A DNA stretch of 64,000 nt from Nitrospirota bacterium. Its GTDB lineage: Bacteria > Nitrospirota_A > Leptospirillia > Leptospirillales > Leptospirillaceae. How positions within the stretch are numbered: position 1 is the first letter of the stretch; every line of letters begins with the position of its first letter. Of the stretch, positions 1 through 64,000 are shown piece by piece. Both the position numbers and the translations under genes were made by a program. The notes below the pieces were generated by a model. The model had not been told where the DNA came from. It saw only the letters and a list, made by a program, of their open reading frames with translations, and did no database searches. The DNA lies in contig JAKCCY010000003.1 in the NCBI GenBank assembly GCA_021838765.1, positions 1-64,000 on the forward strand. The letters run 5' to 3'.

Positions 1-764
1 TCCTCAAGGGCAATACCTCGTCCGGTGCCTTTTGCCTTGGAAACGATCTTTTTCGAAAGACAGTGATTCGTGTCTTTCTTGAATCGCGCTTCTTTGCCAG
101 ATACTTTTTTCAGGTGGCGTTTGGCATTCTTTGTTCCTTTCTCCTGAAGCGCTTTTTTCAGGGTGTGGATCTTTTCCCGAACCTGATCCACCCCTTCTCC
201 GGAGAACGATTCTCCATCGGAGTCGGTGGAAAGATGGACGATCCCCGCATCGACTCCGAGACACTCTTCGGGGTCATAGGGTGTTCCGTCCGGAACATCG
301 ATCAGGAGATTCAGGAAGAATTTCCCGCCGGAGGTGGTGAGATCCGCCTGTCCGAGCATCTTGTTCCGGTCGAGCGGAGCGTAGTGGCCGAATATCAGCG
401 AAACGGTGATCCGTCCGTGGACCGTGGCCATGGAAGCGTGGGAGAGGGACTTGAAAGACAGAAGACGCTTGTCGTATTCCATGGCCGAATGTCTCTTGAA
501 AGAATGGAGCGTTTTCTTCTCCGTCCTGTAGCTGCCGGAGACCTTGGCAATGGCCCGGACGATCATCTGGGAGGTGAGGGCGGGAAACCTCTCCCTCACT
601 TCAAAATAGACCATATGGTGGAGTTTCATCTGGTGCGGGGTCCCGGCCTCGAAGGACTTTCTGGAAATCCAGTTGCAGGCGTCGTTGAAGCTCTCGATCG
701 TCTCCAGAAGAGACTTGGCCTGTTCTTTGGTCGGGGTCAGTTTGACCTTCAATGTTTTTTTCAT
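1..764 (-). CDS. tnpB: IS605/IS200-family TnpB (OrfB) transposase, 3' end cut by window edge
   Basis: RNA-guided nuclease-type accessory protein of IS605/IS1341-like elements. The minus-strand frame from the ATG at 764 is open for 254 codons to the window edge. It starts MKKTLKVKLTPTKEQ, the usual N-terminal helix-turn-helix of OrfB. It carries the first RuvC aspartate in CLGVDAGIVHLST (D172), a basic coiled linker at about residues 195-245, and the second RuvC block beginning GIALE at the very edge, where the family has an LEDL motif. The final RuvC aspartate, the zinc ribbon and any downstream guide RNA lie outside the window. No TnpA (Y1 transposase) gene is seen upstream, so this may be a TnpB-only element. 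Family assignment is strong; activity cannot be judged. Confidence 0.9.
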   Translation of the reverse strand, partial: MKKTLKVKLTPTKEQAKSLLETIESFNDACNWISRKSFEAGTPHQMKLHHMVYFEVRERFPALTSQMIVRAIAKVSGSYRTEKKTLHSFKRHSAMEYDKRLLSFKSLSHASMATVHGRITVSLIFGHYAPLDRNKMLGQADLTTSGGKFFLNLLIDVPDGTPYDPEECLGVDAGIVHLSTDSDGESFSGEGVDQVREKIHTLKKALQEKGTKNAKRHLKKVSGKEARFKKDTNHCLSKKIVSKAKGTGRGIALE

Positions 765-774
765 AGACCCATCA

Positions 775-793
775 CAGGAAACATTGTTTCCTG
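775..793. repeat. Perfect hairpin next to tnpB start
   Basis: Eight-base inverted repeat CAGGAAAC/GTTTCCTG with a three-base loop, 11 bases upstream of the tnpB start codon. IS200/IS605 elements carry subterminal imperfect palindromes recognised by TnpA, so this could be part of the left end. It could also be a translational-control hairpin on the tnpB mRNA. Confidence 0.5.
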
Positions 794-836
794 TCTCAAT
801 TCCTAACAGATGATAAGGAGCAGCGCATTCCTCCCG

Positions 837-862
837 TTCCCTGATATAAACCGTCCAGGGAA
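837..862. repeat. Second inverted repeat upstream of tnpB
   Basis: TTCCCTG (837-843) and CAGGGAA (856-862) form a seven-base stem with a twelve-base loop. Its position about 75 bases upstream of tnpB fits a subterminal IS200/IS605-type palindrome. The element boundary itself is not identified. Confidence 0.4.
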
Positions 863-1256
863 GGGTATCCTGCGCGAAAGAAGATGAATTATGAGTGACA
901 TGTAAAACATCAAACTTACAAGGGTGGCCCCTCTCTTACAAACCGTCGGAAATGTTGGCTATAGGATCAGGAATGCAGCAACAACAATGCTGCACCTTGT
1001 CCCCTCTCAGGAGGAGATCCAAGCAGAGCAACCTGATAAATCGCAAATTGCCTGAAACTCAGCAGGGACCTATAGATGGACGCCGAAAGACCATGCAGGC
1101 TCGACGCTCCAAGTGTTGAACGTGGTGTCCAGAATATGAGCCGCCCCTACCAAATTGTCGTGCACCCATTTGAACCAGACACCTGTGGGCAGATCTTCTT
1201 TCATGTGAGTCTTATTGATCTGTTTGGCTATTTCGAAATATGGTATTCTGGCATTC

Positions 1257-1451
1257 ATGAAAGTTTCCGAGGTTCTTGATCTTCTAAAACAAGACGGCTG
1301 GTTTCTAGTCGATACGAGGGGAAGTCATCGACAATTTAAACACTCTCTCAAACCCGGCCGGGTTACAGTGGCTGGGAAAACAAGCGATGATCTTTCCCCT
1401 GGAACATTGAACAGCATTTTGAAGCAGTCCGGCTTAAAAACAAAGAAATAA
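1257..1451 (+). CDS. hicA: HicA-family mRNA interferase toxin
   Basis: 64-residue toxin of the HicAB type II toxin-antitoxin family, a small double-stranded-RNA-binding-fold RNase that cleaves mRNA. The sequence opens MKVSEVLDLLKQDGWF and contains GSHRQFKH with the family's catalytic histidine, then a basic VTVAGK turn and a C-terminal helix ending SGLKTKK. Length matches the family (about 60 residues). The ATG at 1257 is chosen over an upstream in-frame start at 1215 because HicA proteins begin at this point. hicB follows 9 bases downstream. The pair sits in accessory DNA near a transposase and a nuclease gene, which fits a mobile stabilisation or defence module. Confidence 0.88.
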   Translation: MKVSEVLDLLKQDGWFLVDTRGSHRQFKHSLKPGRVTVAGKTSDDLSPGTLNSILKQSGLKTKK

Positions 1452-1460
1452 GAGGTCAAG

Positions 1461-1667
1461 ATGCGTTATGCTATTGTTATTGAAAAAATGGAATCGAACT
1501 ATTCTGCGTATGTTCCTGATCTCCCCGGCTGTATTGCGACCGGATCCACGATTGAAGAGACAGAGAGTTTAATTAAGGAGGCGATTGCTTTTCATCTTGA
1601 AGGAATGCGGGAAGATCATCAACCCGTCCCGGAACCGACGAGTCTTGTGGAATATGTTTCTATCTGA
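1461..1667 (+). CDS. hicB: HicB-family antitoxin
   Basis: 68-residue partner antitoxin of HicA. It has the partial RNase-H-like HicB fold: MRYAIVIEKMESNYSAYVPD, then LPGCIATGSTIEETE and a helix EAIAFHLEGMRED. This short form lacks the C-terminal DNA-binding helix-turn-helix or ribbon-helix-helix found in longer HicB proteins, so autoregulation may be weak or depend on a partner. A ribosome binding site AGAGGT precedes the ATG. The toxin-first order is the usual hicAB order. Confidence 0.88.
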   Translation: MRYAIVIEKMESNYSAYVPDLPGCIATGSTIEETESLIKEAIAFHLEGMREDHQPVPEPTSLVEYVSI

Positions 1668-1679
1668 AAGTTTTTACTA

Positions 1680-1724
1680 CTCACTTGGCTTCAGGTAGAT
1701 CGTTTGGAACCTGAGCAAAGTGAG
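1680..1724. repeat. Imperfect stem-loop after hicB
   Basis: CTCACTT/AAGTGAG (7 bp) encloses TCAGGT/ACCTGA (6 bp), starting 12 bases after the hicB stop. No T tract follows on the plus strand, so it is either a weak terminator or an mRNA-stabilising structure. Confidence 0.35.
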
Positions 1725-2084
1725 GGGGAATACACATTCTGGATCTCTTCAAATCTTAGTCTATTCCATGTGCCATATTCATCGTCCGAAACCGTCTTTT
1801 ATCGTCCGGCAATGTCCGAGAAGCTGAGGGCAGATCCCACATTTTGCCTTGTGTTAGCGCTTCGGTTTCGGATTCTTAATCAGCGGGTTGGGCGTTCGTT
1901 CTTCCCTCGGCCAACCCACCCACCGCCTGTATATAAATTTCCTTTATTCATCTCTTGCCCTGCTTTCTGACACATGGCTGTCGGTAACAATCTTGAACTC
2001 ACGGCTTATCTTGCCATTTTCTCCTTTTGCCATTATTTTTGGGATACGTTATTTTTTCCAGAGGAAATTGCTTTCAAAGGGCCA
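1725..2084. other. No recognisable gene between hicB and msrB
   Basis: About 360 bases. An inverted repeat GGGTTGG (1885-1891)/CCAACCC (1911-1917) is visible, and short plus-strand frames (1704-1970, 1974-2189) show no family motif. Possibly decayed accessory DNA and the 3' untranslated region of msrB. Confidence 0.4.
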
Positions 2085-2552
2085 TTATGGTTTAGGGACA
2101 AAATCAAGGGATACCATATTGATACAGTATCTGAGACCCGTTGGTTTTGGTCCATCATTAAAGACATGGCCCAAATGGGCATCACATAGCCGACAAAGCA
2201 CTTCACTCCGCTTCATTCCATGGCTGTTATCTTCCCTGATGGCTACGTTTTCCGTTGAGACAGGTGCATAAAAGCTTGGCCAACCGGTTCCCGAATCGAA
2301 TTTTGTTTCTGAATTGAAAAGGGTGGTCCCGCAGCAGATGCATCGATAGAGTCCAGGGCTTTTCTGATCATGTCCAGGGATGGAAAAAGGACGTTCGGTC
2401 TGGTGGTCTCTTGTCACTGCGTAGGAGAGGGGGGATAGCCGCTCCTTCCAGGATGGATCTTCCTTGACCTTTGGAAGGATTTTTTCCCCAAGATAATCTC
2501 CTGTTTCGGAATATACTGCGATTTTAACCTTGTCAGAGTCTGATTCAGCCAT
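2085..2552 (-). CDS. msrB: Peptide-methionine (R)-S-oxide reductase MsrB
   Basis: 155-residue cytoplasmic enzyme that reduces methionine-R-sulfoxide in proteins. Visible features are the two structural zinc pairs CICC (about residue 71) and CRLC (about 119), the [11 protein letters not shown] core, the [12 protein letters not shown] block and the catalytic RYCINM near the C-terminus. The catalytic residue is a plain cysteine, not selenocysteine. No MsrA domain is fused. A sigma-70-like promoter lies directly upstream and the gene appears monocistronic. Oxidative damage repair suits an organism living with high iron and acid, but that is inference. Confidence 0.95.
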
Positions 2553-2608
2553 TATTGATCCTTATATTTTAGATTTTCAGTTGAGATGTTTTTTTGTCGT
2601 AAGATCAA

Positions 2609-2637
2609 AACATAATCCGATAGCCTGACCCGGTCAA
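2609..2637 (-). promoter_or_regulatory. Predicted sigma-70 promoter of msrB
   Basis: On the minus strand TTGACC (2637-2632), a 17-base spacer and TATGTT (2614-2609), about 57 bases upstream of the msrB ATG, which itself follows an AAGGATC ribosome binding site. Confidence 0.55.
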
Positions 2638-2728
2638 GCCATCATTCGGGGGGGGATCAAGAACGTCTGCAGAAGGTACTGTCATCTGTGTGCAAGGAGA
2701 TCTTCAAGGATAAAATGAACAGAATCAG

Positions 2729-2749
2729 AAAAAAGGCGGACAACCGCCT
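2729..2749 (-). terminator. Rho-independent terminator
   Basis: On the minus strand AGGCGG-TTGT-CCGCCT is followed by five T. It lies about 105 bases downstream of the stop codon at 2854 and upstream of the msrB promoter, so it most likely ends transcription of the methyltransferase-HNH gene. Confidence 0.65.
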
Positions 2750-2853
2750 GATGGAGGATGTTCTTCATTCTTGAAAATGGATTATTCCGCTCAGCTATCG
2801 GGATGGAGACTTTGTATTTTGAAGAAAAATTGTATTGATAACTTCTGAGCTAT

Positions 2854-4593
2854 CTATTCTTGCACTCCTTCCCATTCCTCGATCCCCTGATCGGTTTTAA
2901 GTGAAACCCTTTTTAATGAGAGTGCGTTGAAAAGAATTTCAAGAGATCGTTCTGATGGTTGTATTTCAATATTCCAATTAGGATTCATGACCAACGTTCC
3001 CTGTGCCTCGACAAAAAATCGTCTCCGAATCGGTTGGCTTTCATTTTTGATAAATGCGGAACTCCACCACTCCATCATTCTTTCTGAGGATTGAAGAAGA
3101 ACTTTGGAAGAGGGAAGCTTGTCCCTCTTATTTCTGTTTGTAGAAGCATTTGTTGGAAAGAGGTTCCAAAGGTCGTCACATGGCCATGCGGCCCACGGAA
3201 AGCAATGATCAATATCAAGGTTCTTTTCTGTAAGCTTTTTTCCACTCCAGATGCAAAAAAGTTGATTTTTATCCAAAAATCGACGAGCGATCTCTTTGAC
3301 GGTTGATACATCTCTTCTGGGTTCAGACCATTTCATGGCTTCAATGATGACTCGAAGGTCTTTTTCAACCCCCAACCCTTCTTGATAACTCTCCATGAGA
3401 CGGATCCATTCGCCCTGAAGCGCTGGTTCAATCCAGGCGTCGTAACGTGACAGGGCTTTCCATAGATGGAGAGGGATCAGCATGTCTCCAAAACTTCGAA
3501 GGATGTCTTCATCAAGGCAAAAGGATCCAGAAGGCATTCTGTTTCTCTTTTTTTTAGCTTCAAAGATCGGATTATTTTTTCCCGGAAAGGTCATATAGTG
3601 GGCGGGCATTTTGGTAATGGTTTCAACGGCATCTCGAATCGATCGATATAGTGCAAGGGCTGTCTCGCCTGAAAATTGTAGTCCTGGACGGAGGTCAAGA
3701 GGGGAGAGACGAAGATGCTGCCAGGATTCCCGAATAAACCCCAGGCCATTCGTGCCTTTATTTGTAGGGGTTTGAGGGAGTTCGGCGGAGATAAGGGGTT
3801 TGTATAGCCTAATCCAATACAAACCGACGAGGCCAAGAGGAATAGAAATCAAATCTTCCCCTATGAGCCGTCCCATTCCTTGGGATCCATCGGCAATGCG
3901 GGCGATAGATCGAAGAAGTCCCAATTTGTAGGTCGAACTTTTATCCGACTTCAAAATGACATGACGAAAAAGAGTCAGAGCTCCTGTTTCATCATCCGGG
4001 AATTTGAATGCAACATGGTGCCAAGTGATCTCATTTCGTCCTAGGTGGTCTGGCTCAGTGTCAGAGTGTAAAACAGACATTCCATGAGATTTCGCCAAGT
4101 ACTCAAGTTCATCGATGGATGTGTCAAACATGGGACAATCGGGATCGTCTGAACCATGTCGGAGTGTGATGGCAAGAAGCCCAGCCGGTTTAAGAAGTGA
4201 GACGAGTTTTCGGAATGCTCGAGGACGATCGACTGGCGATACATGCATCCAGACTGCACTTAATAGAATGAGGTCAAAAGAAGATCCCTGGCGAAGGAGG
4301 GTGTCGAGCCCCGGAAGAGATTCGTCAATCCACAGGATGCCTGGATCTGGATGACGGGTCTGTCCTTCTTTTCGCATGAAGGAGGATGGTTCAACAGCGA
4401 CCACATCAAATCCTAAATCCAGCAATCCTTTGGCATCTCGCCCGGATCCTGCTCCGACATCCAAGGCTGAACCGCCTGAATTGGACAAAAGTGGGAGTAG
4501 CCAGCCATGAATTTTTGTAAAGTCCATGGATTCATAGCGTTCTGCAAGGATTTTTGCTTTTGCATCATAACATGGGAGTCCGCTTGGGGCCAT
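2854..4593 (-). CDS. Fusion of SAM-dependent methyltransferase and HNH endonuclease
   Basis: 579 residues in three parts. Residues about 1-200 form a class I methyltransferase: motif I ALDVGAGSGRDAKG (about 43-56), an acidic VVAVEPS strand and a LLSAVWMHV stretch. The middle (about 205-430) is helical and unassigned, with FRHVILKSDKSSTYKLGLLR and IARIAD. Residues about 445-500 form an HNH/McrA-like nuclease: CIWSGKKL, then DIDHCFPWAAW and LWNLFPTNASTNRNKRDKLP, giving the catalytic DH pair and the final asparagine/lysine region. It stands alone with its own terminator next to hicAB and tnpB in likely accessory DNA. A role in nucleic-acid modification and cleavage, such as phage defence, is plausible, but neither substrate nor activity is known. 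Domain calls are good; function is open. Confidence 0.8.
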   Translation of the reverse strand: MAPSGLPCYDAKAKILAERYESMDFTKIHGWLLPLLSNSGGSALDVGAGSGRDAKGLLDLGFDVVAVEPSSFMRKEGQTRHPDPGILWIDESLPGLDTLLRQGSSFDLILLSAVWMHVSPVDRPRAFRKLVSLLKPAGLLAITLRHGSDDPDCPMFDTSIDELEYLAKSHGMSVLHSDTEPDHLGRNEITWHHVAFKFPDDETGALTLFRHVILKSDKSSTYKLGLLRSIARIADGSQGMGRLIGEDLISIPLGLVGLYWIRLYKPLISAELPQTPTNKGTNGLGFIRESWQHLRLSPLDLRPGLQFSGETALALYRSIRDAVETITKMPAHYMTFPGKNNPIFEAKKKRNRMPSGSFCLDEDILRSFGDMLIPLHLWKALSRYDAWIEPALQGEWIRLMESYQEGLGVEKDLRVIIEAMKWSEPRRDVSTVKEIARRFLDKNQLFCIWSGKKLTEKNLDIDHCFPWAAWPCDDLWNLFPTNASTNRNKRDKLPSSKVLLQSSERMMEWWSSAFIKNESQPIRRRFFVEAQGTLVMNPNWNIEIQPSERSLEILFNALSLKRVSLKTDQGIEEWEGVQE

Positions 4594-4713
4594 TTGAAGT
4601 GATCCCTTTTATAAAACTTGGATTCAACTCTGAATTACAACTTTTGAAAATGAATCTAGGCTGAGCTGGGATACTATCAATGTTATTCAAACAACCAAGT
4701 CAAAGGAGAACGA

Positions 4714-5093
4714 GTGAAAAAGTATAAGCAGCTCACTAATGAAATTACGATATCAGATTTATGGGCTGAAAGAAGCAGGTTAAATCACACGGCGTTGGAT
4801 GAAAAAATGGGGGTAACAAGGGACGAATTCTCGGGAGTTCCGTTGAAATAGATGTCCGTGTGGATCTGATGAACGAAGCAGGCAATCGTTATCTTTTAAG
4901 CATCGGTAACTCTATGTCAATGGGAACTGTTTCACCGCAATCGAATCTATGCGAGATGAAACCCTTAGATCCCCGCAAAATGATGAATGGTTCGAGTCTC
5001 AGTGTGCGGCAAAGATTTTTCCTATCGAATGTCGAGTATGTGTGGGACCTGATTTTTATTGGGTGGGATTGGAAGAGAGTAACTGCTTGATCT
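4714..5093 (+). pseudogene. Decayed gene running into tRNA-Asn, two apparent frameshifts
   Basis: A GTG start at 4714 with a good ribosome binding site (AAAGGAGAA) opens a 45-codon frame ending at 4851. The protein-like signal continues in a second frame (DVRVDLMNEAGNRYLLSIG, about 4851-4915) and then a third (NCFTAIESMRDETLRS and EWFESQCAAKIFPIECRVC, about 4925-5093). The last frame runs into the 3' end of the tRNA gene. Read together this looks like one gene of about 120 codons with two frameshifts and a lost 3' end. No family is recognised. The first frame alone could instead be an intact 45-residue ORF. Confidence 0.4.
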
Positions 5094-5096
5094 TTA

Positions 5097-5172
5097 TGGC
5101 TCCCCGGGAGGGATTCGAACCCCCGACACGGTGGTTAACAGCCACCTGCTCTGCCGACTGAGCTACCGGGGA
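5097..5172 (-). tRNA. tRNA-Asn (GTT anticodon)
   Basis: The minus strand folds as a full cloverleaf: acceptor TCCCCGG/CCGGGGA, D arm GCTC...GAGC, anticodon stem GGTGG/CCACC around loop CTGTTAA (anticodon GTT), T arm with TTCGAAT, discriminator G and an encoded CCA. Length is 76 bases with no intron. Its 3' end faces the accessory region at lower coordinates. Confidence 0.97.
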
Positions 5173-5194
5173 ATGTTGGGAATCTAACCACGGA

Positions 5195-5224
5195 AATATA
5201 CACCATGCACCAACAGAAATTCAA
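5195..5224 (-). promoter_or_regulatory. Predicted promoter of tRNA-Asn
   Basis: On the minus strand TTGAAT (5224-5219), 18-base spacer, TATATT (5200-5195), ending 22 bases before the tRNA 5' end. Confidence 0.5.
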
Positions 5225-5307
5225 GGGGATTCTTCCTGAAAAATGGTAGGAGAGAGCTCAAGGCACAAACTTTTGGATCTCCATCGGAACATGGATGTCT
5301 GTATCCG

Positions 5308-5982
5308 CTACCTGTGCGCGATTGGAACAATGGTCACCGTTACGCTCTCCGGACCGATGATCTGAAATCCTGCCCCTTCCCGGGCGGTGAGAGGAATGAC
5401 AAACTGTTCGGAGTGTTTGAGCGTGATCTTTTTGAGATCGATGGGAGGAATTCTCAGCGCCCGCATCTTGTTCAGGATGATCGCATCACCCTGAACCTTT
5501 GCGGTGTTGGGAGTGACCATGATCTTGAACCGGTCAAGGGGAACGGTCAACTGACCATAATACTGAAGTTCCACCGGGATGATCCTGATGATTGTCCTGA
5601 CCAGATGAAGGGAGACGAGTTCCGGAGTAATCCTCTGGATGTGGACTCCCGGGGGCAGGGTGATCATTGAGGGAGAGATTCTGACCCTTCTTGTTCCAGT
5701 GGGAATGGTATCGGCCCGGACTCTTACCGAAAGGTCCTGATCCTTGAGCTGCTGATAGAGTCCCGGAGGGGCCGTGAATGTCACCAGTACATGAGTGGGA
5801 GATGCCCGTTCCAGCTCAACAGATGAAGGGATATGATTCACGATGATCGGAACGTTCATCGTGAAAGACTCCTGCCCTCTTTGGCTGATATAGAACCACA
5901 GGAGTATCGCCAGAAACAGGGAAAGCGATTTCAGGAGAAGATTCTTTGAAAAAAACTGGCGGATTTTTTGAGAAATGATCAC
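5308..5982 (-). CDS. cdaR: YbbR-domain protein CdaR, regulator of diadenylate cyclase
   Basis: 224 residues. One N-terminal membrane anchor (about residues 14-32, rich in L/F/I) is followed by extracytoplasmic YbbR-type beta repeats (for example NVPIIVNHIP, VSLHLVRTI, FKIMVTPNTAKVQG). CdaR proteins bind the membrane diadenylate cyclase CdaA and adjust c-di-AMP synthesis. The start overlaps the cdaA stop by four bases (ATGA), so translation is probably coupled. It has fewer YbbR repeats than the Bacillus protein. It is the last gene of the ftsH-folP-cdaA-cdaR unit. The family call is firm; regulation of CdaA is known for the family and inferred here. Confidence 0.88.
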   Translation of the reverse strand: MIISQKIRQFFSKNLLLKSLSLFLAILLWFYISQRGQESFTMNVPIIVNHIPSSVELERASPTHVLVTFTAPPGLYQQLKDQDLSVRVRADTIPTGTRRVRISPSMITLPPGVHIQRITPELVSLHLVRTIIRIIPVELQYYGQLTVPLDRFKIMVTPNTAKVQGDAIILNKMRALRIPPIDLKKITLKHSEQFVIPLTAREGAGFQIIGPESVTVTIVPIAHR

Positions 5983-6887
5983 TTCTCCAGATCCTTCTTT
6001 TCGGGGTCCAGATAACGGTCCTGGGGTGCGATCTGTTTGGAGTATGGCCGTTTTCCGCCATATGAATCTGTTTTGCCCCCCATTTTTTGTTCAACCTTTT
6101 GCCGGAAAAGAGCCGCCCGTATGGCCAGCCGGGAGGGCTGCTGTTTCCTGAACAGGCGAACCAGAATGCTTCTGAGATCTGTCATGTTTGCCATCGGGTG
6201 GATCCTGCCGGCGATAACGTGAGAGATTTGTCCAGTTTCTTCCGATACGACGAGCGCAAGCGCATCCGTTTCTTCTGTGATCCCGATGGCGGCACGGTGT
6301 CTGGTGCCAAGATGCCTTGATACATCTCCCGAAAGGGAGATCGGAAGAAAGCACCCCGCCGCAAGAATCCTGTTTTGACGGATGATGACTGCGCCATCAT
6401 GGAGAGGGGAATAGGACAGGAAAATGGAGGTGAGAAGTTCCTGTGAAATCGTGGCGTCAATCGTTGTTCCGACCTCCACGACATCGGAGAGGTCATTATT
6501 GCGCTCAAGGACGATGATCGCCCCCATACCCCTTTTGGAAAGGGTTTGTAAGGTTTTTAAAATCTCGTCTATGTCCAGGGAAGTCTCAGAAAGCCGAAAT
6601 CCGAGAAGAAGAGGCGATTTTCCCACTCTTGCCAGTGCCCTTCTGATCTCCGGTTGAAACAGGATCAAGACCGCCAGAATCAATTGGGACCAAAAACTCG
6701 TGATCATCCAGTTGAGGGTGTCAAGCTTCAGGAGACGGGAAAAAAGGTATATGAAGAGAAACACCAGGATCCCGACAACCATCTGGAATGCCCGGCTGCC
6801 CCGAAGAAGAAGCAGAATCTGGTAAATGATGAACCAGACAGCGCAGATATCAACGATGCTGTGCCAGGTGATATTAAGGCCCAGCAT
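5979..6887 (-). CDS. cdaA: Diadenylate cyclase CdaA (DisA_N domain)
   Basis: 302 residues. Makes cyclic di-AMP from two ATP at the inner face of the membrane. The N-terminus has three membrane helices (about residues 8-80), then a DAC domain with LHDGAVII (DGA at 164-166) and GTRHRAA (RHR at 196-198), the two signature motifs for ATP binding and catalysis. It is slightly longer than Bacillus CdaA because of a basic C-terminal tail of about 35 residues. It overlaps folP by 14 bases and cdaR by four, giving tight coupling. The usual third partner glmM is replaced here by folP and ftsH. Confidence 0.93.
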   Translation of the reverse strand: MLGLNITWHSIVDICAVWFIIYQILLLLRGSRAFQMVVGILVFLFIYLFSRLLKLDTLNWMITSFWSQLILAVLILFQPEIRRALARVGKSPLLLGFRLSETSLDIDEILKTLQTLSKRGMGAIIVLERNNDLSDVVEVGTTIDATISQELLTSIFLSYSPLHDGAVIIRQNRILAAGCFLPISLSGDVSRHLGTRHRAAIGITEETDALALVVSEETGQISHVIAGRIHPMANMTDLRSILVRLFRKQQPSRLAIRAALFRQKVEQKMGGKTDSYGGKRPYSKQIAPQDRYLDPEKKDLEK

Positions 6888-7731
6888 GGATGGCTCCCTC
6901 GCGGATGGTCTGGAGTGTCTTGCGGAAGGCTATGGTTCCCTTGACATCATGAACCCTGAAAATGGAAACCTTTTCAAAAACATAAGCCATCACGGCAAGT
7001 GTTTGGGGATCCCTGTTCTCCGGAGTCTGCTCCCGGGTGATCTCTCCCAGAAATCGTTTTCTGGAAACACCAAGGAGAACAGGAAAGCCAGGAATCAATT
7101 CCTGAATGTTCTTGATCAAACGAATATTTTCCGTTGTGTCCTTCCCGAATCCGATCCCCGGGTCAAAAAGAAGTCTTTCCGGGTCAATCCCGGCTTCTGA
7201 AATCTCTTTGAGTCTCGAGTGCAAATAGTCTGAAACGGAGCTTTCAATCGAAATCCCATGCTCCTTTTTTCGCTTTGTGACGGCTGATCCTGCCCCATGC
7301 ATGACAACCCCCAGAAGAGTGTCGTGTTTTTTCATGAGGTGAATGAATCCCGGGTCTTCGAGACCGCCTGTGTCGTTGATGATGAGGGGAGAATAAATCA
7401 TCGCCTTTTCCATGACAACGGGATTCCTGGTATCGATGGAAATCGGGATCGGGAGCCGGGCGACCCGATCGAGTATCGGCAAGAGCCGGTCCAGTTCCAT
7501 CTCCGTCGACATGGGCGTGAAGCCGGGACGGGTGGATTCCGCTCCAATATCGAGGATATCCATTCCTGAGTCCAGGAATCGTTGCGCTTTTTCGAAAGCG
7601 TCTTCTGCTGTCAGAACACGGGAAGAGGGTGAAAACGAATCGGGGGTCACGTTCATGACCCCCATAACAAGAGGCCCTGACCGGTCGGTCAGGACCTTGC
7701 GGATTCGTGTGGACAGATCAGGCGGGAGCAT
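6874..7731 (-). CDS. folP: Dihydropteroate synthase
   Basis: 285 residues. Condenses 6-hydroxymethyl-dihydropterin diphosphate with p-aminobenzoate in folate synthesis, in the cytoplasm. The signature [12 protein letters not shown] lies near residue 25, followed by [11 protein letters not shown] (about 60), a SIDTRNP strand, [12 protein letters not shown] (about 190) and GVSRKRFLG. Length is normal. It sits between ftsH (14-base overlap) and cdaA (14-base overlap). The ftsH-folP pairing is common in bacteria, and folC is present at 52377 in the same window. Confidence 0.95.
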
Positions 7732-9517
7732 TGGCAGTGCGGATCAGTTCATCGACTTCTGCCCCGTCAAGGGTTTCCTTTGTGAGAAGAGCCTCTGCGA
7801 TACTGGTCAGGGCCACAACATTGGTCGTAAGCAAATCCTTTGCCCTCTGGTAGTTTTCCGAGACAATCCGGCTGACTTCACTGTCAATTTCAAGCGCTGT
7901 TGATTCGCTGTAATCCCTGTGCTGGGAAATTTCCCTTCCAAGGAAGATCTCTTCATCTTTCTTTCCGAAGGTGATGGGTCCAAGCTTATCGCTCATGCCC
8001 CACTCGCAGACCATTTTTCGGGCCATGTCCGTTGCGCGCTCAATATCGTTTCCCGCGCCTGTCGTCATGCTTTTCATGACAATTTCCTCGGCGACCCTTC
8101 CACCCATGAGGATGGCAATGGTGTTCAGAAGGTATTCCTTCTTGTAGGTATACCGGTCTTCCGTCGGGAGCTGCTGTGTGAGTCCGAGAGCCCGTCCACG
8201 AGGGATGATGGTCACTTTGTGGACCGGATCGGTTCCCGGGATAAGCTTTGCCACCAGTGTGTGGCCGGCTTCGTGAAATGCCGTAACCTTCTTTTCTTCT
8301 TCAGTGATGAGGATCGAACGCCGTTCGACGCCCATAAGGACCTTGTCTTTTGCATCCTCGAAATCCGGCATTTCGACCGTTTTCTTGTTGCGTCTTGCGG
8401 CCAGAAGAGCGGCTTCATTGACCAGATTGGCAAGATCAGCTCCGGCAAATCCGGGAGTGCCACGGGCGATGGTTTCGAGATTGACCGAGGAATCGATCGG
8501 GATCTTTCTCGTGTGGACTTCCAGAATCTTGATGCGTCCTTGCAGATCCGGCCGGCCCACAACAATCTGACGGTCGAATCGGCCTGGTCTCAAAAGGGCG
8601 GGATCAAGGACATCAGGACGGTTCGTCGCCGCGATGAGGATGACACCCTCATTGCTTTCAAATCCATCCATCTCGACCAGGAGCTGGTTTAAGGTCTGCT
8701 CCCTTTCATCATGGCCTCCACCGAGTCCTGCACCCCTATGGCGACCGACCGCGTCAATTTCGTCGATGAAAATGATGCAGGGGGCATTTTTCTTGCCCTG
8801 TTCGAAAAGATCCCTGACGCGGGATGCGCCAACTCCGACGAACATCTCGACAAAGTCCGATCCGCTGATGTTATAGAACGGAACATCCGCCTCTCCTGCG
8901 ATGGCCTTTGCAAGAAGTGTTTTTCCCGTTCCGGGGGGGCCAACAACCAGAACACCCTTGGGAATCCTGCCGCCAAGTCTCTGGAATTTTGACGGATCTT
9001 TCAGAAAATCCACAATCTCTACGAGCTCTTCCTTTGCTTCCTCGACTCCGGCAACATCGGCGAAGGTGATTTTCTTTTTGTCCTCAGAGATCAGTTTTGC
9101 TCTCGATTTTCCGAAAGACATGGCCTTGTTTCCTCCTGTCTGCATCTGCCTCATGAAGAAAATCCACAACAGTACCAATACAACGATCGGTCCCCATGAA
9201 ATGAGAAGGTTCAGATACCAGGGATTTTCTTCGGGCGGAACGGCCACGATCCGGACATTTTTTTTCTGCAGCTCGGAGACAAGATTAGGGTCATTTGCGG
9301 CGTACGTATTGAAGTGGGATCCGTCTTTCATGACTCCGCTGATATAATTGTTCTTGATCGTGACTTCACTGATCTGGTCTGCCTGAAGTTTGGAGATGAA
9401 GTCGGAGAAGATCAGATTCTTGTATCCCGGCTGACGTACCTGAAACAGGTCAAAAACGAGAAAAATCACCAATCCAATAACGAGCCAGAGCGCGAGGTTC
9501 TTGTAAAACGGTTTCAT
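7718..9517 (-). CDS. ftsH: ATP-dependent zinc metalloprotease FtsH
   Basis: 599-residue membrane-bound AAA+ protease that degrades misfolded membrane proteins and regulatory proteins. Two membrane helices (about residues 7-24 and 105-122) flank a small periplasmic domain. The AAA module has Walker A GPPGTGKT (193-200), Walker [10 protein letters not shown], and the second region of homology [19 protein letters not shown]. The metalloprotease site is HEAGH (about 416). Length is slightly below E. coli FtsH because the C-terminal tail is short. It is first in the unit ftsH-folP-cdaA-cdaR, with a predicted promoter just upstream. Confidence 0.97.
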
Positions 9518-9571
9518 TCACACCCCCAGAGGTCCTGATTTTTTAATCGTGAATAAGCAACATGCCTTTGC

Positions 9572-9601
9572 ATTCTAGCATTGACATCTTGCTCTCATCA
9601 A
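9572..9601 (-). promoter_or_regulatory. Predicted sigma-70 promoter of ftsH unit
   Basis: Minus-strand TTGATG (9601-9596), 18-base spacer, TAGAAT (9577-9572), about 55 bases upstream of the ftsH ATG. It separates the ftsH unit from hpt. Confidence 0.5.
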
Positions 9602-9621
9602 CGAAAACTGATCCGTTGAGG

Positions 9622-10140
9622 CTAGGATCCGGCACGTTCATCAAGAACGGCTATATAAGGCAGTGTCCTGTATTTGTTTTTATAATCCAGGCCGTATCCG
9701 ATTACAAAGCGGTTCGGAACGGAAAATCCGATATAGTCCGCTGTGATGTCAAGCTTTCTTCCGGCCGGTTTATCGAGAAGGGCGCAGATTTTGACACTCT
9801 CGGCACCGAGCTTGGTCAACTGCTCGAGGATGACTCTTGCCGTCACGCCTGAGTCGATGATGTCTTCGATCACGAGAACGTCTGCAGACCTCAAGTCCAT
9901 GGTCGGGGTTGAAATGGTTTTCTCGCCATGGGCATTGGTTGAAGTCATGATGAAATCGATGCCCGCAGGGAGGCCGATGGCTCTGGAAAGATCTGCAACA
10001 AATGCATAGGCTCCCTTTAGAACGCCTATCAGGATCAAATTCTTCTGGGCGTAGTCCGCGGTGATCTGAATGCCAAGCTCTCTGATCCTGTGGACGATTT
10101 CATCGTGGGTGATGAGCGGCTTTCCAAAAATTTTTTCCAA
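9622..10140 (-). CDS. hpt: Hypoxanthine(-guanine) phosphoribosyltransferase
   Basis: 172 residues. Salvages hypoxanthine or guanine to IMP or GMP using PRPP. The PRPP-binding loop is seen as DVLVIEDIIDSGVTA (about 88-102), with an upstream LIGVLKGAYAFVADL block and DFIMTS. The C-terminal RFVIGYGLDYKNKYR is typical of the HPRT group. Four bases separate it from tilS. The tilS-hpt-ftsH order is widely conserved in bacteria, though here a promoter-like sequence divides hpt from ftsH. Confidence 0.95.
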   Translation of the reverse strand: MEKIFGKPLITHDEIVHRIRELGIQITADYAQKNLILIGVLKGAYAFVADLSRAIGLPAGIDFIMTSTNAHGEKTISTPTMDLRSADVLVIEDIIDSGVTARVILEQLTKLGAESVKICALLDKPAGRKLDITADYIGFSVPNRFVIGYGLDYKNKYRTLPYIAVLDERAGS

Positions 10141-10144
10141 CGGT

Positions 10145-11590
10145 TCAGAGCTCCTTCCATGGAAAGTATGTCAATTTGACTCCCCATCCTGTTTTGAGGG
10201 AAGGTGAATGAGGCAGCGGAACCACTCCCGGAGCCCAAAGGACTTCACCATTCTGGTAAAGAACAGGGATCTTTGGTCGCTCCTGGCGACTGATGCGGGA
10301 TTCCAGAATCTCCCGGTTCAGATTCTTTGAACGGTTTCCGGGAACGCCGATTTTGATTTTGGCTCCCCGAAAAGGGTAGCCCAGAACAAGACTTTTCAAG
10401 TCCTCTTCCTGAAGGACACACTGTCGGGAGGGTTTCATTCCCATTTCCCACAAGTTCCAATCGTCTTCTATGGGCCTTGACGACAAGTGAATCAATCCTC
10501 CCCTTGGAAGTTTTATATTCTCTTCCATATTGCTTTTGGTGTCGAGTGGGCGGAATTGAAAGAATGGAGAGAGTGTCTCATCAAGTTCCGGTTCTGTCGA
10601 GTTATGGGTGAGTCGAATCTTTCCGGATTCAATGGACAGGAGCCAACCATTCCCCATTGGGCCTGTGAGAGGGGGAGTCCTGTTCAGGCTCCGGAGAATG
10701 TTTCCGGAAGGAGCGACGGGCAAGTCCCAAAGAGATTGCTGCTGAAAAAGATGCTCGACCAGAATGGATTGCCTGACGGGGGATAAAAAGCGAAAGAGAG
10801 ACAAGGGCATGATGATTGTGCCCCGGATTTCATGGTCAAGAAGAGAATCGATGTTCCGGATCTCCGGCCGGAACTCTTTTGCCATCTGCTCTGCCAGATA
10901 CGAAAGGGACTCTATTCCCATGGGCGGGAAAATCTCCCTGATCAGGGGGGCCAGTTCATTCCTGACACGATTCCTGAGGTAACGGCTGTCCTGGTTGCTG
11001 GGATCCTTGAGATAGGGAAGGTTGCTCTTTTGAAGGGCCGCCCGGATCTCGGAGGAGGTCAATGACAGGAATGGGCGGGCATATCGGTCGTCCCTGAACT
11101 CGCTCATCCCCAACAGACCTCTGGGTCCCCTGTTGCGAAAGAGATTCATGAGGATGGTTTCGGATTGATCGGAGCGATGATGGCCCAGAAAGAGAACCGG
11201 GCGGGATGATTGGTCGAGGCAACGATCGAAGAACTGATATCGTTCTCTTCGGAGAAGATCTTCCGAGAGCCCTGATGGGGCTTGTTTTCGATAGCCGGTC
11301 ATGACTGGAAGTCCAAGACTGCCGGCTTGATCCCTGACAAAGGCCTCTTCCATTCCATTTCTTTCCGGATCGGTCTGATGGTTGAAATGAAGAATGGTGA
11401 GGGTTTTGCGGATTTCAGGGAAGCGGGACAAGGTGTAAAGGAGGCAAAGGGAATCCGCTCCGCCCGATACGCCGACAAAAGCCTGGAGGTCTTCGTTTCC
11501 GTTTTGAAAGAGTCTGTTTCTTTCGAGGAAACGGCTTAATGTGTCATGAAAAAAGCGGAAATCCCCAAGGAGATCATCCAGAGAGTTCAT
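10145..11590 (-). CDS. tilS: tRNA(Ile)-lysidine synthase TilS
   Basis: 481 residues. Attaches lysine to C34 of the CAU-anticodon tRNA-Ile so that it reads AUA. The N-terminal PP-loop ATP pyrophosphatase has SGGADSL (42-48) and LGHHRSDQSETILMNLFR, followed by TilS middle and C-terminal substrate-binding domains (FRGAKIKIGV, APGVVPLP). Length is close to E. coli TilS (432). It overlaps ribF by 17 bases and is followed by hpt. Essential in almost all bacteria. Confidence 0.95.
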   Translation of the reverse strand: MNSLDDLLGDFRFFHDTLSRFLERNRLFQNGNEDLQAFVGVSGGADSLCLLYTLSRFPEIRKTLTILHFNHQTDPERNGMEEAFVRDQAGSLGLPVMTGYRKQAPSGLSEDLLRRERYQFFDRCLDQSSRPVLFLGHHRSDQSETILMNLFRNRGPRGLLGMSEFRDDRYARPFLSLTSSEIRAALQKSNLPYLKDPSNQDSRYLRNRVRNELAPLIREIFPPMGIESLSYLAEQMAKEFRPEIRNIDSLLDHEIRGTIIMPLSLFRFLSPVRQSILVEHLFQQQSLWDLPVAPSGNILRSLNRTPPLTGPMGNGWLLSIESGKIRLTHNSTEPELDETLSPFFQFRPLDTKSNMEENIKLPRGGLIHLSSRPIEDDWNLWEMGMKPSRQCVLQEEDLKSLVLGYPFRGAKIKIGVPGNRSKNLNREILESRISRQERPKIPVLYQNGEVLWAPGVVPLPHSPSLKTGWGVKLTYFPWKEL

Positions 11591-12533
11591 GCAGGAGCTT
11601 TCGGGATTGTTCGGAATCCTGCCGGATCGACTGGATCAGTTCCTGCGGGCCACTGAAGGATCTTTCGCCTCTCAGGTGATCGATGAAAGAGACTTCGGCC
11701 ATGAGTCCGTAAAGATCTCCCTCAAAATCAAACAGATGTGTTTCCAGAATGATCTGTCCCTGGCCAAAGGTTGGCCTGCTTCCTATATAAGAAACGCCTG
11801 GATACTGTTTTTCCTGGATTTTCGTAATGGTGGCATAAACCCCATTCGGAGGAAGAACTCTTCCCGCGGGTGGAAGAATGTTGATAGTCGGGAATCCGAT
11901 TCTTCGCCCCCTGCGTTCGCCATCGATAATCGGACCTTCAATCTGAAAAGGGCGTGTGAGGAGATCTCCTGCTTCCCGGACATTTCCGGAGCGGATGAGA
12001 TCCCTGATCCTTGAGCTCGAGACCCTTGACCCATTTTCTGTCAGTGGAGGAATGACTTCCACCGAAATGCCGTCCGGAGTTAAAATCCGCTGAAAATCGG
12101 AGACAGAGCCAATCCGTTGATGGCCGAACCGGAAATTTTCTTCGATGATCAGTCCGGCCAATGGAAAAAGTTTCTTCAGAAAGCTTGTGGTAAAGGCATC
12201 CGGGCTCATCTTCGCCAGCTGGGTGGTGAAGGGGACAATTGTCAGTATGTCGACCCCTGTGGAAGCGAGGATCCTTTCTTTCTGGGAAGGATCCATGATT
12301 CTGAGAAAAGGTTTTTCGGGAAAAAGGATTTCCAGCGGGTGGGGAGAAAAGGTAATGACCGTTGCCAGCGCCCGATGCTCCCTTGCGAGGGAGACGAGTC
12401 TTCTCAGAAGCTGCTGGTGGCCTTTATGAACGCCGTCAAAGTTGCCGATGGAAAGAAATGTTTTGGTTCCGGACGGATAGGGGTTGTTGGATGGAGAAAA
12501 TCCTTCATCCGAAAATTGTTCAATGATTTTCAT
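11574..12533 (-). CDS. ribF: Bifunctional riboflavin kinase/FAD synthetase
   Basis: 319 residues. Phosphorylates riboflavin to FMN and adenylates FMN to FAD. The N-terminal nucleotidyltransferase domain shows SIGNFDGVHKGHQQLL (about 28-43) and VSSSRIRDLIRSG; the C-terminal kinase domain has RRIGFPTINI, GVYAT and VSYIGSRPTFG. Length is normal. The ATG at 12533 overlaps the stop of a 35-residue ORF by ATGA and has no good ribosome binding site of its own, which suggests coupled translation. Confidence 0.95.
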   Translation of the reverse strand: MKIIEQFSDEGFSPSNNPYPSGTKTFLSIGNFDGVHKGHQQLLRRLVSLAREHRALATVITFSPHPLEILFPEKPFLRIMDPSQKERILASTGVDILTIVPFTTQLAKMSPDAFTTSFLKKLFPLAGLIIEENFRFGHQRIGSVSDFQRILTPDGISVEVIPPLTENGSRVSSSRIRDLIRSGNVREAGDLLTRPFQIEGPIIDGERRGRRIGFPTINILPPAGRVLPPNGVYATITKIQEKQYPGVSYIGSRPTFGQGQIILETHLFDFEGDLYGLMAEVSFIDHLRGERSFSGPQELIQSIRQDSEQSRKLLHELSG

Positions 12534-12637
12534 CGAACAGCATGACCTGATGCAAACGGAATCGTTCCCATCAGGGAGCCTTTCCGGCCATTCTGCGTCC
12601 TGACATGGGTTTTGCCAGACTGTGTTTGTTTCATCAT
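12530..12637 (-). CDS. Small ORF coupled between hemB and ribF, unknown function
   Basis: 35 codons, starting MMKQTQSGKTHVRTQNGRKG and ending ASGHAVR. The start codon overlaps the hemB stop (ATGA, 12634-12637) and the stop overlaps the ribF start (ATGA, 12530-12533), so it fills the gap between two known genes exactly. AAAGGGAG precedes the start. The product would be basic, with no membrane segment or recognised domain. It may be a true small protein, or a leader whose translation carries ribosomes to ribF. Chance cannot be excluded from one genome. Confidence 0.5.
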   Translation of the reverse strand: MMKQTQSGKTHVRTQNGRKGSLMGTIPFASGHAVR

Positions 12638-13617
12638 TCTCCCTTTAGAAGAAGTTCCGCCGCCCGAATCGCAAAATAGGTGATGATTGTCGATGCTCCC
12701 GCCCGGTGAATACATAGAAGACTTTCAAGGATGGCCCTGTCAAGATCTATCCACCCGTTTTGTCCGGCCGCGACCAGTGTGGAGTATTCGCCGCTGACCT
12801 GATAGGCGCACATCGGAAGATCAACCGCATTCTTGACCTCCCGCAAAATATCGAGATAGGGGAGCGCCGGCTTGACCATCAGGATATCGGCTCCTTCCTC
12901 AACGTCGAGGCGGGCTTCCCTCATCGCCTCTGTTCTGTTGGCCGGATCCATCTGGTAGGAGGTCCGGTCTCCGAACTGGGGGCCGGACATCATGGCATCC
13001 CTGAATGGCCCATAAAAAGAGGATGCGTATTTGACGGCATAGGACATGATCAATGTATCGATGAATCCTTCCTTGTCCAAAGCGGATCGTATGGCGGCCA
13101 CACGACCGTCCATCATGTCCGATGGCGCCACAACGTCGGCTCCGGCCCTGGCGTGGACGAGGGACATACTGGCAAGGCATCCAAGGGTCGAATCGTTGTC
13201 GATCCTGTTTCCGGAGGAGAGAAATCCGCAATGGCCATGGGAGGTGTACTCATCGATACAGATATCCGTCATGACGGTTGTGTCAGGAAAGTTTTCCTTC
13301 AGGAAGCGGACAGCTGTGGGGACTGGCCCCTCGGGGTTGAGAGCCTGTGTGGCTTCCAGGTCTTTGGTCTCGGGGATTCCAAAGAGGATGAAGCTTGATA
13401 CTCCGACTTTTTTCGCCTCCTCTATGACCGGAGACAGTCTGTCGACGGAGTATCTGAAAACTCCTGGCATGGAGGATATGGGTTCTTTTTTGTTTTTCCC
13501 GAAGGTAATGAACAGGGGAAGAATGAGTTGAGAGGGGTGAAGCCGGTATTCTCTGACAAGGTTTCTGATCGTTTGAGAGCTTCTCAGTCGTCTTGGTCGA
13601 TCAATTGGGAATCCCAT
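12634..13617 (-). CDS. hemB: Delta-aminolevulinic acid dehydratase (porphobilinogen synthase)
   Basis: 327 residues from the ATG at 13617; a TTG two codons upstream is less likely because it lies too close to the ribosome binding site. Condenses two 5-aminolevulinate molecules to porphobilinogen. Active-site motifs are MSYAVKYASSFYGPFRDA with the Schiff-base lysine region, and MVKPALPYLDILR with the second lysine. The metal-loop sequence DICIDEYTSHGHCG keeps two of the three cysteines of the zinc type and has Asp at the second, so metal preference is uncertain. It sits in a haem block with hemA, hemC and cobA-hemD. Confidence 0.96.
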   Translation of the reverse strand: MGFPIDRPRRLRSSQTIRNLVREYRLHPSQLILPLFITFGKNKKEPISSMPGVFRYSVDRLSPVIEEAKKVGVSSFILFGIPETKDLEATQALNPEGPVPTAVRFLKENFPDTTVMTDICIDEYTSHGHCGFLSSGNRIDNDSTLGCLASMSLVHARAGADVVAPSDMMDGRVAAIRSALDKEGFIDTLIMSYAVKYASSFYGPFRDAMMSGPQFGDRTSYQMDPANRTEAMREARLDVEEGADILMVKPALPYLDILREVKNAVDLPMCAYQVSGEYSTLVAAGQNGWIDLDRAILESLLCIHRAGASTIITYFAIRAAELLLKGE

Positions 13618-13634
13618 GGTCAATACCCCTTCTT

Positions 13635-15191
13635 TTATGGATGCTGCTGTTTGGTGTTGAGTGATTGCTGAATGGTCTGGACCATTGTTTCGACGCTGGT
13701 ATCGTCTGAAACATGAATCCTCGAAAAATGTTCGGACTCAAGCGCTTTCCGGGTGGTGGGACCGATTGCGCAAGCGGGAACCGATCGAATGGAATTGGCC
13801 AATCGGGGAAACAGGCTTAAGAGGTTGGTGACAGCTGAGGGGCTGTAAAAGACCATCGCGTCAATGGTTCCCTCGAGGATCCTTGCGCTGATCCGGTCTT
13901 CAACATGTGGAAGCAGTTTGGGAAGCCTGTTTACGTAGCAGGAGATGACAGAGACCTCCCCTCCGGAGCGGGTGAGTCCTTCAGGGATGGATTTGTCTCC
14001 CCGGTCCCCTCTGACAAGGAGAACCTGTTCTCCTTGTTTGAGGACGTTCTGCATGGATCGGATGACCCCTTCTCCATGGGATTCCCCCGAGACAAGATCC
14101 GGAGTGATTCCCCAGTCGGAAAGGGCTTTTGTCGTTTGCGGGCCAAGAGAGAAGAGCTTTTTCGTATAGAGCTCTCTCAAGTCCCTGCCGAGGGAAAGGA
14201 AGCGGGTGAAAAATCCTCTTACCCCGTTGGGACTCAAGAACATGATCCAATTCCATTGCTCCAGAGCTTTGATGGCATGATCCGCAGGGCTCCAATCATC
14301 CGGCTGGTCAATGCTGATTGTGGGGCAGACAAGGACCTCTGCTCCGAGAGAGGTCAGGCTGTTTTTCAGAAAACTGGCCTGATCCCTCTCTCTGGTGATC
14401 AAGACTGTTTTGTGTGCCAGAGGGAGGTGCTGTGTCCAGGAAAGCCTGACATTTTTTCCGGCTGATTCTCCGATGACGACCACTGCGGGAGGCTTTACGG
14501 GAGGGGCAAGCGCATGGGCCGCTATTTCTCCGAGTGTTGTGTCCCATGATGTCTGCTGGGAGGTTGTCCCCCATCGAATGATCATGACAGGGGTGTTTTG
14601 GTCCCTGCCTGCAGAGATGATCTTTTGGGCAAGGGATTGGAGATGTTCGACACCCATCATGACGATCACCGTCTGCATCGGAATGGCCAGGGATGCGATT
14701 TCCTCCTTTGTCATCCGGTCGGGATTTCCATGGCCGGTCAGGATGGAAATCCTGGAATTGGTCTCCCTGTGGCTGACCGGGACACCCGCATACGCCGGAA
14801 CGGAGATGGCCGATGTGACTCCAGGAACGATGACATAGGGAATCCCGGATTGTTCGAGTGCCTGGCCTTCTTCACCACCACGTCCGAAAACGAGCGGATC
14901 TCCCCCCTTGAGACGAATCACTGTCAGACCCCTTTTTGCCCGGTCAATCATCAGCTCTTCAATTTCGCGCTGTCCAAGCTTCGGGTGGCCACGCTCTTTC
15001 CCGACATCGATGAATTCGGCACTGTCCGGAACAAGATCCAGCAGATCCAGGGAGGATAGATGGTCGTAAAGAACCACCTGAGCGGTTTCAAGGGCTTTTT
15101 TCCCTTTCAGGGTCAAAAGTTCCGGGTCTCCCGGTCCCGCACCGACGAGGTAGACTGTTCCAATCTTTTTTTCTGAGGTGTTGCTATCCAT
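13635..15191 (-). CDS. cobA-hemD: Uroporphyrinogen-III C-methyltransferase / uroporphyrinogen-III synthase fusion
   Basis: 518 residues. The N-terminal half (about 10-250) is a SAM uroporphyrinogen III methyltransferase (SUMT): VYLVGAGPGDPELLTLKG, VIRLKGGDPLVFGRGGEE and a GVTSAISVPAYAGVPVSHR region. The C-terminal half (about 260-510) is HemD, with LFSLGPQTTKALSDWGI and AIGPTTRKALE. The fusion joins closure of the tetrapyrrole ring to the first step toward sirohaem and cobalamin. It lies between hemB and pirin. Presence of bluB at 22067 agrees with cobalamin synthesis elsewhere in the genome. Fusions of this kind are known in several phyla. Confidence 0.94.
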   Translation of the reverse strand: MDSNTSEKKIGTVYLVGAGPGDPELLTLKGKKALETAQVVLYDHLSSLDLLDLVPDSAEFIDVGKERGHPKLGQREIEELMIDRAKRGLTVIRLKGGDPLVFGRGGEEGQALEQSGIPYVIVPGVTSAISVPAYAGVPVSHRETNSRISILTGHGNPDRMTKEEIASLAIPMQTVIVMMGVEHLQSLAQKIISAGRDQNTPVMIIRWGTTSQQTSWDTTLGEIAAHALAPPVKPPAVVVIGESAGKNVRLSWTQHLPLAHKTVLITRERDQASFLKNSLTSLGAEVLVCPTISIDQPDDWSPADHAIKALEQWNWIMFLSPNGVRGFFTRFLSLGRDLRELYTKKLFSLGPQTTKALSDWGITPDLVSGESHGEGVIRSMQNVLKQGEQVLLVRGDRGDKSIPEGLTRSGGEVSVISCYVNRLPKLLPHVEDRISARILEGTIDAMVFYSPSAVTNLLSLFPRLANSIRSVPACAIGPTTRKALESEHFSRIHVSDDTSVETMVQTIQQSLNTKQQHP

Positions 15192-15321
15192 CTTGCTGCT
15201 ATCCGATTGGTTAATTGATCATGTCTTTTTTTAAAGGGACTGATCAGATGTTCCGGGTGGGGAGGTTATCTCTCTTCGGACGGTGACACCATGATATATC
15301 TTTACAGGAGGCAGAGAAAAC

Positions 15322-16200
15322 TCAGTTGATGTCTCCCCATTTGCCAGATCGATATTCTTCGATGGCTTCCCTGATTTCCTGATTCGTGTTCATGACAAAC
15401 GGGCCGTAACGGGCAACGGGCTCTCCTATGGGAGGAGATGAAAGGATCAGCGCTTCGGCCCCTTCCTTCATGCCGGAGAAGAGCCATGTTTCGGGGCGTT
15501 TGGAATCGGGGTTCCAGAGGGCCATCTGTCCTTCCCGGATTTCTGTCTTGTCTTCATTGGGAATGATGGAGCCTTTGAAAACATACAGAAGTGTCCGGTC
15601 TTCCGGGGCAAGGGACAGGGAGATTGTTGCGTTCGGGTCGAGAATGAGATGACCGATAAAGACCTGATGCAGCGTTTGTATCGGTGATGCGATCCCGTCT
15701 TGTTCTCCCGCAAGAATTTTGACCAATCCTGTTTTTTCCCTGTTTTGATAGGACGGGATTTTATCCTTGGTGATCTCCTGATAGCGGGGAGGGGTGTTTT
15801 TGAGGCTGGCAGGCAGATTGATCCAGATCTGAAAACCATTCATGACTCCCCCCCGTTCCCAAAACTGAGGGGACGGAAGCTCGGAGTGCAAAAGACCGGA
15901 TCCTGCGGTCATCCATTGCAGATCCATTGGCCCCATCCGGCCGGAGTGGCCTTTGGAGTCCTTGTGTTCCATTTCTCCTTCGAGAAGGTATGTCACGGTC
16001 TCAAAGCCCTTGTGCGGATGGTCAGGGGCGCCGATTGCCTCCCTTGGAGCCCAGTTGACGGGACCCATATGGTCCAGAAGAAGAAACGGATCCGCATCAT
16101 GAATGAGATTGGTCGGAAATGGACGACGGACCGGAAACCCTCCGCCTTCAAGTGTTTTGAGGGCGTCAACAAGTTGATGGGGTGGTGGGGGAAGCTTCAT
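15322..16200 (-). CDS. Pirin-family cupin protein
   Basis: 292 residues. Bicupin non-haem metal protein. The first cupin holds the pirin metal motif DHPHKGFETVTYLLEG with EMEHKD and a nearby LHSELP histidine; the C-terminal pirin domain follows (residues about 170-290, GEPVARYGPFVMN). Bacterial pirins include quercetinase-like enzymes and redox-linked regulators, but substrate cannot be told from sequence. Its place between hemC and cobA-hemD, with 14 bases to hemC, suggests co-expression with haem synthesis; any functional tie is inference. Confidence 0.9.
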   Translation of the reverse strand: MKLPPPPHQLVDALKTLEGGGFPVRRPFPTNLIHDADPFLLLDHMGPVNWAPREAIGAPDHPHKGFETVTYLLEGEMEHKDSKGHSGRMGPMDLQWMTAGSGLLHSELPSPQFWERGGVMNGFQIWINLPASLKNTPPRYQEITKDKIPSYQNREKTGLVKILAGEQDGIASPIQTLHQVFIGHLILDPNATISLSLAPEDRTLLYVFKGSIIPNEDKTEIREGQMALWNPDSKRPETWLFSGMKEGAEALILSSPPIGEPVARYGPFVMNTNQEIREAIEEYRSGKWGDIN

Positions 16201-16214
16201 GATGATCTCCTGAG

Positions 16215-17144
16215 TCAGGAACCTAGGCGAATTTCATCCAGGATCTCTTTTCCGCCTTTTTCAAGGAGTGTTTGACCGATGGCAAGTCCAAGTTCCATCG
16301 CTTCTTCGGAGGGTCCTGTGACCTTTTCTGTGAGCATCCTGTCTCCGCTGAGGCTCATGACCCGGGCTTCAAGCTGAACCCATCCGCTTCTCTTGACGGT
16401 GGCATAGGCTGCGACCGGCAGCTGGCATCCCCCGGCCAGACTTTTGAGAACACCTCTTTCAGCAGAGACAGCTATATGGGTATCCGAATGGAAAAGCCTG
16501 GAAGCAATCGAGGATGTGATGGTGTCCGACTCCCGGTATTCCAGTCCCAATGCGCCCTGACCGATTGCAGGGAGGAGGTCCGATACCAAAAGCCACTCTG
16601 TAATCTTGTGTTCGAGTCCCAGCCGTTTCATTCCGGCACCAGCTAAAAGGAGTGCATCAACCTGGCCTTCCTCAAGCTTTCTGAGACGCGTTCCAACGTT
16701 TCCCCGAACCGGAACAATGACCAGGTCCGGCCTTATTCTTCTGACCTGGGAGACCCTTCTCAGGGAAGAGGTTCCCAGTTTTGCTCCTGTCGGCAGTTTT
16801 CTCAGGCTGGGGTAGTGGATGCTGACAAAGACATCCCTGGGATCTTCCCTCTCCATCGTCACACCCAGTATCAGTCCTTCAGGCATCTCCGCAGGAACAT
16901 CCTTCATGCTGTGAACGGCCAGATCAACCTGCCGGGAAAGAAGCGCTTCCTCTATCTCCTTGACAAAAAGCCCCTTCCCGCCCACGTCGGACAAGGGCCT
17001 GTCCAGAATCATGTCTCCTGATGTCTTGATAATCGTCAATTCAGACTTTACACCGGATGTTTTTTCTATCAGTGCTGCGACATGGCGGGCTTGCCAGAGG
17101 GCCAGTTCGGATCCCCTGGTTCCTATTTTCAGAATTTGAGTCAT
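16215..17144 (-). CDS. hemC: Porphobilinogen deaminase (hydroxymethylbilane synthase)
   Basis: 309 residues. Polymerises four porphobilinogen units to hydroxymethylbilane, held on a dipyrromethane cofactor. Visible motifs are IGTRGSELALWQA (N-terminus), VGGKGLFVKEIE, HSMKDVPAEMPEG, GTSSLRR and the cofactor cysteine in LAGGCQLPVAAY (Cys240). The ATG at 17144 overlaps the hemA stop as TAATG. Order hemA-hemC with hemD and hemB nearby is classical. Confidence 0.97.
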   Translation of the reverse strand: MTQILKIGTRGSELALWQARHVAALIEKTSGVKSELTIIKTSGDMILDRPLSDVGGKGLFVKEIEEALLSRQVDLAVHSMKDVPAEMPEGLILGVTMEREDPRDVFVSIHYPSLRKLPTGAKLGTSSLRRVSQVRRIRPDLVIVPVRGNVGTRLRKLEEGQVDALLLAGAGMKRLGLEHKITEWLLVSDLLPAIGQGALGLEYRESDTITSSIASRLFHSDTHIAVSAERGVLKSLAGGCQLPVAAYATVKRSGWVQLEARVMSLSGDRMLTEKVTGPSEEAMELGLAIGQTLLEKGGKEILDEIRLGS

Positions 17145-18496
17145 TAGGCCGGGCTCTCACCTTTCAGAAAGGGGATGGGATTTGAGACGGGGGAATTGAC
17201 AGGCGTTTTTTCCGGAGAAGGTGTTTCAAGGGCATTTTCAGGAAGTCCGTAGCATTTCATTGTCCATTCCCAGATTTCTTCCGATCCGGGAGAATGTCTG
17301 ATCGTTTGGTAGGCCGGATGCAAGATCTTGTTCAGAAGGGACTTTGTGAGAATTTCGATCTTTTCACGGGCTTCAGGCGGTAATGAAGCCAGTGTTCCCT
17401 GAAATCGCTCTATTTCGGACTGGCGAATCTTCTCCGTGTGATTCTTGAGAGCCTGAATCAGCGGGACAGAGGAACGATTTTCCTGCCATCGGGCAAATGA
17501 TTGCAGCTCTTCCGAGATGATGGCCCCAGCTGCGTGGGCCTCAAATTCGCGTTCTTTTTGATTGGACTCCACAACCGCTTTCAGATCGTCGACGTTATAG
17601 AGGAACAGATTCCCCAGACGAGCAACCTCCGGATCAATATTTCTGGGAACAGCGATATCGATCATGAACATGGATCGGCGTCCCCTTTTTGCGAGGGACC
17701 TTTCGGCGATCTCTGTTGTCACGAGATAATGCTCCGCACCGGTTGAGCAGACGATCATGTCAGAATCTGCGAGCGCATCTTCAATCTCGTGAAAAGGACG
17801 GTATGTGGCCTCATATTCTGATGCGAGGGCCATCCCTTTGTGGGAATCCCTGGTCATGAGGGTCAGGGATCTTACTCCCATCTTCTTCATATGCCTGGCT
17901 GTCAGCTGAGCCATATCCCCACCGCCAAGAAGAAGAACGTTTTTATCGTCCATGGTCTGGAAAATCTTGCGGGCCAGCTGGCACGCGGCATAGCTGATCG
18001 AGACAGGCAGGTGGCTGATGGCTGTTTCTGTTCGAACTCTTTTGGATGTGGAAATGGCTCGCTGAAAGAGCTGGTTCAGAAATAGCCCGGTATAGCCGAG
18101 TGTTTTTGCCCTTTCGAATGCTTCCTTGACCTGTCCGGTGATTTGGGGTTCGCCCACGACCATCGAGTCGAGACTCGATGTGACTTCAAAAAAGTGGCGG
18201 ACAGCATCTTCTCCTGTGAGGTGGTAGAGATAGGGGGCAATGTTGACCTGTGCAAGTGAAGGATGCGTGGTTTTCAGAAAGTCGAGAAAAAACGAGTGGT
18301 CGGGATTGTTCCCGGTGGTAATGGTGATGATCTCAACCCGGTTGCAGGTGGAGAGCACCATGCATTCGAGGATTCCATCCCTTGAGCTTAAATTCCTGAT
18401 GACTTCGTCTAGATGTTCTTTTGGGTAGGCGAGTTTTTCGCGCACTTCAATCGGGGTTTTCTTATGGTTCACCCCGGCTAGCGTCATTCTTAGCAA
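17144..18496 (-). CDS. hemA: Glutamyl-tRNA reductase
   Basis: 450 residues. NADPH-dependent reduction of glutamyl-tRNA to glutamate-1-semialdehyde, first step of the C5 haem pathway. The catalytic cysteine is in LSTCNRVEI (Cys51), followed by GEPQITGQVKEAF, the nucleotide-binding LLLGGGDMAQL and FMIDIAVPRNIDPE. A proline-rich C-terminal tail of about 40 residues extends past the dimerisation domain. No hemL is seen in the window. The ccsA-like gene lies 42 bases upstream, an arrangement like Bacillus hemA-hemX. Confidence 0.97.
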   Translation of the reverse strand: MLRMTLAGVNHKKTPIEVREKLAYPKEHLDEVIRNLSSRDGILECMVLSTCNRVEIITITTGNNPDHSFFLDFLKTTHPSLAQVNIAPYLYHLTGEDAVRHFFEVTSSLDSMVVGEPQITGQVKEAFERAKTLGYTGLFLNQLFQRAISTSKRVRTETAISHLPVSISYAACQLARKIFQTMDDKNVLLLGGGDMAQLTARHMKKMGVRSLTLMTRDSHKGMALASEYEATYRPFHEIEDALADSDMIVCSTGAEHYLVTTEIAERSLAKRGRRSMFMIDIAVPRNIDPEVARLGNLFLYNVDDLKAVVESNQKEREFEAHAAGAIISEELQSFARWQENRSSVPLIQALKNHTEKIRQSEIERFQGTLASLPPEAREKIEILTKSLLNKILHPAYQTIRHSPGSEEIWEWTMKCYGLPENALETPSPEKTPVNSPVSNPIPFLKGESPA

Positions 18497-18538
18497 TTCA
18501 GTTGGCCTCCCTTTATGGCATGGCTTTGCAACAGATGG

Positions 18539-19381
18539 CTAAAGTACTGAATGCCCGCCTCCTACAAAAAGATTGACCGCCAGAATGGTCACGACAAACA
18601 GGAAGAAACCGGCGATGGAAAGATATGCCGCCTGTCGTCCCTGAAACCCCTTCTTGAGCCTGAGGAGAACGAGTCCCAGATAGAGAAACCAGACCAGAAA
18701 AGCCCAGGAGCCCCTTTTCCCCCATGGCCATAAAACACCAAATGTACCGTAAGACCAAATCATGACAAAAACAAGGCCTAGGGTCAAGAATAAAAATCCC
18801 AGACCATTGAACTCCCTGTTCAGTCGGTCCAGAAATTCCAGGGAAGGCAAGCGATTGAAGAGCGTATTGAAGATTTTTTTCCTGAGAAATGTTTCCAGAA
18901 GCAGATAGAGAATGGAGAGAAAAAAGGCAATGGTCGCTGATGCCAGTCCAAGATCGACAAGAATGGAATGAAGTCTTACGAGAAGGCTTTCCGCTCCTTC
19001 CTTTGCCGGTCCGGATCGCACCCCTTCTCCGAGGACGAACAGCAGGGCCCCGAATGAGACGGGAAAGATGAGAATGCCGAGAAGGGATCCCTTTCGCTGG
19101 TGCTCAAGGTAGAGAAAGGAGACGACCAGTGACCAGGAAAAGAATGAGACCGCTTCCCTCAATGTGGCGAGAGCCACATGTCCCATGGATGTGAAGTGGA
19201 TAAACAGGGCAAGCGTGTGTACCAATACCCCGCCGACACCGGCTGTGACGCCTGCAAGCGAGCCATGTTTGACCCTGGAGAAGAGAATGTCTCCGAGGAG
19301 CAGGACAAAGGCTCCGAAATAGAACCCGGCAGCTATTTTGATCAGCAAGATTTCAATGGGTGACAGGGGAACCTCCAGCAT
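18539..19381 (-). CDS. CcsA/HemX-like cytochrome c assembly membrane protein
   Basis: About 280 residues from the ATG at 19381, with eight or so membrane helices. The final third carries a degenerate tryptophan-rich segment (SYGTFGVLWPWGKRGSWAF) that matches the WWD haem-handling motif of CcsA, although the acidic residue of WDPKE is changed. Family members deliver haem for cytochrome c maturation; HemX forms also limit glutamyl-tRNA reductase levels. It lies directly upstream of hemA. The frame stays open to a TTG at 19450, but that codon abuts GGGGAG with no spacing, so the ATG is preferred; its own ribosome binding site is weak. Confidence 0.8.
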   Translation of the reverse strand: MLEVPLSPIEILLIKIAAGFYFGAFVLLLGDILFSRVKHGSLAGVTAGVGGVLVHTLALFIHFTSMGHVALATLREAVSFFSWSLVVSFLYLEHQRKGSLLGILIFPVSFGALLFVLGEGVRSGPAKEGAESLLVRLHSILVDLGLASATIAFFLSILYLLLETFLRKKIFNTLFNRLPSLEFLDRLNREFNGLGFLFLTLGLVFVMIWSYGTFGVLWPWGKRGSWAFLVWFLYLGLVLLRLKKGFQGRQAAYLSIAGFFLFVVTILAVNLFVGGGHSVL

Positions 19382-19476
19382 GTATCTGTCAAGGGTGATA
19401 AGAGACCGGTTTGCCCGATGGAAATCGGACTCCTTATTATTCTTGCCCAACTCCCCTCACTGGGCTAGAATAAGCC

Positions 19477-20892
19477 ATGACTTCCAATCCTGAAATGATG
19501 GCATCCGGTTTTCCCGGAGCAACGGTGGATACAGCCCGATTCCTTGAGGGGAAGGGTTTGTTTGAAAAACCGTTCAGGCTCCCGCTTTCAACGATTTCCA
19601 TTCCCGGTCTTGACCAGAACCTTCTTGAAAATATCGGGCAGGCCCTTTTCGAATTCTATCGGGCGCTCGATGCATTATACAGAAAATCATCGGTTGAACC
19701 GAGTCTCTCTTTTGTTGCAGAAATTCTCGACAGGGGCAAACCGAGAGAGCTTGTCGAATTCGCAAGGTCGAAGCGATTCAGGCAGGATCTTCCGGGCATC
19801 ATCAGGCCGGATCTGCTGATAACACCTGCAGGTCCTGTGCTGACGGAGATGGATTCTGTTCCCGGTGGCGTTGGCTTGCTGCATGCCCTTACCCGGTCGA
19901 TGCGGGATATTGGCGGAACGGGCGCATTTGGCGGTACAGACGGAATGCTTTCCGGATTTGCATCGATGATCCGTTCGCAAAGACCGGATCCGTCTCTTGT
20001 GATTCTTGTGTCTGATGAGTCCCATGACTATCGTGCGGAGATGCATTACCTTTCCGATTGTCTTGATGCGGACCACTTCCCGTCAGCGTGCCTTCATCCC
20101 AGGGACATCCAGTTTGATGGCGAAGGGATTTTTCGGCGGGACTCTTCGGGAAAGATGGTCCGAATCAATATCATATACAGATTCTTTGAACTTTTTGATC
20201 TTCCCAATATCCCCAAAATCGATATCCTCCAATACTTTGTAAAGGGGGGGAAGCTTAAGGTGACTCCCCCTTTCAAGCCATGGCTTGAAGAGAAGCTGGG
20301 CATGGCCCTTTGGCATCATCACCGTTTGAGTGATTACTGGAAAGGGGCGATCCGGGACAGTTTGAGGGATATCCTGGATCAGATTATTCCCAAAACATGG
20401 CCGCTCGATCCGACTCCCGTTCCGTCAGGAGCTGCGATTGTCGGTCTGGAGGTGAAAGGACGGAAGCTTCTGGACTTTCAGGCCCTGATCGGGTTAACTC
20501 AAAAAGAGAGGGAACTCATCATCAAACCCTCGGGGTTTTCCCCGGAGTCTTGGGGGAGCCGGGGCGTGGTGATCGGCCACGACCTGTCGGAGGAAGACTG
20601 GAACCGGAGCGTTATGGATGCTTTTAATGCCTGGCCGCTGACTCCCCATATATTGCAGCCTTTTGTTCGCACATCGCTGTATGAATTTTCCTGTTTTGAT
20701 ATTGGCACCGATTCTGTCGAATCGGGATTATACCGGGTTCGTGCCTGCCCCTATTATTTTGTTCGAAGTGAAAAAGCCACTCTCGGTGGTGTTCTGATGA
20801 CTGCCTGTCCACAGGACAAGAAGATTATCCATGGCATGTCGGATGCGATTCTTGCTCCTGGTGCACCGGTTCGACTGGAAATGTCTTTATAG
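19477..20892 (+). CDS. ATP-grasp-like protein, substrate unknown
   Basis: 471 residues, cytoplasmic. The sequence resembles circularly permuted ATP-grasp ligases: IIRPDLLITPAGPVLTEMD and SVPGGVGLL (about 110-135), DESHDYRAEM (about 185), a nucleotide-binding-like strand ELIIKPSGFSPESWGSRG (about 345) and a VRACPYYFV block near the end. ATP-grasp enzymes join a carboxylate to an amine or thiol. Divergent from the ccsA-like gene and 15 bases upstream of the lysine aminomutase gene, so one operon is likely. An enzyme acting on lysine or beta-lysine would fit the context but is a guess. No signal or membrane segment. Confidence 0.6.
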   Translation: MTSNPEMMASGFPGATVDTARFLEGKGLFEKPFRLPLSTISIPGLDQNLLENIGQALFEFYRALDALYRKSSVEPSLSFVAEILDRGKPRELVEFARSKRFRQDLPGIIRPDLLITPAGPVLTEMDSVPGGVGLLHALTRSMRDIGGTGAFGGTDGMLSGFASMIRSQRPDPSLVILVSDESHDYRAEMHYLSDCLDADHFPSACLHPRDIQFDGEGIFRRDSSGKMVRINIIYRFFELFDLPNIPKIDILQYFVKGGKLKVTPPFKPWLEEKLGMALWHHHRLSDYWKGAIRDSLRDILDQIIPKTWPLDPTPVPSGAAIVGLEVKGRKLLDFQALIGLTQKERELIIKPSGFSPESWGSRGVVIGHDLSEEDWNRSVMDAFNAWPLTPHILQPFVRTSLYEFSCFDIGTDSVESGLYRVRACPYYFVRSEKATLGGVLMTACPQDKKIIHGMSDAILAPGAPVRLEMSL

Positions 20893-20907
20893 CTTTGGAG
20901 TTAATAT

Positions 20908-22062
20908 ATGGAAGAATGGCAAAGGCTTCTTGTTGATGGAATCCGTCGCTCGGACCAGCTTCCCCAGGATTGGCGACTGGCGAAAGAGGGTGTGGAGCAA
21001 AAAGATGTTGAGGAGATTTTTCCTGTCAGGATCAATGCCTATTATCAGTCCCTGATTAAAGATCCGATGGGCCCGATTGGCCGCCAGGTGATTCCTGATC
21101 CGGAAGAAATCATGGATATGGACAGCCCTCTTGACCCATTGTCCGAGGACGAGGACAGCCCTGTTCCGGCGATTGTTCATCGGTATCCTGACAGGGTTCT
21201 TTTTCTTGTGACAAATCAATGTCCGATCTACTGCCGTTATTGTACCAGGAAGCGAATGATCGGAACCCCGGAAGGTGTCGTAACCAGAGATGAGGTGGAG
21301 GAGGGGATTTCCTATATTCGCGAACATCAGGAGATCAGGGATATTATCCTGTCAGGCGGGGATCCTCTGATGCTGAAGGACGATTATCTTGAATACATCG
21401 TTTCGTCCTTGCGGGAGATCCCGCATGTGGAAATCATCCGGATCGGGTCTCGTGTTCCCTCCTCCCTTCCCCAAAGAGTGACACCTGCCCTGGTTTCAAT
21501 GCTTCGAAAGTATCATCCTGTCTATATGAACCTTCATTTCAATCATCCTGATGAAATTACCCCTGAAACGTCACTGGCCTGCAATATGTTGGCAGACGCG
21601 GGGATCCCTCTGGGCTGCCAGACAGTGTTGATGAAAGGTGTCAATGATGATCCGGCCGTGCTGAAAAAGCTGTTTCAAAAGCTTCTGACCATCAGGGTCA
21701 AACCCTATTATCTCTACCAGGCCGATTTGACCAGGGGGGCCAATCATTTCAGGACTCCAGTCTCGACCGGTCTTTCGATCATGAGGGAAATTCAGGGACA
21801 CACTTCGGGAATGGCTGTTCCCCATTATGTGATCGATGCTCCAGGCGGAGGCGGAAAAATTCCGGTTCTTCCATCCGATTACATGATTTCCATGGGGGAT
21901 GGCGATGTTGTCCTGAAAAATTATGAAGGGAAGATCTTTACCTACCCGGATCCGTCAACGGGTGGGGAAACAATGGAAAAAGCCTCTTCCGACGGGAATG
22001 ACACTTACCGGGAAACACATCCTCAGACCATGCATCCGGGAATGATCGATGAAGCCCGGTGA
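20908..22062 (+). CDS. kamA: L-lysine 2,3-aminomutase (radical SAM)
   Basis: 384 residues. Interconverts L-lysine and beta-lysine using SAM, a 4Fe-4S cluster and PLP. The cluster motif is CPIYCRYC (Cys105, Cys109, Cys112). The PLP lysine lies in DAPGGGGKIP (Lys317). The two aspartates that bind the substrate's epsilon-amino group in lysine-type enzymes are both present (Asp273 in YQADLTRG, Asp310 in VIDAPGG), unlike glutamate 2,3-aminomutases. Longer than the EF-P enzyme EpmB, and no epmA or efp is nearby. No ablB acetyltransferase for the osmolyte N-acetyl-beta-lysine is seen either. The product's fate is therefore open; the ATP-grasp-like neighbour is a candidate user. Confidence 0.92.
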   Translation: MEEWQRLLVDGIRRSDQLPQDWRLAKEGVEQKDVEEIFPVRINAYYQSLIKDPMGPIGRQVIPDPEEIMDMDSPLDPLSEDEDSPVPAIVHRYPDRVLFLVTNQCPIYCRYCTRKRMIGTPEGVVTRDEVEEGISYIREHQEIRDIILSGGDPLMLKDDYLEYIVSSLREIPHVEIIRIGSRVPSSLPQRVTPALVSMLRKYHPVYMNLHFNHPDEITPETSLACNMLADAGIPLGCQTVLMKGVNDDPAVLKKLFQKLLTIRVKPYYLYQADLTRGANHFRTPVSTGLSIMREIQGHTSGMAVPHYVIDAPGGGGKIPVLPSDYMISMGDGDVVLKNYEGKIFTYPDPSTGGETMEKASSDGNDTYRETHPQTMHPGMIDEAR

Positions 22063-22066
22063 AAAG

Positions 22067-22828
22067 ATGAGTGACCCCTCTCCTGAAGGGGGGGGGGCTC
22101 CTTCTCGCCCGGATCATTCTTTTCCTCCGGAAGAGAAAAGGGGGGTCTATCATGCCATTTATACACGGCGTGATATCCGGAAAGAGTTTCTTCCCGACCC
22201 GATTCCGGAGGAAACACTGGTTCGATTGCTCAGGGCCGCTCATCATGCCCCTTCGGTCGGCTTCATGCAGCCGTGGAATTTTATATTGGTGGAAGATCGC
22301 AACATACGGATGCAGCTGAAACATGCCGTGGACAAAGAGAGACAATCCGCCGCCGTTATTTTTGAATCCCCCAGGGCGGAAAAGTTTTTGTCATTGAAAG
22401 TGGAAGCTATCCTTGAAGCTCCCCTGGTGATCGCCGTGACAATCGATCCCTCAAGGGAAGGGCCCCACGTTTTGGGAAGGCTGTCGGATGCCGATACGGA
22501 CCTTTATAGTGCATCTTGCGGAATCATGAACATGTGGCTTGCGGCAAGGGCAGAGGGGATCGGGATGGGGTGGGTGACCATTTTCCGAAAAGGGGATGTC
22601 CAGTCCATTCTTGGCCTCCCGTTTCATATCAGGCCGATCGGTCTTTTGTGTCTGGGATACGTCTCAATCTTCCCCAACCGTCCCATGCTGGAAACGGAGG
22701 ACTGGGCCTATCGGCAGAAACTTTCGGATCTGGTTTTCCTGGACCGGTGGAATGGTCAGGAAGGAGAGTTGCTGGAAAAGCTGAGGGAAGATCTTGATCG
22801 ATCGGAGGATTTTTTTTGGGAACATTGA
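22067..22828 (+). CDS. bluB: 5,6-dimethylbenzimidazole synthase BluB
   Basis: About 253 residues. Nitroreductase-fold flavoenzyme that breaks down FMNH2 with oxygen to give dimethylbenzimidazole, the lower ligand of cobalamin. Features: YTRRDIRKEFLPDPIPEE, HAPSVGFMQPWNFI, and DADTDLYSASCGIMNMWLAAR with GIGMGWVTIF, the BluB-type lid and FMN contacts. The ATG at 22067 is preferred to one at 22049 inside kamA. A run of ten G at 22088-22097 lies seven codons into the gene, in a low-complexity PEGGGAPS segment. It is coupled to kamA and overlaps dcd by 13 bases. Confidence 0.88.
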   Translation: MSDPSPEGGGAPSRPDHSFPPEEKRGVYHAIYTRRDIRKEFLPDPIPEETLVRLLRAAHHAPSVGFMQPWNFILVEDRNIRMQLKHAVDKERQSAAVIFESPRAEKFLSLKVEAILEAPLVIAVTIDPSREGPHVLGRLSDADTDLYSASCGIMNMWLAARAEGIGMGWVTIFRKGDVQSILGLPFHIRPIGLLCLGYVSIFPNRPMLETEDWAYRQKLSDLVFLDRWNGQEGELLEKLREDLDRSEDFFWEH

Positions 22829-23883
22829 GTGATAGGGAAATCCTTGGGCTTGTAGCAGAAGGTCATATTCGTTCAAGACGCTATAAGAAGTTCGAAGTTC
22901 AGCCGGCCTCCCTGGATTTGCGGCTGGGATCCATCGCCTATCGGGTCCGGAGCAGTTTTCTTCCTCAGGGAGAGAGTGTTCAAACGTTACTTCCAGAGAT
23001 GACTCTCTATCAGATCGACCTGAATTCCCATCCTTATATTGAACCCGGGGCGATTTATATCATTCCCCTCGATGAATCTCTTTCCCTCCCAGCCACTGTG
23101 GGGGGGAAAGCAAATCCGAAAAGTTCAACTGGCAGGATTGATGTCTTTACGCGTGTCCTGACAGAGAATGGACACCGTTTCGACGATGTCCCATATGGTT
23201 ACAACGGGCCACTTTATCTTGAGCTTTTTTCCCGTTCATTCCCTTTGAGAATATCTTCCGGGCTTTGTCTTTCCCAGTTAAGGCTTTTTTCATCAAGGGA
23301 GATTTTGTCGGACGAGGATCTTTTGCTGCTCCACAAAAAATATTCGCTTTATTCGGATGAGGCGGAAGGGGGATTGCAGGATGGTCTGGTTCTTGGTGTC
23401 GATCTTTCGGAAGGGGATGTGGTTGGCTATCGGGCCCGAAAAAATTCCGGAATACTCGACCTTTCCTCTCTGACGCCCCTTTCGCCCGAGGCATTTTGGG
23501 AGCCCATCAAAACGCCTTCAGGGGGAGCGCTGATTCTGGAACCGGAAGAGTTTTATTTGTTTGCATCACGCTCCAGATTGAAAATCCCTAAAAACTTTGC
23601 GGCCGAGATGCTGGAGTTCGACGCCCAGTCAGGAGAGCTCCGAACGCATTATGCAGGTTTTTTTGACCCTGGTTTTGGTTTTTCGGAAGAAGGGGCTAAA
23701 GCTGTCCTGGAAGTGAGACCCCATGATGTTCCCTTCAGGATTGTTGACGGGCAAAGGATTTTCCGGTTGCGTTATGAGCGGATGAATTGCCCTCCTGATA
23801 AGATCTATGGGCAGGATATCGGTTCCAACTATAGTGCCCAAGGATTGAAATTGAGCAAATATTTTAGTGATTTCAGCTTCTGA
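22816..23883 (+). CDS. dcd: dCTP deaminase, long (two-domain) form
   Basis: 355 residues, nearly twice E. coli Dcd (193), matching the long 2'-deoxycytidine-5'-triphosphate deaminase family found in alphaproteobacteria and others. Deaminates dCTP to dUTP on the route to dTTP. The dUTPase-like signature FEVQPASLDLRLG is at residues about 26-38, with PKSSTGRIDVFTRV (about 100) and a second half that repeats the fold (EPEEFYLFASRS, IPKNFAAEM, YAGFFDPGFGF). It starts with TTG after GGAGG and overlaps bluB. Last gene before the proteasome promoter region. Confidence 0.9.
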   Translation: MGTLSDREILGLVAEGHIRSRRYKKFEVQPASLDLRLGSIAYRVRSSFLPQGESVQTLLPEMTLYQIDLNSHPYIEPGAIYIIPLDESLSLPATVGGKANPKSSTGRIDVFTRVLTENGHRFDDVPYGYNGPLYLELFSRSFPLRISSGLCLSQLRLFSSREILSDEDLLLLHKKYSLYSDEAEGGLQDGLVLGVDLSEGDVVGYRARKNSGILDLSSLTPLSPEAFWEPIKTPSGGALILEPEEFYLFASRSRLKIPKNFAAEMLEFDAQSGELRTHYAGFFDPGFGFSEEGAKAVLEVRPHDVPFRIVDGQRIFRLRYERMNCPPDKIYGQDIGSNYSAQGLKLSKYFSDFSF

Positions 23884-23932
23884 AAAACGTTCCCGGCAAT
23901 TTTTTTTGCGCCCATCTATTTGCACCGATCGA

Positions 23933-23962
23933 TTGACTTGGTGTTTGAATGACTCTTAGACT
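23933..23962 (+). promoter_or_regulatory. Predicted promoter of proteasome operon
   Basis: TTGACT (23933-23938) and TAGACT (23957-23962) with an 18-base spacer, in the 137-base gap between dcd and the ATPase gene. The -10 box is weak (four of six). Confidence 0.4.
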
Positions 23963-24020
23963 AAAACAGCATGGTTCCAGATCCCCCTTTTTCCCCCGCT
24001 GACATAAGGAGTCCTCCCCG

Positions 24021-25769
24021 ATGAGTGATCATGGTTCACTATCTCCCCCCGAGCATCAGATCCCGTCTGATCATTCCGGCCCGCATGAGTTTTCGGGAAA
24101 CGCTGAGAAAGACCGTATGGAAACTCTCTTCAGGTCCATGATTGATGCTGTTGACCGGATTGGAAAGAAACTCGATGACCAGGATGGTGTCCGAAAGGAT
24201 CTGTTTGGTTTCAAGAAAAACCTTTACGAAGCTGAAGTCGAGTGGGGACGCCTTCTTTCCGAACAGGAAAAGATGAATGAAGTGATTGAAAAGGTTACAA
24301 GCCCAGCCTTCAGGATCGGGACGCTGATCGAAGTCATGGAGGATGGCTTTGTCTGGGTGTCGGTCGGCGGAGGTGACTATCATGCCGCCCTTGACCCAAG
24401 GATTGATCCTTCTTCCTGTCATCCCGGGATGAGGGTTCGCCTGAATGAGGCCATGTCCCTGGTGGGGGTTCTGGACGCAGACATGCATGGACCGGTAACA
24501 AGAGTCGAAAAGATCTTGCCGGATGGCCGTCTTGAAATCGGTCAGGACCGTTCAATGGGGACAGGAATGGGTTCGATGGTTTTGGGGAGAGGGGAGAAGC
24601 TTCTGAAGGAGACTGTCGCCCCGGGCGATTCGGTTCGTCTCGATCCATCCTCAAGGCTGGCTCTTGAAAAAGTCTCTTCTCAGGACAGCCCTTATCTGAT
24701 CAAAGAGGTTGCTGACGTTTCCTGGTCAGATGTGGGTGGTCAGAAAGAGGCCCTCCTGGAAATCCAGAAGGCGATCCTGAATCCGGTCCTGCATCCCGAC
24801 CTTTTTCAAAAATATCACTTCAAGTCTCCAAAGGGATTTCTGCTCTATGGCCCTCCGGGATGCGGAAAGACCCTGATCGGAAAGGCAACGGCCAATTATA
24901 TTGCCGGGGAGATGTCCAAGAAAGAAGGCAGGGAGATCAAGGGAACCTTCTTTCATGTGAAGGGACCGGAGATCTTCAATATGTGGCTTGGGGAATCGGA
25001 GCGTATTGTCAGGGAGCTTTTTGCCCAGGGAAGGGAGTCCCGTTCAAGAGGAGAGTTTCCGGTCCTTTTTATCGATGAGGCGGAAGCGATTCTGGGGACC
25101 AGGAAGTCTTCGAGGGCTTTCAATATTCACAATACGATCGTTCCAATGTTTTGCGCCGAAATGGATGGATTGGCATCCCAAGCCGGATTCATGGTGATTC
25201 TCGCGACGAATCGACCCGAAATCATTGACCCTGCAATCCTTCGTCCTGGCCGGATTGATCGAAAAATCCGTGTTCTTCGTCCGGACAGGGATGCGGCATT
25301 CGAGATCCTGTCTCTTGCGATTCCACCTTCGATTCCAACAGCGAATGATTTGAAAGTCCTTGATGAAGCGGAACGCGAGCGGATGCTTTCCGCTTTTCTT
25401 GACCGAGTGTATGCGCAAAGTCAGGAAAATGCTGTCATGGACCTCTTCTTCCGTTCGGGACGGAGAGAAACCCTTTACAGAAAATCATTCTTGTCGGGCG
25501 CCATCCTTGTTTCTGTTTTTGACAGGGCGAAAGAGAAAGCCCTTTTGCGCGAGCTTTCAAGTTCCGAAGAGGTCGCCGGGATTCGGGAAGAAGATCTTTG
25601 GGATGCGATCACTAAGGAATTTGAGGAAGGGGATATTTTGCCGGATTCGGATGTTGCAAGGGATTGGTTGAATCTTCTGGATCTTCCGTCAAGGGATGTG
25701 GTGGATATCCGGAGAATCCACCCCGGAGAGAAAGAGCGTTCCTTCCTTGCGCGCAGACAGATCGAATGA
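24021..25769 (+). CDS. Proteasome-associated AAA+ ATPase (ARC/Mpa-type)
   Basis: 582 residues. Hexameric unfoldase that feeds tagged proteins to the 20S proteasome. An N-terminal coiled coil (about 28-95, binding site for Pup-like modifiers in Mpa) is followed by OB-fold repeats (about 97-225) and one AAA module: Walker A GPPGCGKT (277-284), Walker B LFIDEAEAI (about 350) and ATNRPEIIDPAILRPGRID. A strong AAGGAG site precedes the ATG. The C-terminus ends in FLARRQIE and lacks the penultimate tyrosine used by Mpa to dock into the alpha ring. The stop overlaps the dop start (ATGA). First gene of the proteasome operon. Confidence 0.93.
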   Translation: MSDHGSLSPPEHQIPSDHSGPHEFSGNAEKDRMETLFRSMIDAVDRIGKKLDDQDGVRKDLFGFKKNLYEAEVEWGRLLSEQEKMNEVIEKVTSPAFRIGTLIEVMEDGFVWVSVGGGDYHAALDPRIDPSSCHPGMRVRLNEAMSLVGVLDADMHGPVTRVEKILPDGRLEIGQDRSMGTGMGSMVLGRGEKLLKETVAPGDSVRLDPSSRLALEKVSSQDSPYLIKEVADVSWSDVGGQKEALLEIQKAILNPVLHPDLFQKYHFKSPKGFLLYGPPGCGKTLIGKATANYIAGEMSKKEGREIKGTFFHVKGPEIFNMWLGESERIVRELFAQGRESRSRGEFPVLFIDEAEAILGTRKSSRAFNIHNTIVPMFCAEMDGLASQAGFMVILATNRPEIIDPAILRPGRIDRKIRVLRPDRDAAFEILSLAIPPSIPTANDLKVLDEAERERMLSAFLDRVYAQSQENAVMDLFFRSGRRETLYRKSFLSGAILVSVFDRAKEKALLRELSSSEEVAGIREEDLWDAITKEFEEGDILPDSDVARDWLNLLDLPSRDVVDIRRIHPGEKERSFLARRQIE

Positions 25770-27304
25770 TGGACTTTTTCTTTCCTGTTATTGCCGGAAT
25801 CGAGACAGAATACGGAATTGTCCGAAGCGATACCGAAAGCTCGGATCCTGTGATTGAGTCAATGGAGTTGATCCGTTCTTACAAGGGTAGCGAGCCTCTG
25901 AAGTGGAACTACTCCGAGGAAGACCCCTCAATGGATGCTCGCGGTTTTCATGCGGAGGGGTTGGCGCAGGATCGTGAAGAGGAGGAGTTTACCCGATCGG
26001 ATCACCAACGATTCTTCTCGTTCAGGGAGATGAAAAGCGACCGGATCCTGCCCAATGGGGCCCGTTTTTATAACGACCACACCCATCCGGAGTATTCGAC
26101 GCCTGAATGTCATGGTCTTTTTGATCTCCTGGCGCAGGATCGGGCAGGGATTCTGGTTATGAGAATGGCGAAGAAGAACCGGGAGGAGCAACTGGCTCCT
26201 GATGGACGGATTGCTCTCTACCGGAATAATACGGACTATCACGGACATAGTTATGGGTGTCACGAAAATTATCTTCTTCCCAGGGAAATTCCCTTTGAAA
26301 GGATTGTTTCCCACCTTCTGCCGTTTCTGGTCGCGAGGACCATTCTGGTGGGTGCGGGGAAGTATTCGACCGAGTCTTCCGAGCGTTCTGGCGAGGTCCG
26401 CTATCAGATCTCTCAGCGGGCCGATTTCATGGAAGCCTTGATCGGTGTCGATACGATGCATAATCGCCCTCTTGTCAACAGTCGAGATGAACCCCACGCA
26501 AGAACATCTTCATACCGGAGGCTCCATCTGATTGTTGGAGATGCCAATATGTCCGAATGGCAGACGGCCATGAAAGTCGGCATGACAAGGCTTGTTCTTG
26601 GTTTGCTTCTCCGGGATATCTCCGTTTCCGGCGTTGCCATGGAGAACCCGTTGCTTGCCATCAGGGAGATTTCGAGGAGCCTTTATGATCAAAAGCCTGT
26701 TTCGATGGAAAATGGGACAGATATGACCGCATTGGAGATTCTCGAGTCCTATATGCATGTTTGTCAGGGGTTCTCTCATAATGACAAGGAAAGCTCATGG
26801 GTCCTGGGGGAGTGGTCCACCGCGCTGGAGGATTTTCGGAAAGATCCATCCCTCTTGTCGGACAGGGTGGACTGGATTGCCAAAAAGGAGCTCTTTGATT
26901 CCTTCAGGCAGGAACAGTCGTTGGCTTCGGATGATCCATGGTTGCAAAGTCTGGATCTGGCCTATCACGATCTGGACCCGGAGAATGGGCTTTTCTGGGA
27001 GATGGAGTCATCTGGTGCGATGCGTCGTCTGACACGTGAGGAAGACGTATTGAGAGCCATCGATGGCCCTCCGAGTCAAGGTCGGCCCAGAATCAGAAGC
27101 GCTATCCTTTCTCTTTTTGGCGACAGGATTTCAGAGGCTGGATGGGAAAGGATCCGTTTCAAGGATGGATCGCTTGTCGATCTTCCTCTTTTTCTCAAGG
27201 AAACACCCGAAGATATGAATTTGCTTGAAAAAAAGGTGAGGAGTCTGAAGCACCCGGGAGATCTGGCCTCTCTTTTTATAGAGAAGCCTTTCTCTCGCTC
27301 GTAA
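25766..27304 (+). CDS. dop: Dop-type deamidase/depupylase
   Basis: 512 residues from the ATG overlapping the ATPase stop. Glutamine-synthetase-like fold. In the Pup system Dop deamidates the C-terminal glutamine of the modifier and removes it from substrates. Seen: GIETEYGIV at the N-terminus, and the Dop-type loop NGARFYNDHTHPEYSTPE with the catalytic-loop aspartate and histidines that separates Dop from PafA, plus HSYGCHENYLL, SQRADFME and RRLHLIVGDANMSEW. The modifier encoded next ends in glutamine, so deamidation would be required. The frame extends upstream to 25664 but that region overlaps the ATPase gene. Confidence 0.9.
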   Translation: MMDFFFPVIAGIETEYGIVRSDTESSDPVIESMELIRSYKGSEPLKWNYSEEDPSMDARGFHAEGLAQDREEEEFTRSDHQRFFSFREMKSDRILPNGARFYNDHTHPEYSTPECHGLFDLLAQDRAGILVMRMAKKNREEQLAPDGRIALYRNNTDYHGHSYGCHENYLLPREIPFERIVSHLLPFLVARTILVGAGKYSTESSERSGEVRYQISQRADFMEALIGVDTMHNRPLVNSRDEPHARTSSYRRLHLIVGDANMSEWQTAMKVGMTRLVLGLLLRDISVSGVAMENPLLAIREISRSLYDQKPVSMENGTDMTALEILESYMHVCQGFSHNDKESSWVLGEWSTALEDFRKDPSLLSDRVDWIAKKELFDSFRQEQSLASDDPWLQSLDLAYHDLDPENGLFWEMESSGAMRRLTREEDVLRAIDGPPSQGRPRIRSAILSLFGDRISEAGWERIRFKDGSLVDLPLFLKETPEDMNLLEKKVRSLKHPGDLASLFIEKPFSRS

Positions 27305-27331
27305 CATTTGACCATATAAGGAGGGTCCAAG

Positions 27332-27547
27332 ATGCTTACCGGAAAAAACTCATCAGGTTCATTCATCATCGCCTTTCCTGATCAACCTGTTTCACCAGCC
27401 TCCCCGGGAAAGAGAGAGCATAAACAAGAGGCTCCCATCCCCAAAAAACCGGATGGTGGACGTGATGGAGTTGACCGCTTGCGGGAAAGAATGAAAAAAG
27501 TCGACCCCAATCAATCGGAGCGATACCGGCAAAGGACTGGCCAATGA
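27332..27547 (+). CDS. ubact: UBact, Pup-like ubiquitin-type protein modifier
   Basis: 71 residues, charged and probably disordered, with a C-terminus RYRQRTGQ. The R-T-G-Q ending between dop and the proteasome beta gene identifies it as UBact, the Pup-like modifier described in Nitrospirota and related Gram-negative phyla. The final glutamine would be converted to glutamate by Dop, then joined to lysine side chains by PafA. The central DGVDRLRERMKKVDP helix is the likely contact with the ATPase coiled coil. AAGGAGG precedes the ATG, and the stop overlaps the prcB start (ATGA). Confidence 0.9.
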   Translation: MLTGKNSSGSFIIAFPDQPVSPASPGKREHKQEAPIPKKPDGGRDGVDRLRERMKKVDPNQSERYRQRTGQ

Positions 27548-28347
27548 AAAGAATCGAACCTCTCAACGGACCATCCGGCTCCTTCCTGGAGCTTTTGAAC
27601 CACCAGTCTGGCGCGTATTCACCCTCTCATGCGGGAGAAGTGTCCGCCGGAAAATTCCAGGAGATTCAAGCGACAACGATTCTGGCCTTTCACTTTTCGG
27701 AGGGTGTTCTTGTCGCAGGCGATCGGCGGGCAACCGCCGGCAATAGGATCATGGCCAACCGGGTAGAGAAGGTGATCGAGATTGACGGCCGTTCTGTTCT
27801 GGCCATTTCTGGATCACCCGCCCAGGCAATTGAGATGGCAAGGGTTCTGGATCACTCCTTCCGGTATTATCGCCGAACACAGCTTGAGGAGATGTCTCTT
27901 GAAGGACGGTTGCGGCTTCTTGCCCAGCTTCTGAAGGAGAATCTTCCTATGGCCATGAATGGAGTCGGCGGGGTTGTTCCTTTGTTTATAACCTTTGACC
28001 CCGAGTCCAATGAACCGCGGATCTATTTTTACGACATCCTTGGTGCCCATTTTGAGGGAACCCCTTTTGCGGTAGGTGGGTCAGGGTCTCTTGAAGTTCA
28101 GGGCATTCTCAGATTTCTTGATCGCTGGGGGCCATCGGGAGGGCTTTCCTCCATTTCAAAAAAAGATGCAATTGTTCTCAGTCTGAGACTTCTGGAAACG
28201 GCATCCTACTTTGATTCGGCAACAGGAGGCATTCAGGCTGGTGACAGGATCTATCCTGTCATAAAACTGGTATCCGGAAAAGGAGTCGAAACGGTGGGGG
28301 AAGACCTTCTGAAAGAGATGATGGAAACGGAGGTTCGGGGTGTTTGA
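27544..28347 (+). CDS. prcB: 20S proteasome beta subunit
   Basis: 267 residues. N-terminal-nucleophile protease subunit. A propeptide of 43 residues ends IQA before TTILAFHF, so the catalytic threonine is Thr44, and VLVAGDRRATAGN follows with the conserved aspartate. A later SISKKDAIVLSLRLLETASYFD segment matches the beta fold. The mature subunit would be about 224 residues. Its start overlaps the UBact stop and its end overlaps prcA by eight bases. The order modifier-beta-alpha is the same as in actinobacterial pup-prcB-prcA. Confidence 0.95.
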   Translation: MKRIEPLNGPSGSFLELLNHQSGAYSPSHAGEVSAGKFQEIQATTILAFHFSEGVLVAGDRRATAGNRIMANRVEKVIEIDGRSVLAISGSPAQAIEMARVLDHSFRYYRRTQLEEMSLEGRLRLLAQLLKENLPMAMNGVGGVVPLFITFDPESNEPRIYFYDILGAHFEGTPFAVGGSGSLEVQGILRFLDRWGPSGGLSSISKKDAIVLSLRLLETASYFDSATGGIQAGDRIYPVIKLVSGKGVETVGEDLLKEMMETEVRGV

Positions 28348-29071
28348 TGAACCTTATCGTTGGGTCGATGCGATCAATCAGCGCAGGGACTATATTGAAG
28401 AGCAGCTGAAGCGTTCCTCTCCGGTTGTCGCTGTATCTGTAAAGGAAGGGATCTTGATGGTGTCCTTTTTTCGCAGGACCTCGAAGATTTTTGAGATTTA
28501 TGACCGGATGGCAATGGGGGCCATAGGACATCCTGCGGATATCGAGTTGATCAGAATGGCGGCCATCAATGCGTCCCATGTTGAAGGGTTCACCCGGTCC
28601 TCAAAAGATGTATCGATTCGAAGGCTAACAATGTTTACTCTTTCTCCCAAACTGAAATCCGCATTTGAAGATGTCATGTCATCTCCAATGATTTACAGGG
28701 GGATTTTTGTGCAAGTGGGAGGGACTCCGAAAGAGGATCTGTTCCTTGATCTGGATTTCGGTGGACAGGTTCAGCCCAGTAAGGGTTCTGCGGCCATTTC
28801 ACACGAGGAAGATGTCTCGGAACGCATTCGAAAACTTCTTCCGACGGAAACTCTTACGAAGAAAGAGGCTCTCCCTTTATTGATTCATGCCTGTATTGCC
28901 GGAAGCCCGGATTTTGAAGATATGGGACTTGATTCTGATGGGAATATCGTTGATGAGGATCTCTATAAGAGAAAAAAAGAATCGTTCTTCTCTGAAAGGG
29001 AGCCTGATATCCATCTTCTGGATCGTAAAACCGGGTTATTGGAGCGAATGTTATTGCCTGAAGACAAATAA
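28340..29071 (+). CDS. prcA: 20S proteasome alpha subunit
   Basis: 243 residues, GTG start inside the prcB 3' end (GTG at 28340, eight-base overlap). Non-catalytic outer-ring subunit that gates the chamber and docks the ATPase. Features: an N-terminal gating helix beginning FDEPYRWVDAINQRRDYIE, then SSPVVAVSVKEGILMVSF, YDRMAMGAIGHPADIELIR and ASHVEGFTRS. There is no N-terminal catalytic threonine. The C-terminus is long and acidic (DEDLYKRKKES and beyond). Partner of prcB. Confidence 0.93.
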   Translation: MFDEPYRWVDAINQRRDYIEEQLKRSSPVVAVSVKEGILMVSFFRRTSKIFEIYDRMAMGAIGHPADIELIRMAAINASHVEGFTRSSKDVSIRRLTMFTLSPKLKSAFEDVMSSPMIYRGIFVQVGGTPKEDLFLDLDFGGQVQPSKGSAAISHEEDVSERIRKLLPTETLTKKEALPLLIHACIAGSPDFEDMGLDSDGNIVDEDLYKRKKESFFSEREPDIHLLDRKTGLLERMLLPEDK

Positions 29072-29092
29072 TGTGTTCTCCGGAAGGAGGGG

Positions 29093-30544
29093 TTGCCATT
29101 GCGTTCCATCATAGGACTTGAAACGGAGTATGGAACCCTGTTGAACAGAGATCCCGGTTCCGTTCGGGATCTTTTTCGCCAGGAAGAGATTTTTCAGAGA
29201 TTGAGAGATCACATCTTTCATACCAGTCGTCTTGGGGCGATAGACCAGCATCAGAGAGCTTATGATGAGCCAGTTGGCAATGGTGGATTCCTGAGGAATG
29301 CAGGGAGGCTTTATGTTGACATGGGCCATCTTGAATACGCCTCCCCTGAAGCTCTCGATCTTCTGGATCTGGTTCTGGTCGACAGGGCCGGAGATAAAAT
29401 TCTACAGGATGCGATCAACGAACTGGGCTTAACCTCTGAAATCTCCCTGATTAAAAACAATATAGATCATCAAACCCTTGCGACTTTTGGTTCTCATGAA
29501 AACTATCTTGTCTCACGGCAGTTTCCCTTCACGGAAAAAGGAATGGAACCGTTGGTGGCATTTCTTGTGACAAGACAGATTTTTACGGGAGCCGGACGGG
29601 TCGGCTCTGCCAATCTCAATGAGAGTCTGATCACATTCCCCCCCACAGCAAAGCCAGTCACTTTTCAGCTCTCCCAACGGGCTGATTATGTGGTGAACAA
29701 GTTTTACCAATGGGTTCAGATGAATCGTTCCATTGTCAATACAAGAGATGAACCATTGGCGGATCCGGCTCTTTTTCGGCGCATGCATCTATTGATGGGT
29801 GATTCCAATATGTCCCAATTTGCGACAGCGATGAAGTTTGGAACGACCCGACTTGCACTTTCCCTTATTGAAGACGGGCTGGCTCCGGCGATTGGGATTA
29901 TCGATCCTGTCCGGGCCAATCATTCCATTTCCCATGATATTTCAATGGGGTGGAGAGTAATGGACAATGATGGCCAGATGCTGACGGCGACAGATTTACA
30001 ATGGATGTTTCTTGAAGCAGCAGACCGAAATTATCGGGGCAGGGACGAAGAAACAGACTGGGTAATTTCAGAATGGGCAGCTCTTCTCTCCGACCTCGGC
30101 CAAAAAGATCCGGAAAAGGTGGCGGATCGCATTGATTGGGCTGCCAAATATGTATTGCTGGACCAATTCAGGGAAGACGAAGGGCTCGACTGGAGCGATC
30201 CATGGCTGGAGAGTCTGGACTTGGAGTATCACAATATTCACCCTGAAAAAGGCCTGTTCCGTATCCTTGAGCAAGAGGGAAGGCATCGTCGGCTGATTTC
30301 TGACAGACAGATCACGGATGGAGTCGGGAAGCCCCCGGATCATACAAGGGCCTATGGTCGTTCAATAGCCGTTAACCATATTCTGGAAGAGAATGATTTA
30401 TCCTACATTATCCAGTGGTTTGGAATTCAGGTGAACGAAGGGGAAGTGCTGTATATGCTCGATCCACTTAAAACATATCAATGCGAGGTGGATCAGTATT
30501 TTTCTGATCCACCGGATAAACTGGCGACTCCTCTGGACAGCTAG
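29093..30544 (+). CDS. pafA: PafA-type UBact/Pup ligase
   Basis: 483 residues; TTG at 29093 or, with better spacing from GGAGG, TTG at 29099. Glutamine-synthetase-fold ligase that activates the modifier's C-terminal glutamate with ATP and attaches it to lysines. GLETEYGTLL near the N-terminus, NAGRLYVDMGHLEYASPE (the PafA form of the catalytic loop), SHENYLVSRQFPF, LSQRADYVVNKFYQWVQ and MGDSNMSQFATAMK. It is paralogous to dop in this locus. It ends against pyrD on the other strand, the two stop codons sharing CTAG. Confidence 0.92.
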   Translation: MPLRSIIGLETEYGTLLNRDPGSVRDLFRQEEIFQRLRDHIFHTSRLGAIDQHQRAYDEPVGNGGFLRNAGRLYVDMGHLEYASPEALDLLDLVLVDRAGDKILQDAINELGLTSEISLIKNNIDHQTLATFGSHENYLVSRQFPFTEKGMEPLVAFLVTRQIFTGAGRVGSANLNESLITFPPTAKPVTFQLSQRADYVVNKFYQWVQMNRSIVNTRDEPLADPALFRRMHLLMGDSNMSQFATAMKFGTTRLALSLIEDGLAPAIGIIDPVRANHSISHDISMGWRVMDNDGQMLTATDLQWMFLEAADRNYRGRDEETDWVISEWAALLSDLGQKDPEKVADRIDWAAKYVLLDQFREDEGLDWSDPWLESLDLEYHNIHPEKGLFRILEQEGRHRRLISDRQITDGVGKPPDHTRAYGRSIAVNHILEENDLSYIIQWFGIQVNEGEVLYMLDPLKTYQCEVDQYFSDPPDKLATPLDS

Positions 30545-31617
30545 TCAATATCTCTTTGTTTTGTGACATAGGCGAGGTATGGATCCCACATTGCCCCGGT
30601 AGCGGACATGACAAAGTCGGCCCCTTCATTTCGGAATAACATATAATCATCGGGGGTGTTGTATCCGCCTACCCCGATGAGCGAGAGGTCCATTTTTTCT
30701 TCGTCAATCACTTTTCTCAGAATCCCTACGGTTTGAAGCGCAAGATTTCTGATCCCTGCTCCGCAAAGCCCAGACCGTTCTCTTCCTGCCCCAGGAAGAG
30801 CCGGTTGTCCGTTCGAGTTGATGATTGTTCCCAAGACGGTGTTAATAGCTCCGACTCCCTGTATGTACGGAGAGGCTTTTTCGAGGAGTCTTTTCGCGAG
30901 GTCGGGGTCTGAAATTTGGCCTATCTTCATAATCAGGGGAGTGTCTCCGATAGCGGCCCTGACCATGGACAAAACCTTCATGCTCGATTCAGGACTTTGG
31001 TAAAGCTGCCCCTCTTTTCCCTTGACGTTGGGACATGAAAAGTTGACCTCGATAGCCATTGCGCCTGCTTCCTTGGCGATTTTTGCCGTTCTGGCAAAGT
31101 CCTCCGGCATGGAGCAGTTTGGTTGTTCAATGCCGACAACCGATACGACCAGAACCTGATTCTTGGCGAGAGACTGGACCGCCTTTCCGATATCGGGAAT
31201 CCAGACGGAAGGATCTTGGCTTGGCATTCCAAAAGAGTTTGTAATCGTTATGGAGTTCATGGACTGAGGATGGAAGTCCAGCGTTGCAATCAGTGGCGAA
31301 TCCAGGTCTTCTGCCTTGAATGGACGGTTAAATGGGACATAAAGACAATTGGGATTCTGGTAGGAAGGATGGCTATGGCTTCTGACCGTTTTGTAGGTCA
31401 GGATGTCAAATCCCATTTTGGAATAGAACTCGATCCAGCTTGAATTCAGAAGCGGTCCTGCCGGAATTCCGATTCTGGACCGGCAAGGTATTCCAAGAAA
31501 CGAAACCAGTTGATGTGTGTCCTGAAGGGGAGGTGGCGAGATCCCAAAAACCGGCCCATTCCTGTAGTTTTCATCGTAAGAGATTCGAATGTCATAAACT
31601 GGAGGTGCGATTGACAA
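30541..31617 (-). CDS. pyrD: Dihydroorotate dehydrogenase-family protein
   Basis: 358 residues. FMN-dependent dehydrogenase of the dihydroorotate/dihydropyrimidine group, pyrimidine synthesis. Seen: GIPAGPLLNSSWIEFYSKMGFD, ITNSFGMPSQDP, VNFSCPNVKGKEG with cysteine as the catalytic base (class 1-like, cytosolic), MKIGQISDPDLA and LIGVGGYNTPDDYML. The TTG at 31617 is chosen because AAAGGAG lies six bases before it; a TTG at 31638 lacks a site. It overlaps thrB by 26 bases. The substrate is inferred from family only, and some relatives are annotated merely as DHODH-like. Confidence 0.85.
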   Translation of the reverse strand: MSIAPPVYDIRISYDENYRNGPVFGISPPPLQDTHQLVSFLGIPCRSRIGIPAGPLLNSSWIEFYSKMGFDILTYKTVRSHSHPSYQNPNCLYVPFNRPFKAEDLDSPLIATLDFHPQSMNSITITNSFGMPSQDPSVWIPDIGKAVQSLAKNQVLVVSVVGIEQPNCSMPEDFARTAKIAKEAGAMAIEVNFSCPNVKGKEGQLYQSPESSMKVLSMVRAAIGDTPLIMKIGQISDPDLAKRLLEKASPYIQGVGAINTVLGTIINSNGQPALPGAGRERSGLCGAGIRNLALQTVGILRKVIDEEKMDLSLIGVGGYNTPDDYMLFRNEGADFVMSATGAMWDPYLAYVTKQRDID

Positions 31618-32551
31618 TTCTGGCTCCTTTGGAATCAATGGTTGATGGGATCAGGACCGCTGAGTATTCCTGATTGTCCAAGAATGGTTGCAGGGTATCC
31701 TGGACTTTTTGGATTGTGGTCTGATTGGGTGAAAGTGCTACCATTGTTGATCCTGCACCTGATATGACGAGATTTGAAGCACCGGCTTCAACCGCAATAT
31801 CTCGAATGGCTGAAAACAAGGGGATGAGAGGGCCTCTATAGGGAGAGACGAGTGGGTCGTTGACCATCTCACAAAACAGATTCTGGTTATGGGAAGAAAC
31901 TGCAGTCAGAATGCCGGCCGTTCTCATAATGGCTTCAACTGAGTTTTTAAAAGGTACTTTTTCCGGAATGGCTTTTCTGGATTCTGAGGTTTTCAAAAGG
32001 GATCTCGGGACGATAAACAGAAGGTGAACACCATCAAGCGATCCAAAACGGAAAGACTTCTTCAGATTGGTAATGGAGACAGTGACTCCGCCATATAGGC
32101 AAGCCGAGACATTATCCAGGAAATATCCGCCACTCACCCTGCTTTCAGCATTGGCAGCCGCTTCCAGAACTTCCTGCTCCGAGAAAGGATTCCCGGCCAG
32201 AATGTTTCCCAAAAAGGCTCCGCCGACAGCTGATGCCGCACTGGAGCCAAGTCCTGATCCAGGAACTCCTTTTTCGATTGATATCACCAGATCCTTTCCT
32301 GTTAGCCCAGCCATGTCCAGAATAGTCCTGGCCGCGATAGTTGCCGTGTTCTGGTTTGGATCCATTGGCAATTCGCTCCATGCTCCGGAAATGGAAAGGA
32401 TCCTGTCGCCGGATCGTTTGTCTTCGAGATATCCTGTGATCTGGTCACCCATTCCTGTAACGGCCATCCCAAGGGTATCAAATCCTGGTCCGATATTGCC
32501 GACAGAGGCTGGTGCATAAACTGTGACAGGATTCATGTTGATGTTTCTCAA
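31592..32551 (-). CDS. thrB: Homoserine kinase
   Basis: 319 residues. GHMP kinase that phosphorylates homoserine in threonine synthesis. VYAPASVGNIGPGFDTLGMA at the N-terminus, the ATP loop GVPGSGLGSSAASAVGG (about 95), and SGAGSTMVAL near the C-terminus. TTG start overlapping the stop of the upstream 2Fe-2S gene (TTGA), preceded by GGGAGG; an ATG five codons later is possible. Other threonine genes are not in the window. Confidence 0.94.
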   Translation of the reverse strand: MRNINMNPVTVYAPASVGNIGPGFDTLGMAVTGMGDQITGYLEDKRSGDRILSISGAWSELPMDPNQNTATIAARTILDMAGLTGKDLVISIEKGVPGSGLGSSAASAVGGAFLGNILAGNPFSEQEVLEAAANAESRVSGGYFLDNVSACLYGGVTVSITNLKKSFRFGSLDGVHLLFIVPRSLLKTSESRKAIPEKVPFKNSVEAIMRTAGILTAVSSHNQNLFCEMVNDPLVSPYRGPLIPLFSAIRDIAVEAGASNLVISGAGSTMVALSPNQTTIQKVQDTLQPFLDNQEYSAVLIPSTIDSKGARIVNRTSSL

Positions 32552-32889
32552 AGAGATCTCCCTCCCAGTTCCGGAGGATTGTCAATTTGAAGATCCGAAA
32601 CGATATGTCCCTTTTGAAGGTGTTCTGAAACGATCCGTTTGACATCTTCCGAGGTTTGTATCCTGTAATAGACTCCATCTGGATAGATCGCCAATACAGG
32701 GCCTTCCTCACAGGTATCAAGACAACCGCTTTTATTGATCCTGATGGGTCCAGGGACAGGACTCATCAGGACGGCTTCCTTCAGCTCGTCGAGCAGGGGA
32801 GCGATTCCCCTGGCTGCGCAGGATCCTCTTGGATGGTTTGCTGGCCGTTCATTCGTGCAGGCAAAAAGATGATAGCGAAATCTTCCCAT
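32548..32889 (-). CDS. Thioredoxin-like [2Fe-2S] ferredoxin
   Basis: 113 residues from the ATG at 32889, which follows AAGGAG; the frame extends 17 codons further without a better site. Shethna/NuoE-like fold: YHLFACTNERP, GSCAARG, INKSGCLDTCEEGPVLAIYPDG, giving four cysteines (C-x(11 to 12)-C ... C-x3-C) for one 2Fe-2S cluster. Such proteins act as small electron carriers. Overlap with thrB suggests co-transcription but not a shared pathway. Confidence 0.88.
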   Translation of the reverse strand: MGRFRYHLFACTNERPANHPRGSCAARGIAPLLDELKEAVLMSPVPGPIRINKSGCLDTCEEGPVLAIYPDGVYYRIQTSEDVKRIVSEHLQKGHIVSDLQIDNPPELGGRSL

Positions 32890-32982
32890 TGCTCTTGACT
32901 CCTTATTATGGTTGTTGTTGGAACAAGGACGTTTGACCAATCCATGTGGGTTAAGGTCAAACAGTTGATTCCATGGTGAATA

Positions 32983-33702
32983 TCAGGACAGGTGGAAGAT
33001 TTTAGGAAGAATCGTTCCGACAAAAAGACCTGCCAATGCGGCTGATCCACCCAGAATGACCATTTCTCCTGCTCCCTTGATGACCGGTTCATTCGAATAG
33101 TGGGATTTTATAACACCGAGGGTTGCCAATACCACTATTGAGAGAGCGAGGGAAAGATCAAACGCAAAAGACAGGGAATGAACGAATGCATAGGGAAAGA
33201 GTGGGGGAATCCCTCCAATGAGAAAGGAGGCTCCCAGCCATGTGCCATCCTTTAATGGATGTGCCTTTTCCATATCACTCAATCCAAGCTCTTCCTTCAT
33301 CATGAAGGAGTGCCAAAGATGAGGATCCTTCGTGATCCTTTGCACAAACAGCGTTGCCTCTTCCTGAGAGAAGTGCATCTTTAACAGGATATCAAAGACC
33401 TCTTTCTTTTCCAGTTCAGGGGTATCCCTGATTTCATCCCATTCCCTGTTGGATTCTCTCAGGTAAAAATCGCGCTGGCTTCGAGAAGCCATATAGCCTC
33501 CCAGAAACATGGAAATGGCTCCTGCGACATTGGACATGACTCCTGAAAAAAAAATGGTATGCATTGGCAAGGCTGATCCGGTGAGGCCACCAATAAAACT
33601 GACAACCGTGACCACACCATCGTTGATTCCAAGAACCGAATCCTTGATTCGTCTTCCTTCGGGAGAATGCCAAGCTTCAAGGGGGGATGAGGAATTTTTC
33701 AT
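32983..33702 (-). CDS. VIT1/CCC1-family iron/manganese transporter
   Basis: 239 residues. Membrane protein with N-terminal helices beginning DSVLGINDGVVTVVSFIGGL, then a cytosolic helical metal-binding hairpin rich in Glu (FYLRESNREWDEI, LEKKEVFDILLKM, EEATLFVQRITKD, MMKEELGL) and three C-terminal helices ending GGSAALAGLFVG. The Glu-rich hairpin is the ferritin-like iron-binding module of plant VIT1. Likely exports or stores Fe(II)/Mn(II), useful in iron-rich acid. Divergent from the oxidase operon promoter at 33786. Confidence 0.92.
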   Translation of the reverse strand: MKNSSSPLEAWHSPEGRRIKDSVLGINDGVVTVVSFIGGLTGSALPMHTIFFSGVMSNVAGAISMFLGGYMASRSQRDFYLRESNREWDEIRDTPELEKKEVFDILLKMHFSQEEATLFVQRITKDPHLWHSFMMKEELGLSDMEKAHPLKDGTWLGASFLIGGIPPLFPYAFVHSLSFAFDLSLALSIVVLATLGVIKSHYSNEPVIKGAGEMVILGGSAALAGLFVGTILPKIFHLS

Positions 33703-33785
33703 AAATCAAGCATACCAAAAACGATGTATCCAAAACGAGTCGAGTCAAAAATTGGGAACATCCCGATTGAAAATCCCATATATTC

Positions 33786-33814
33786 TTGACAAGTATTTAT
33801 GCGGGGGGTATTAT
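33786..33814 (+). promoter_or_regulatory. Strong predicted sigma-70 promoter of first oxidase unit
   Basis: TTGACA (33786-33791), exactly 17 bases, TATTAT (33809-33814). This is the best promoter seen in the window. The spacer ends in a run of six G. The first gene starts about 140 bases downstream, leaving a long 5' untranslated region with an interrupted palindrome CCATGG-TTT-CCATGG. Confidence 0.75.
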
Positions 33815-33961
33815 CCACCCGATCTCCTCCTGATCTACCTTTTTTGAAGGGTTTTTTGTGTTCAGAGCGGGAAGGTCGTCAGCTATTATTTTTCGGAGTT
33901 TATCCGATAGTAGGATCGTTTACCGGTCCATGGTTTCCATGGAAAATCGGAGGGTATTAAA

Positions 33962-34195
33962 ATGGGAAACAGCATGAAGGGTTTTGTAGCTTATGCATTG
34001 GTTGGCGCATTTGTTGCCGTAGGCAGCGGATGTGTCGTTGGTTTCTGTTTGCAGGAATGGTTGGGTGCACACCGATTTCCGACCTGGCGTGGAGATTATG
34101 AGTGGGTCTACGATGTTATGGTCATCTCCGCAATAACCGGAATGGCCGTTTCCCTGTGGGCTCGGTCACTTCATCGCAAAGAAGAGAATTGGTGA
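33962..34195 (+). CDS. Small membrane protein, first gene of CcoO unit
   Basis: 77 residues, not recognised. Two membrane helices: about 7-29 (YALVGAFVAVGSGCVVGF) and about 49-66 (VYDVMVISAITGMAVSLW), joined by a loop with WRGDYEW. AATCGGAGGGT precedes the ATG. Position before ccoO suggests a subunit or assembly protein of the oxidase. Both a real gene and expression are likely from the promoter and ribosome binding site. Confidence 0.75.
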   Translation: MGNSMKGFVAYALVGAFVAVGSGCVVGFCLQEWLGAHRFPTWRGDYEWVYDVMVISAITGMAVSLWARSLHRKEENW

Positions 34196-34202
34196 TTGCA
34201 AG

Positions 34203-34236
34203 CTGAAAAGCCTAAAGATACTTTAGGTCTTTTCAG
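34203..34236 (+). promoter_or_regulatory. Intercistronic hairpin
   Basis: CTGAAAAG-CCTAAA, loop GATAC, TTTAGG-T-CTTTTCAG: a 14 bp stem with one bulge between the first two genes of the unit. No T tract follows, so an mRNA processing or stability element is more likely than a terminator. Confidence 0.5.
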
Positions 34237-34303
34237 ATCATCTCTTTGTGGTGTTATCGGTGTAAACTTTATGGTTTCTTGAATTTTTAATAAGGAGAAA
34301 ACG

Positions 34304-34504
34304 ATGGATCTTCTCTCTACGCTGGCACAATTGTCTGATTCGTCAAATTGTTGTGGTGCCACCCCAGGTGGAAATACCAGTGTGTCGGCTTTTGCGGCAT
34401 TGATGGGAACTGCCACTGCCCTTACCAGTTTGCTTCTTATGATCCAGTGCATGACCGGAATCGGCGCCAAGCCAAAATTTGATCCTACAAAAGGGAAAAA
34501 GTAG
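34304..34504 (+). CDS. Small membrane protein upstream of ccoO
   Basis: 66 residues, not recognised. Short N-terminus with a double cysteine (SSNCCGATPGG), one hydrophobic helix (about 29-50, FAALMGTATALTSLLLMI) and a basic tail KFDPTKGKK. AAGGAG lies eight bases before the ATG. It occupies the place where ccoN stands in normal cbb3 operons, but is far too small to be an oxidase core subunit. Confidence 0.7.
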   Translation: MDLLSTLAQLSDSSNCCGATPGGNTSVSAFAALMGTATALTSLLLMIQCMTGIGAKPKFDPTKGKK

Positions 34505-34605
34505 TTTCCTTTTAGATGTTTCGGGATTTTTCCCGGACTCTTGAACCAGTTCTTGGACAAGTCAGGTTGGGTGTCTGGACCTCAACCTAAAGTGAGGAGT
34601 GGTGA

Positions 34606-35136
34606 ATGGCTTATCGTGAGTATAAATTTGGTACCATGATGATCGGCACGCTTTTTGTAATCGTGCTCTCGATTGTTGTTTTGTTCCCATCCCTCCAGAT
34701 GGCAAAGATTCCTCCGACGGCCACAGCTGTCCAGAAGTCCAAGGATTATGGCTCTGAGAGCGGATGGACGCTTGAAGATCCCATGATGACCGGCGACAAT
34801 CGGCCAACAATGATCGGAAAAGGAAAAGTGGTTTTTATCCGCGAAGGATGCTGGTGGTGCCATACACTCCTTCCGGAGCAGACTCAGGACTGGCAGTATT
34901 TTGGAGCGCCTCCGACAGCCGCCGACTTTGTGGGAGAAAGCCCTACAGTGTTCGGATCTGATCGAAAGGCCCCTGATCTTCTGCATGTCGGAAGCCGGTT
35001 GCCTATCAAGGGATGGCACTTGGTTCACCATGCCAATCCAAGGGCTGTTCAGCCAAAGTCGATGATGCCTGCATTTAACTATCTCCGCAAAAAGGATCTT
35101 GACGCTCTGGCCGATTACATGGCAAGCTTGAAATAG
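34606..35136 (+). CDS. ccoO: CcoO-like monohaem cytochrome c, cbb3 oxidase subunit II
   Basis: 176 residues. One N-terminal membrane anchor (about 9-31) and a periplasmic monohaem domain. FIREGCWWCHTLLPEQTQ carries the CxxCH site, followed by GSDRKAPDLLHVGSR and a methionine-ligand region SMMPAFNYL, all in CcoO order. The family motif GCxxCHSQxIRP is changed to GCWWCHTLLPEQ. Slightly shorter than usual CcoO (about 200). In canonical operons it follows ccoN directly; no ccoN is present here. It would pass electrons from a donor cytochrome to an oxidase core. Confidence 0.88.
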   Translation: MAYREYKFGTMMIGTLFVIVLSIVVLFPSLQMAKIPPTATAVQKSKDYGSESGWTLEDPMMTGDNRPTMIGKGKVVFIREGCWWCHTLLPEQTQDWQYFGAPPTAADFVGESPTVFGSDRKAPDLLHVGSRLPIKGWHLVHHANPRAVQPKSMMPAFNYLRKKDLDALADYMASLK

Positions 35137-35192
35137 ACGTCTTCAATTGACGGAGATGTTTCACCGCAATTATACTTGTAAGGAGTTATGAG

Positions 35193-35525
35193 ATGGCTGA
35201 TATCGATGAAATGTTGAATGAAAGGTATGACGGTATTCTTGAAGGGACGAACAATATCCCTGCAGCGTTGATCCTTATTCTTACAATGACTGTTGTGACG
35301 GCTGAATTGCTGACATTCCCTCTTTTCGGAGCTCGTCCGCAATACCCTGGCCATCCTCATCATTGGCTTATTATGGGAGCACCTGTTCTCAAGGCTCACC
35401 TATCCAAGACTTTGGCTCGTCCATGGTGGGATCAGGGTTATATCATCAACTCGACCTATGTTTGCTTCTTTTATGTCTGGATGGGGCTTTTGTTGAAAAA
35501 AACAGAGGTTTCCAAAGATTTCTAA
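35193..35525 (+). CDS. CcoP N-terminus-like membrane protein without haem
   Basis: 110 residues. The N-terminus ERYDGILEGTNNIPAALIL resembles the YDGIxExxNPxPxWW membrane anchor of CcoP, followed by a helix to about residue 45 (TMTVVTAELLTFPLF), a His/Pro/Trp-rich loop (PGHPHHWLI, RPWWDQGY) and a second helix (about 85-102, STYVCFFYVWMGLLL). No CxxCH site is present, whereas CcoP has two haems. Likely a structural subunit of the oxidase complex. The CcoP resemblance is my reading of a short pattern and is not certain. Confidence 0.6.
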   Translation: MADIDEMLNERYDGILEGTNNIPAALILILTMTVVTAELLTFPLFGARPQYPGHPHHWLIMGAPVLKAHLSKTLARPWWDQGYIINSTYVCFFYVWMGLLLKKTEVSKDF

Positions 35526-35581
35526 TTTTAAGTATCTGATTGTAAGCGTTTTTTTGGAGAGAACTCTCCTGGGAGGGTCAT

Positions 35582-35686
35582 ATGTGGAATTTAAATAGTC
35601 CTTATGTATTTTGGGTCATCACAATGATGATGTTGGCTTGTTCTCTTATTTACTCTTTCTTTATTGATGAGAGACGGCCTGAGTAA
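35582..35686 (+). CDS. 34-residue single-helix membrane protein
   Basis: MWNLNSPYVFWVITMMMLA begins a single hydrophobic helix ending before FFIDERRPE. GGGAGGG precedes the ATG. Resembles CcoQ/CcoX-type tiny subunits in size and position (last gene after ccoO and the CcoP-like gene, just before the terminator), but no sequence motif proves this. Confidence 0.65.
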   Translation: MWNLNSPYVFWVITMMMLACSLIYSFFIDERRPE

Positions 35687-35701
35687 TCTACATTTTTGAA
35701 G

Positions 35702-35738
35702 AAGGCCGGATTGTATAAAATCCGGCCTTTCTTTTTTT
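35702..35738 (+). terminator. Rho-independent terminator of first oxidase unit
   Basis: AAGGCCGGATT/AATCCGGCCTT stem with a six-base loop followed by TC and seven T, 16 bases after the stop of the 34-residue ORF. Confidence 0.9.
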
Positions 35739-35750
35739 GCATATTGGACC

Positions 35751-35780
35751 AGGGCGGTTCGCTTGCGACCGCCCTTTTTG
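35751..35780 (+). terminator. Second tandem terminator
   Basis: AGGGCGGT and ACCGCCCT pair around a nine-base loop (TCGCTTGCG) and are followed by TTTTTG. It follows the first terminator by 12 bases and touches the -35 box of the next promoter. Confidence 0.8.
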
Positions 35781-35810
35781 TTGACCCGGGAAGATGATGG
35801 GCCGTAAAAT
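35781..35810 (+). promoter_or_regulatory. Predicted promoter of second oxidase unit
   Basis: TTGACC (35781-35786), 18-base spacer, TAAAAT (35805-35810). The next ATG (35831) is about 20 bases downstream with an AAGAGGG ribosome binding site. Confidence 0.6.
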
Positions 35811-35830
35811 AACAGGTAAGAGGGTCCTGT

Positions 35831-36037
35831 ATGAATATCAAACTATCTGTTTCAATTGTGATTTTTACCTTCCTGATCGCTGCTGTTTTTGTCTTTCTGA
35901 TTATGTCCCGTTATATCATTGGTCCTTTTGGAAAGCTGAAAAAAGGAGAGCAGGTTGTCGTCATTCTTAGCATTATCGGTGTGACGGTTGTGCTTTTGTT
36001 TGCAGTGGTCCAGCTCGTCTTGAAAATTCTGGTTTGA
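35831..36037 (+). CDS. Small two-helix membrane protein
   Basis: 68 residues, not recognised. Helices at about 5-27 (VSIVIFTFLIAAVFVFLIM) and 42-66 (VVVILSIIGVTVVLLFAVV) with a short basic loop GKLKKGEQ. First gene of the second oxidase unit, 14 bases before a cytochrome c gene. Likely an accessory subunit. Confidence 0.7.
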   Translation: MNIKLSVSIVIFTFLIAAVFVFLIMSRYIIGPFGKLKKGEQVVVILSIIGVTVVLLFAVVQLVLKILV

Positions 36038-36051
36038 TGGGGTCGTAACCA

Positions 36052-36483
36052 ATGAAAACCGGGGAAAAGGTTGTCTTTATGCTCACAGCTCTCATGATCG
36101 GGGTTGTGATGATTTTGTACGTCTTGGGACAGATGCATATTATTAATTTTTGGACGACTAATGATGTTTATGTCTTTAATAAAAAGACAGAGGCAGGATT
36201 TCATGTGTTTAAAAGGGATGGATGTAAAAACTGCCATGTCCTTTATGGAGACGGGGATTTTGCAGGTCCCGATCTGGACGGGGAAGGAACAAAAAGGACC
36301 AGACAATGGCTGGAATCCTACATGAAGGATCCCCATAAGGTTTTTTTCAACACAAGGCATGATGGAAAGTTTGCCACGGATTTTTCGGATATTCCTCCGG
36401 CAGACAAGGCGATGCTTCTGGATTTGCTAACATCAACCCAGGCTCTTCCGGGTTCGCCGAATTATCCTAAACCGCCAAAATAA
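36052..36483 (+). CDS. Membrane-anchored NorC-like monohaem cytochrome c
   Basis: 143 residues. One N-terminal helix (about 7-28) anchors a periplasmic cytochrome domain. GCKNCHVLYGDGDFAGPDL matches the NorC pattern CxxCHTxxGEGxYxAPDL, and the WLESYMKDPHKVFF segment also fits NorC. The distal NorC methionine region is not obvious; ADKAMLLDL occurs near the end. NorC is the electron-entry subunit of nitric-oxide reductase, and related cytochromes serve oxygen-reducing relatives. No norB is present in the window. Confidence 0.75.
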   Translation: MKTGEKVVFMLTALMIGVVMILYVLGQMHIINFWTTNDVYVFNKKTEAGFHVFKRDGCKNCHVLYGDGDFAGPDLDGEGTKRTRQWLESYMKDPHKVFFNTRHDGKFATDFSDIPPADKAMLLDLLTSTQALPGSPNYPKPPK

Positions 36484-36500
36484 GTCAGAAGGGGTATAAG

Positions 36501-36707
36501 ATGAAATTACCTGAGGGAATTGTTGCCTATTTGTGGACGGCAACGGGATTGGTCTCGCTCGTACTGGTTGTTATCGGTATTTATTGGGCTTATAAGAACA
36601 ACCAGTTCGATGAAAATATCAAATACCTTGTTTTTATGGAGGATGATGATGATCGCAAAAACCATATTGAGGCTATGAAGGAAAAGGAACTAGAAGACCG
36701 AAAGTAG
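36501..36707 (+). CDS. CcoS-like small membrane protein
   Basis: 68 residues. One helix (about 8-30, YLWTATGLVSLVLVVIGI) followed by YKNNQFDENIKYLVFMEDDDD. Cbb3 maturation protein CcoS has the same plan: one helix, then SGQFDDL and a short strand ending in an acidic FDDD cluster. The helix here is preceded by a longer N-terminus and followed by a charged tail. Likely needed for cofactor insertion or assembly; assignment rests on the pattern only. Confidence 0.6.
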   Translation: MKLPEGIVAYLWTATGLVSLVLVVIGIYWAYKNNQFDENIKYLVFMEDDDDRKNHIEAMKEKELEDRK

Positions 36708-36728
36708 GTCTGAGGGAGGTCTGTCCAG

Positions 36729-37199
36729 ATGAATCTTGAGAAAAATTATATTTTCCGAGTCGTACTGGCATTGGTGTTGGGTATACTCGGTTATTGGATC
36801 ATAGATTCAGTGTTTCACCTGACAGATGGTGCATTCCATCATCTGTTTGGAGGTGGAATTCTCTGGACATACCTTCTTGTTCCGGCTCTGGTCGCGTTTT
36901 ATGTGGGCTATATCGTTGGGAAGTGGGGAAAGTACTGGGGAGCTGTTCCGCCGATGCTCTATATCCTTTGGGCTTACATGAACGCCTCAAGATCAGGAAC
37001 CTTTCATACGGTTGGTCTTCCGACAGCTCCTTTCATGATGATTTTTTTCATCACTGTACCAGAGGTTTCATTTGTAGGTGGATGGGCCGGTGAGTTTTTT
37101 CGAAAAAAACAGGACAAGGCAAGAAAGATGCGCTTGAAACAAAGAATAAACACCCAGACATTAGAAAACGGTTCAAACGAAGGGAGTACTCAGCTATGA
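36729..37199 (+). CDS. Four-helix membrane protein, unknown
   Basis: 156 residues. Helices at about 8-24, 42-64, 72-86 and 96-116, then a basic cytoplasmic tail (RKKQDKARKMRLKQR). Not recognised. The stop overlaps the start of the next gene (ATGA), so it is translated with the short oxidase-like protein. Confidence 0.65.
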   Translation: MNLEKNYIFRVVLALVLGILGYWIIDSVFHLTDGAFHHLFGGGILWTYLLVPALVAFYVGYIVGKWGKYWGAVPPMLYILWAYMNASRSGTFHTVGLPTAPFMMIFFITVPEVSFVGGWAGEFFRKKQDKARKMRLKQRINTQTLENGSNEGSTQL

Positions 37200-37744
37200 A
37201 AATAGAAGAAAGCGATCGGTTGGGACTGAAGTTTATCCTTTTTGGTGTTTTCTGTCTTTTCATAGGGACTCTCCAGGGATTTCTGCAATCCACCCCGAGG
37301 TTGAGACATTGGGTTCATACCACAGGGCAGGCCGGACACCTTGTTGATCCATTGGCACATGCTCACATCAATCTGATTGGCGGGGTCGTATCGGTCATGA
37401 TGGCGGTTGTCTACTATCTCATCCCCCGCATGATGAAGCGGAATATCAAGAGTGCTTTTCTCGGGCAGGCCAATTTTTACTTTATGGTTTCAGGAGTTCT
37501 TTTGTTTTATGTCACTCTGTTGGTCTTTGGAATCCTGGAGGGCAACCGGATGATAGACGAAGGGATTGTTTACCCTTTGGCGAGAGCCCATTATGAGCCG
37601 ATCCACCGGATTGGATTTGTTTTTTCGGCTCTTCTCATGGGGTTGGCGCACTGGACCTTTGTGGCCAATATTTTCTGGACCTATTTTGCAAAAGAATCTG
37701 CATCCGTGATACCGGATGCTGTTCCTGTAAAAGAGAGGGCATGA
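37196..37744 (+). CDS. Short heme-copper oxidase subunit I-like membrane protein (copy 1)
   Basis: 182 residues with four helices: about 12-31, 59-81 (HAHINLIGGVVSVMMAVVY), 93-115 and 140-165. The HxHxNLxG motif at the start of helix 2 and later LARAHYEPIHRIG and LAHWTFVANIFW place histidines at helix ends as in CcoN/NorB-type oxidase subunits, but the protein is about one third of CcoN (about 470). Similar short proteins are often labelled cytochrome-c oxidase subunit I in databases. May bind haem b. A second copy lies at 38884. Confidence 0.65.
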   Translation: MKIEESDRLGLKFILFGVFCLFIGTLQGFLQSTPRLRHWVHTTGQAGHLVDPLAHAHINLIGGVVSVMMAVVYYLIPRMMKRNIKSAFLGQANFYFMVSGVLLFYVTLLVFGILEGNRMIDEGIVYPLARAHYEPIHRIGFVFSALLMGLAHWTFVANIFWTYFAKESASVIPDAVPVKERA

Positions 37745-37748
37745 AAAG

Positions 37749-38870
37749 ATGACGGGCAAAACAGATGATTCCATTGTGCAGCCAATCGACCCGTCGAAAG
37801 AATCCACTGATGAAAGAAAGAGCCATTTCCCATCAGTCACGAGCATGGATGATGATGATCTGACACTTCAGGAGCTGTCTCCGTGGAGGCTGCCGTGGAA
37901 AGCGATCTCCGTGACCGTGGTGGTTTTAATCCTGATTGCTGGAGCCATCCAGATTGTGAGTCTTGCTTCTAACCGTATCAAGAGGCTTTCCGAATCCAGC
38001 ATTCGGACACATGGTGCGGCGCCCGGAAATTTCAGGCCAATGGGAGGGGTCGTTCCGCATCTGTCAGCATCCCTTCCGATTTCAAAGGCTGCCAATGAAA
38101 TAGCTGCAACTCCCAGTTTGGCGGTTCCTGCGCCAAAAGGGGTCCATTTGCCGCCGGGATTTGTGTATATCCCTGCCGGTCCTTTTATTATGGGATCCGA
38201 CGACTCATTTTCAAATTTCGATGAAACTCCGGTCCATAAGGTCTATCTGCCCCCTTATGCCATCATGAAGACATTGGTGACGAATCGCCAATACAAGGAG
38301 TTTATCGATCAAGCCCATTATCTGGCCCCTCCAGGCTGGAAAAATCGAACCTATCCAAAGGGAAAAGGGGATCATCCCGTAACCTTTGTCAGCTACCTGA
38401 ATGCGGTTGATTTTGCCAGATGGCAGAAAAGCCGCCTCTGTACGGAAGAGGAATGGGAAAAAGCCGCTCGTGGAGTAGACGGAAGGCTTTGGCCATGGGG
38501 GAACACCTGGGATCCCCGACGGGCAAATGCGAATTACAGTGCAGGGGATACGACTTCCGTGACAAGATATGCCGACGGAGTCAGTCCCTACGGGATTTAC
38601 GACATGGCTGGAAATGTGTTCGAATGGACCTCATCCACCTATAAACCCTATCCTGGAAGCACTGCCAATAAAGCGAGATTCATGGCGTATAAAGTTGATG
38701 CCACTGGTACGCTCCATAGGGTCAGGGGTAAGGTCTACAAGGTTTTGCGTGGCGGTTCCTGGAAAAGTGATCAGTACAGTGCCAGAACGACCGCTAGAAA
38801 TCCAACTTGGCCGGATTACGCATCCGATTTCTTTGGGTTCCGGACTTGCCGGGATGTCATTCATGAATGA
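37749..38870 (+). CDS. Membrane-anchored formylglycine-generating-enzyme-fold protein
   Basis: 373 residues. One N-terminal helix (about 53-74, AISVTVVVLILIAGAIQIV), a linker, then an FGE-sulfatase (SUMF1/EgtB/PvdO) domain from about 135 to the end: FVYIPAGPFIMGSDD, FDETPVHKVYLP, LVTNRQYKEF, LCTEEEWEKAARG, YDMAGNVFEW and VLRGGSW near the end. The two catalytic cysteines of true formylglycine-generating enzymes, expected just after GGSW, are absent (KSDQYSAR follows). Its place between the two short oxidase-like genes points to a structural or assembly role at the periplasmic face. Confidence 0.82.
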   Translation: MTGKTDDSIVQPIDPSKESTDERKSHFPSVTSMDDDDLTLQELSPWRLPWKAISVTVVVLILIAGAIQIVSLASNRIKRLSESSIRTHGAAPGNFRPMGGVVPHLSASLPISKAANEIAATPSLAVPAPKGVHLPPGFVYIPAGPFIMGSDDSFSNFDETPVHKVYLPPYAIMKTLVTNRQYKEFIDQAHYLAPPGWKNRTYPKGKGDHPVTFVSYLNAVDFARWQKSRLCTEEEWEKAARGVDGRLWPWGNTWDPRRANANYSAGDTTSVTRYADGVSPYGIYDMAGNVFEWTSSTYKPYPGSTANKARFMAYKVDATGTLHRVRGKVYKVLRGGSWKSDQYSARTTARNPTWPDYASDFFGFRTCRDVIHE

Positions 38871-38883
38871 GAGAGGGGAGATT

Positions 38884-39459
38884 ATGGATCGGGAAGAAGG
38901 TATCAAGGACTACATCATGAAGTTCTATTATGCTTGTCTTTTGTATGCGATCATCGGTTTTTCCTGGGGTTCAATCATGGGGGGTGTTGAGCAGTTCCGG
39001 AATTTTGTACAGGCAGGTGCTGGTGGTCCATCAGACCTGATTGTGTTGGGTCATACCCATATCAATTTGTTGGGATGGGTCGAAATGGCGATCTTCGGAA
39101 CAATCTATTATGTTGTGCCGAGGCTCTATAATTCTCCGCTCTACAGCTATAAGTTAATGAAGATCCATTTCTGGACGCACAACATCGGCTTGGTTGGAAT
39201 GGTTCTTTGTTTCACGATTGCAGGATACAAGGGCGGAATGATCCTTTTGCACGGTAATGTCGCCGACATCAAGCCAGTCGAAGTCCCATACATGGAACTG
39301 GTCGGTGTCTTTGGGATGATGGTGCTTCTGGCAAACTTCATTTTTGCCTATAATATTTACAATTCTGTTCAGGTGGCTAAGGGAAAGAAAACGCTTCCTG
39401 CTGAGGAGAATGCTCTCCTTCCCGGGAGAGTCTCCGTCAGGGCTGGAGAATCGGCTTGA
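38884..39459 (+). CDS. Short heme-copper oxidase subunit I-like membrane protein (copy 2)
   Basis: 191 residues from the ATG at 38884 (GGGGAGATT before it); the frame runs upstream into the FGE gene but without a coding signal. Four helices, with LGHTHINLLGWVEMAIFG at helix 2, then VVPRLYNSPL, KIHFWTHNIGLVGMVL and MELVGVFGMMVLLANF. Helix 2 is closer to oxidase subunit I than in copy 1. Histidines at H-T-H and F-W-T-H could bind haem b. Together the copies give eight helices, still fewer than the twelve of a core subunit. Confidence 0.68.
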   Translation: MDREEGIKDYIMKFYYACLLYAIIGFSWGSIMGGVEQFRNFVQAGAGGPSDLIVLGHTHINLLGWVEMAIFGTIYYVVPRLYNSPLYSYKLMKIHFWTHNIGLVGMVLCFTIAGYKGGMILLHGNVADIKPVEVPYMELVGVFGMMVLLANFIFAYNIYNSVQVAKGKKTLPAEENALLPGRVSVRAGESA

Positions 39460-39710
39460 ATCGTAAGAATGGTTCTATTGCGGCGTCTCTGATTGTTCTG
39501 ACGTTTTGGCTCGATCTGTTTTCGCCCGATCAGGCCATGGCCTATATGCCAAGATATGTCCATGTCACACTGGGTGTTCCATGGATTGCTTATCTCATTT
39601 TTTTGCTGGGAGTGCTGGCGCCTGTTTTTTTATATCTTGGTGTTTCCTGGTATTGGCGCCATGAGATTGAATCCAGTGGAAAATCAGGAGATGATCAGGG
39701 AGAAGAGTAG
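39456..39710 (+). CDS. Small membrane protein
   Basis: 84 residues, TTG start overlapping the previous stop (TTGA). An N-terminal hydrophobic stretch ending SPDQAMAYMP could be a signal peptide (cleavage near AMA) or helix, followed by one helix (about 43-66, WIAYLIFLLGVLAPVFLYLG) and an acidic tail. Not recognised. Confidence 0.6.
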   Translation: MNRKNGSIAASLIVLTFWLDLFSPDQAMAYMPRYVHVTLGVPWIAYLIFLLGVLAPVFLYLGVSWYWRHEIESSGKSGDDQGEE

Positions 39711-39757
39711 ATTTCTGGAACAATGCCCCCGGATTCTCCTTTCCTGAAAGGTTGGCT

Positions 39758-41101
39758 ATGTCATCCTCCGTAAAAAATGCTTCGCTGATTCCCATGCCAA
39801 GCATCGATAAAAAACCGTCCAATACTCAATCGAAGAGATTCTGGCGTGTGACGACGCTGAGATACCTGGTTCAAGGATTGATCCTTACGACAATAGCTGT
39901 ATTGCCCTTTACTGGGTTATTTCGTATCGATCTGTCCACCGGCCGTTTTTTGTTGGCCGGATATCAGATCTGGTGGAGCGATTTTTTCCTGATCTTTCCA
40001 TTCTGGCTTCTTCTGATAGCAGGTGCTGCAACCATCTATTCCATGCTCGGAATGGTCTTTTGCGGCTGGGCCTGTATCCAGAATACTCTTTCAGAGTTTG
40101 TCGACTTCCTGGTGATTAAAGTCCTGAAATCCAAAAAGCAAAGCTTGGGTCTCGACTCTTTAACCATTGGCGGTGATCTCAGTAAAGGTTCCAAGGCAAC
40201 AGCAACCGGTTGGGTCCTTTTTGGAACCATCATTGTTTTGATGTCCGTCGCTCTCGGAGTGATTTTTGCGGGCTATTTTGTCAATCCAAAAATTCTATGG
40301 AGTGATATCAGGACGGGTTCCAATGCACATGGAGTGTTTTTTATCATTCCGGGTATAGGGGCCCTGTTTGTTTTGGATCTATTTTTGATCAGGCATTACT
40401 GGTGCAATTGGGTCTGCCCTTACCCCTTGTGGCAGCATATGTTCAAAAGTGAAGCAACCATGAAAGTTGCATTTGATGATGCCAGAAGGGAAGAGTGCAC
40501 AGGCTGTAATCTTTGTGTGAAGTCTTGCATCGTTGACATTGATCCCAGGGACACCAAGAATTATACCCGTTGTATCAATTGTGGGGAATGTGTTGTCGCT
40601 TGTGAGGATTATTCAGCCAAAAAAAATGTGCCCTCCCTTTTGACGTTTCATTTTGATGGTTTTTCAATTGGGAAAGATGGCAAGAAACATATCAATAAAG
40701 TTTCGCCTGCAGTGAATCGTTTTGCATTGACTGCGGGATTTACTATGATTCCGTTATCACTTTTTATTTACGGAATTTTTTCTTATGTACCCTTTCATAT
40801 TACCTTTAGCCAGAACCCAGGGCATTTGACCAGATATTCTTTGGCAATTTCGAATAAAAAGCCAGTTTCTCAACGGTTTCGGATTGAGGAGGATGGCCTT
40901 CCTGCCAATAGTATTCATATCGGAACTGACCAAATAACGGTTCCGGCAGGGAGTAAAAAGATTATTCCTGTATCAATTCTTCCGAAAGAGGGAAATCTCT
41001 CAGAGGGGCTCCACCCCTTTGTGATTCATGTTATTTCAGACAATCCCAAGAAACAGGAGCTTTCTCAGGAAGCGTCTGTTTATATTTCCCAAGGGTTGTG
41101 A
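39758..41101 (+). CDS. ccoG: CcoG/FixG/RdxA-like polyferredoxin, copper handling for oxidase
   Basis: 447 residues from the ATG at 39758. Membrane helices at about 36-55, 75-100, 150-175 and 190-210, then WCNWVCPYPLWQHMF, two 4Fe-4S sites (CTGCNLCVKSC with a fourth Cys in the partner site, and CINCGECVVAC), one more helix and an Ig-like periplasmic domain. CcoG reduces Cu(II) during cbb3 assembly. Usually in ccoGHIS; here ccoH and ccoI are absent and ccoS-like is upstream. Strong family match. Confidence 0.9.
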   Translation: MSSSVKNASLIPMPSIDKKPSNTQSKRFWRVTTLRYLVQGLILTTIAVLPFTGLFRIDLSTGRFLLAGYQIWWSDFFLIFPFWLLLIAGAATIYSMLGMVFCGWACIQNTLSEFVDFLVIKVLKSKKQSLGLDSLTIGGDLSKGSKATATGWVLFGTIIVLMSVALGVIFAGYFVNPKILWSDIRTGSNAHGVFFIIPGIGALFVLDLFLIRHYWCNWVCPYPLWQHMFKSEATMKVAFDDARREECTGCNLCVKSCIVDIDPRDTKNYTRCINCGECVVACEDYSAKKNVPSLLTFHFDGFSIGKDGKKHINKVSPAVNRFALTAGFTMIPLSLFIYGIFSYVPFHITFSQNPGHLTRYSLAISNKKPVSQRFRIEEDGLPANSIHIGTDQITVPAGSKKIIPVSILPKEGNLSEGLHPFVIHVISDNPKKQELSQEASVYISQGL

Positions 41102-41277
41102 GAACTTCTGTCAGAAGGTGTGGATCAATCATTATCCCCTAATTTAGAGAGAATTGTGAGATTCCGTAGCGGAAAAGGATTGATCCCTCTCTCGCCGGGG
41201 CTGAAATTTTCTGAAAGAAATCGTACGGAGGCTTTGTTTTCGTTGAATTTATTCAATAGTTATGGTAACGTTTGAGC

Positions 41278-41745
41278 ATGTCAGATAAGATTATAGAATT
41301 GGTGCCAGACAAAAGAGGAGCTTTATGGAGCGGTTTGTTCCATGGTACAGCTATTTTTATGTCTTCCGTTCTAAGTTTTGACTATTATCAAAAAAGCCAT
41401 ACATCTCCCCTGTTCTATTTGTTTTTCTTTTCATTGTGGCTCGCGCTCTTTTCAGGCTTTACTTCTGTCGGCTCTCATTGCCTTTTGCTGTTTCCTAAAT
41501 CCCTTAAATCAATCAAGATTGGTCACCGATCCGTGATTCTGACGTGGAAAAATGGGGATGCTGATGAGATTGTCAGAAAGCTTCAGTTCCAAGGTGGTCG
41601 GACTCTCTTGGGATTATGGGGCCAAACCATTGATAAGAGGCGAATTCAAGCTACGATCAGGAGAAACTCTGTAAGCAAGGATGATTTTGCGTATCTCCTT
41701 TCAGAGCTTGCCCGCATTCGTGACATGGATAAGCCAAAGCCTTAA
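41278..41745 (+). CDS. Membrane protein, unknown
   Basis: 155 residues from the ATG at 41278 (a TTG two codons earlier is possible). Two close helices at about 18-36 and 45-70 (FYLFFFSLWLALFSGF), then a soluble basic domain with KSIKIGHRSVILTWKNGD. Not recognised. It follows a 176-base gap after ccoG with no clear terminator. Confidence 0.6.
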   Translation: MSDKIIELVPDKRGALWSGLFHGTAIFMSSVLSFDYYQKSHTSPLFYLFFFSLWLALFSGFTSVGSHCLLLFPKSLKSIKIGHRSVILTWKNGDADEIVRKLQFQGGRTLLGLWGQTIDKRRIQATIRRNSVSKDDFAYLLSELARIRDMDKPKP

Positions 41746-41757
41746 AGGGAGCAACCC

Positions 41758-42039
41758 TTGGCCCCGCCTACTCTCTCTCTTCCTTTCCTAGCCAAACGTC
41801 ATCCTTTCCTGACTGCAATCTTTGCATTCTGGGGGTTTGGCTATACTTTCATGGTTCCCAATCTACTGGGTGGTCACTTCCTTTTTTCTTTTTTTAAGTT
41901 GGTTGGGAAAAGCCCGATGGATGCCTTTATGGGATTTACCCTGCTTTTTGGCATGGTTGGAATTTTTGCCTTTGTCGTCCCTTTTTCTATCTGGTATCTT
42001 GTGTGTCGTGCATTGGAAAGTGGTGACCCTGTTTCATGA
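41758..42039 (+). CDS. Small two-helix membrane protein
   Basis: 93 residues, TTG start after AAAGGGAGC. Helices at about 17-38 (TAIFAFWGFGYTFMVPNLL) and 58-83 (GFTLLFGMVGIFAFVVPFSI). Not recognised. Likely translated with its neighbours. Confidence 0.6.
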   Translation: MAPPTLSLPFLAKRHPFLTAIFAFWGFGYTFMVPNLLGGHFLFSFFKLVGKSPMDAFMGFTLLFGMVGIFAFVVPFSIWYLVCRALESGDPVS

Positions 42040-42074
42040 TGTTCATGGGGAAGTGTCTGGATAAGGAGTATTAG

Positions 42075-42689
42075 ATGCATGGCTTTTTGGGTACCAAGGC
42101 GGATTTTTGGTGGGATCTGACCGTAACGAGTGAGACAATTGTGTTCAGTTTTCTGGCTGTCGGAGGATATTTCGCCAAAAAGCACAAAGGCACTCGCCAT
42201 CATAATACAATGCTTTTATCTTCTGTACTGGTGGCGGCCTGGTTTCTCATGTATATCGCACAACAATACATCGTGGGCATTGTGGGGTTTGGTGGACCGG
42301 ACTTCGTCAAATTTCTGATTTATTATCCAGTAATCATTTTTCACTCTCTTGTTTCAACGGCGGCATTGGTTTTAACGGGAGTGGTTGTTTTCAACGGTTT
42401 TATTTCGACCGATTTCAAAGACGGAGAGAGAATATTGGTGAAAAACCCCAATGTGCATCGCCGTCTGGGTTGGGTCACCCTTATCTGTTTCATTTGCTCG
42501 ATTGTGACTGCCTATTCAGTTTATACCATGCTTTTTGTGATCTATAATCCAGCGAGAAGCCCTTCTTACGGGATTAAATCTTCAATCGGAGCACTCTCCG
42601 GTATTGGCTCTTTTCTGATCTTTTCACTTGTTCTTTTGTTTTGGTATGTCGCGAGAGAAAAAAGAAAGCGTATGGGCACTCCCTCATGA
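42075..42689 (+). CDS. DUF420-like multi-helix membrane protein
   Basis: 204 residues with five helices. WWDLTVTSETIVFSFLAVGG, KKHKGTRHHNTMLLSSVLV, YYPVIIFHSLVSTAALVLTG and VHRRLGWVTLICFI place histidines in helix starts as in the DUF420/CtaM-type proteins linked to cytochrome oxidase assembly. Overlaps the Nudix gene start by four bases (ATGA) and is the last oxidase-linked gene of this region. Function in the family is not established. Confidence 0.7.
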   Translation: MHGFLGTKADFWWDLTVTSETIVFSFLAVGGYFAKKHKGTRHHNTMLLSSVLVAAWFLMYIAQQYIVGIVGFGGPDFVKFLIYYPVIIFHSLVSTAALVLTGVVVFNGFISTDFKDGERILVKNPNVHRRLGWVTLICFICSIVTAYSVYTMLFVIYNPARSPSYGIKSSIGALSGIGSFLIFSLVLLFWYVAREKRKRMGTPS

Positions 42690-43234
42690 CCGGGCCGGAA
42701 CAGGATCTGTCGAAGGAGAGAGACCGGTCCGTTGTGTATTCAGGGAACAGAATATCCGTTTGTTTGTCCAAGGTCGGTTCTGTTCAGTCCGGTTGGATTC
42801 ATGAGTCAGTCTGTTTTGGTGAAGGTGTTGCCATTTTGCCGATTATCGATGGCAAGGTGTTTTTTGTTCGACAGTTTCGCCCATCGGTATCGGAGATTGT
42901 TCTGGAGTTGCCGGCGGGAAAACTGGAGAAGGGCGAGGATCCAAGGGAAGGGGCAATTCGGGAGTTAAGGGAAGAGACAGGAATTTATGGAGGGGAGTTG
43001 TCGCTTATGGGTACAATCATGACAACGCCCGGTTTTTGTGATGAACGAATTCATCTTTTCCTTTCAACCGGAGGGCTCCAAGGGGAGTCTTCTCCGGATG
43101 AGGATGAGGATCTGGATGTTGTGTCTCTCCCTGTTTCATCGATTCCGAAATCTATTGTCGATGGGGGAATTCGTGATGGAAAAACTCTCTCCGCATTTGC
43201 TTTGTACTGGTCGCTCAATCGAATCGATCGGTGA
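42686..43234 (+). CDS. Nudix hydrolase, ADP-ribose pyrophosphatase-like
   Basis: 182 residues from ATG 42686, overlapping the upstream stop. The Nudix box is complete: GKLEKGEDPREGAIRELREE followed by TGI. An upstream FVRQFRPSVSEIVLELPAG matches ADP-ribose/ADP-sugar hydrolases of the NudF group. Hydrolyses a nucleoside diphosphate linked to another moiety, with Mg2+. GTGA overlap with the next gene. Confidence 0.9.
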   Translation: MTGPEQDLSKERDRSVVYSGNRISVCLSKVGSVQSGWIHESVCFGEGVAILPIIDGKVFFVRQFRPSVSEIVLELPAGKLEKGEDPREGAIRELREETGIYGGELSLMGTIMTTPGFCDERIHLFLSTGGLQGESSPDEDEDLDVVSLPVSSIPKSIVDGGIRDGKTLSAFALYWSLNRIDR

Positions 43235-43488
43235 GCCATTCATTGGTCGACCGTAAATATCTTCTTGCAGGAGGTATGATTCGTCTTGACTCAGAGCGCT
43301 GCCGGGGGTGTCTTGAGTGTGAAGAAATATGCCCTACCGGTGTTCTGGTTATGCCTATATCAGGAGATCAGGAAGGGTGTGCTCTGTCCGTAATGGGAAC
43401 TTGTATTGTTTGCAGATACTGTTTGACTTCTTGTCCGGACAAGGCGTTGTCTCTGATTCCAAAGGCAGATGAGGAGTCCTATCCATGA
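43231..43488 (+). CDS. Two-cluster 4Fe-4S ferredoxin-like protein
   Basis: 85 residues with a GTG start overlapping the Nudix stop; an internal ATG at 43276 is a weaker alternative. Two cysteine sets: [14 protein letters not shown] and [14 protein letters not shown], consistent with two 4Fe-4S clusters. Small electron carrier. Overlaps the sigma-54 activator start by four bases. Confidence 0.88.
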
Positions 43489-44891
43489 GTCCATTTCGTG
43501 GCCGATCGTTGGTTCCAACTTTTCCAGAAAACTCCGGAACACCAGAAGACAGGGACAAAAATGCATCTTTGATTGATCCGGAGATCATCCTGGAATCTCT
43601 CGAGGAAGGTGTACTTGCCATTGGCCTTGATCGAAAAATCCTTTATATGAATAAAGCTGCAAGAGAAATGCTGTCCGTGACACCAGGACAGGAAAAAACG
43701 ATCGATTGCCAAAAAGCGCTCAAGTCATCTTCCTGTCAGACCAGATGTTTATTGGAAAAAACGATTACGACCGGTGAGACGATCAGAAATCATGAAATCA
43801 CGATCTTTGATCGCTCTCATCGAATCCGTACTCTCCGAGTGAACACGGCCCTTTTAAAAAGACCTGATGGAGAGTTGATCGGAGGAGTGGAGATTTTCCA
43901 TGATGTGACGCATATTCTTGCCTTGAAAGAGGAAATCAAGGGCCGCTATTCTTTTGGTCGAATCATCGGTCGGTCTCAACGCATGCAGGAGTTGTATGAC
44001 ATTCTTCCGATTATATCGAATGGAAAATCGACCATTTTGATCGAGGGAGAAAGCGGAACAGGCAAGGAACTCGTTGCAAATGCGATCCATGAGTCGAGCT
44101 CCAGAAAAGAAGGACCATTTGTCAAACTGAATTGCGCAGCTCTTTCCGAAGGCGTTCTTGAATCGGAGCTCTTTGGACATGTCAAGGGCGCTTTTACAGG
44201 AGCTGTCCAAAGTCGCCCTGGACGTTTTGAAATCGCTTCCGGTGGAACCTTGTTTCTTGATGAGATAGGGGAAATTTCGCCATCCATGCAAGTCAAGCTT
44301 CTGAGAGTTCTCCAGGAAGAAGAGTTCGAACGGGTTGGAGGAACCCATACGATCAAGGTCGACGTCAGGGTTATTGCCGCAACCAATCGGGATTTGAAGC
44401 AAGCCATGGAAAAAGGGGAGTTTCGAAAAGACCTTTATTACCGGCTTAGGGTGATTCCCGTGACACTGGTTCCGCTTAGGGATCGCAAAGAAGATATCCC
44501 GCTTCTGATCAATTCTTTTATAGAAAAATTTTCCCTGACGACCGGTAAGGAAATATCTGGAATCTCTCCTGAGGCTATGGGAGTACTTTTGAATTATTCC
44601 TGGCCAGGAAATATCAGGGAGTTACAGAATGCGATCGAGCATGCTGTTCTTCTTTCTCCCGGGGGCATCATTGATCTGAAACACCTACCGGCAGACATTA
44701 CCAATAACCCTGAAGAAAACCGGGCTCCGGAAAATATTGTGGAGACTTCCCAGCCACTCCGAAAAGTGAAGGATGATATGATTCGCAAAACATTGGAAAT
44801 GACTGGAGGAAATATATCAGAAGCAGCCAGGAAGCTTGAGATCGGCCGTTCAACCTTGTGGCGCCGGTTAAGGGAAATGGATCACGGATGA
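43485..44891 (+). CDS. PAS-domain sigma-54-dependent transcriptional activator
   Basis: 468 residues. PAS sensor (about 30-145), central AAA+ domain with EGESGTGKE Walker A (about 190), [15 protein letters not shown] (sigma-54 contact loop), [11 protein letters not shown]alker B and RFEIASGG, and a C-terminal Fis-type helix-turn-helix ([20 protein letters not shown]). No receiver domain, so it senses directly through PAS. The PAS C-terminus has a cysteine cluster ([15 protein letters not shown]), seen in related regulators. Overlaps the ferredoxin and trpE. Targets unknown; no sigma-54 promoter was recognised nearby. Confidence 0.92.
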
Positions 44892-46393
44892 TTCTATCCC
44901 TGTCGAAAGACCAGTTTCGGAACCTGTCTTCAGAAAAACGATTTATTCCTTTTTTTGGGGAGATCCTTTCGGACAGAATAACCCCGGTTGCCGCTTATGC
45001 ATCCCTTGATCCCCTAACACATCGTTTCCTTCTGGAAAGTGTTGTTGGCGGGGAGAGCTGGGGGCGATTTTCCTATGTGGGGGGGGGTGTCCTGTTTCGG
45101 TTTGAAGGGAATGTTTCAGAGGGACTCTCCATTACGGATCTGACCCGGTCAGAGTCGGGTGGGAGATGTCACAGGGACGGAGATCTCCTCACACTCTTGA
45201 AAGATGAGATGGAGGCTATATCGATCGAGTCGAGCTTGCTCCCAGCCGGTCTTGCGGCAGGGATTGTAGGATACCTGTCCTACGATATGGTTCGCGAATT
45301 TGAAAAATTGCCGAGTTTGCTTCCCCCACAAAAAGAATTCCCTGACCTGTATTTTGTCCTTCCGGAATTTCTTCTTGTGTTTGATCATGTTCTTGGAAAA
45401 CTCAGAATCCTGACATGGATTGACCGAGAGGAGGATCTCAGCTCTGACGAGTTATATGATAAGGCCTCATCAAGGTTGTCAGCCCTGAAGGGCTCCCTTT
45501 CCTTTCATGCCGATCAGGAGGGATCTGTCAGGGAACACGATCCACTGTCATTTGTTGAATCTCCCAGCTCCAGGGTTTTTGAAGAGAATGTTCTGAAAGC
45601 AAAGGAACACATCAAATCGGGAGATATTTTTCAGATTGTTCTCTCCAAAAGATTCTCGTTTCATTTTGATGGCGATCCGTTAAAAGTCTATCGGGTATTG
45701 CGCTCGATCAATCCATCTCCCTACATGTATTTGATACAGGATGGAGATATGGCAATTGTGGGTTCATCTCCCGAACTTCTCGTCCGGGTGAAGGGGGAAA
45801 AAGTTGAGGTTCGCCCGATTGCCGGAACGGTCAGAAGAACGGGTGTTCCTGAAGAGGATGCTATAAGGCAAAAACAGCTTTTAGCCGACCCCAAGGAGCT
45901 TGCCGAGCATGTTATGCTGGTCGATCTTGGAAGAAATGATGTGGGACGGGTGAGTCAACCAGGAACTGTGCGTGTCCCGGAAATGATGGTTCTCGAGCAA
46001 TACTCTCATGTGACGCATATTGTTTCTCATGTGGAAGGACTGCTTTCCAGTAATAATGATGCATTTAGCGTGATCCGGGCAGCTTTTCCGGCTGGGACAC
46101 TATCAGGTGCTCCCAAAATCCGGGCAATGCAAATTATTGAGTCATTGGAGACAATGCGAAGAGGGCCTTATGCAGGAGCGGTCGGAACGATCTCCTTTTC
46201 GGGGGATTGTGATCTGGCCATTGCTATAAGGTCCATTTTTATTCGGGGAGGGAACGCATTCCTTCAGGCAGGTGCCGGAATTGTTGCGGACTCAATACCC
46301 CAGAACGAAGATCAGGAAGTGGCAGCAAAAGCGGCAGCGATGATGGAAGCGTTACGAATTTCGAATGGGGAAAGAGGCTCATGGCTTTTTTGA
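44888..46393 (+). CDS. trpE: Anthranilate synthase component I
   Basis: 501 residues from ATG 44888, which overlaps the activator stop (ATGA). Chorismate to anthranilate with ammonia from TrpG. Chorismate-binding motifs: [59 protein letters not shown] and [16 protein letters not shown] run of nine G at 45079-45087 encodes the start of the VGGGV segment. First of trpEGDCFBA. The LLES-type tryptophan feedback site appears as [15 protein letters not shown]. Confidence 0.96.
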
Positions 46394-46986
46394 TGATCGA
46401 TAATTATGACTCCTTCACATTCAACCTGGTTCAGTATTTTTGGGAATTAGGTGTTGAAATGGATGTGGTGAGAAATGATCAGGTTGATTCAAGCTGGATC
46501 CTTGCCCGGAATTATGAGGGGATTGTTCTCTCTCCAGGTCCTGGTTCTCCAAAAGATTCAGGGATCTGCAGAGAAGTTGTTTCCAATCTATCCTCGGATA
46601 CTCCGGTCTTTGGGGTCTGTCTGGGCCATCAGGTGATCGGGGAGGTTTTTGGAGGACGGGTGGATCGGGCTCCAAGGCTCATGCATGGGAAAACATCCCC
46701 CATCATCCACTCCGGAGAAGGGCTTTTTTCCAATCTGCCTGTTCCATTTGATGCGACGCGTTACCATTCATTAGTGATCTTGCCTGAGACGATGCCAAAA
46801 GAGCTTGTTGTAACAGCCTGGACCGAAGAAGGTGAAATCATGGGTGTGCGTCACGTTGATCGCCCTGTTTGGGGTGTTCAGTTTCATCCGGAATCCATTT
46901 TGACGAAGGAGGGAAAATCTCTTTTGGGGAATTTTCTCCGCCTGTCAAAGTCTTTTCAGTCGGGCAAATTGTGTCACGGGAAATGA
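46381..46986 (+). CDS. trpG: Anthranilate synthase glutamine amidotransferase component
   Basis: 201 residues. Class I glutamine amidotransferase supplying ammonia to TrpE. DNYDSFTFNLVQYF, LSPGPGSPKD, the nucleophile in GVCLGHQVIGE, and the HPES triad near VQFHPESI. It may also serve p-aminobenzoate synthesis. Thirteen-base overlap with trpE and four with trpD. Confidence 0.96.
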   Translation: MAFLMIDNYDSFTFNLVQYFWELGVEMDVVRNDQVDSSWILARNYEGIVLSPGPGSPKDSGICREVVSNLSSDTPVFGVCLGHQVIGEVFGGRVDRAPRLMHGKTSPIIHSGEGLFSNLPVPFDATRYHSLVILPETMPKELVVTAWTEEGEIMGVRHVDRPVWGVQFHPESILTKEGKSLLGNFLRLSKSFQSGKLCHGK

Positions 46987-47999
46987 GCCAGACCGTTTTG
47001 CAAAGGGTGATATCCGGAGAGACGCTGACCCGATTGGAGATGGATCAATGGCTAAGCAATGTTGTTAGTGGTCGGGAGAGTGAGCCGGTTATTGCTGCCG
47101 TTTTGTCTACCTTGGCATTTCGGGGGGAGTCTGTTTCCGAGCTGTCGGGAGCGCTTGATGCCCTGAAAAGAGTGATGGTTCCTTTTCCTTCGAATCAGCT
47201 CTTGCCACTACTCGATACATGCGGCACTGGTGGTGACGGAATGGGAACGTTCAATATCTCAACCACGGTCGCCATAGTTTTGGCAGCGGGCGGTATCCCT
47301 GTGGTCAAGCACGGAGGGAGGGCTGTTTCCAGCCGTTCGGGTTCAGCCGACGTTTTGGAGGCATTGGGTATTCGTGTTGACCTTCCTGTGGAGAGGTCTC
47401 TTGAGATTTTTTCGGAATTGGGAATCGTTTTTTTATGGGCACCTCTTTACCACCCTGCTTTAAAGGGTCTGGCACCGCTTCGGCGATCCCTTCAAATCAG
47501 GACTCTTTTGAACATGATCGCTCCTCTTGCCAATCCTGCTGGCGTGACGAGGCAAATACTGGGTGTTTCCTCCGAGAAAATGGTATCTCCTATGGCACAG
47601 CTTCTGATGGCACACGGGTCGAAAGAGTTTATCGTTATTTCTGGTCAGGGTCTTGATGAGGTGACTCTTGAAGGTCGGACAACTTTCGCTCTTGGACGTG
47701 GAGGAGAGATTCACGAAGGCTATCTGACCCCCAGGGACTTTGGACTTCCTCTGGTTCCGGTGGGGGCCATTTGCGGAGGGACACCATCGGAAAATGCATC
47801 AATCATGAGAAGAGTCCTCTCCGGGGAAGAAGGACCCTATATGGATTACGTCCTTGCAAATGCAGCTTTGGGGTTTCAGGTAGCAGGTCTGGTGGACGGT
47901 CCTCTTGAGGGAGTAAAGATGGCTCGAAGTGTGGTCATGAGTCGGCGGGCCGAACAACTTCTTGATCGATGGGGGGAACTTTGCCAAACCCAGTCCTGA
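46983..47999 (+). CDS. trpD: Anthranilate phosphoribosyltransferase
   Basis: 338 residues from the ATG overlapping the trpG stop. Transfers phosphoribose from PRPP to anthranilate. The PRPP site is DTCGTGGDGMGTFNIST, followed by KHGGRAVSSRSGSADVLEAL and ALKGLAPLRRSLQIRT. Length normal. The frame extends upstream but within trpG. Overlaps trpC by 31 bases. Confidence 0.96.
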   Translation: MSQTVLQRVISGETLTRLEMDQWLSNVVSGRESEPVIAAVLSTLAFRGESVSELSGALDALKRVMVPFPSNQLLPLLDTCGTGGDGMGTFNISTTVAIVLAAGGIPVVKHGGRAVSSRSGSADVLEALGIRVDLPVERSLEIFSELGIVFLWAPLYHPALKGLAPLRRSLQIRTLLNMIAPLANPAGVTRQILGVSSEKMVSPMAQLLMAHGSKEFIVISGQGLDEVTLEGRTTFALGRGGEIHEGYLTPRDFGLPLVPVGAICGGTPSENASIMRRVLSGEEGPYMDYVLANAALGFQVAGLVDGPLEGVKMARSVVMSRRAEQLLDRWGELCQTQS

Positions 48000-48790
48000 C
48001 CCAAATTCTGGAGTCCAAACAAGAAGAGATCTCCCATCTCTCTGAAGCCTCTTTAAAGACTGGAGTTTCATCGGGCAGAAACGTTCCACTTGTTCGGGAT
48101 TTTCTGGCAGGCTGGCGCCAAGAGAGAGGATCGGGTGTCCGGGTGATCGCGGAGAGTAAATCCAAATCCCCGTCAAGGGGGATCATACGAATGGACTATG
48201 ATCCGGTTGCGATTGCTTTGGAGTATGCTGAATCCGGAGCATCCGGAATATCCGTTCTGACAGATCCCCGCTTTTTCGGGGGGAGCCTCCCCGATCTCCT
48301 TGCTGTCAAATCCGCTTTTTTATCTCGGGGTATTGTTTTGCCGGTCTTGAGGAAGGATTTTATCATTGATCCAAGACAGGTGGATGAGGCGTTTCTGTTT
48401 GGGGCCGATATGATCTTGCTCATTGTCCGGATACTTGCCGACAAGACTCTTGTAAAGCTGATTGAACAGGCAAGGGAGTTGGGAATGGAAGCGCTTGTTG
48501 AGGTTCATTCGGAGACGGAGATGAAAAGAGCCCTGGATGCAGGCTGCTCTTTTCTTGGCGTCAATCATCGTGATCTTGATACATTACAGATGGATCTTGA
48601 CCTTTCAAGCCGGCTTGCCGGAATGATTCCCGATCATGTTATCCGGATTGCCGAGAGCGGCCTGAAAACCGGTCGGGATTGCCTGAGAATGGCAGAACTT
48701 GGTTACGATGGCGTTCTGGTAGGGGAGTCTTTTTTGACGACAGCTCATCCTGGTTTGGCTCTTAAGGATTTCTTGACGTATGTGGATTAA
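47969..48790 (+). CDS. trpC: Indole-3-glycerol-phosphate synthase
   Basis: 273 residues. Ring closure of CdRP to indole glycerol phosphate. VIAESKSKSPSRGII with the catalytic lysines, SVLTDPRFFGGS, VLRKDFIIDPRQVDEA, EVHSETEMKRALDAG, LGVNHRDLDT and ESGLKTGRD. Monofunctional, separate from trpF, with overlap at both ends. Confidence 0.96.
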   Translation: MGGTLPNPVLTQILESKQEEISHLSEASLKTGVSSGRNVPLVRDFLAGWRQERGSGVRVIAESKSKSPSRGIIRMDYDPVAIALEYAESGASGISVLTDPRFFGGSLPDLLAVKSAFLSRGIVLPVLRKDFIIDPRQVDEAFLFGADMILLIVRILADKTLVKLIEQARELGMEALVEVHSETEMKRALDAGCSFLGVNHRDLDTLQMDLDLSSRLAGMIPDHVIRIAESGLKTGRDCLRMAELGYDGVLVGESFLTTAHPGLALKDFLTYVD

Positions 48791-49400
48791 AATCTGTGGA
48801 TTGACCGAGCCGGGGGAAGCCGCACAGATCAGCCGGATGGGAGTGGATGCGATTGGTTTGATCTTTTATGCAAAATCTCCGAGGGGGTTGACGATCGAGC
48901 GTGCATCCGAAGTTGTTTGTGACGTTTCGGCGGGAGTCATGAAGGTTGGTGTCTTCGTTGATCCTGATTGGCCATATATCGAGAGAGCAGTCCGATCGGT
49001 TCCGCTGGATATGCTTCAGTGGCATGGAGAACCCCTTTCCGAAGAGGGTCTCCGTCAGATGAACCAGATGGGAGTTCCCTGGATTGATGTGCGAAGGATT
49101 CGCCCATCTGAAACAGTTTTGGAGGTAACTTCCAAAGCAGGGGCTGGTATGTTGCTTGTGGAAGGATTTACCGAAAAGGCTCCGGGTGGAACCAAAACAC
49201 TTTGGGATTTCAAGAAATTGTCCGGGATCAAAACATCTGTTCCCCTGATCCTCTCGGGAGGACTTGATCCGGAGCTGGTACGGCAGGCTATTTGTGATGT
49301 ATCACCTTTTGGTGTTGATGTTTCCTCGGGAGTAGAACGATCACCGGGCAGAAAAGATTTGGATAAAGTGGCCAGATTCATTAATGAAGCGAGAAGGTAA
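48780..49400 (+). CDS. trpF: Phosphoribosylanthranilate isomerase
   Basis: 206 residues. Amadori rearrangement of phosphoribosylanthranilate. KICGLTEPGEAAQISRMG with the catalytic cysteine, IGLIFYAKSPRGL, LQWHGEP, and LSGGLDPELV plus GVDVSSGVERSPGRKD at the phosphate site. Start lies inside the trpC 3' end. Confidence 0.95.
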   Translation: MWIKICGLTEPGEAAQISRMGVDAIGLIFYAKSPRGLTIERASEVVCDVSAGVMKVGVFVDPDWPYIERAVRSVPLDMLQWHGEPLSEEGLRQMNQMGVPWIDVRRIRPSETVLEVTSKAGAGMLLVEGFTEKAPGGTKTLWDFKKLSGIKTSVPLILSGGLDPELVRQAICDVSPFGVDVSSGVERSPGRKDLDKVARFINEARR

Positions 49401-49418
49401 TCGGTTAAGGGGGACGAG

Positions 49419-50639
49419 TTGAAAGATCTGAAGAAGGTGCTCAAACCTTCTCGAATGCCAGATCATTCCGGATATTTTGGGGAATTTGGCGGACGGTTTG
49501 TTTCGGAAACACTGATGGAAGCTCTGTATGAACTTGAAACAGCTTTTAAAAAAGCTTGGAGTGACCGTGTATTCCGGAAAGAGTACCAGGATGTTCTTAC
49601 GGAATTTGTCGGTAGGCCGTCTCCCCTGACTTTTGCCGAAGGATTGACCAACCATGCAGGTGGTGCTCGAATCTATCTCAAAAGGGAGGATCTCAACCAT
49701 ACTGGTGCGCACAAGATCAATAATGCTGTAGGTCAGGCCCTTCTTGCGAAAAGAATGGGAAAAAAAAGGCTTATTGCTGAAACAGGTGCCGGCCAGCATG
49801 GTGTCGCCACGGCAACTGTGGCGGCAAAGTATGGCTTTGATTGTGAAATTTTCATGGGGTCTGAAGATGCAAGGCGTCAATCCCTGAACGTTTTCCGGAT
49901 GAACCTTCTTGGTGCAAAAGTAAAAGAAGTCGATGGCGGGACGAAGACGCTCAAGGATGCAATCAGTGAGGCTTTGAGGGATTGGGCCCAGTCTGTCCTG
50001 ACAACCCATTACGTCCTGGGGACTGCGTTTGGACCGCATCCTTTTCCCTTGATGGTTCGCTCGTTCCAGTCTATTATCGGGCGTGAGGCACGCCAGCAAA
50101 TCATGAAAAAGGAAGGGCGTCTGCCGGATGCACTGGTGGCTTGTGTGGGAGGCGGAAGCAATTCTCTCGGCTTGTTCCATCATTTTATTGGCGATGCATC
50201 TGTTCAGATGTTCGGAATCGAAGCGGGAGGCCGCTCATTGTCTGAAGGTGATCATGCCGCACGTTTTCAAGGCGGGAGAGTTGGTGTTCTACAGGGTTCC
50301 AAGACATTTGTCCTGCAGAACCCGGATGGTCAGATCCTGAGAACGCATTCCGTTTCCGCGGGTCTTGATTACTCAGCGGTAGGACCTGAATTGGCCTATT
50401 ATTTTGAAACGGGACGCGTTCACTTTGATGCGGTTGGGGATGATGAAGCCTTGCAGGCATTTGATACCCTTTCTCGTCTGGAGGGGATTATACCGGCGCT
50501 GGAAAGTTCCCATGCGATCGCTTACGGTATTCGATTGGCCAGGGAAATGGGGCGTGGGAAGATCCTGATCATCAATCTTTCCGGCCGTGGAGATAAAGAT
50601 GTTTTGGAGGTGGCTCGTTTGCGGGGGGAAATTTCATGA
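49419..50639 (+). CDS. trpB: Tryptophan synthase beta chain
   Basis: 406 residues, TTG start after GGGGGA. PLP enzyme joining indole and serine. [14 protein letters not shown], the PLP lysine in [27 protein letters not shown], and the phosphate-binding [10 protein letters not shown]. TrpB1-type (with trpA adjacent) judged by HKINNAVGQ and operon context. Overlaps trpA by ATGA. Confidence 0.97.
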
Positions 50640-51427
50640 TGCCCCGGACCCTTAAAAAAGTGAGACTCTCTGATAAAAAAGTCATCCCATATCTTATGGC
50701 GGGAGATCCGGATCTCCCGGTGACCAAGCGACTTCTCTCTGAAGCGAGCAAGGCAGGTGTATGGGCTGTTGAATTGGGAATTCCCTTCTCTGACCCGACG
50801 GCAGATGGTCCAGTTATCCAGAAGGCGGCCATCAGGGCCCTATCGGATAAAACATCCCTTACCAAAATTCTCTCTTTTCTGGGAGAGATCCCGCTTTCTG
50901 AAAGACCTCCTATTTTTATCATGACCTACTTCAATCTCTTTTTGTCATTGACGATTGAGGAGTTTATCCAGGAGGCCGGTCGAGTTGGCGGTATCGTCGG
51001 GGCAGTGATACCGGATCTGTCTTTTGAAGACTCAAAGAAGGTCAGGAAAGCTTTTAAAGCGGCGGGTTTGGCTCTCATCCCGTTTATATCACCGACGACA
51101 AGCCCGTCCCGTATAAAAAAAATTCTTGCAACAGCGGATGGATTCATTTACTTTGTATCTTTGCTGGGTACGACTGGAAAAGCGCTGACCTTGTCGTCGA
51201 CAATGGAAGAGTCGGTGAGGAATCTTCGTTCTCAGACGAAATTGCCTGTTTGTGTCGGTTTTGGAATTCAGACTCCGGAAATGGCAAAAGAGATTCTCCA
51301 GTTTTCTGACGGAGTGATTGTTGGGTCCAGATTGGTTCAGGAAGAAAAGGATCCGCTTGAGTGGGGAAAATTGTTGCGACAATTTTGCGAAGTGGCCAGA
51401 TCGATGCCTTCTTCGCAACATCAATAG
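50636..51427 (+). CDS. trpA: Tryptophan synthase alpha chain
   Basis: 263 residues. TIM-barrel lyase releasing indole from indole glycerol phosphate. [37 protein letters not shown] with catalytic glutamate, [11 protein letters not shown] and [13 protein letters not shown]. Follows trpB with four-base overlap; accD starts 20 bases later. Confidence 0.96.
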
Positions 51428-51447
51428 ATTGAATCAGGAGTCATAAT

Positions 51448-52380
51448 ATGGGTTGGCTTTCAAGGTCTCATTCGAAAGATAAAACTTCTGAAAAAAAACT
51501 CCCTGAAGTTCAGGAAGGTGAACGGAAAGTTCGGATTCCTGAAGGTCTCTGGATCAAGTGTCATTTGTGCCGCCAAATCGTTTACCGCAAGGAAGTTGAA
51601 AAAGCGGGTAAGGTTTGCCCCAAGTGCAATTACCATTTTCCCATTACGATTGATGAACGGATAGCCCAACTGGCGGATCCGGACTCCTTCGTTGAGTTTG
51701 CCGGGCAGATTGAACCGTTGGATCCCTTGAATTTTACCGATAGCATGCGTTATCCGGAGCGAGTCAGATTGGCTCAAAAAAAGACAGGGCTGACAGAGGC
51801 GTTGCGGATTGGTGATTGCAAGATCAATGCTCGTCCAGCTGTTCTTGGGGTTTTTTCTTTTGGGTTCATGGGTGGAAGTATGGGGTCTGTGGTAGGTGAA
51901 AAGGTTGTGAGGGCCGCGGAGCGAGCACTTGAACTGAAAGTTCCCCTTATTTTGGTGACTGCATCTGGAGGAGCCAGAATGCAGGAGGGAATTTTTTCTC
52001 TTATGCAAATGGCCAGAACCAGTGCAGCCATTTCCCGTCTCCATGAAAATGCCATTCCGTTTTTCTCGGTTTTGACCGATCCGACCTTCGGAGGTGTCTC
52101 GGCCAGCTTTGCAATGCTGGGAGATGTCATTCTTGCAGAACCCCGTTCCCTGATTGGTTTTGCAGGTCCGAGAGTCATTGAACAAACAATCAAGCAGCAA
52201 CTCCCTGAAGGTTTCCAAAGGGCGGAATTTCTACTGTCGCATGGTTTTTTGGACATGATTGTTGAGAGAGGAAAGCTTCGGGAAACGCTCTCTCTGCTCA
52301 TCTGTCATTTCCGCCAAAACGGAACGTCCAAGTGTCAGTCGGAGGGAGACCCTGAGGGCGAAGCCCTGGTGCGTGATTGA
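51448..52380 (+). CDS. accD: Acetyl-CoA carboxylase carboxyltransferase subunit beta
   Basis: 310 residues. With AccA transfers carboxyl from biotin to acetyl-CoA, first step of fatty acid synthesis. N-terminal zinc ribbon CHLCRQIVYRKEVE with KVCPKCNYHF, GFMGGSMGSVVGEK, SGGARMQEG and VLTDPTFGGVSASFAMLGD. Order trpFBA-accD-folC is common in bacteria. TTGA overlap with folC. Confidence 0.96.
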   Translation: MGWLSRSHSKDKTSEKKLPEVQEGERKVRIPEGLWIKCHLCRQIVYRKEVEKAGKVCPKCNYHFPITIDERIAQLADPDSFVEFAGQIEPLDPLNFTDSMRYPERVRLAQKKTGLTEALRIGDCKINARPAVLGVFSFGFMGGSMGSVVGEKVVRAAERALELKVPLILVTASGGARMQEGIFSLMQMARTSAAISRLHENAIPFFSVLTDPTFGGVSASFAMLGDVILAEPRSLIGFAGPRVIEQTIKQQLPEGFQRAEFLLSHGFLDMIVERGKLRETLSLLICHFRQNGTSKCQSEGDPEGEALVRD

Positions 52381-53717
52381 GCATCAGCGACCGATTGGAG
52401 GCCATGAATTTTTTAAATGGTCTCCGCCTGCATGGGATTCATCCAACACTGGAAAACGTTCGAGCTCTCCTTGATCGAACCGGTAATCCCCAGCTTCGCT
52501 TTTCCTCCATACAGGTTGTTGGCTCGAATGGCAAAGGTTCGACGGCTTCAATCTTGGCAAGCATCCTCGCTGCCAATGATGAAGGGTTGGTGGGTTTGTA
52601 CACATCTCCCCACCTGTCGGATTTGAGAGAGCGTGTATTGGTCCAGGGTCAGATGCTTCCTGTGGACTCCTGGCTTCAGGTTCTGGATTTTACGGAGCGA
52701 TCCATCCGGGAGCTTGGCCTCCCCATCACATTTTTTGAAGCCATAACCTGCGCAGCCTTTTCTCTTTTTGAACGTTCAGGAATCCAAATGGCGGTTCTTG
52801 AGGCGGGTATGGGCGGGCGTTGGGATGCGACTTCCGTTGCGATTCCTCTCGCTACAGTATTGACTTCCGTTTCCCTTGAACATACCCAGATACTCGGCAA
52901 TACTCTTGTTCAGATTCTGGCCGAGAAGATCGCTGTAGGTCGGGAAGGCAGACCTTTTATCGCTAAATTGCCTGATGAGCTTTTGCCTGAATTTCAGCGA
53001 CATGCTAACACCATGGGCTTTATTCCCATTCTCTGGGGAAGGGACTTTTCCGCACGATGGGTCTCACCGGAAACCTCCCTGAAAAGAATGTTTAGCTATA
53101 AAGGACCTTCAGGAACAATGGAGCTTCCTGTTTCTCTTGTGGCGGATTATCAGATTGGAAACATTGCCTTGGCATTGGCTTCTCTTGATGTTTTAGGGAA
53201 GCTGCCAAAAGAAGAAACGCTCGCCAAAGCACTTCTCCAGGTCGTTCATCCGGGACGATGGGAGAAGATTTCGGACAGTCCCCAAGTCTATCTTGATGGA
53301 GCCCATAACCCAGAGGCGGCAGAGGTTTTGGCTCAAACAATCAAGGATGCCTTTGGCCCTGACCAGAAAGTGATTTATCTGTTTGGCATTCTTGAAGACA
53401 AGAACTGGAAGCAGGTTTTGGAACATCTTGTTCCATCAGCAGAGTCTTTCTTTTTGACCTCCCCTCTTTCGAACCGGGCTGTCGCCCCTGAGCGATTGGT
53501 CCAATGGTTGTCGTCTGTCAATGCGACATTACCGAAGAAATCCGGACCTATTGAGCAAGTCCTTGGGGAAGCCATTGAAAGGGCTGCTTCATTATCGTTG
53601 CCACTTGTGGTTGCAGGATCCTTATATCTGGTCGGGGAGGTCAGACAACGGTTGACAGGATTGATTCCGGATTTTCCCGTTGGAGAGCATTCTCCCGAAG
53701 ACAATAGACCATCGTGA
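52377..53717 (+). CDS. folC: Folylpolyglutamate synthase / dihydrofolate synthase
   Basis: 446 residues, TTG start overlapping accD stop. Mur-ligase-like enzyme that adds glutamate to dihydropteroate and folates. VVGSNGKGSTASILASIL (ATP loop), YTSPHLSDLRERV, EAGMGGRWDAT, and DGAHNPEAAEVL. Complements folP at 6874. GTGA overlap with lptD. Confidence 0.94.
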   Translation: MSISDRLEAMNFLNGLRLHGIHPTLENVRALLDRTGNPQLRFSSIQVVGSNGKGSTASILASILAANDEGLVGLYTSPHLSDLRERVLVQGQMLPVDSWLQVLDFTERSIRELGLPITFFEAITCAAFSLFERSGIQMAVLEAGMGGRWDATSVAIPLATVLTSVSLEHTQILGNTLVQILAEKIAVGREGRPFIAKLPDELLPEFQRHANTMGFIPILWGRDFSARWVSPETSLKRMFSYKGPSGTMELPVSLVADYQIGNIALALASLDVLGKLPKEETLAKALLQVVHPGRWEKISDSPQVYLDGAHNPEAAEVLAQTIKDAFGPDQKVIYLFGILEDKNWKQVLEHLVPSAESFFLTSPLSNRAVAPERLVQWLSSVNATLPKKSGPIEQVLGEAIERAASLSLPLVVAGSLYLVGEVRQRLTGLIPDFPVGEHSPEDNRPS

Positions 53718-56002
53718 GAACTTTTTTTGCCATCAGGCTTTTTGTTTTAGTGTGCTTTTTTTCGGGAATCCTTCTGTGTCCTGTCAATGGCAATGCAGCG
53801 GGTCAATCCGCTCCTTCCCAAAAACAATCTTCTCAGGACAAGGTTGTTGTCCTTGCTGATCACTTGCGATTCAATCGGAAAACCCATCTGATCCATGCCG
53901 TGGGACATGCTTATGTTTCCCGGGGCAATATCTCTCTTAATGCGGACGAAGTCATTATCAATCGGGAGACAAACATTGTCTGGGCTGCGGGACATGTTCA
54001 TCTTCGTGCGCCAAAAACGAAGATGAAAGCCAAGCGTCTCCGATTGAATCTTTCGAACGGGAAGGCCCACCTGATCAATGGATCGGTTGATACGATCCAG
54101 CCTTATACGGGAAATGGATTGAGAGCCGAGTACACCTATCATATTACCGGAAAAGTGATTGACAAGCTTTCCTCTGATCACTACCACGTGGTCAGCGGAA
54201 ATGTCACGACATGTGACTGTCTTCCGGATACGACCCCAAGCTGGATGATGCAAACCGGTTCGGCCGATCTTTACCTGGGAGATCATTTCGATAGCTCAAA
54301 CGATGTTCTTCATATCAAGGGGCTTCCAGCGATCTATCTCCCTTATTTTTCTTTCCCGGTTGTTTCAAGAAAAACCGGTTTGCTGATGCCGTTTGGGAAC
54401 TATAACTCGATTCAGGGACTGGTATTTCAGGATTCCTTGTTTTGGGATTTAGACCCTTCTTATGATTTGATGCTTACGGTGGATGACATGAGTAATTTTG
54501 GTGTGGGAGAAGGATTGACCTATAGGCAATCCTTTTCCCAAAACCAGAATCTTCTTTTGTCCTATAGCCAGCAGGCGGTCAATGATCCAAGTCTGGGGTT
54601 GCGCACCAATATTACCCAGACAATGGATCTTTATAACTACTCGGGACAAGATTTCAACTTGATGGGAAATATCAACTTTGTCAGTGCACAGGACTTTTAC
54701 CAATTGATGAGCGTTGGTAGCACCGCAAGCTTTAACCCGCAAATGATGTCATCCATCTACGCAAACTATTATCAGGATAACAGCGAGGTGAACCTGATCG
54801 GAGTCTATAACGAGGATATTTTTCCTGGACCAAACACAACTGTCTCAAAGCTTCCACAAGGAGATTTGGCCATAATGGACTATCGTCTTGGAGAAACTCC
54901 CTTTTACTTCTCAAGCTTTTTGTCCGGAGTGGACTTTATGGCTGGCCCGATCCTAATGCAGCGAGGGCTACTGTTTCCCCATCTGAGTGGAAGTTTTTCT
55001 CTTGGGGATGGCGCTGTTGAGATTTCTCCCCATGGAGGAGTGCTTCAGTCTTTTTATAGCGAGGGAAACGGTTCTCCTAGTCCGTACAGCCAAACTGTTC
55101 CGAATGGAGGCATTGCCATCAGGAGTGCCATTGAAAAAGACTTTGTCCTGCCATCCTATCTTGGGGGAGGAACGATTACCCACCAGATTGTTTTTAATGG
55201 CGATTATGAATACTCGCCTCAAAATAATGAATCTGCCATTATCCAAAACGGCTGGACAGATAATATTCCCGGACTGAATGCGGCTTACTACGGAATTACC
55301 AATCGATTTTTCTATGATGGACAATCCGGAACATCGGAGATCTTATCGTTCAAGATTGCCCAGGAAGCCATTATAGACTCATACTCTACCAACACATCTC
55401 CCACTTTCTATGGTGGAACAACACTTTCAAACCCTTTTAGCAATTTGCCCGGACCGCTTAGTCCAATCCTTCTGGAAGGACACCTTCTCCCATCCGATCC
55501 GGTCTCTTTTTATGGGGAAGCATTTTATGATGCAACGTCGAAGGTTTTTCCGACAGAGGATCTTTCAATGATCTTCAATCAGGCTGCGGTCATGCCTGAA
55601 GCGATCAATTTTCTTTTTCAGATAGGTGAAACAAGCTACAGGGCCGGCACTGTTCCGATGGTAGGAAATTACTTTACCCCTCTTGCGATAACAGAAGGGT
55701 ATTCCCAGCCGACCAATGCCACATTTTTAGTTCCATCGATCGGCGTTTCCACAAAACTCGGTCTCTATGGGTCAGTTGCATACTATGATGATCTTGATCC
55801 AGGTCCATCGGGAGGAATCCAGATGGAAGTCCTGTCGGCAGGGTATCAAGGATCATGCTGGAGCTTTGGCTTGATGTATTCCTTGGTGATTGAACCCGCA
55901 CCGCTTCCTGTTCAGACGACATATGGTTTTTCTCTGACTTTGAACGGGATCGCGGGAATCGGGCAATTAATCAGTCCTGTTATGCCTCCGCCCGTGCCTT
56001 GA
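53714..56002 (+). CDS. lptD: LPS-assembly protein LptD (OstA)-like
   Basis: 762 residues, GTG start overlapping folC stop. A signal peptide (about 1-29, ending NGNAA) precedes an OstA/LptA-like jellyroll (about 45-150: VVVLADHLRFNRKTHLIHA, LNADEVIINRET) and a large outer-membrane beta barrel with LPAIYLPYFSFPV and KTGLLMPFGNYNS, the conserved LptD barrel start. Only a few cysteines (CDC near 168 and one near the C-terminus) are seen, unlike the four disulfide cysteines of E. coli. The C-terminus PPPVP is not a typical aromatic barrel end. Places LPS in the outer membrane; supports a Gram-negative host. Confidence 0.9.
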   Translation: MRTFFAIRLFVLVCFFSGILLCPVNGNAAGQSAPSQKQSSQDKVVVLADHLRFNRKTHLIHAVGHAYVSRGNISLNADEVIINRETNIVWAAGHVHLRAPKTKMKAKRLRLNLSNGKAHLINGSVDTIQPYTGNGLRAEYTYHITGKVIDKLSSDHYHVVSGNVTTCDCLPDTTPSWMMQTGSADLYLGDHFDSSNDVLHIKGLPAIYLPYFSFPVVSRKTGLLMPFGNYNSIQGLVFQDSLFWDLDPSYDLMLTVDDMSNFGVGEGLTYRQSFSQNQNLLLSYSQQAVNDPSLGLRTNITQTMDLYNYSGQDFNLMGNINFVSAQDFYQLMSVGSTASFNPQMMSSIYANYYQDNSEVNLIGVYNEDIFPGPNTTVSKLPQGDLAIMDYRLGETPFYFSSFLSGVDFMAGPILMQRGLLFPHLSGSFSLGDGAVEISPHGGVLQSFYSEGNGSPSPYSQTVPNGGIAIRSAIEKDFVLPSYLGGGTITHQIVFNGDYEYSPQNNESAIIQNGWTDNIPGLNAAYYGITNRFFYDGQSGTSEILSFKIAQEAIIDSYSTNTSPTFYGGTTLSNPFSNLPGPLSPILLEGHLLPSDPVSFYGEAFYDATSKVFPTEDLSMIFNQAAVMPEAINFLFQIGETSYRAGTVPMVGNYFTPLAITEGYSQPTNATFLVPSIGVSTKLGLYGSVAYYDDLDPGPSGGIQMEVLSAGYQGSCWSFGLMYSLVIEPAPLPVQTTYGFSLTLNGIAGIGQLISPVMPPPVP

Positions 56003-56011
56003 TATCTGATG

Positions 56012-56827
56012 TTAAGTGTTTTTGGTAAAGGACCTTTCCATCTTGGAGAGTGCAAAGAGAAACGTTTCTATGTGTATTTCGACCCGTTCCGCAATAGAAA
56101 TGCATGGTGGTGTTTCGAGTGTGAGTGTCCGGCTGGTGCCATGTTTGTGCATGTAAAAGGCTTGAGGCCACCCATGTCTTCTAAAGAAAGAGCGTCTTTT
56201 TCTCTTTGGAGAGATGACGCCATTGATGGCTGGCATTCCTTCAATAATAGGATTGTCATTGATCGGAAAGCCCTTTTTTCTAAGAAGGGCTGTGATCTCT
56301 TGTCCCCATTTGTCTGAATCGGTTTCCGAAACGTTGGCTGGTTGATGTTCATAAAGGTAAAACCCTTTTGTGTCAATGTCCTCGTGAAACTCGACAGACA
56401 GATCATATTCTCGATTTTTTAAATAATTCATCATGATCCGTATTTCTTTTGGGGGGTGACCGGTAGCAAAACACCTGTTAAGGTCGAACCCATCCTGGTT
56501 CGTTCTTGTTCTTCTTAAAAATCCCGAAGGGTTAATGAGCGGAAAAATATCGAGATTGATCTGCGGCAAGAGAATTTTTCTTTCGGAAATCTTTTTCAAA
56601 AGGTCAAGAACTGCATGTGGTCCTGCTGGCTCATCTCCGTGAATCCCTGCTGACAAAAGAACCTTGGGGATCCCCGTTCCGGTTTTTCGTTTCAGGCGAA
56701 TGAAAGGGCAAGGGCCAATGTCTGTCTGGATTTCTCCCAAGAGTGTTGAATTGAATCCTGCCTTTTCAAGATGTTGGCCCTGAATTTCCTGGATAAGTTC
56801 TTTTGGATTAAAACACTCTTCCATCAT
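56012..56827 (-). CDS. M14-type zinc deacylase/carboxypeptidase (succinylglutamate desuccinylase/aspartoacylase-like)
   Basis: 271 residues. Zinc ligands in SAGIHGDEPAG (H-x2-E) and a later histidine, with FDLNRCF (substrate arginine), VEFHEDID and LTLETPP including the general-base glutamate. Small M14 proteins of this type hydrolyse N-acyl or peptide bonds of acidic or peptidoglycan substrates; the actual substrate is unknown. No signal peptide, so cytoplasmic. Convergent with lptD with nine bases between stops. Confidence 0.85.
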   Translation of the reverse strand: MMEECFNPKELIQEIQGQHLEKAGFNSTLLGEIQTDIGPCPFIRLKRKTGTGIPKVLLSAGIHGDEPAGPHAVLDLLKKISERKILLPQINLDIFPLINPSGFLRRTRTNQDGFDLNRCFATGHPPKEIRIMMNYLKNREYDLSVEFHEDIDTKGFYLYEHQPANVSETDSDKWGQEITALLRKKGFPINDNPIIEGMPAINGVISPKRKRRSFFRRHGWPQAFYMHKHGTSRTLTLETPPCISIAERVEIHIETFLFALSKMERSFTKNT

Positions 56828-57000
56828 ATATTATTTTTGCGGAAGCAATGAAATGCCCTGGTGTCCAATGGTTGCCTCCGCGACTCCTTTCTAATTGAAT
56901 GGCCTATTTGCTCCTGAAGTGACATTTCGTCACTCAAAAGGGTATTGTCCTGTCGTGCAGATTGAACGCCATGGCTGAATCGATTCCAGGGGGCCTGGAA

Positions 57001-57876
57001 CTAGGTATCCCCCCACTTGAGCTTATCTCTCAGGACCTCAAAATAGTTTCTCTCTGAGTTGACGATCAATCTCGTAATATGAGGTGAGCGAGTAATTTCA
57101 ATCATGTCTCCCACTTTGAGGGAATGTCCAACTTGGCCGTCAAGAGTTGCGGTTACGGATGAGTCTCCTTTTTTGATAAGAATCTCAAGAGTTGCCGCAC
57201 CAGGAATCACGATCGGCCTATGGGTCAGCGTATGCGGACAAATGGGGGTTATGATGATTCCATCCATTCCTGGATAAAGTATGGGGCCACCTGCAGATAA
57301 GGAATAGGCGGTTGAGCCTGTTGGTGAAGAGAAAATAACACCATCACCTTTGAGCGATGTGACAAATTGTGCATTCATATATATGTCTGACTCGATCAAC
57401 CGTGCAATGGATCCGTTGTTGATTACGATATCATTTAATACATGGGTTTGTGATTGTTCGATCCGATTTCGAAAAATGCGCACCTGGAGCATGATTCGAT
57501 CTTCAATGGAATAATCTCCCTGAAGTGTTCGGGATAAGACGTCTAAAACTTCAGTGGATTGAACTTCCGTTAAAAAACCCAGATTCCCGAGATTGACGCC
57601 AAGAATGGGAATCTGGGTCCCTGCAAGTAGTCTTGCCGCAGAGAGAAGCGTGCCATCTCCCCCTAAAACAAGAACGACTTCACTTTCGTCCCGAATGGTT
57701 TCTCTTGAGTATGAAGGCTCATCACGAAGAAGGGTTGCTCCTTCATGGTCCAGTAATGGTGTAACACCTTTGGATCGCATCCATGGTAATAGATCCATCA
57801 AAATAGATCTGATTGCTTCGGATCGATGTGGCTTGCAAAGGATACCCACTCGCACGATGGGAGTATTTGTCATCAT
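57001..57876 (-). CDS. nadK: NAD kinase
   Basis: 291 residues. Phosphorylates NAD to NADP. VLVLGGDGTLLSAARLL (GGDGT motif), GVNLGNLGFLTEV, and SSPTGSTAYSLSAGGPI. Starts MMTN; the second ATG is equally possible. Upstream of the bc-complex region, on the opposite strand. It lies 173 bases from the M14 gene with nothing recognised between. Confidence 0.95.
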   Translation of the reverse strand: MMTNTPIVRVGILCKPHRSEAIRSILMDLLPWMRSKGVTPLLDHEGATLLRDEPSYSRETIRDESEVVLVLGGDGTLLSAARLLAGTQIPILGVNLGNLGFLTEVQSTEVLDVLSRTLQGDYSIEDRIMLQVRIFRNRIEQSQTHVLNDIVINNGSIARLIESDIYMNAQFVTSLKGDGVIFSSPTGSTAYSLSAGGPILYPGMDGIIITPICPHTLTHRPIVIPGAATLEILIKKGDSSVTATLDGQVGHSLKVGDMIEITRSPHITRLIVNSERNYFEVLRDKLKWGDT

Positions 57877-58557
57877 TTATGTCTCCGAGGAGGCCCGAGT
57901 AAACAAAACGGTCAATCCGCTAGGAAGGCTCTATCAAGAAAAGTTTCAGTATTCTACGATGGATCATGAAAAAACGGTAGGGCTGTTCTATTATGACCTC
58001 CCCGTTTCTCGTATTTCCTGCAGTGATGTCATAAAAGTGTGATTGTTTGTATATGGTGAATTCATTCAAGAATCACGTTTGCCAGAGGGGATTCAAGTTT
58101 ATTGTGTAGACTCCGCTTCTTTAATGGGAAAATCCGGATGGTTGGGGGGGATTCAGTGTTAAAATGATTCTATCCCGATCAGAAAGCAAAAATGGACGAA
58201 GAGAATGTTATACCATTTCCCTATCAGGGGATAACTCAGGACTGAGCGCCGGAGCAATGAGATTCTCTACAAAAGAAGAACCTCGATAAAGTGAAGAGGT
58301 CTCACCACTTTGAAAATTTTAAGAATTTATGAGCGGTTACTCCCAATCATGACACCTTGACTTCTATCATCTTTAAGTGCTATAACCGCCGAACTAAAAA
58401 AAGCCAATAGAGAAGATCCTGTGTGACAAATCGCACCAGTTTTACCAAATGGATTGTAAGGGCGCTGTCCCTGAGGGGGGAGTACTATCTCCTCTCCCAG
58501 TCATATATCGACATAAGCTTGTCTGGCCCTGGGGTCTTAAGGGCGGAGGTTAGATAA
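57877..58557. other. 681-base intergenic region between nadK and bc-complex operon
   Basis: No convincing gene. It holds a predicted promoter for the operon (58357-58386) and, for nadK, an unplaced one. The leader from the predicted start site to the first ATG is about 165 bases. A 27-codon frame from 57959 and a seven-G run at 58144-58150 were seen but carry no recognisable signal. A small RNA could be hidden here. Confidence 0.45.
58357..58386 (+). promoter_or_regulatory. Predicted promoter of bc-complex operon
   Basis: TTGACT (58357-58362), 18-base spacer, TATAAC (58381-58386), five of six matches at both boxes, 171 bases upstream of the first ATG. Confidence 0.6.
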
Positions 58558-60399
58558 ATGAAAGGAAAGTATAAGCTCCATATTCCTGAATACAATTACT
58601 ATTCCGATCAGGTGGCTTGTCGGAAATCATGTCCGGTTGGTACAGATGCTGGTGGATATGTTCAGGCCATCCGCTCGGGAGAGTATGAAAAAGCTTACGC
58701 CATAGCGAGAGGGCCAAATCCGTTTGCGTCTGTTTGTGGGTGGGTTTGTAACGCTCCATGTGAGGCATCCTGTACCCGCGGAAATATTGATCGCCCCGTT
58801 TCGATTCGGGCACTCAAGAGATTTGTAACGGAAAAGTATGGTGTCGAAGCGGTTCTCGATCCGGCAGCGACTCTTCGTTACTCCACTGCTCCTGGTGTCC
58901 CGTACGGTAGGGCAACTGGAGAGAAAGTTGCTATTATCGGCGGTGGACCTGCTGGTTTAAGCGCTGCCCATGATCTCGCCCGTCTTGGATACAGGGTGAC
59001 TATATTTGAAGCAAATTCCAAATTGGGTGGCCTCTTTTACCTGGTTCCTGAATACCGCTTGCCTAGACCCTTGTTTCAGGCTGAAATCGAAGCCATCTTG
59101 AGTATGGGAGTCGAAGTCAGGCTCAATACAAAAGTTGGAAAAGATATCTCCTTTGAAGAGATCTATAAATCTTTTAAATCGGTTGTGATTTCCTCCGGTG
59201 CTTGGGGATCCCGCCCTATTCCCTTTGAGGGAAAGGATCTTCAGGGAACCTATTCTGCTCTCCCATTCCTTCAATCTGTTTATATCCACCATCAGCCAGT
59301 GACTTTGGGGCGGCGTGTTGCCGTTGTTGGAGCAGGTAACGTGGCTATGGACGTTTGCAGAACCGCTGTCCGACTGCCAGGTGTTGAATCTGTCAGTGTT
59401 ATCGCTCTGGAAGATTGGGCTGAAATGCCGGCGGATGATGCTGAAATCGAAGACGCTGTTGATGAAGGAGTGCATTTTCTGCCTCGCAAGGGAACCAGAC
59501 GTATTGTTGGTTCCTCCTCTGTTGAGGGGATTGAGGTTGTTGGTGTCAAGTCCGTTTTTGACGATCAGGGACGCTTCAGTCCGGTCTATAACGAAGAGGA
59601 TCTCATTGTTGTCCCGGTTGATTCAGTTGTCCTCGCTATCGGGCAGTCGATTGATACGGCGTTCATTTCAGGCGAGCATGATTCCATTATCGGTCGTAAC
59701 GGAGTCATCCGTGCGAATATGAGCGACATGAGTACGGGCATTCCCGGCGTCTTTGCCGCCGGAGATGTGGTGACAGGGCCACGGATTTTCATTGAAGCCA
59801 TTGCTGCCGGTCAGTCGGCTGCTGCATCCGTTCATCGCTATCTCAGTCAAAAGGAAACTCCAAAGACCATATTTGGCGTATCCACAGCGATTGAGCATAG
59901 AGGTGCACCGACCCCTGTGTGGCCGGTTGATTTTAATGTGGACGGTTACTATACGATTCCAAGACAAAACCCACAATTGTTGAAGCCGGAGTTTCGCCGT
60001 ACCAATTTTGAGCTTGCTGAGCTCTCCTTCACTGAGGAGGAGGCGCGTGAGCAATCGTCTAGATGTTTGACTTGTCATGTAAACCCCATTTTTGTTGGGG
60101 AAAAGTGCATCATGTGCGGTGGATGCGTTGATGTGTGTCCTGAATTTGCCCTGAAAATGATTCCATTGTCAGAAGTGGATCTGGATATCCCGAAATCTGC
60201 AGATGTGTTGAGTGGATTTATCGGGGTCGAAAAGGCGCGTCTCGGGGAGACTGAAGTCCTTCAAGAACTTAGCCGTTCCACGGCAATGATCTGGGATGGC
60301 GCCCGATGTATCAGATGTGGTCTATGTGCCAAGAGGTGTCCAACTGGTGCTATCACAATGGAATACCTGGAAATCAAACAGGAGGTAACCCATACATGA
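58558..60399 (+). CDS. GltD-like FAD/NAD(P) oxidoreductase with 4Fe-4S domains
   Basis: 613 residues. N-terminal GltD-type 4Fe-4S domain ([37 protein letters not shown]), FAD site [20 protein letters not shown] (about 124), NAD(P) site [15 protein letters not shown] (about 258), [13 protein letters not shown], and C-terminal ferredoxin sets ([29 protein letters not shown]). Such proteins move electrons between NAD(P)H and ferredoxin-like sites. It begins the operon with Rieske and cytochrome b and overlaps Rieske by ATGA, so it probably docks to the bc complex, for reverse electron flow or bifurcation; that role is inference. Confidence 0.9.
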
Positions 60400-61010
60400 G
60401 TATTGTCGCAGACCAACCACAGAATAATGATTCTGGAGTGCTAGGCCCAACAGAGCAGGGACGCAGGAAATTTATGCTTGCCGCTGGTTGGGGTGTTGTC
60501 GGTGCAACTTTGGCCGGTTCGACTTTTGCAGCCTATAAATACCTTTTCCCCCCGATCCTTTATGAGCCACCTACAGTTTTTAAGATTGGGCATGTTACGG
60601 AGTACGGTTTAGGTGTTGATGAGAGATGGAAACTTAAGGGTCGCTTCTGGGTTGTGAGAAATATGAGGGGGATCTATAACATGATCTCCATCTGCCGCCA
60701 TTTGGGTTGTACTCCAAACTGGTTCCCAGACCAGAAGAGATTCCGTTGCCCATGTCACGGCTCCATTTATGACGTACATGGCAATGTTCGAGGCGGACCA
60801 GCTCCAAGGACTCTCTGGAGAGGGCAAATCACTAAAGATCCTGTTGATGGTGCACTTGTTGTCAATACTGTTATTCGGCTTGACCCAAATCCTGCTCAAA
60901 CTCCTCAAGGGCTTTGGGTAAAAGAAAAGGTAAAAGAAGTCAATCCGTTCTGGATCGAACATACTCCTCCATCCGGTGGGTCGTGTTCTTCAAACAGGTT
61001 GCTTTGCTAG
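60396..61010 (+). CDS. petA: Rieske iron-sulfur protein of bc-type complex
   Basis: 204 residues. N-terminal membrane anchor (about 28-48) preceded by RRKF, resembling a Tat signal-anchor. 2Fe-2S ligands: ICRHLGC (Cys100, His102, with disulfide Cys105) and CPCHGS (Cys118, His121, with disulfide Cys120). A short soluble domain ends in a serine-rich, double-cysteine tail. Overlaps the flavoprotein stop and is followed by cytochrome b. Confidence 0.94.
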
Positions 61011-61087
61011 GATCAACTGGCTTGATTGGGTAGGTTTATGCTGGCACACATTAAAAACATTCCTTTTTTAAAGGGAAAGGGTATTTG

Positions 61088-61849
61088 ATGCTGGAAAAAA
61101 TGAAAGAAAAAGTGGTTCAGACTCAGCTATTCAAGTCTGTATTTAGACATGGATATCCTGATAATGAACTGAATCAAGCTTATGTTGTCTTCAGTAATAT
61201 CTTTCTTCATATCCACCCTGTGAAGGTTCGCCGCACTGCGTTGCGCATGCGCTACACATTCTGTCTGGGTGGCATTACTCTTTTCCTCTTTATCATGCTG
61301 GCCGTCACCGGGATTTGGCTTATGTTCTACTACACTCCTTATACCGGTTTGGCTTATAAGAACATCAAGGATATCCAGTTTGTGATCTTTGGTGGGAACC
61401 TTATGCGAGATCTTCACCGGTTTGCAGCCCATGGAATGGTTTTGTTTGTTTGGCTGCATATGACGAGGGTATTCCTGACCGGAGCCTATAAGGCTCCCAG
61501 GGAGTTCAACTGGGTCGTTGGAGTTGTTCTTCTTGTCAATACTCTGATCCTGAGTTGGACAGGGTATCTTCTTCCATGGGATCAGCTTGCTTACTGGGCC
61601 GTTACAGTGGGAACCAAGATGGCTTCCTATACCCCTTTTATCGGTCAGAATGGTCCATGGGGTGCCCAGCTTGGTGTTAACCCGACAAACGATCTGATGT
61701 TCATGATGATCGGCGGAACGGTCGTTGGGCAAAACGCACTGATCCGGTTTTATGTCCTTCATTGTGTCGTATTGCCTCTTGTTGTAACAGTGTTTCTGGC
61801 TGTTCATTTCTGGAGAATCCGGAAGGACGGTTTTTCAGGACCCTTGTAA
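61088..61849 (+). CDS. petB: Cytochrome b N-terminal part (PetB-type)
   Basis: 253 residues. Four helices with two b-haem histidine pairs ([19 protein letters not shown] and VLHCVVLPL with AVHFW). [20 protein letters not shown] is the conserved Qo-site helix region. Split from the C-terminal part as in the b6f complex. Preceded by 77 bases after the Rieske gene. A TTG just before the ATG is ignored. Confidence 0.94.
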
Positions 61850-61911
61850 AGCCTCAATGAGGAATATTGATTGTGCCGTTAGCGTAATCTCGTTTCGGAG
61901 AGGATAATCTT

Positions 61912-62742
61912 ATGGAAAATAAGGCAGTAAGAGAAATATTTCCAAGGGATGCAAAGAAATCCTATGGTCTAGTTGAGCTGATGAAGGGAGCTTCTCCGAT
62001 TGTCCGCAAGGAACCGGAAGACACTGTCTACACTTGGCCAAATCTCATCATGATTGAACTTATTTGTGCATTATTGGTAACAGCAGCATTGATTCTTTTG
62101 GTCCAGTTTGAGCATGCCCCATTGAGGTCTCTGGCGGATCCGTCCACGACCCCAAACCCAATGAGAGCCCCGTGGTACTTTTTGGGTTTGCAGGAAATTC
62201 TCGTCTATTTTGACCCCTGGTATGCAGGAGTTGTCCTGCCTGGAATGATTATTGTCGGATTGATGATTTTCCCGTACGTCGACACGAATCCAAAAGGTGT
62301 TGGCTATTACACATACTCCGAAAGAAAGTTTGCTGTTTTTAATTATTCCTTTGGTTTTGCACTCTGGTGGATCACAATTGTCATCGGTACTTACCTCCGT
62401 GGGTTGGACTGGCAATGGTATTGGCCCTGGAGCGATAAACTTGCCCACATGAACCCGGCCTTGGTGACTCTGGTTCCGTTACACATCGTCTTCGTCAATC
62501 TTCTCCATGTCTCAAAGGATGTGGCAAAGGGTTTTTGTGATATTATCTTTCTCGGATACTTTGCTTTGGGAATGCTGATTCCTTATATGTTTATGCGCAA
62601 ATTTTATGATTCCATGGGGGCGGGGAGATATATCACTTTCATGATCTTCTTTTTGTCCATGATGGGTGTTGCGTTGAAAATTGTTTTGAGACTTCTTTTC
62701 AATATCAAGTATATCGTTGTAACCCCATGGATTAATGTTTGA
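61912..62742 (+). CDS. petD: Cytochrome b C-terminal part (PetD/subunit IV-type)
   Basis: 276 residues, longer than subunit IV of b6f (160). Helices at about 47-68, 100-122, 145-165, 190-212 and 240-265. The Qo-site PEWY motif is altered to APWYFLGLQEI. The extra helices at the C-terminus extend the membrane part beyond a normal subunit IV. Ends before a strong hairpin. Confidence 0.9.
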   Translation: MENKAVREIFPRDAKKSYGLVELMKGASPIVRKEPEDTVYTWPNLIMIELICALLVTAALILLVQFEHAPLRSLADPSTTPNPMRAPWYFLGLQEILVYFDPWYAGVVLPGMIIVGLMIFPYVDTNPKGVGYYTYSERKFAVFNYSFGFALWWITIVIGTYLRGLDWQWYWPWSDKLAHMNPALVTLVPLHIVFVNLLHVSKDVAKGFCDIIFLGYFALGMLIPYMFMRKFYDSMGAGRYITFMIFFLSMMGVALKIVLRLLFNIKYIVVTPWINV

Positions 62743-62784
62743 CCAAATTTTTGGTCTAGGCTCCAAATGCAAGAAGTCAAATAC

Positions 62785-62807
62785 GGGCGAAGATCAAATC
62801 TTCGCCC
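62785..62807 (+). promoter_or_regulatory. Ten-bp hairpin before small membrane gene
   Basis: GGGCGAAGAT, loop CAA, ATCTTCGCCC: a perfect stem without a T tract, 14 bases before the next ATG and next to its ribosome binding site GGGGAGG. Likely an mRNA processing, stability or translation element. Confidence 0.55.
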
Positions 62808-62821
62808 TTCGGGGAGGTTGA

Positions 62822-63043
62822 ATGGGATCGATACATAGTTTCTTTGATGCTCCTTGGATTGAGCAGGTTTTTGGATTTCCATACAGAATTGGAATATCCC
62901 TTGTATTGTTGTTTGGAACAGCTTTTTTCTATTACCTGGTCATCTGGTTCCAGAAATGGCAAGAGGGAAGTTTTTACCCAGAAGGCCATCCTCTTCGCAA
63001 GGATTCGTCTTCCAATGATCAAGAAAGGGGAATTCGATCATGA
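62822..63043 (+). CDS. Small single-helix membrane protein of bc operon
   Basis: 73 residues, not recognised. One helix (about 22-42, IGISLVLLFGTAFFYYLVIWF) and a charged tail (PEGHPLRKDSSSNDQERG). GGGGAGG precedes the ATG and the stop overlaps the next gene (ATGA). Probably an accessory subunit of the complex. Confidence 0.7.
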   Translation: MGSIHSFFDAPWIEQVFGFPYRIGISLVLLFGTAFFYYLVIWFQKWQEGSFYPEGHPLRKDSSSNDQERGIRS

Positions 63044-64000
63044 AGATGAAAATATACGCCATGTTCCTTTTCTCCACGATTTTTGTCGGAGTAATGATTG
63101 CGGTAGAGATGTACAAGGACTCTCATCCTGAATGGATGTCATATCAAAGTCACTTCTATAAAATCCTTGCAAAAAAAACCAACAAGCCGGAGATTGCCAA
63201 TACTCCTCTGCAAGTCGTTCAGACATGGAACACCATTCTGAATAAGGCGGACAGATGCCAAACATGTCATATGGGTATCAATATCCCCATTTTCAAGGAT
63301 ATGCCAGAACCTTTCACCGCACATCCCGATATGTCAGGATTCATGTCCAAACATCCTTTTGAAAAATTTGGATGCACCGTTTGTCACGACGGAAACGGAA
63401 TGGCAACGACCGTAAAGGAAGCTCATGGCTTTAATGTCACCTTGAATTATCAGCCTAAGGTAGGTCCTTTTTCCGAGGCATCCTGCACGAAATGTCACAC
63501 AGATCTTTATAGTGAAGGCGTGAATCCTCCAATGACGCCCTATCTTAATCTCGCTAAAAGAACTATCAAGGAAAAAGGTTGCGGTTCCTGTCACATGATG
63601 GCCCAGTTCAATTTACACGGAGTCCTTGCGCCGGATCTATCAGGATTTGGTTCGAGAACAGAGCTAGGCTTCTATAATGTTCACATGTTTGAGTATGTGA
63701 ATGGTATTCGCTCGGAGAGGGAATGGGAGTGGGAGCATTTCAAGAACCCCAGACGCGTATCTCCTGGAGTGCCAGCATTCAAGGTTCCTCCAACCATCAT
63801 GCCCAATTTTCATCTGACGGACGAGCAGACAACCGCTCTTACGGTCTGGGTCCTTGGTTTGGTTGATCCCTCCGTTATCACAGTTCCGCAAAAATATTTG
63901 CCGGTTGAAAGAAGTCAGGGAAGGCCCGTTCCCATCCCTATCACCAAGGGAAATATCGGAGTGTTCCCGGATTCAGCCTTTAAAAAAGTTTCGTTTAAAA
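63040..64000 (+). CDS. Tetrahaem (or more) cytochrome c of bc complex, 3' end cut by window
   Basis: At least 320 residues, frame open to the window end. N-terminal signal-anchor (about 4-23). Four CxxCH sites: CQTCH (73-77), CTVCH (112-116), CTKCH (149-153), CGSCH (181-185), followed by a cytochrome-like segment with methionine (PPTIMPNFHLTDEQTTAL). It stands where cytochrome c1 is in bc1 operons, and would carry electrons from the Rieske protein to soluble cytochromes. More haems may lie beyond the edge. Confidence 0.88.
   Translation, partial: MKMKIYAMFLFSTIFVGVMIAVEMYKDSHPEWMSYQSHFYKILAKKTNKPEIANTPLQVVQTWNTILNKADRCQTCHMGINIPIFKDMPEPFTAHPDMSGFMSKHPFEKFGCTVCHDGNGMATTVKEAHGFNVTLNYQPKVGPFSEASCTKCHTDLYSEGVNPPMTPYLNLAKRTIKEKGCGSCHMMAQFNLHGVLAPDLSGFGSRTELGFYNVHMFEYVNGIRSEREWEWEHFKNPRRVSPGVPAFKVPPTIMPNFHLTDEQTTALTVWVLGLVDPSVITVPQKYLPVERSQGRPVPIPITKGNIGVFPDSAFKKVSFK

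Follow-up and report, generated by a model that had tools for sequence, protein, structure and literature searches.

The gene cluster at positions 33962-42689 of the window (the whole analysed stretch of 64,000 nucleotides) is very probably a cbb3-type oxidase cluster whose catalytic subunit, CcoN, is provided in trans. Overall, we consider it likely that its genes specify the non-catalytic portion of a cbb3-type (C-type heme-copper) cytochrome c oxidase, with CcoN encoded by an orphan gene about 105 kb away; oxidases of this form occur in iron and electrode oxidizers as well as in other bacteria. The products of the cluster include CcoO, cytcM (a monoheme cytochrome c), CcoG-like and CcoS-like proteins, and COXa and COXb, two short proteins resembling subunit I. 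It is not a chance assemblage, because it was found again in 14 further loci of the Leptospirillum family, some of which end at contig edges. The features are as follows.

33962..34195, + strand: p1, 77 aa, one predicted transmembrane (TM) helix; homolog directly 5' of ccoN in Gamma- and Zetaproteobacteria
34304..34504, + strand: p2, 66 aa, between p1 and ccoO
34606..35136, + strand: CcoO (FixO), membrane-anchored monoheme cytochrome c, 176 aa; PF02433 3e-20; one CxxCH, at residue 82
35193..35525, + strand: p4, 110 aa, CcoP-N-terminus-like subunit; FixP_N 0.00053, below cut-off
35701-35730 and 35751-35775, + strand: two terminator-like hairpins between the units (consensus scan only)
35781: promoter-like site within the 305-base gap 35526-35830 (consensus scan only)
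35831..36037, + strand: p5, 68 aa, two TM helices; kept in gamma- and zetaproteobacterial clusters
36052..36483, + strand: cytcM, 143 aa, membrane-anchored monoheme cytochrome c, FixO-like; PF02433 3.9e-7
36501..36707, + strand: S68, CcoS-like small protein; FixS 0.0039, below cut-off; conserved QFD-E/D-x-IKY stretch
36729..37199, + strand: p8, 156-aa membrane protein
37196..37744, + strand: COXa, 4 TM helices, resembles the C-terminal third of CcoN; COX1 3.7e-14
37749..38870, + strand: FGE/SUMF1-domain protein (FGE-like), one N-terminal TM helix; PF03781 3.3e-51
38884..39459, + strand: COXb, second 4-TM one-third-CcoN protein; PF00115 1e-14, alignment with relatives, 9g6b_A 3.1e-16
39456..39710, + strand: p84, one TM helix; kept in gamma- and zetaproteobacterial clusters
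39752..41101, + strand: CcoG-like polyferredoxin, oxidase accessory protein; TIGR02745 over residues 35-445, 2.5e-35, below cut-off; FixG_C above cut-off
41272..41745, + strand: p157; gamma- and zetaproteobacterial homolog adjoins COXb and a thioredoxin-like gene; in 4 of 14 further family loci
41758..42039, + strand: p93, 93-aa small membrane protein; in 4 of 14 further family loci
42075..42689, + strand: DUF420 membrane protein; PF04238 7.8e-26; adjoins the cluster in 4 of 14 further family loci

The original prediction described a clear CcoO, a CcoG and a CcoS-like protein in two units that lack a CcoN or NorB of normal size, and this description holds: the profile search with PF00115 found only two matches in the window, both short, and no full-length CcoN. 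CcoO is a membrane-anchored monoheme cytochrome, as in cbb3-type oxidases, and a second, protein-identical copy lies elsewhere in the same genome; the CcoG-like and CcoS-like proteins both score below their NCBIfam cut-offs, the latter having a FixS match, also below cut-off, and a conserved stretch. The division into two units fits the gap with its hairpins and promoter-like site, and no RNA family reached its gathering score in 30000-46000. The protein at 36052-36483 had been called NorC-like, but it matches FixO while the NorC models gave no match, and alignment with relatives shows its C58xxC61H62 to be conserved. A NorB/NorC identity was dropped, as no full-length NorB-like protein of about 12 TM helices was found: the single full-length PF00115 protein of the genome is CcoN-like, and the cytochromes match FixO. 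A diheme CcoP is usual, though not universal, in cbb3-type oxidases; here, p4 is the sole FixP_N match in the genome, at a score below the cut-off, and contains no heme c motif (CxxCH). CcoH (PF05751) has no match in the genome.

The catalytic subunit had been suggested to lie elsewhere, and the whole-genome search for ccoN supports this suggestion. A full-length CcoN is encoded at G000:C1:753632-755056, alone and about 105 kb from the window ccoO, and is the only full-length COX1 match in the complete genome. Its motifs GHIRPAHV, SGHN, YSTPGAHH and VAHAH are intact, so that it keeps the helix II His, the helix VI His, the helix VII Tyr and His-His pair and the helix X HxH, which we take to be all of the heme and CuB ligands and the catalytic tyrosine; this is the ligand pattern of a cbb3-type enzyme. 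The orphan CcoN shares 52-55% identity with CcoN of homologous gamma- and zetaproteobacterial clusters and about 31% with the other CcoN of four Zetaproteobacteria. In the CcoN tree (38 rows, 34 different), the CcoN of the Leptospirillum family, of f2 (another Nitrospirota family) and of the gamma- and zetaproteobacterial clusters fall on one side of a branch, and the other CcoN of the four Zetaproteobacteria on the opposite side, with support of 84/99, in which the bootstrap value of 84 is below the program's star level. The arrangement in which ccoN lies directly 5' of ccoO occurs neither in the window nor elsewhere in its genome, and gene order does not define a cbb3-type enzyme.

Homologous clusters are present in Gamma- and Zetaproteobacteria, for example in Mariprofundus and in a biocathode bacterium, and these clusters show where ccoN may once have been. 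Among 66 gamma- and zetaproteobacterial loci with COXb, ccoN is present in 49, with p1 directly 5' of it in all 49 and ccoO directly after it in 43; the remaining 17 include 13 that end within 2.2 kb beyond COXb and four (L084, L085, L122 and L133) that extend over 6.6-10 kb without ccoN. Because these clusters hold ccoN after p1 and mostly before ccoO, ccoN appears to have been relocated out of the window cluster. The position of ccoN is taken in the window by p2, which is restricted to the Leptospirillum family among the loci compared. The idea that p2 is a leftover of ccoN was set aside, since its 66 residues match no family profile and show no CcoN motif by eye.

Within the Nitrospirota, COXa, FGE, COXb and CcoG occur together in 17 of 17 loci read, and COXb matches at E<1e-50 were found in 20 of 198 genomes, 16 of them among the 21 of the window's family and four in f2. 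In f2, ccoN, ccoO and p4 adjoin in a locus of their own (2/2 regions read) and the COXa/COXb unit lies apart. In gamma- and zetaproteobacterial loci, by contrast, the second-unit genes flank ccoN-ccoO-p4 on both sides; these loci also carry a thioredoxin-like gene, and many a diheme c4-like gene.

COXa and COXb have four TM helices each, and each corresponds by homology to a third of CcoN, with the best match in helices IX-XII. The COX1 profile is covered in both only at about positions 308-412 of 436 (E-value for the COXb open frame 38569-39459, 1.3e-14); COXb most likely starts at ATG 38884 (191 aa, GAGAGGGGAG upstream) rather than at 38569, inside the sulfatase-factor gene. Conversely, the COXa and COXb profiles each match three sub-regions of CcoN, the last one best (10/10 CcoN among the matches listed). 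By predicted fold, COXa matches the C-terminal third of both CcoN and qNOR subunits. For COXb, the predicted fold is moderately confident (pLDDT 78), and CcoN occupies the first Foldseek rows, none at E <= 0.001, with unrelated helix bundles ranking above CcoN in a second-look fold alignment; its homology to CcoN is thus a matter of sequence, not of fold. COXb also bears a weak likeness to DUF2871 (PF11070), an uncharacterized 134-position profile matched by 17 of 20 COXb at E<=0.01, but the window COXb reaches 19.6 bits against a cut-off of 27.4, and PF00115 scores far higher. A COXa-FGE-COXb fusion was considered because some relatives have open frames of 776-894 aa, and both COX1 matches fall in same-length frames in six genomes; it was ruled out by separate ORFs with stops in five of these six (G006, G007, G010, G013 and G019). 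A later scan gave frames of 196-238 aa at the same COXb places, and the figure of 776-894 aa probably counts reading through stops.

The original prediction also offered a reduced or divided core assembled from the short subunit I-like proteins, a reading which, with full CcoN taken to be absent, we regard as highly improbable. Both short proteins are genuine homologs of subunit I and have a helix X H-x-H, retained in 40/40 aligned sequences, and their cluster lacks ccoN; in 20 sequences each, H48, H55, H57 and H137 of COXa and H57, H59, H95 and H99 of COXb are invariant. However, a complete subunit I has 12 TM helices, the CuB His-His and the low-spin helix II His, which neither protein has, and no counterpart of the helix VII CuB His-His or of the catalytic tyrosine was found in the COXa and COXb alignments. 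Because this histidine pair and tyrosine are absent, COXa and COXb cannot be the catalytic core. Moreover, a complete CcoN exists in the genome, and most homologous clusters hold one as well. COXa and COXb are both present in all ten gamma- and zetaproteobacterial genomes tested and a full-length CcoN in nine, and CcoN is full-length in 17 of the 19 Nitrospirota genomes with both short matches, broken in one more and missing from one draft (G002), which has no full-length COX1 match. The gamma-/zetaproteobacterial exception is a 'Ca. Tenderia' draft (G045), also with no full-length COX1 match, in which the COXb contig ends 984 bases past COXb.

That only part of subunit I is matched could also mean that COXa and COXb are remnants of an old ccoN in decay, which is almost certainly not the case: dozens of residues are invariant across Nitrospirota, Zetaproteobacteria and Gammaproteobacteria, and COXa and COXb stand apart from the corresponding part of CcoN. 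In a tree of CcoN thirds (17 CcoN, 10 of 20 COXa rows and 10 of 20 COXb rows), COXa and COXb each form one clade, five separate groups are kept, and the helix IX-XII thirds group without COXa or COXb at a modest 94/68. For the branching order of the five groups, the AU test rejected neither COXa+COXb (p 0.213) nor COXb+R3 (0.32); the same tree gave COXa+R3 86/80 and COXa+COXb+R3 71/57, with a warning of long branches from the program. The grouping suggests that COXa and COXb did not arise by recent truncation of the CcoN in this tree.

Between them lies a member of the FGE/SUMF1 domain proteins (relatives of EgtB, PvdO and GldK), which differs in that none of the NCBIfam models listed is matched above its cut-off. 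Catalytic formylglycine-generating enzymes have an active-site cysteine pair after RGGS(F/W). The window protein has RGGSWKSD where this motif is expected, and cysteine is absent from the expected catalytic positions in the window, 4/4 family and 9/9 gamma- and zetaproteobacterial sequences; three f2 sequences have RGGCWKC, with two cysteines in that stretch. Judging from these residues, the FGE-like protein is probably non-catalytic.

If the window cluster encodes the non-catalytic part of the oxidase, CcoN would join CcoO and the heme-less CcoP-like p4, the pairing with the window CcoO being a putative one drawn from the genes. Electrons from a periplasmic cytochrome c, originally from Fe(II), would enter at the CcoO heme and then pass to heme b and the b3/CuB site. 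A membrane module of, or for, the oxidase may come from the second unit (p5, cytcM, CcoS-like, p8, COXa, FGE-like, COXb, p84 and CcoG). Within it, cytcM would have COXa and COXb at its side, both predicted to bind low-spin heme b via H-x-H. The FGE-like domain would probably serve as a scaffold in the periplasm, and CcoG and DUF420 would act in assembly. A DUF420 member in Gram-positives is an oxidase assembly factor.

It is about an even call whether COXa and COXb carry heme as subunits of the oxidase or act as assembly factors or within a complex of their own. As assembly factors, a possible but doubtful role, they would work alongside CcoG, the CcoS-like protein, DUF420 and the thioredoxin-like protein of Gamma- and Zetaproteobacteria, inserting heme b or copper or stabilizing CcoN before it is complete. 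The assembly-type neighbours (CcoG, CcoS-like, thioredoxin-like) and the lack of a CcoH match in the genome are in line with such a role, whereas the conserved monoheme cytochromes close by suggest electron transfer, and an H-x-H kept in every aligned sequence goes beyond the need of a mere scaffold. It is unlikely that COXa, COXb, cytcM, p8 and FGE-like instead form a separate complex between periplasmic cytochromes and the quinone pool (e.g., uphill, for NADH), with the oxidase co-regulated. The isolated f2 unit, the terminator-like stretch that divides the window unit from ccoO-p4, the unit's own membrane-anchored monoheme cytochrome, the H-x-H and further invariant histidines of each short protein, and the two drafts that have COXa and COXb yet yield no full-length COX1 match would all suit such a complex. 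Against it, the unit's genes lie on either side of ccoN-ccoO-p4 in Gamma- and Zetaproteobacteria, the unit shows no quinone site, and the role is already filled by the bc1 complex or alternative complex III, which have been reported from Zetaproteobacteria (PMC7029218) and 'Ca. Tenderia' (PMC5371394). More speculative still, and improbable in our view, COXa and COXb, as single units related to the heme-copper oxidase fold with its threefold repeat, might pair up and form with cytcM a small heme-b membrane conduit attached to or beside the oxidase of iron and electrode oxidizers, which would direct high-potential electrons to O2 or uphill to quinone.

Among known systems, the closest may be the distal-type cbb3 of iron oxidizers, for which PMC7029218, PMC8788666 and PMC10734462 refer to a distal subtree by Ducluzeau et al. 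2008. Both have a full-length CcoN and CcoO, and a second, different CcoN lies elsewhere in four of five zetaproteobacterial genomes tested. By analogy, the present clusters would be the 'distal' ones of the literature, in a grouping made here only against the other CcoN of four Zetaproteobacteria. They differ in that ccoN has moved out of the cluster in the Leptospirillum family, and the published distal-cluster passages mention neither short subunit I-like nor FGE-like proteins; searches of open-access literature found no description of such genes for these clusters. COXa, COXb and FGE-like recur across Nitrospirota, Zetaproteobacteria and Gammaproteobacteria, several of which are iron or electrode oxidizers, a link drawn from the named organisms among 80 of 218 confirmed loci. 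In Sideroxydans, a passage of PMC8788666 associates a cyc1-type cytochrome gene with a cbb3 cluster, much as a diheme c4-like gene accompanies many gamma- and zetaproteobacterial loci; the same source reports for strain ES-1 that distal ccoN/ccoO are higher on thiosulfate and proximal on Fe(II)-citrate, which counts against the link to iron oxidation. The canonical cbb3 system (ccoNOQP + ccoGHIS) shares the CcoN ligands, helix VII Tyr, CcoO and the CcoG-like and CcoS-like proteins, whereas here the CcoP-like protein is heme-less, PF05751 finds no CcoH, ccoN is unlinked, and an extra cytochrome and two one-third-CcoN proteins are present. Pseudomonas aeruginosa likewise has orphan CcoN subunits (PMC10790758), with a ccoN outside an operon as one of several isoforms; here, the orphan CcoN is instead the sole full-length heme-copper subunit I of the genome.

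An apparently headless oxidase cluster is thereby explained, its catalytic CcoN being made from a distant gene. Expression and proteome studies that take a single 'cbb3 gene' as their readout should note that the sole heme-copper oxidase of this Leptospirillum is encoded at two or more distant places. Travelling with the oxidase are two conserved homologs of subunit I, each about a third of its size, and an FGE-like protein that is probably non-catalytic; if COXa and COXb do carry heme, they would add new components to the route of electrons in iron oxidizers. As natural single-unit relatives of the threefold-symmetric oxidase fold, they make the origin of that fold testable; should they form a conduit, the pair would amount to a functional heme-copper-type protein in two pieces and would represent a lineage of its own, independently branched, of the four-helix unit that builds subunit I.

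The oxidase cluster comprises 16 genes, all on the + strand, within 33962-42689 (bare coordinates are window positions), where the p numbers denote small proteins and COXa and COXb are short 4-TM proteins, each homologous to one third of CcoN:

Unit 1, + strand, from ORF reading and Pfam: p1, p2, CcoO, p4
Unit 2, + strand: p5, cytcM (monoheme cytochrome c), S68 (CcoS-like), p8, COXa, FGE (an FGE/SUMF1-domain protein), COXb, p84, CcoG-like protein
After a 170-base gap following the CcoG-like gene, + strand: p157, p93, DUF420

A consensus scan of the p4-p5 interval found terminator-like hairpins and a promoter-like site. The CcoP-N-like p4 is without a heme motif and is the single FixP_N match in a profile search of the whole genome; the genome search found no CcoH. 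A VIT1-family (iron/manganese transporter) gene at 32983-33702 is divergent from the cluster and adjoins it in 9 of 14 further loci of the family, and an ORF just upstream of the region (29093-30544) resembles a Pup ligase (PafA) in its motif.

The original prediction, having found no full-length catalytic subunit in this cluster, proposed that the core is either encoded elsewhere or made, reduced or divided, from the short proteins. The former was supported by a whole-genome ccoN search. The genome is a single contig of 2,559,538 bases, 99.97% complete, with the window at G000:C1:614368-678367, and PF00115 matched three of its proteins, of which two are the short ones of the window and one, at 753713-754954 (ORF 753632-755056 in genome positions, 474 aa counted from the first start codon), is full-length. 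This ccoN, adjoined by neither ccoO nor ccoP, lies 75 kb beyond the window end and ~105 kb from the window ccoO. Its product keeps the His of helices II and VI, Tyr and His-His on helix VII, and HxH on helix X, residues with established roles. The relocated ccoN solves the puzzle of the missing subunit, and the enzyme is a cbb3-type oxidase. Around the orphan ccoN (L004:9633-12144), a small TatA-like ORF lies downstream and a globin-like gene nearby on the opposite strand, both named by eye. Cytochrome bd subunit I is also encoded in this genome.

Gene order was compared in 97 loci, 17 from Nitrospirota and 80 kept from the 218 confirmed in a COXb scan of named species genomes. Fourteen of the 80 are Leptospirillum-family records, mostly repeats of the 17, leaving 66 loci titled Gamma- or Zetaproteobacteria (Gamma/Zeta) or families thereof, two of them Proteobacteria only. 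Their usual order is (c4) cytcL COXb Trx p157 p1 CcoN CcoO p4 p5 S68 cytcM p8 FGE p84 u133, Trx being thioredoxin-like, from which locus L068 deviates; Mariprofundus ferrooxydans PV-1 and M. erugo carry CcoG and COXa further along, following these genes. An 869-881 aa protein was also seen between u133 and CcoG (L154:8085-10697, L155:4982-7591, L156:5409-8021, L157:11216-13861). CcoN is present in 49/66 loci, directly preceded by p1 in all 49 and directly followed by CcoO in 43, and COXb, CcoN, CcoO, p4, cytcM, p8 and FGE occur all together in 31/66. Among the 17 loci without CcoN, 13 stop no more than 2.2 kb past COXb, and four (L084, L085, L122, L133) are CcoN-free over 6.6-10 kb. A second Nitrospirota family (f2) holds ccoN-ccoO-p4 as one locus (2/2 regions read) and S68-cytcM-p8-COXa-FGE-COXb-Trx-CcoG as a separate one (three loci). 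Within the window's own family, ccoN is found in 0/14 further loci within the compared stretch, some of which end at contig ends. Because p1 and CcoO are parted only by the small p2 in the window, ccoN appears to have left the slot between them; this departure is the simplest reading of the gene orders, by which ccoN would ancestrally have been present there. Among the loci compared, p2 (66 aa, 34304-34504) occurs in the Leptospirillum family only, filling the slot of the Gamma/Zeta ccoN.

The genome search gave two FixO-family matches, the window ccoO (34606-35136) and one at ~1,041 kb; cytcM is a weaker match, seen in the window Pfam search only. The second ccoO (G000:C1:1041060-1041590; L036:10061-10591) encodes an identical protein of 176 aa, and the copies differ at 65 of 531 bases, 60 at third and five at first codon positions, with no similarity found between their flanks. 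The identity of the proteins would be explained if CcoO is under strong constraint or if a copy came from a near relative.

The CcoN shares 52-55% identity with that of 15 Gamma/Zeta cluster rows and ~31% with the other CcoN that four Zetaproteobacterial genomes encode. A maximum likelihood tree (38 rows, 34 different) placed the CcoN of the Leptospirillum family, of f2 and of the Gamma/Zeta clusters on one side of a branch (support 84/99, not starred) and the other CcoN apart (100/99); for this tree the program warned of long outgroup branches. Two cbb3 forms, "proximal" and "distal", have been described in Zetaproteobacteria and Sideroxydans (PMC7029218, PMC8788666), and our cluster probably corresponds to the distal one. 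Sideroxydans showed higher levels of distal ccoN and ccoO with thiosulfate, and of their proximal counterparts with Fe(II)-citrate (PMC8788666), which counts against a simple link to iron. In "Ca. Tenderia electrophaga", cyc1 lies, with a polyferredoxin and three hypothetical genes, within a region syntenic with two M. ferrooxydans contigs (PMC5371394); the PV-1 version of our cluster is likewise spread over two contigs. The genes most highly expressed in that organism include a non-canonical "complex IV-2", which the section describing it does not equate with this cluster (PMC5371394). In NaCl-adapted L. ferriphilum, ccoN was 4.9-fold up (PMC9053815).

Formylglycine-generating enzymes carry cysteines at a motif present as RGGCWKC in the three f2 FGE-like proteins. 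The FGE-like protein is without cysteines at the expected positions in the window, in 4/4 family relatives and in 9/9 Gamma/Zeta sequences. Short COX1-like ORFs (~135-155 aa) were also observed in other Nitrospirota (G025, G026, G031, G034, G035, G036, G039, G040 and others); they match the helix X part of COX1 only, and any COXb matches fall short of those in the window's family. A search of an open-access library found no description of the short subunit I-like or FGE-like proteins.

Overall, several of the bacteria that carry this extended cbb3 cluster are iron or electrode oxidizers. New to us is that the oxidase is constantly accompanied by an FGE-like protein and by two subunit I homologs of one-third size, all with putative roles.
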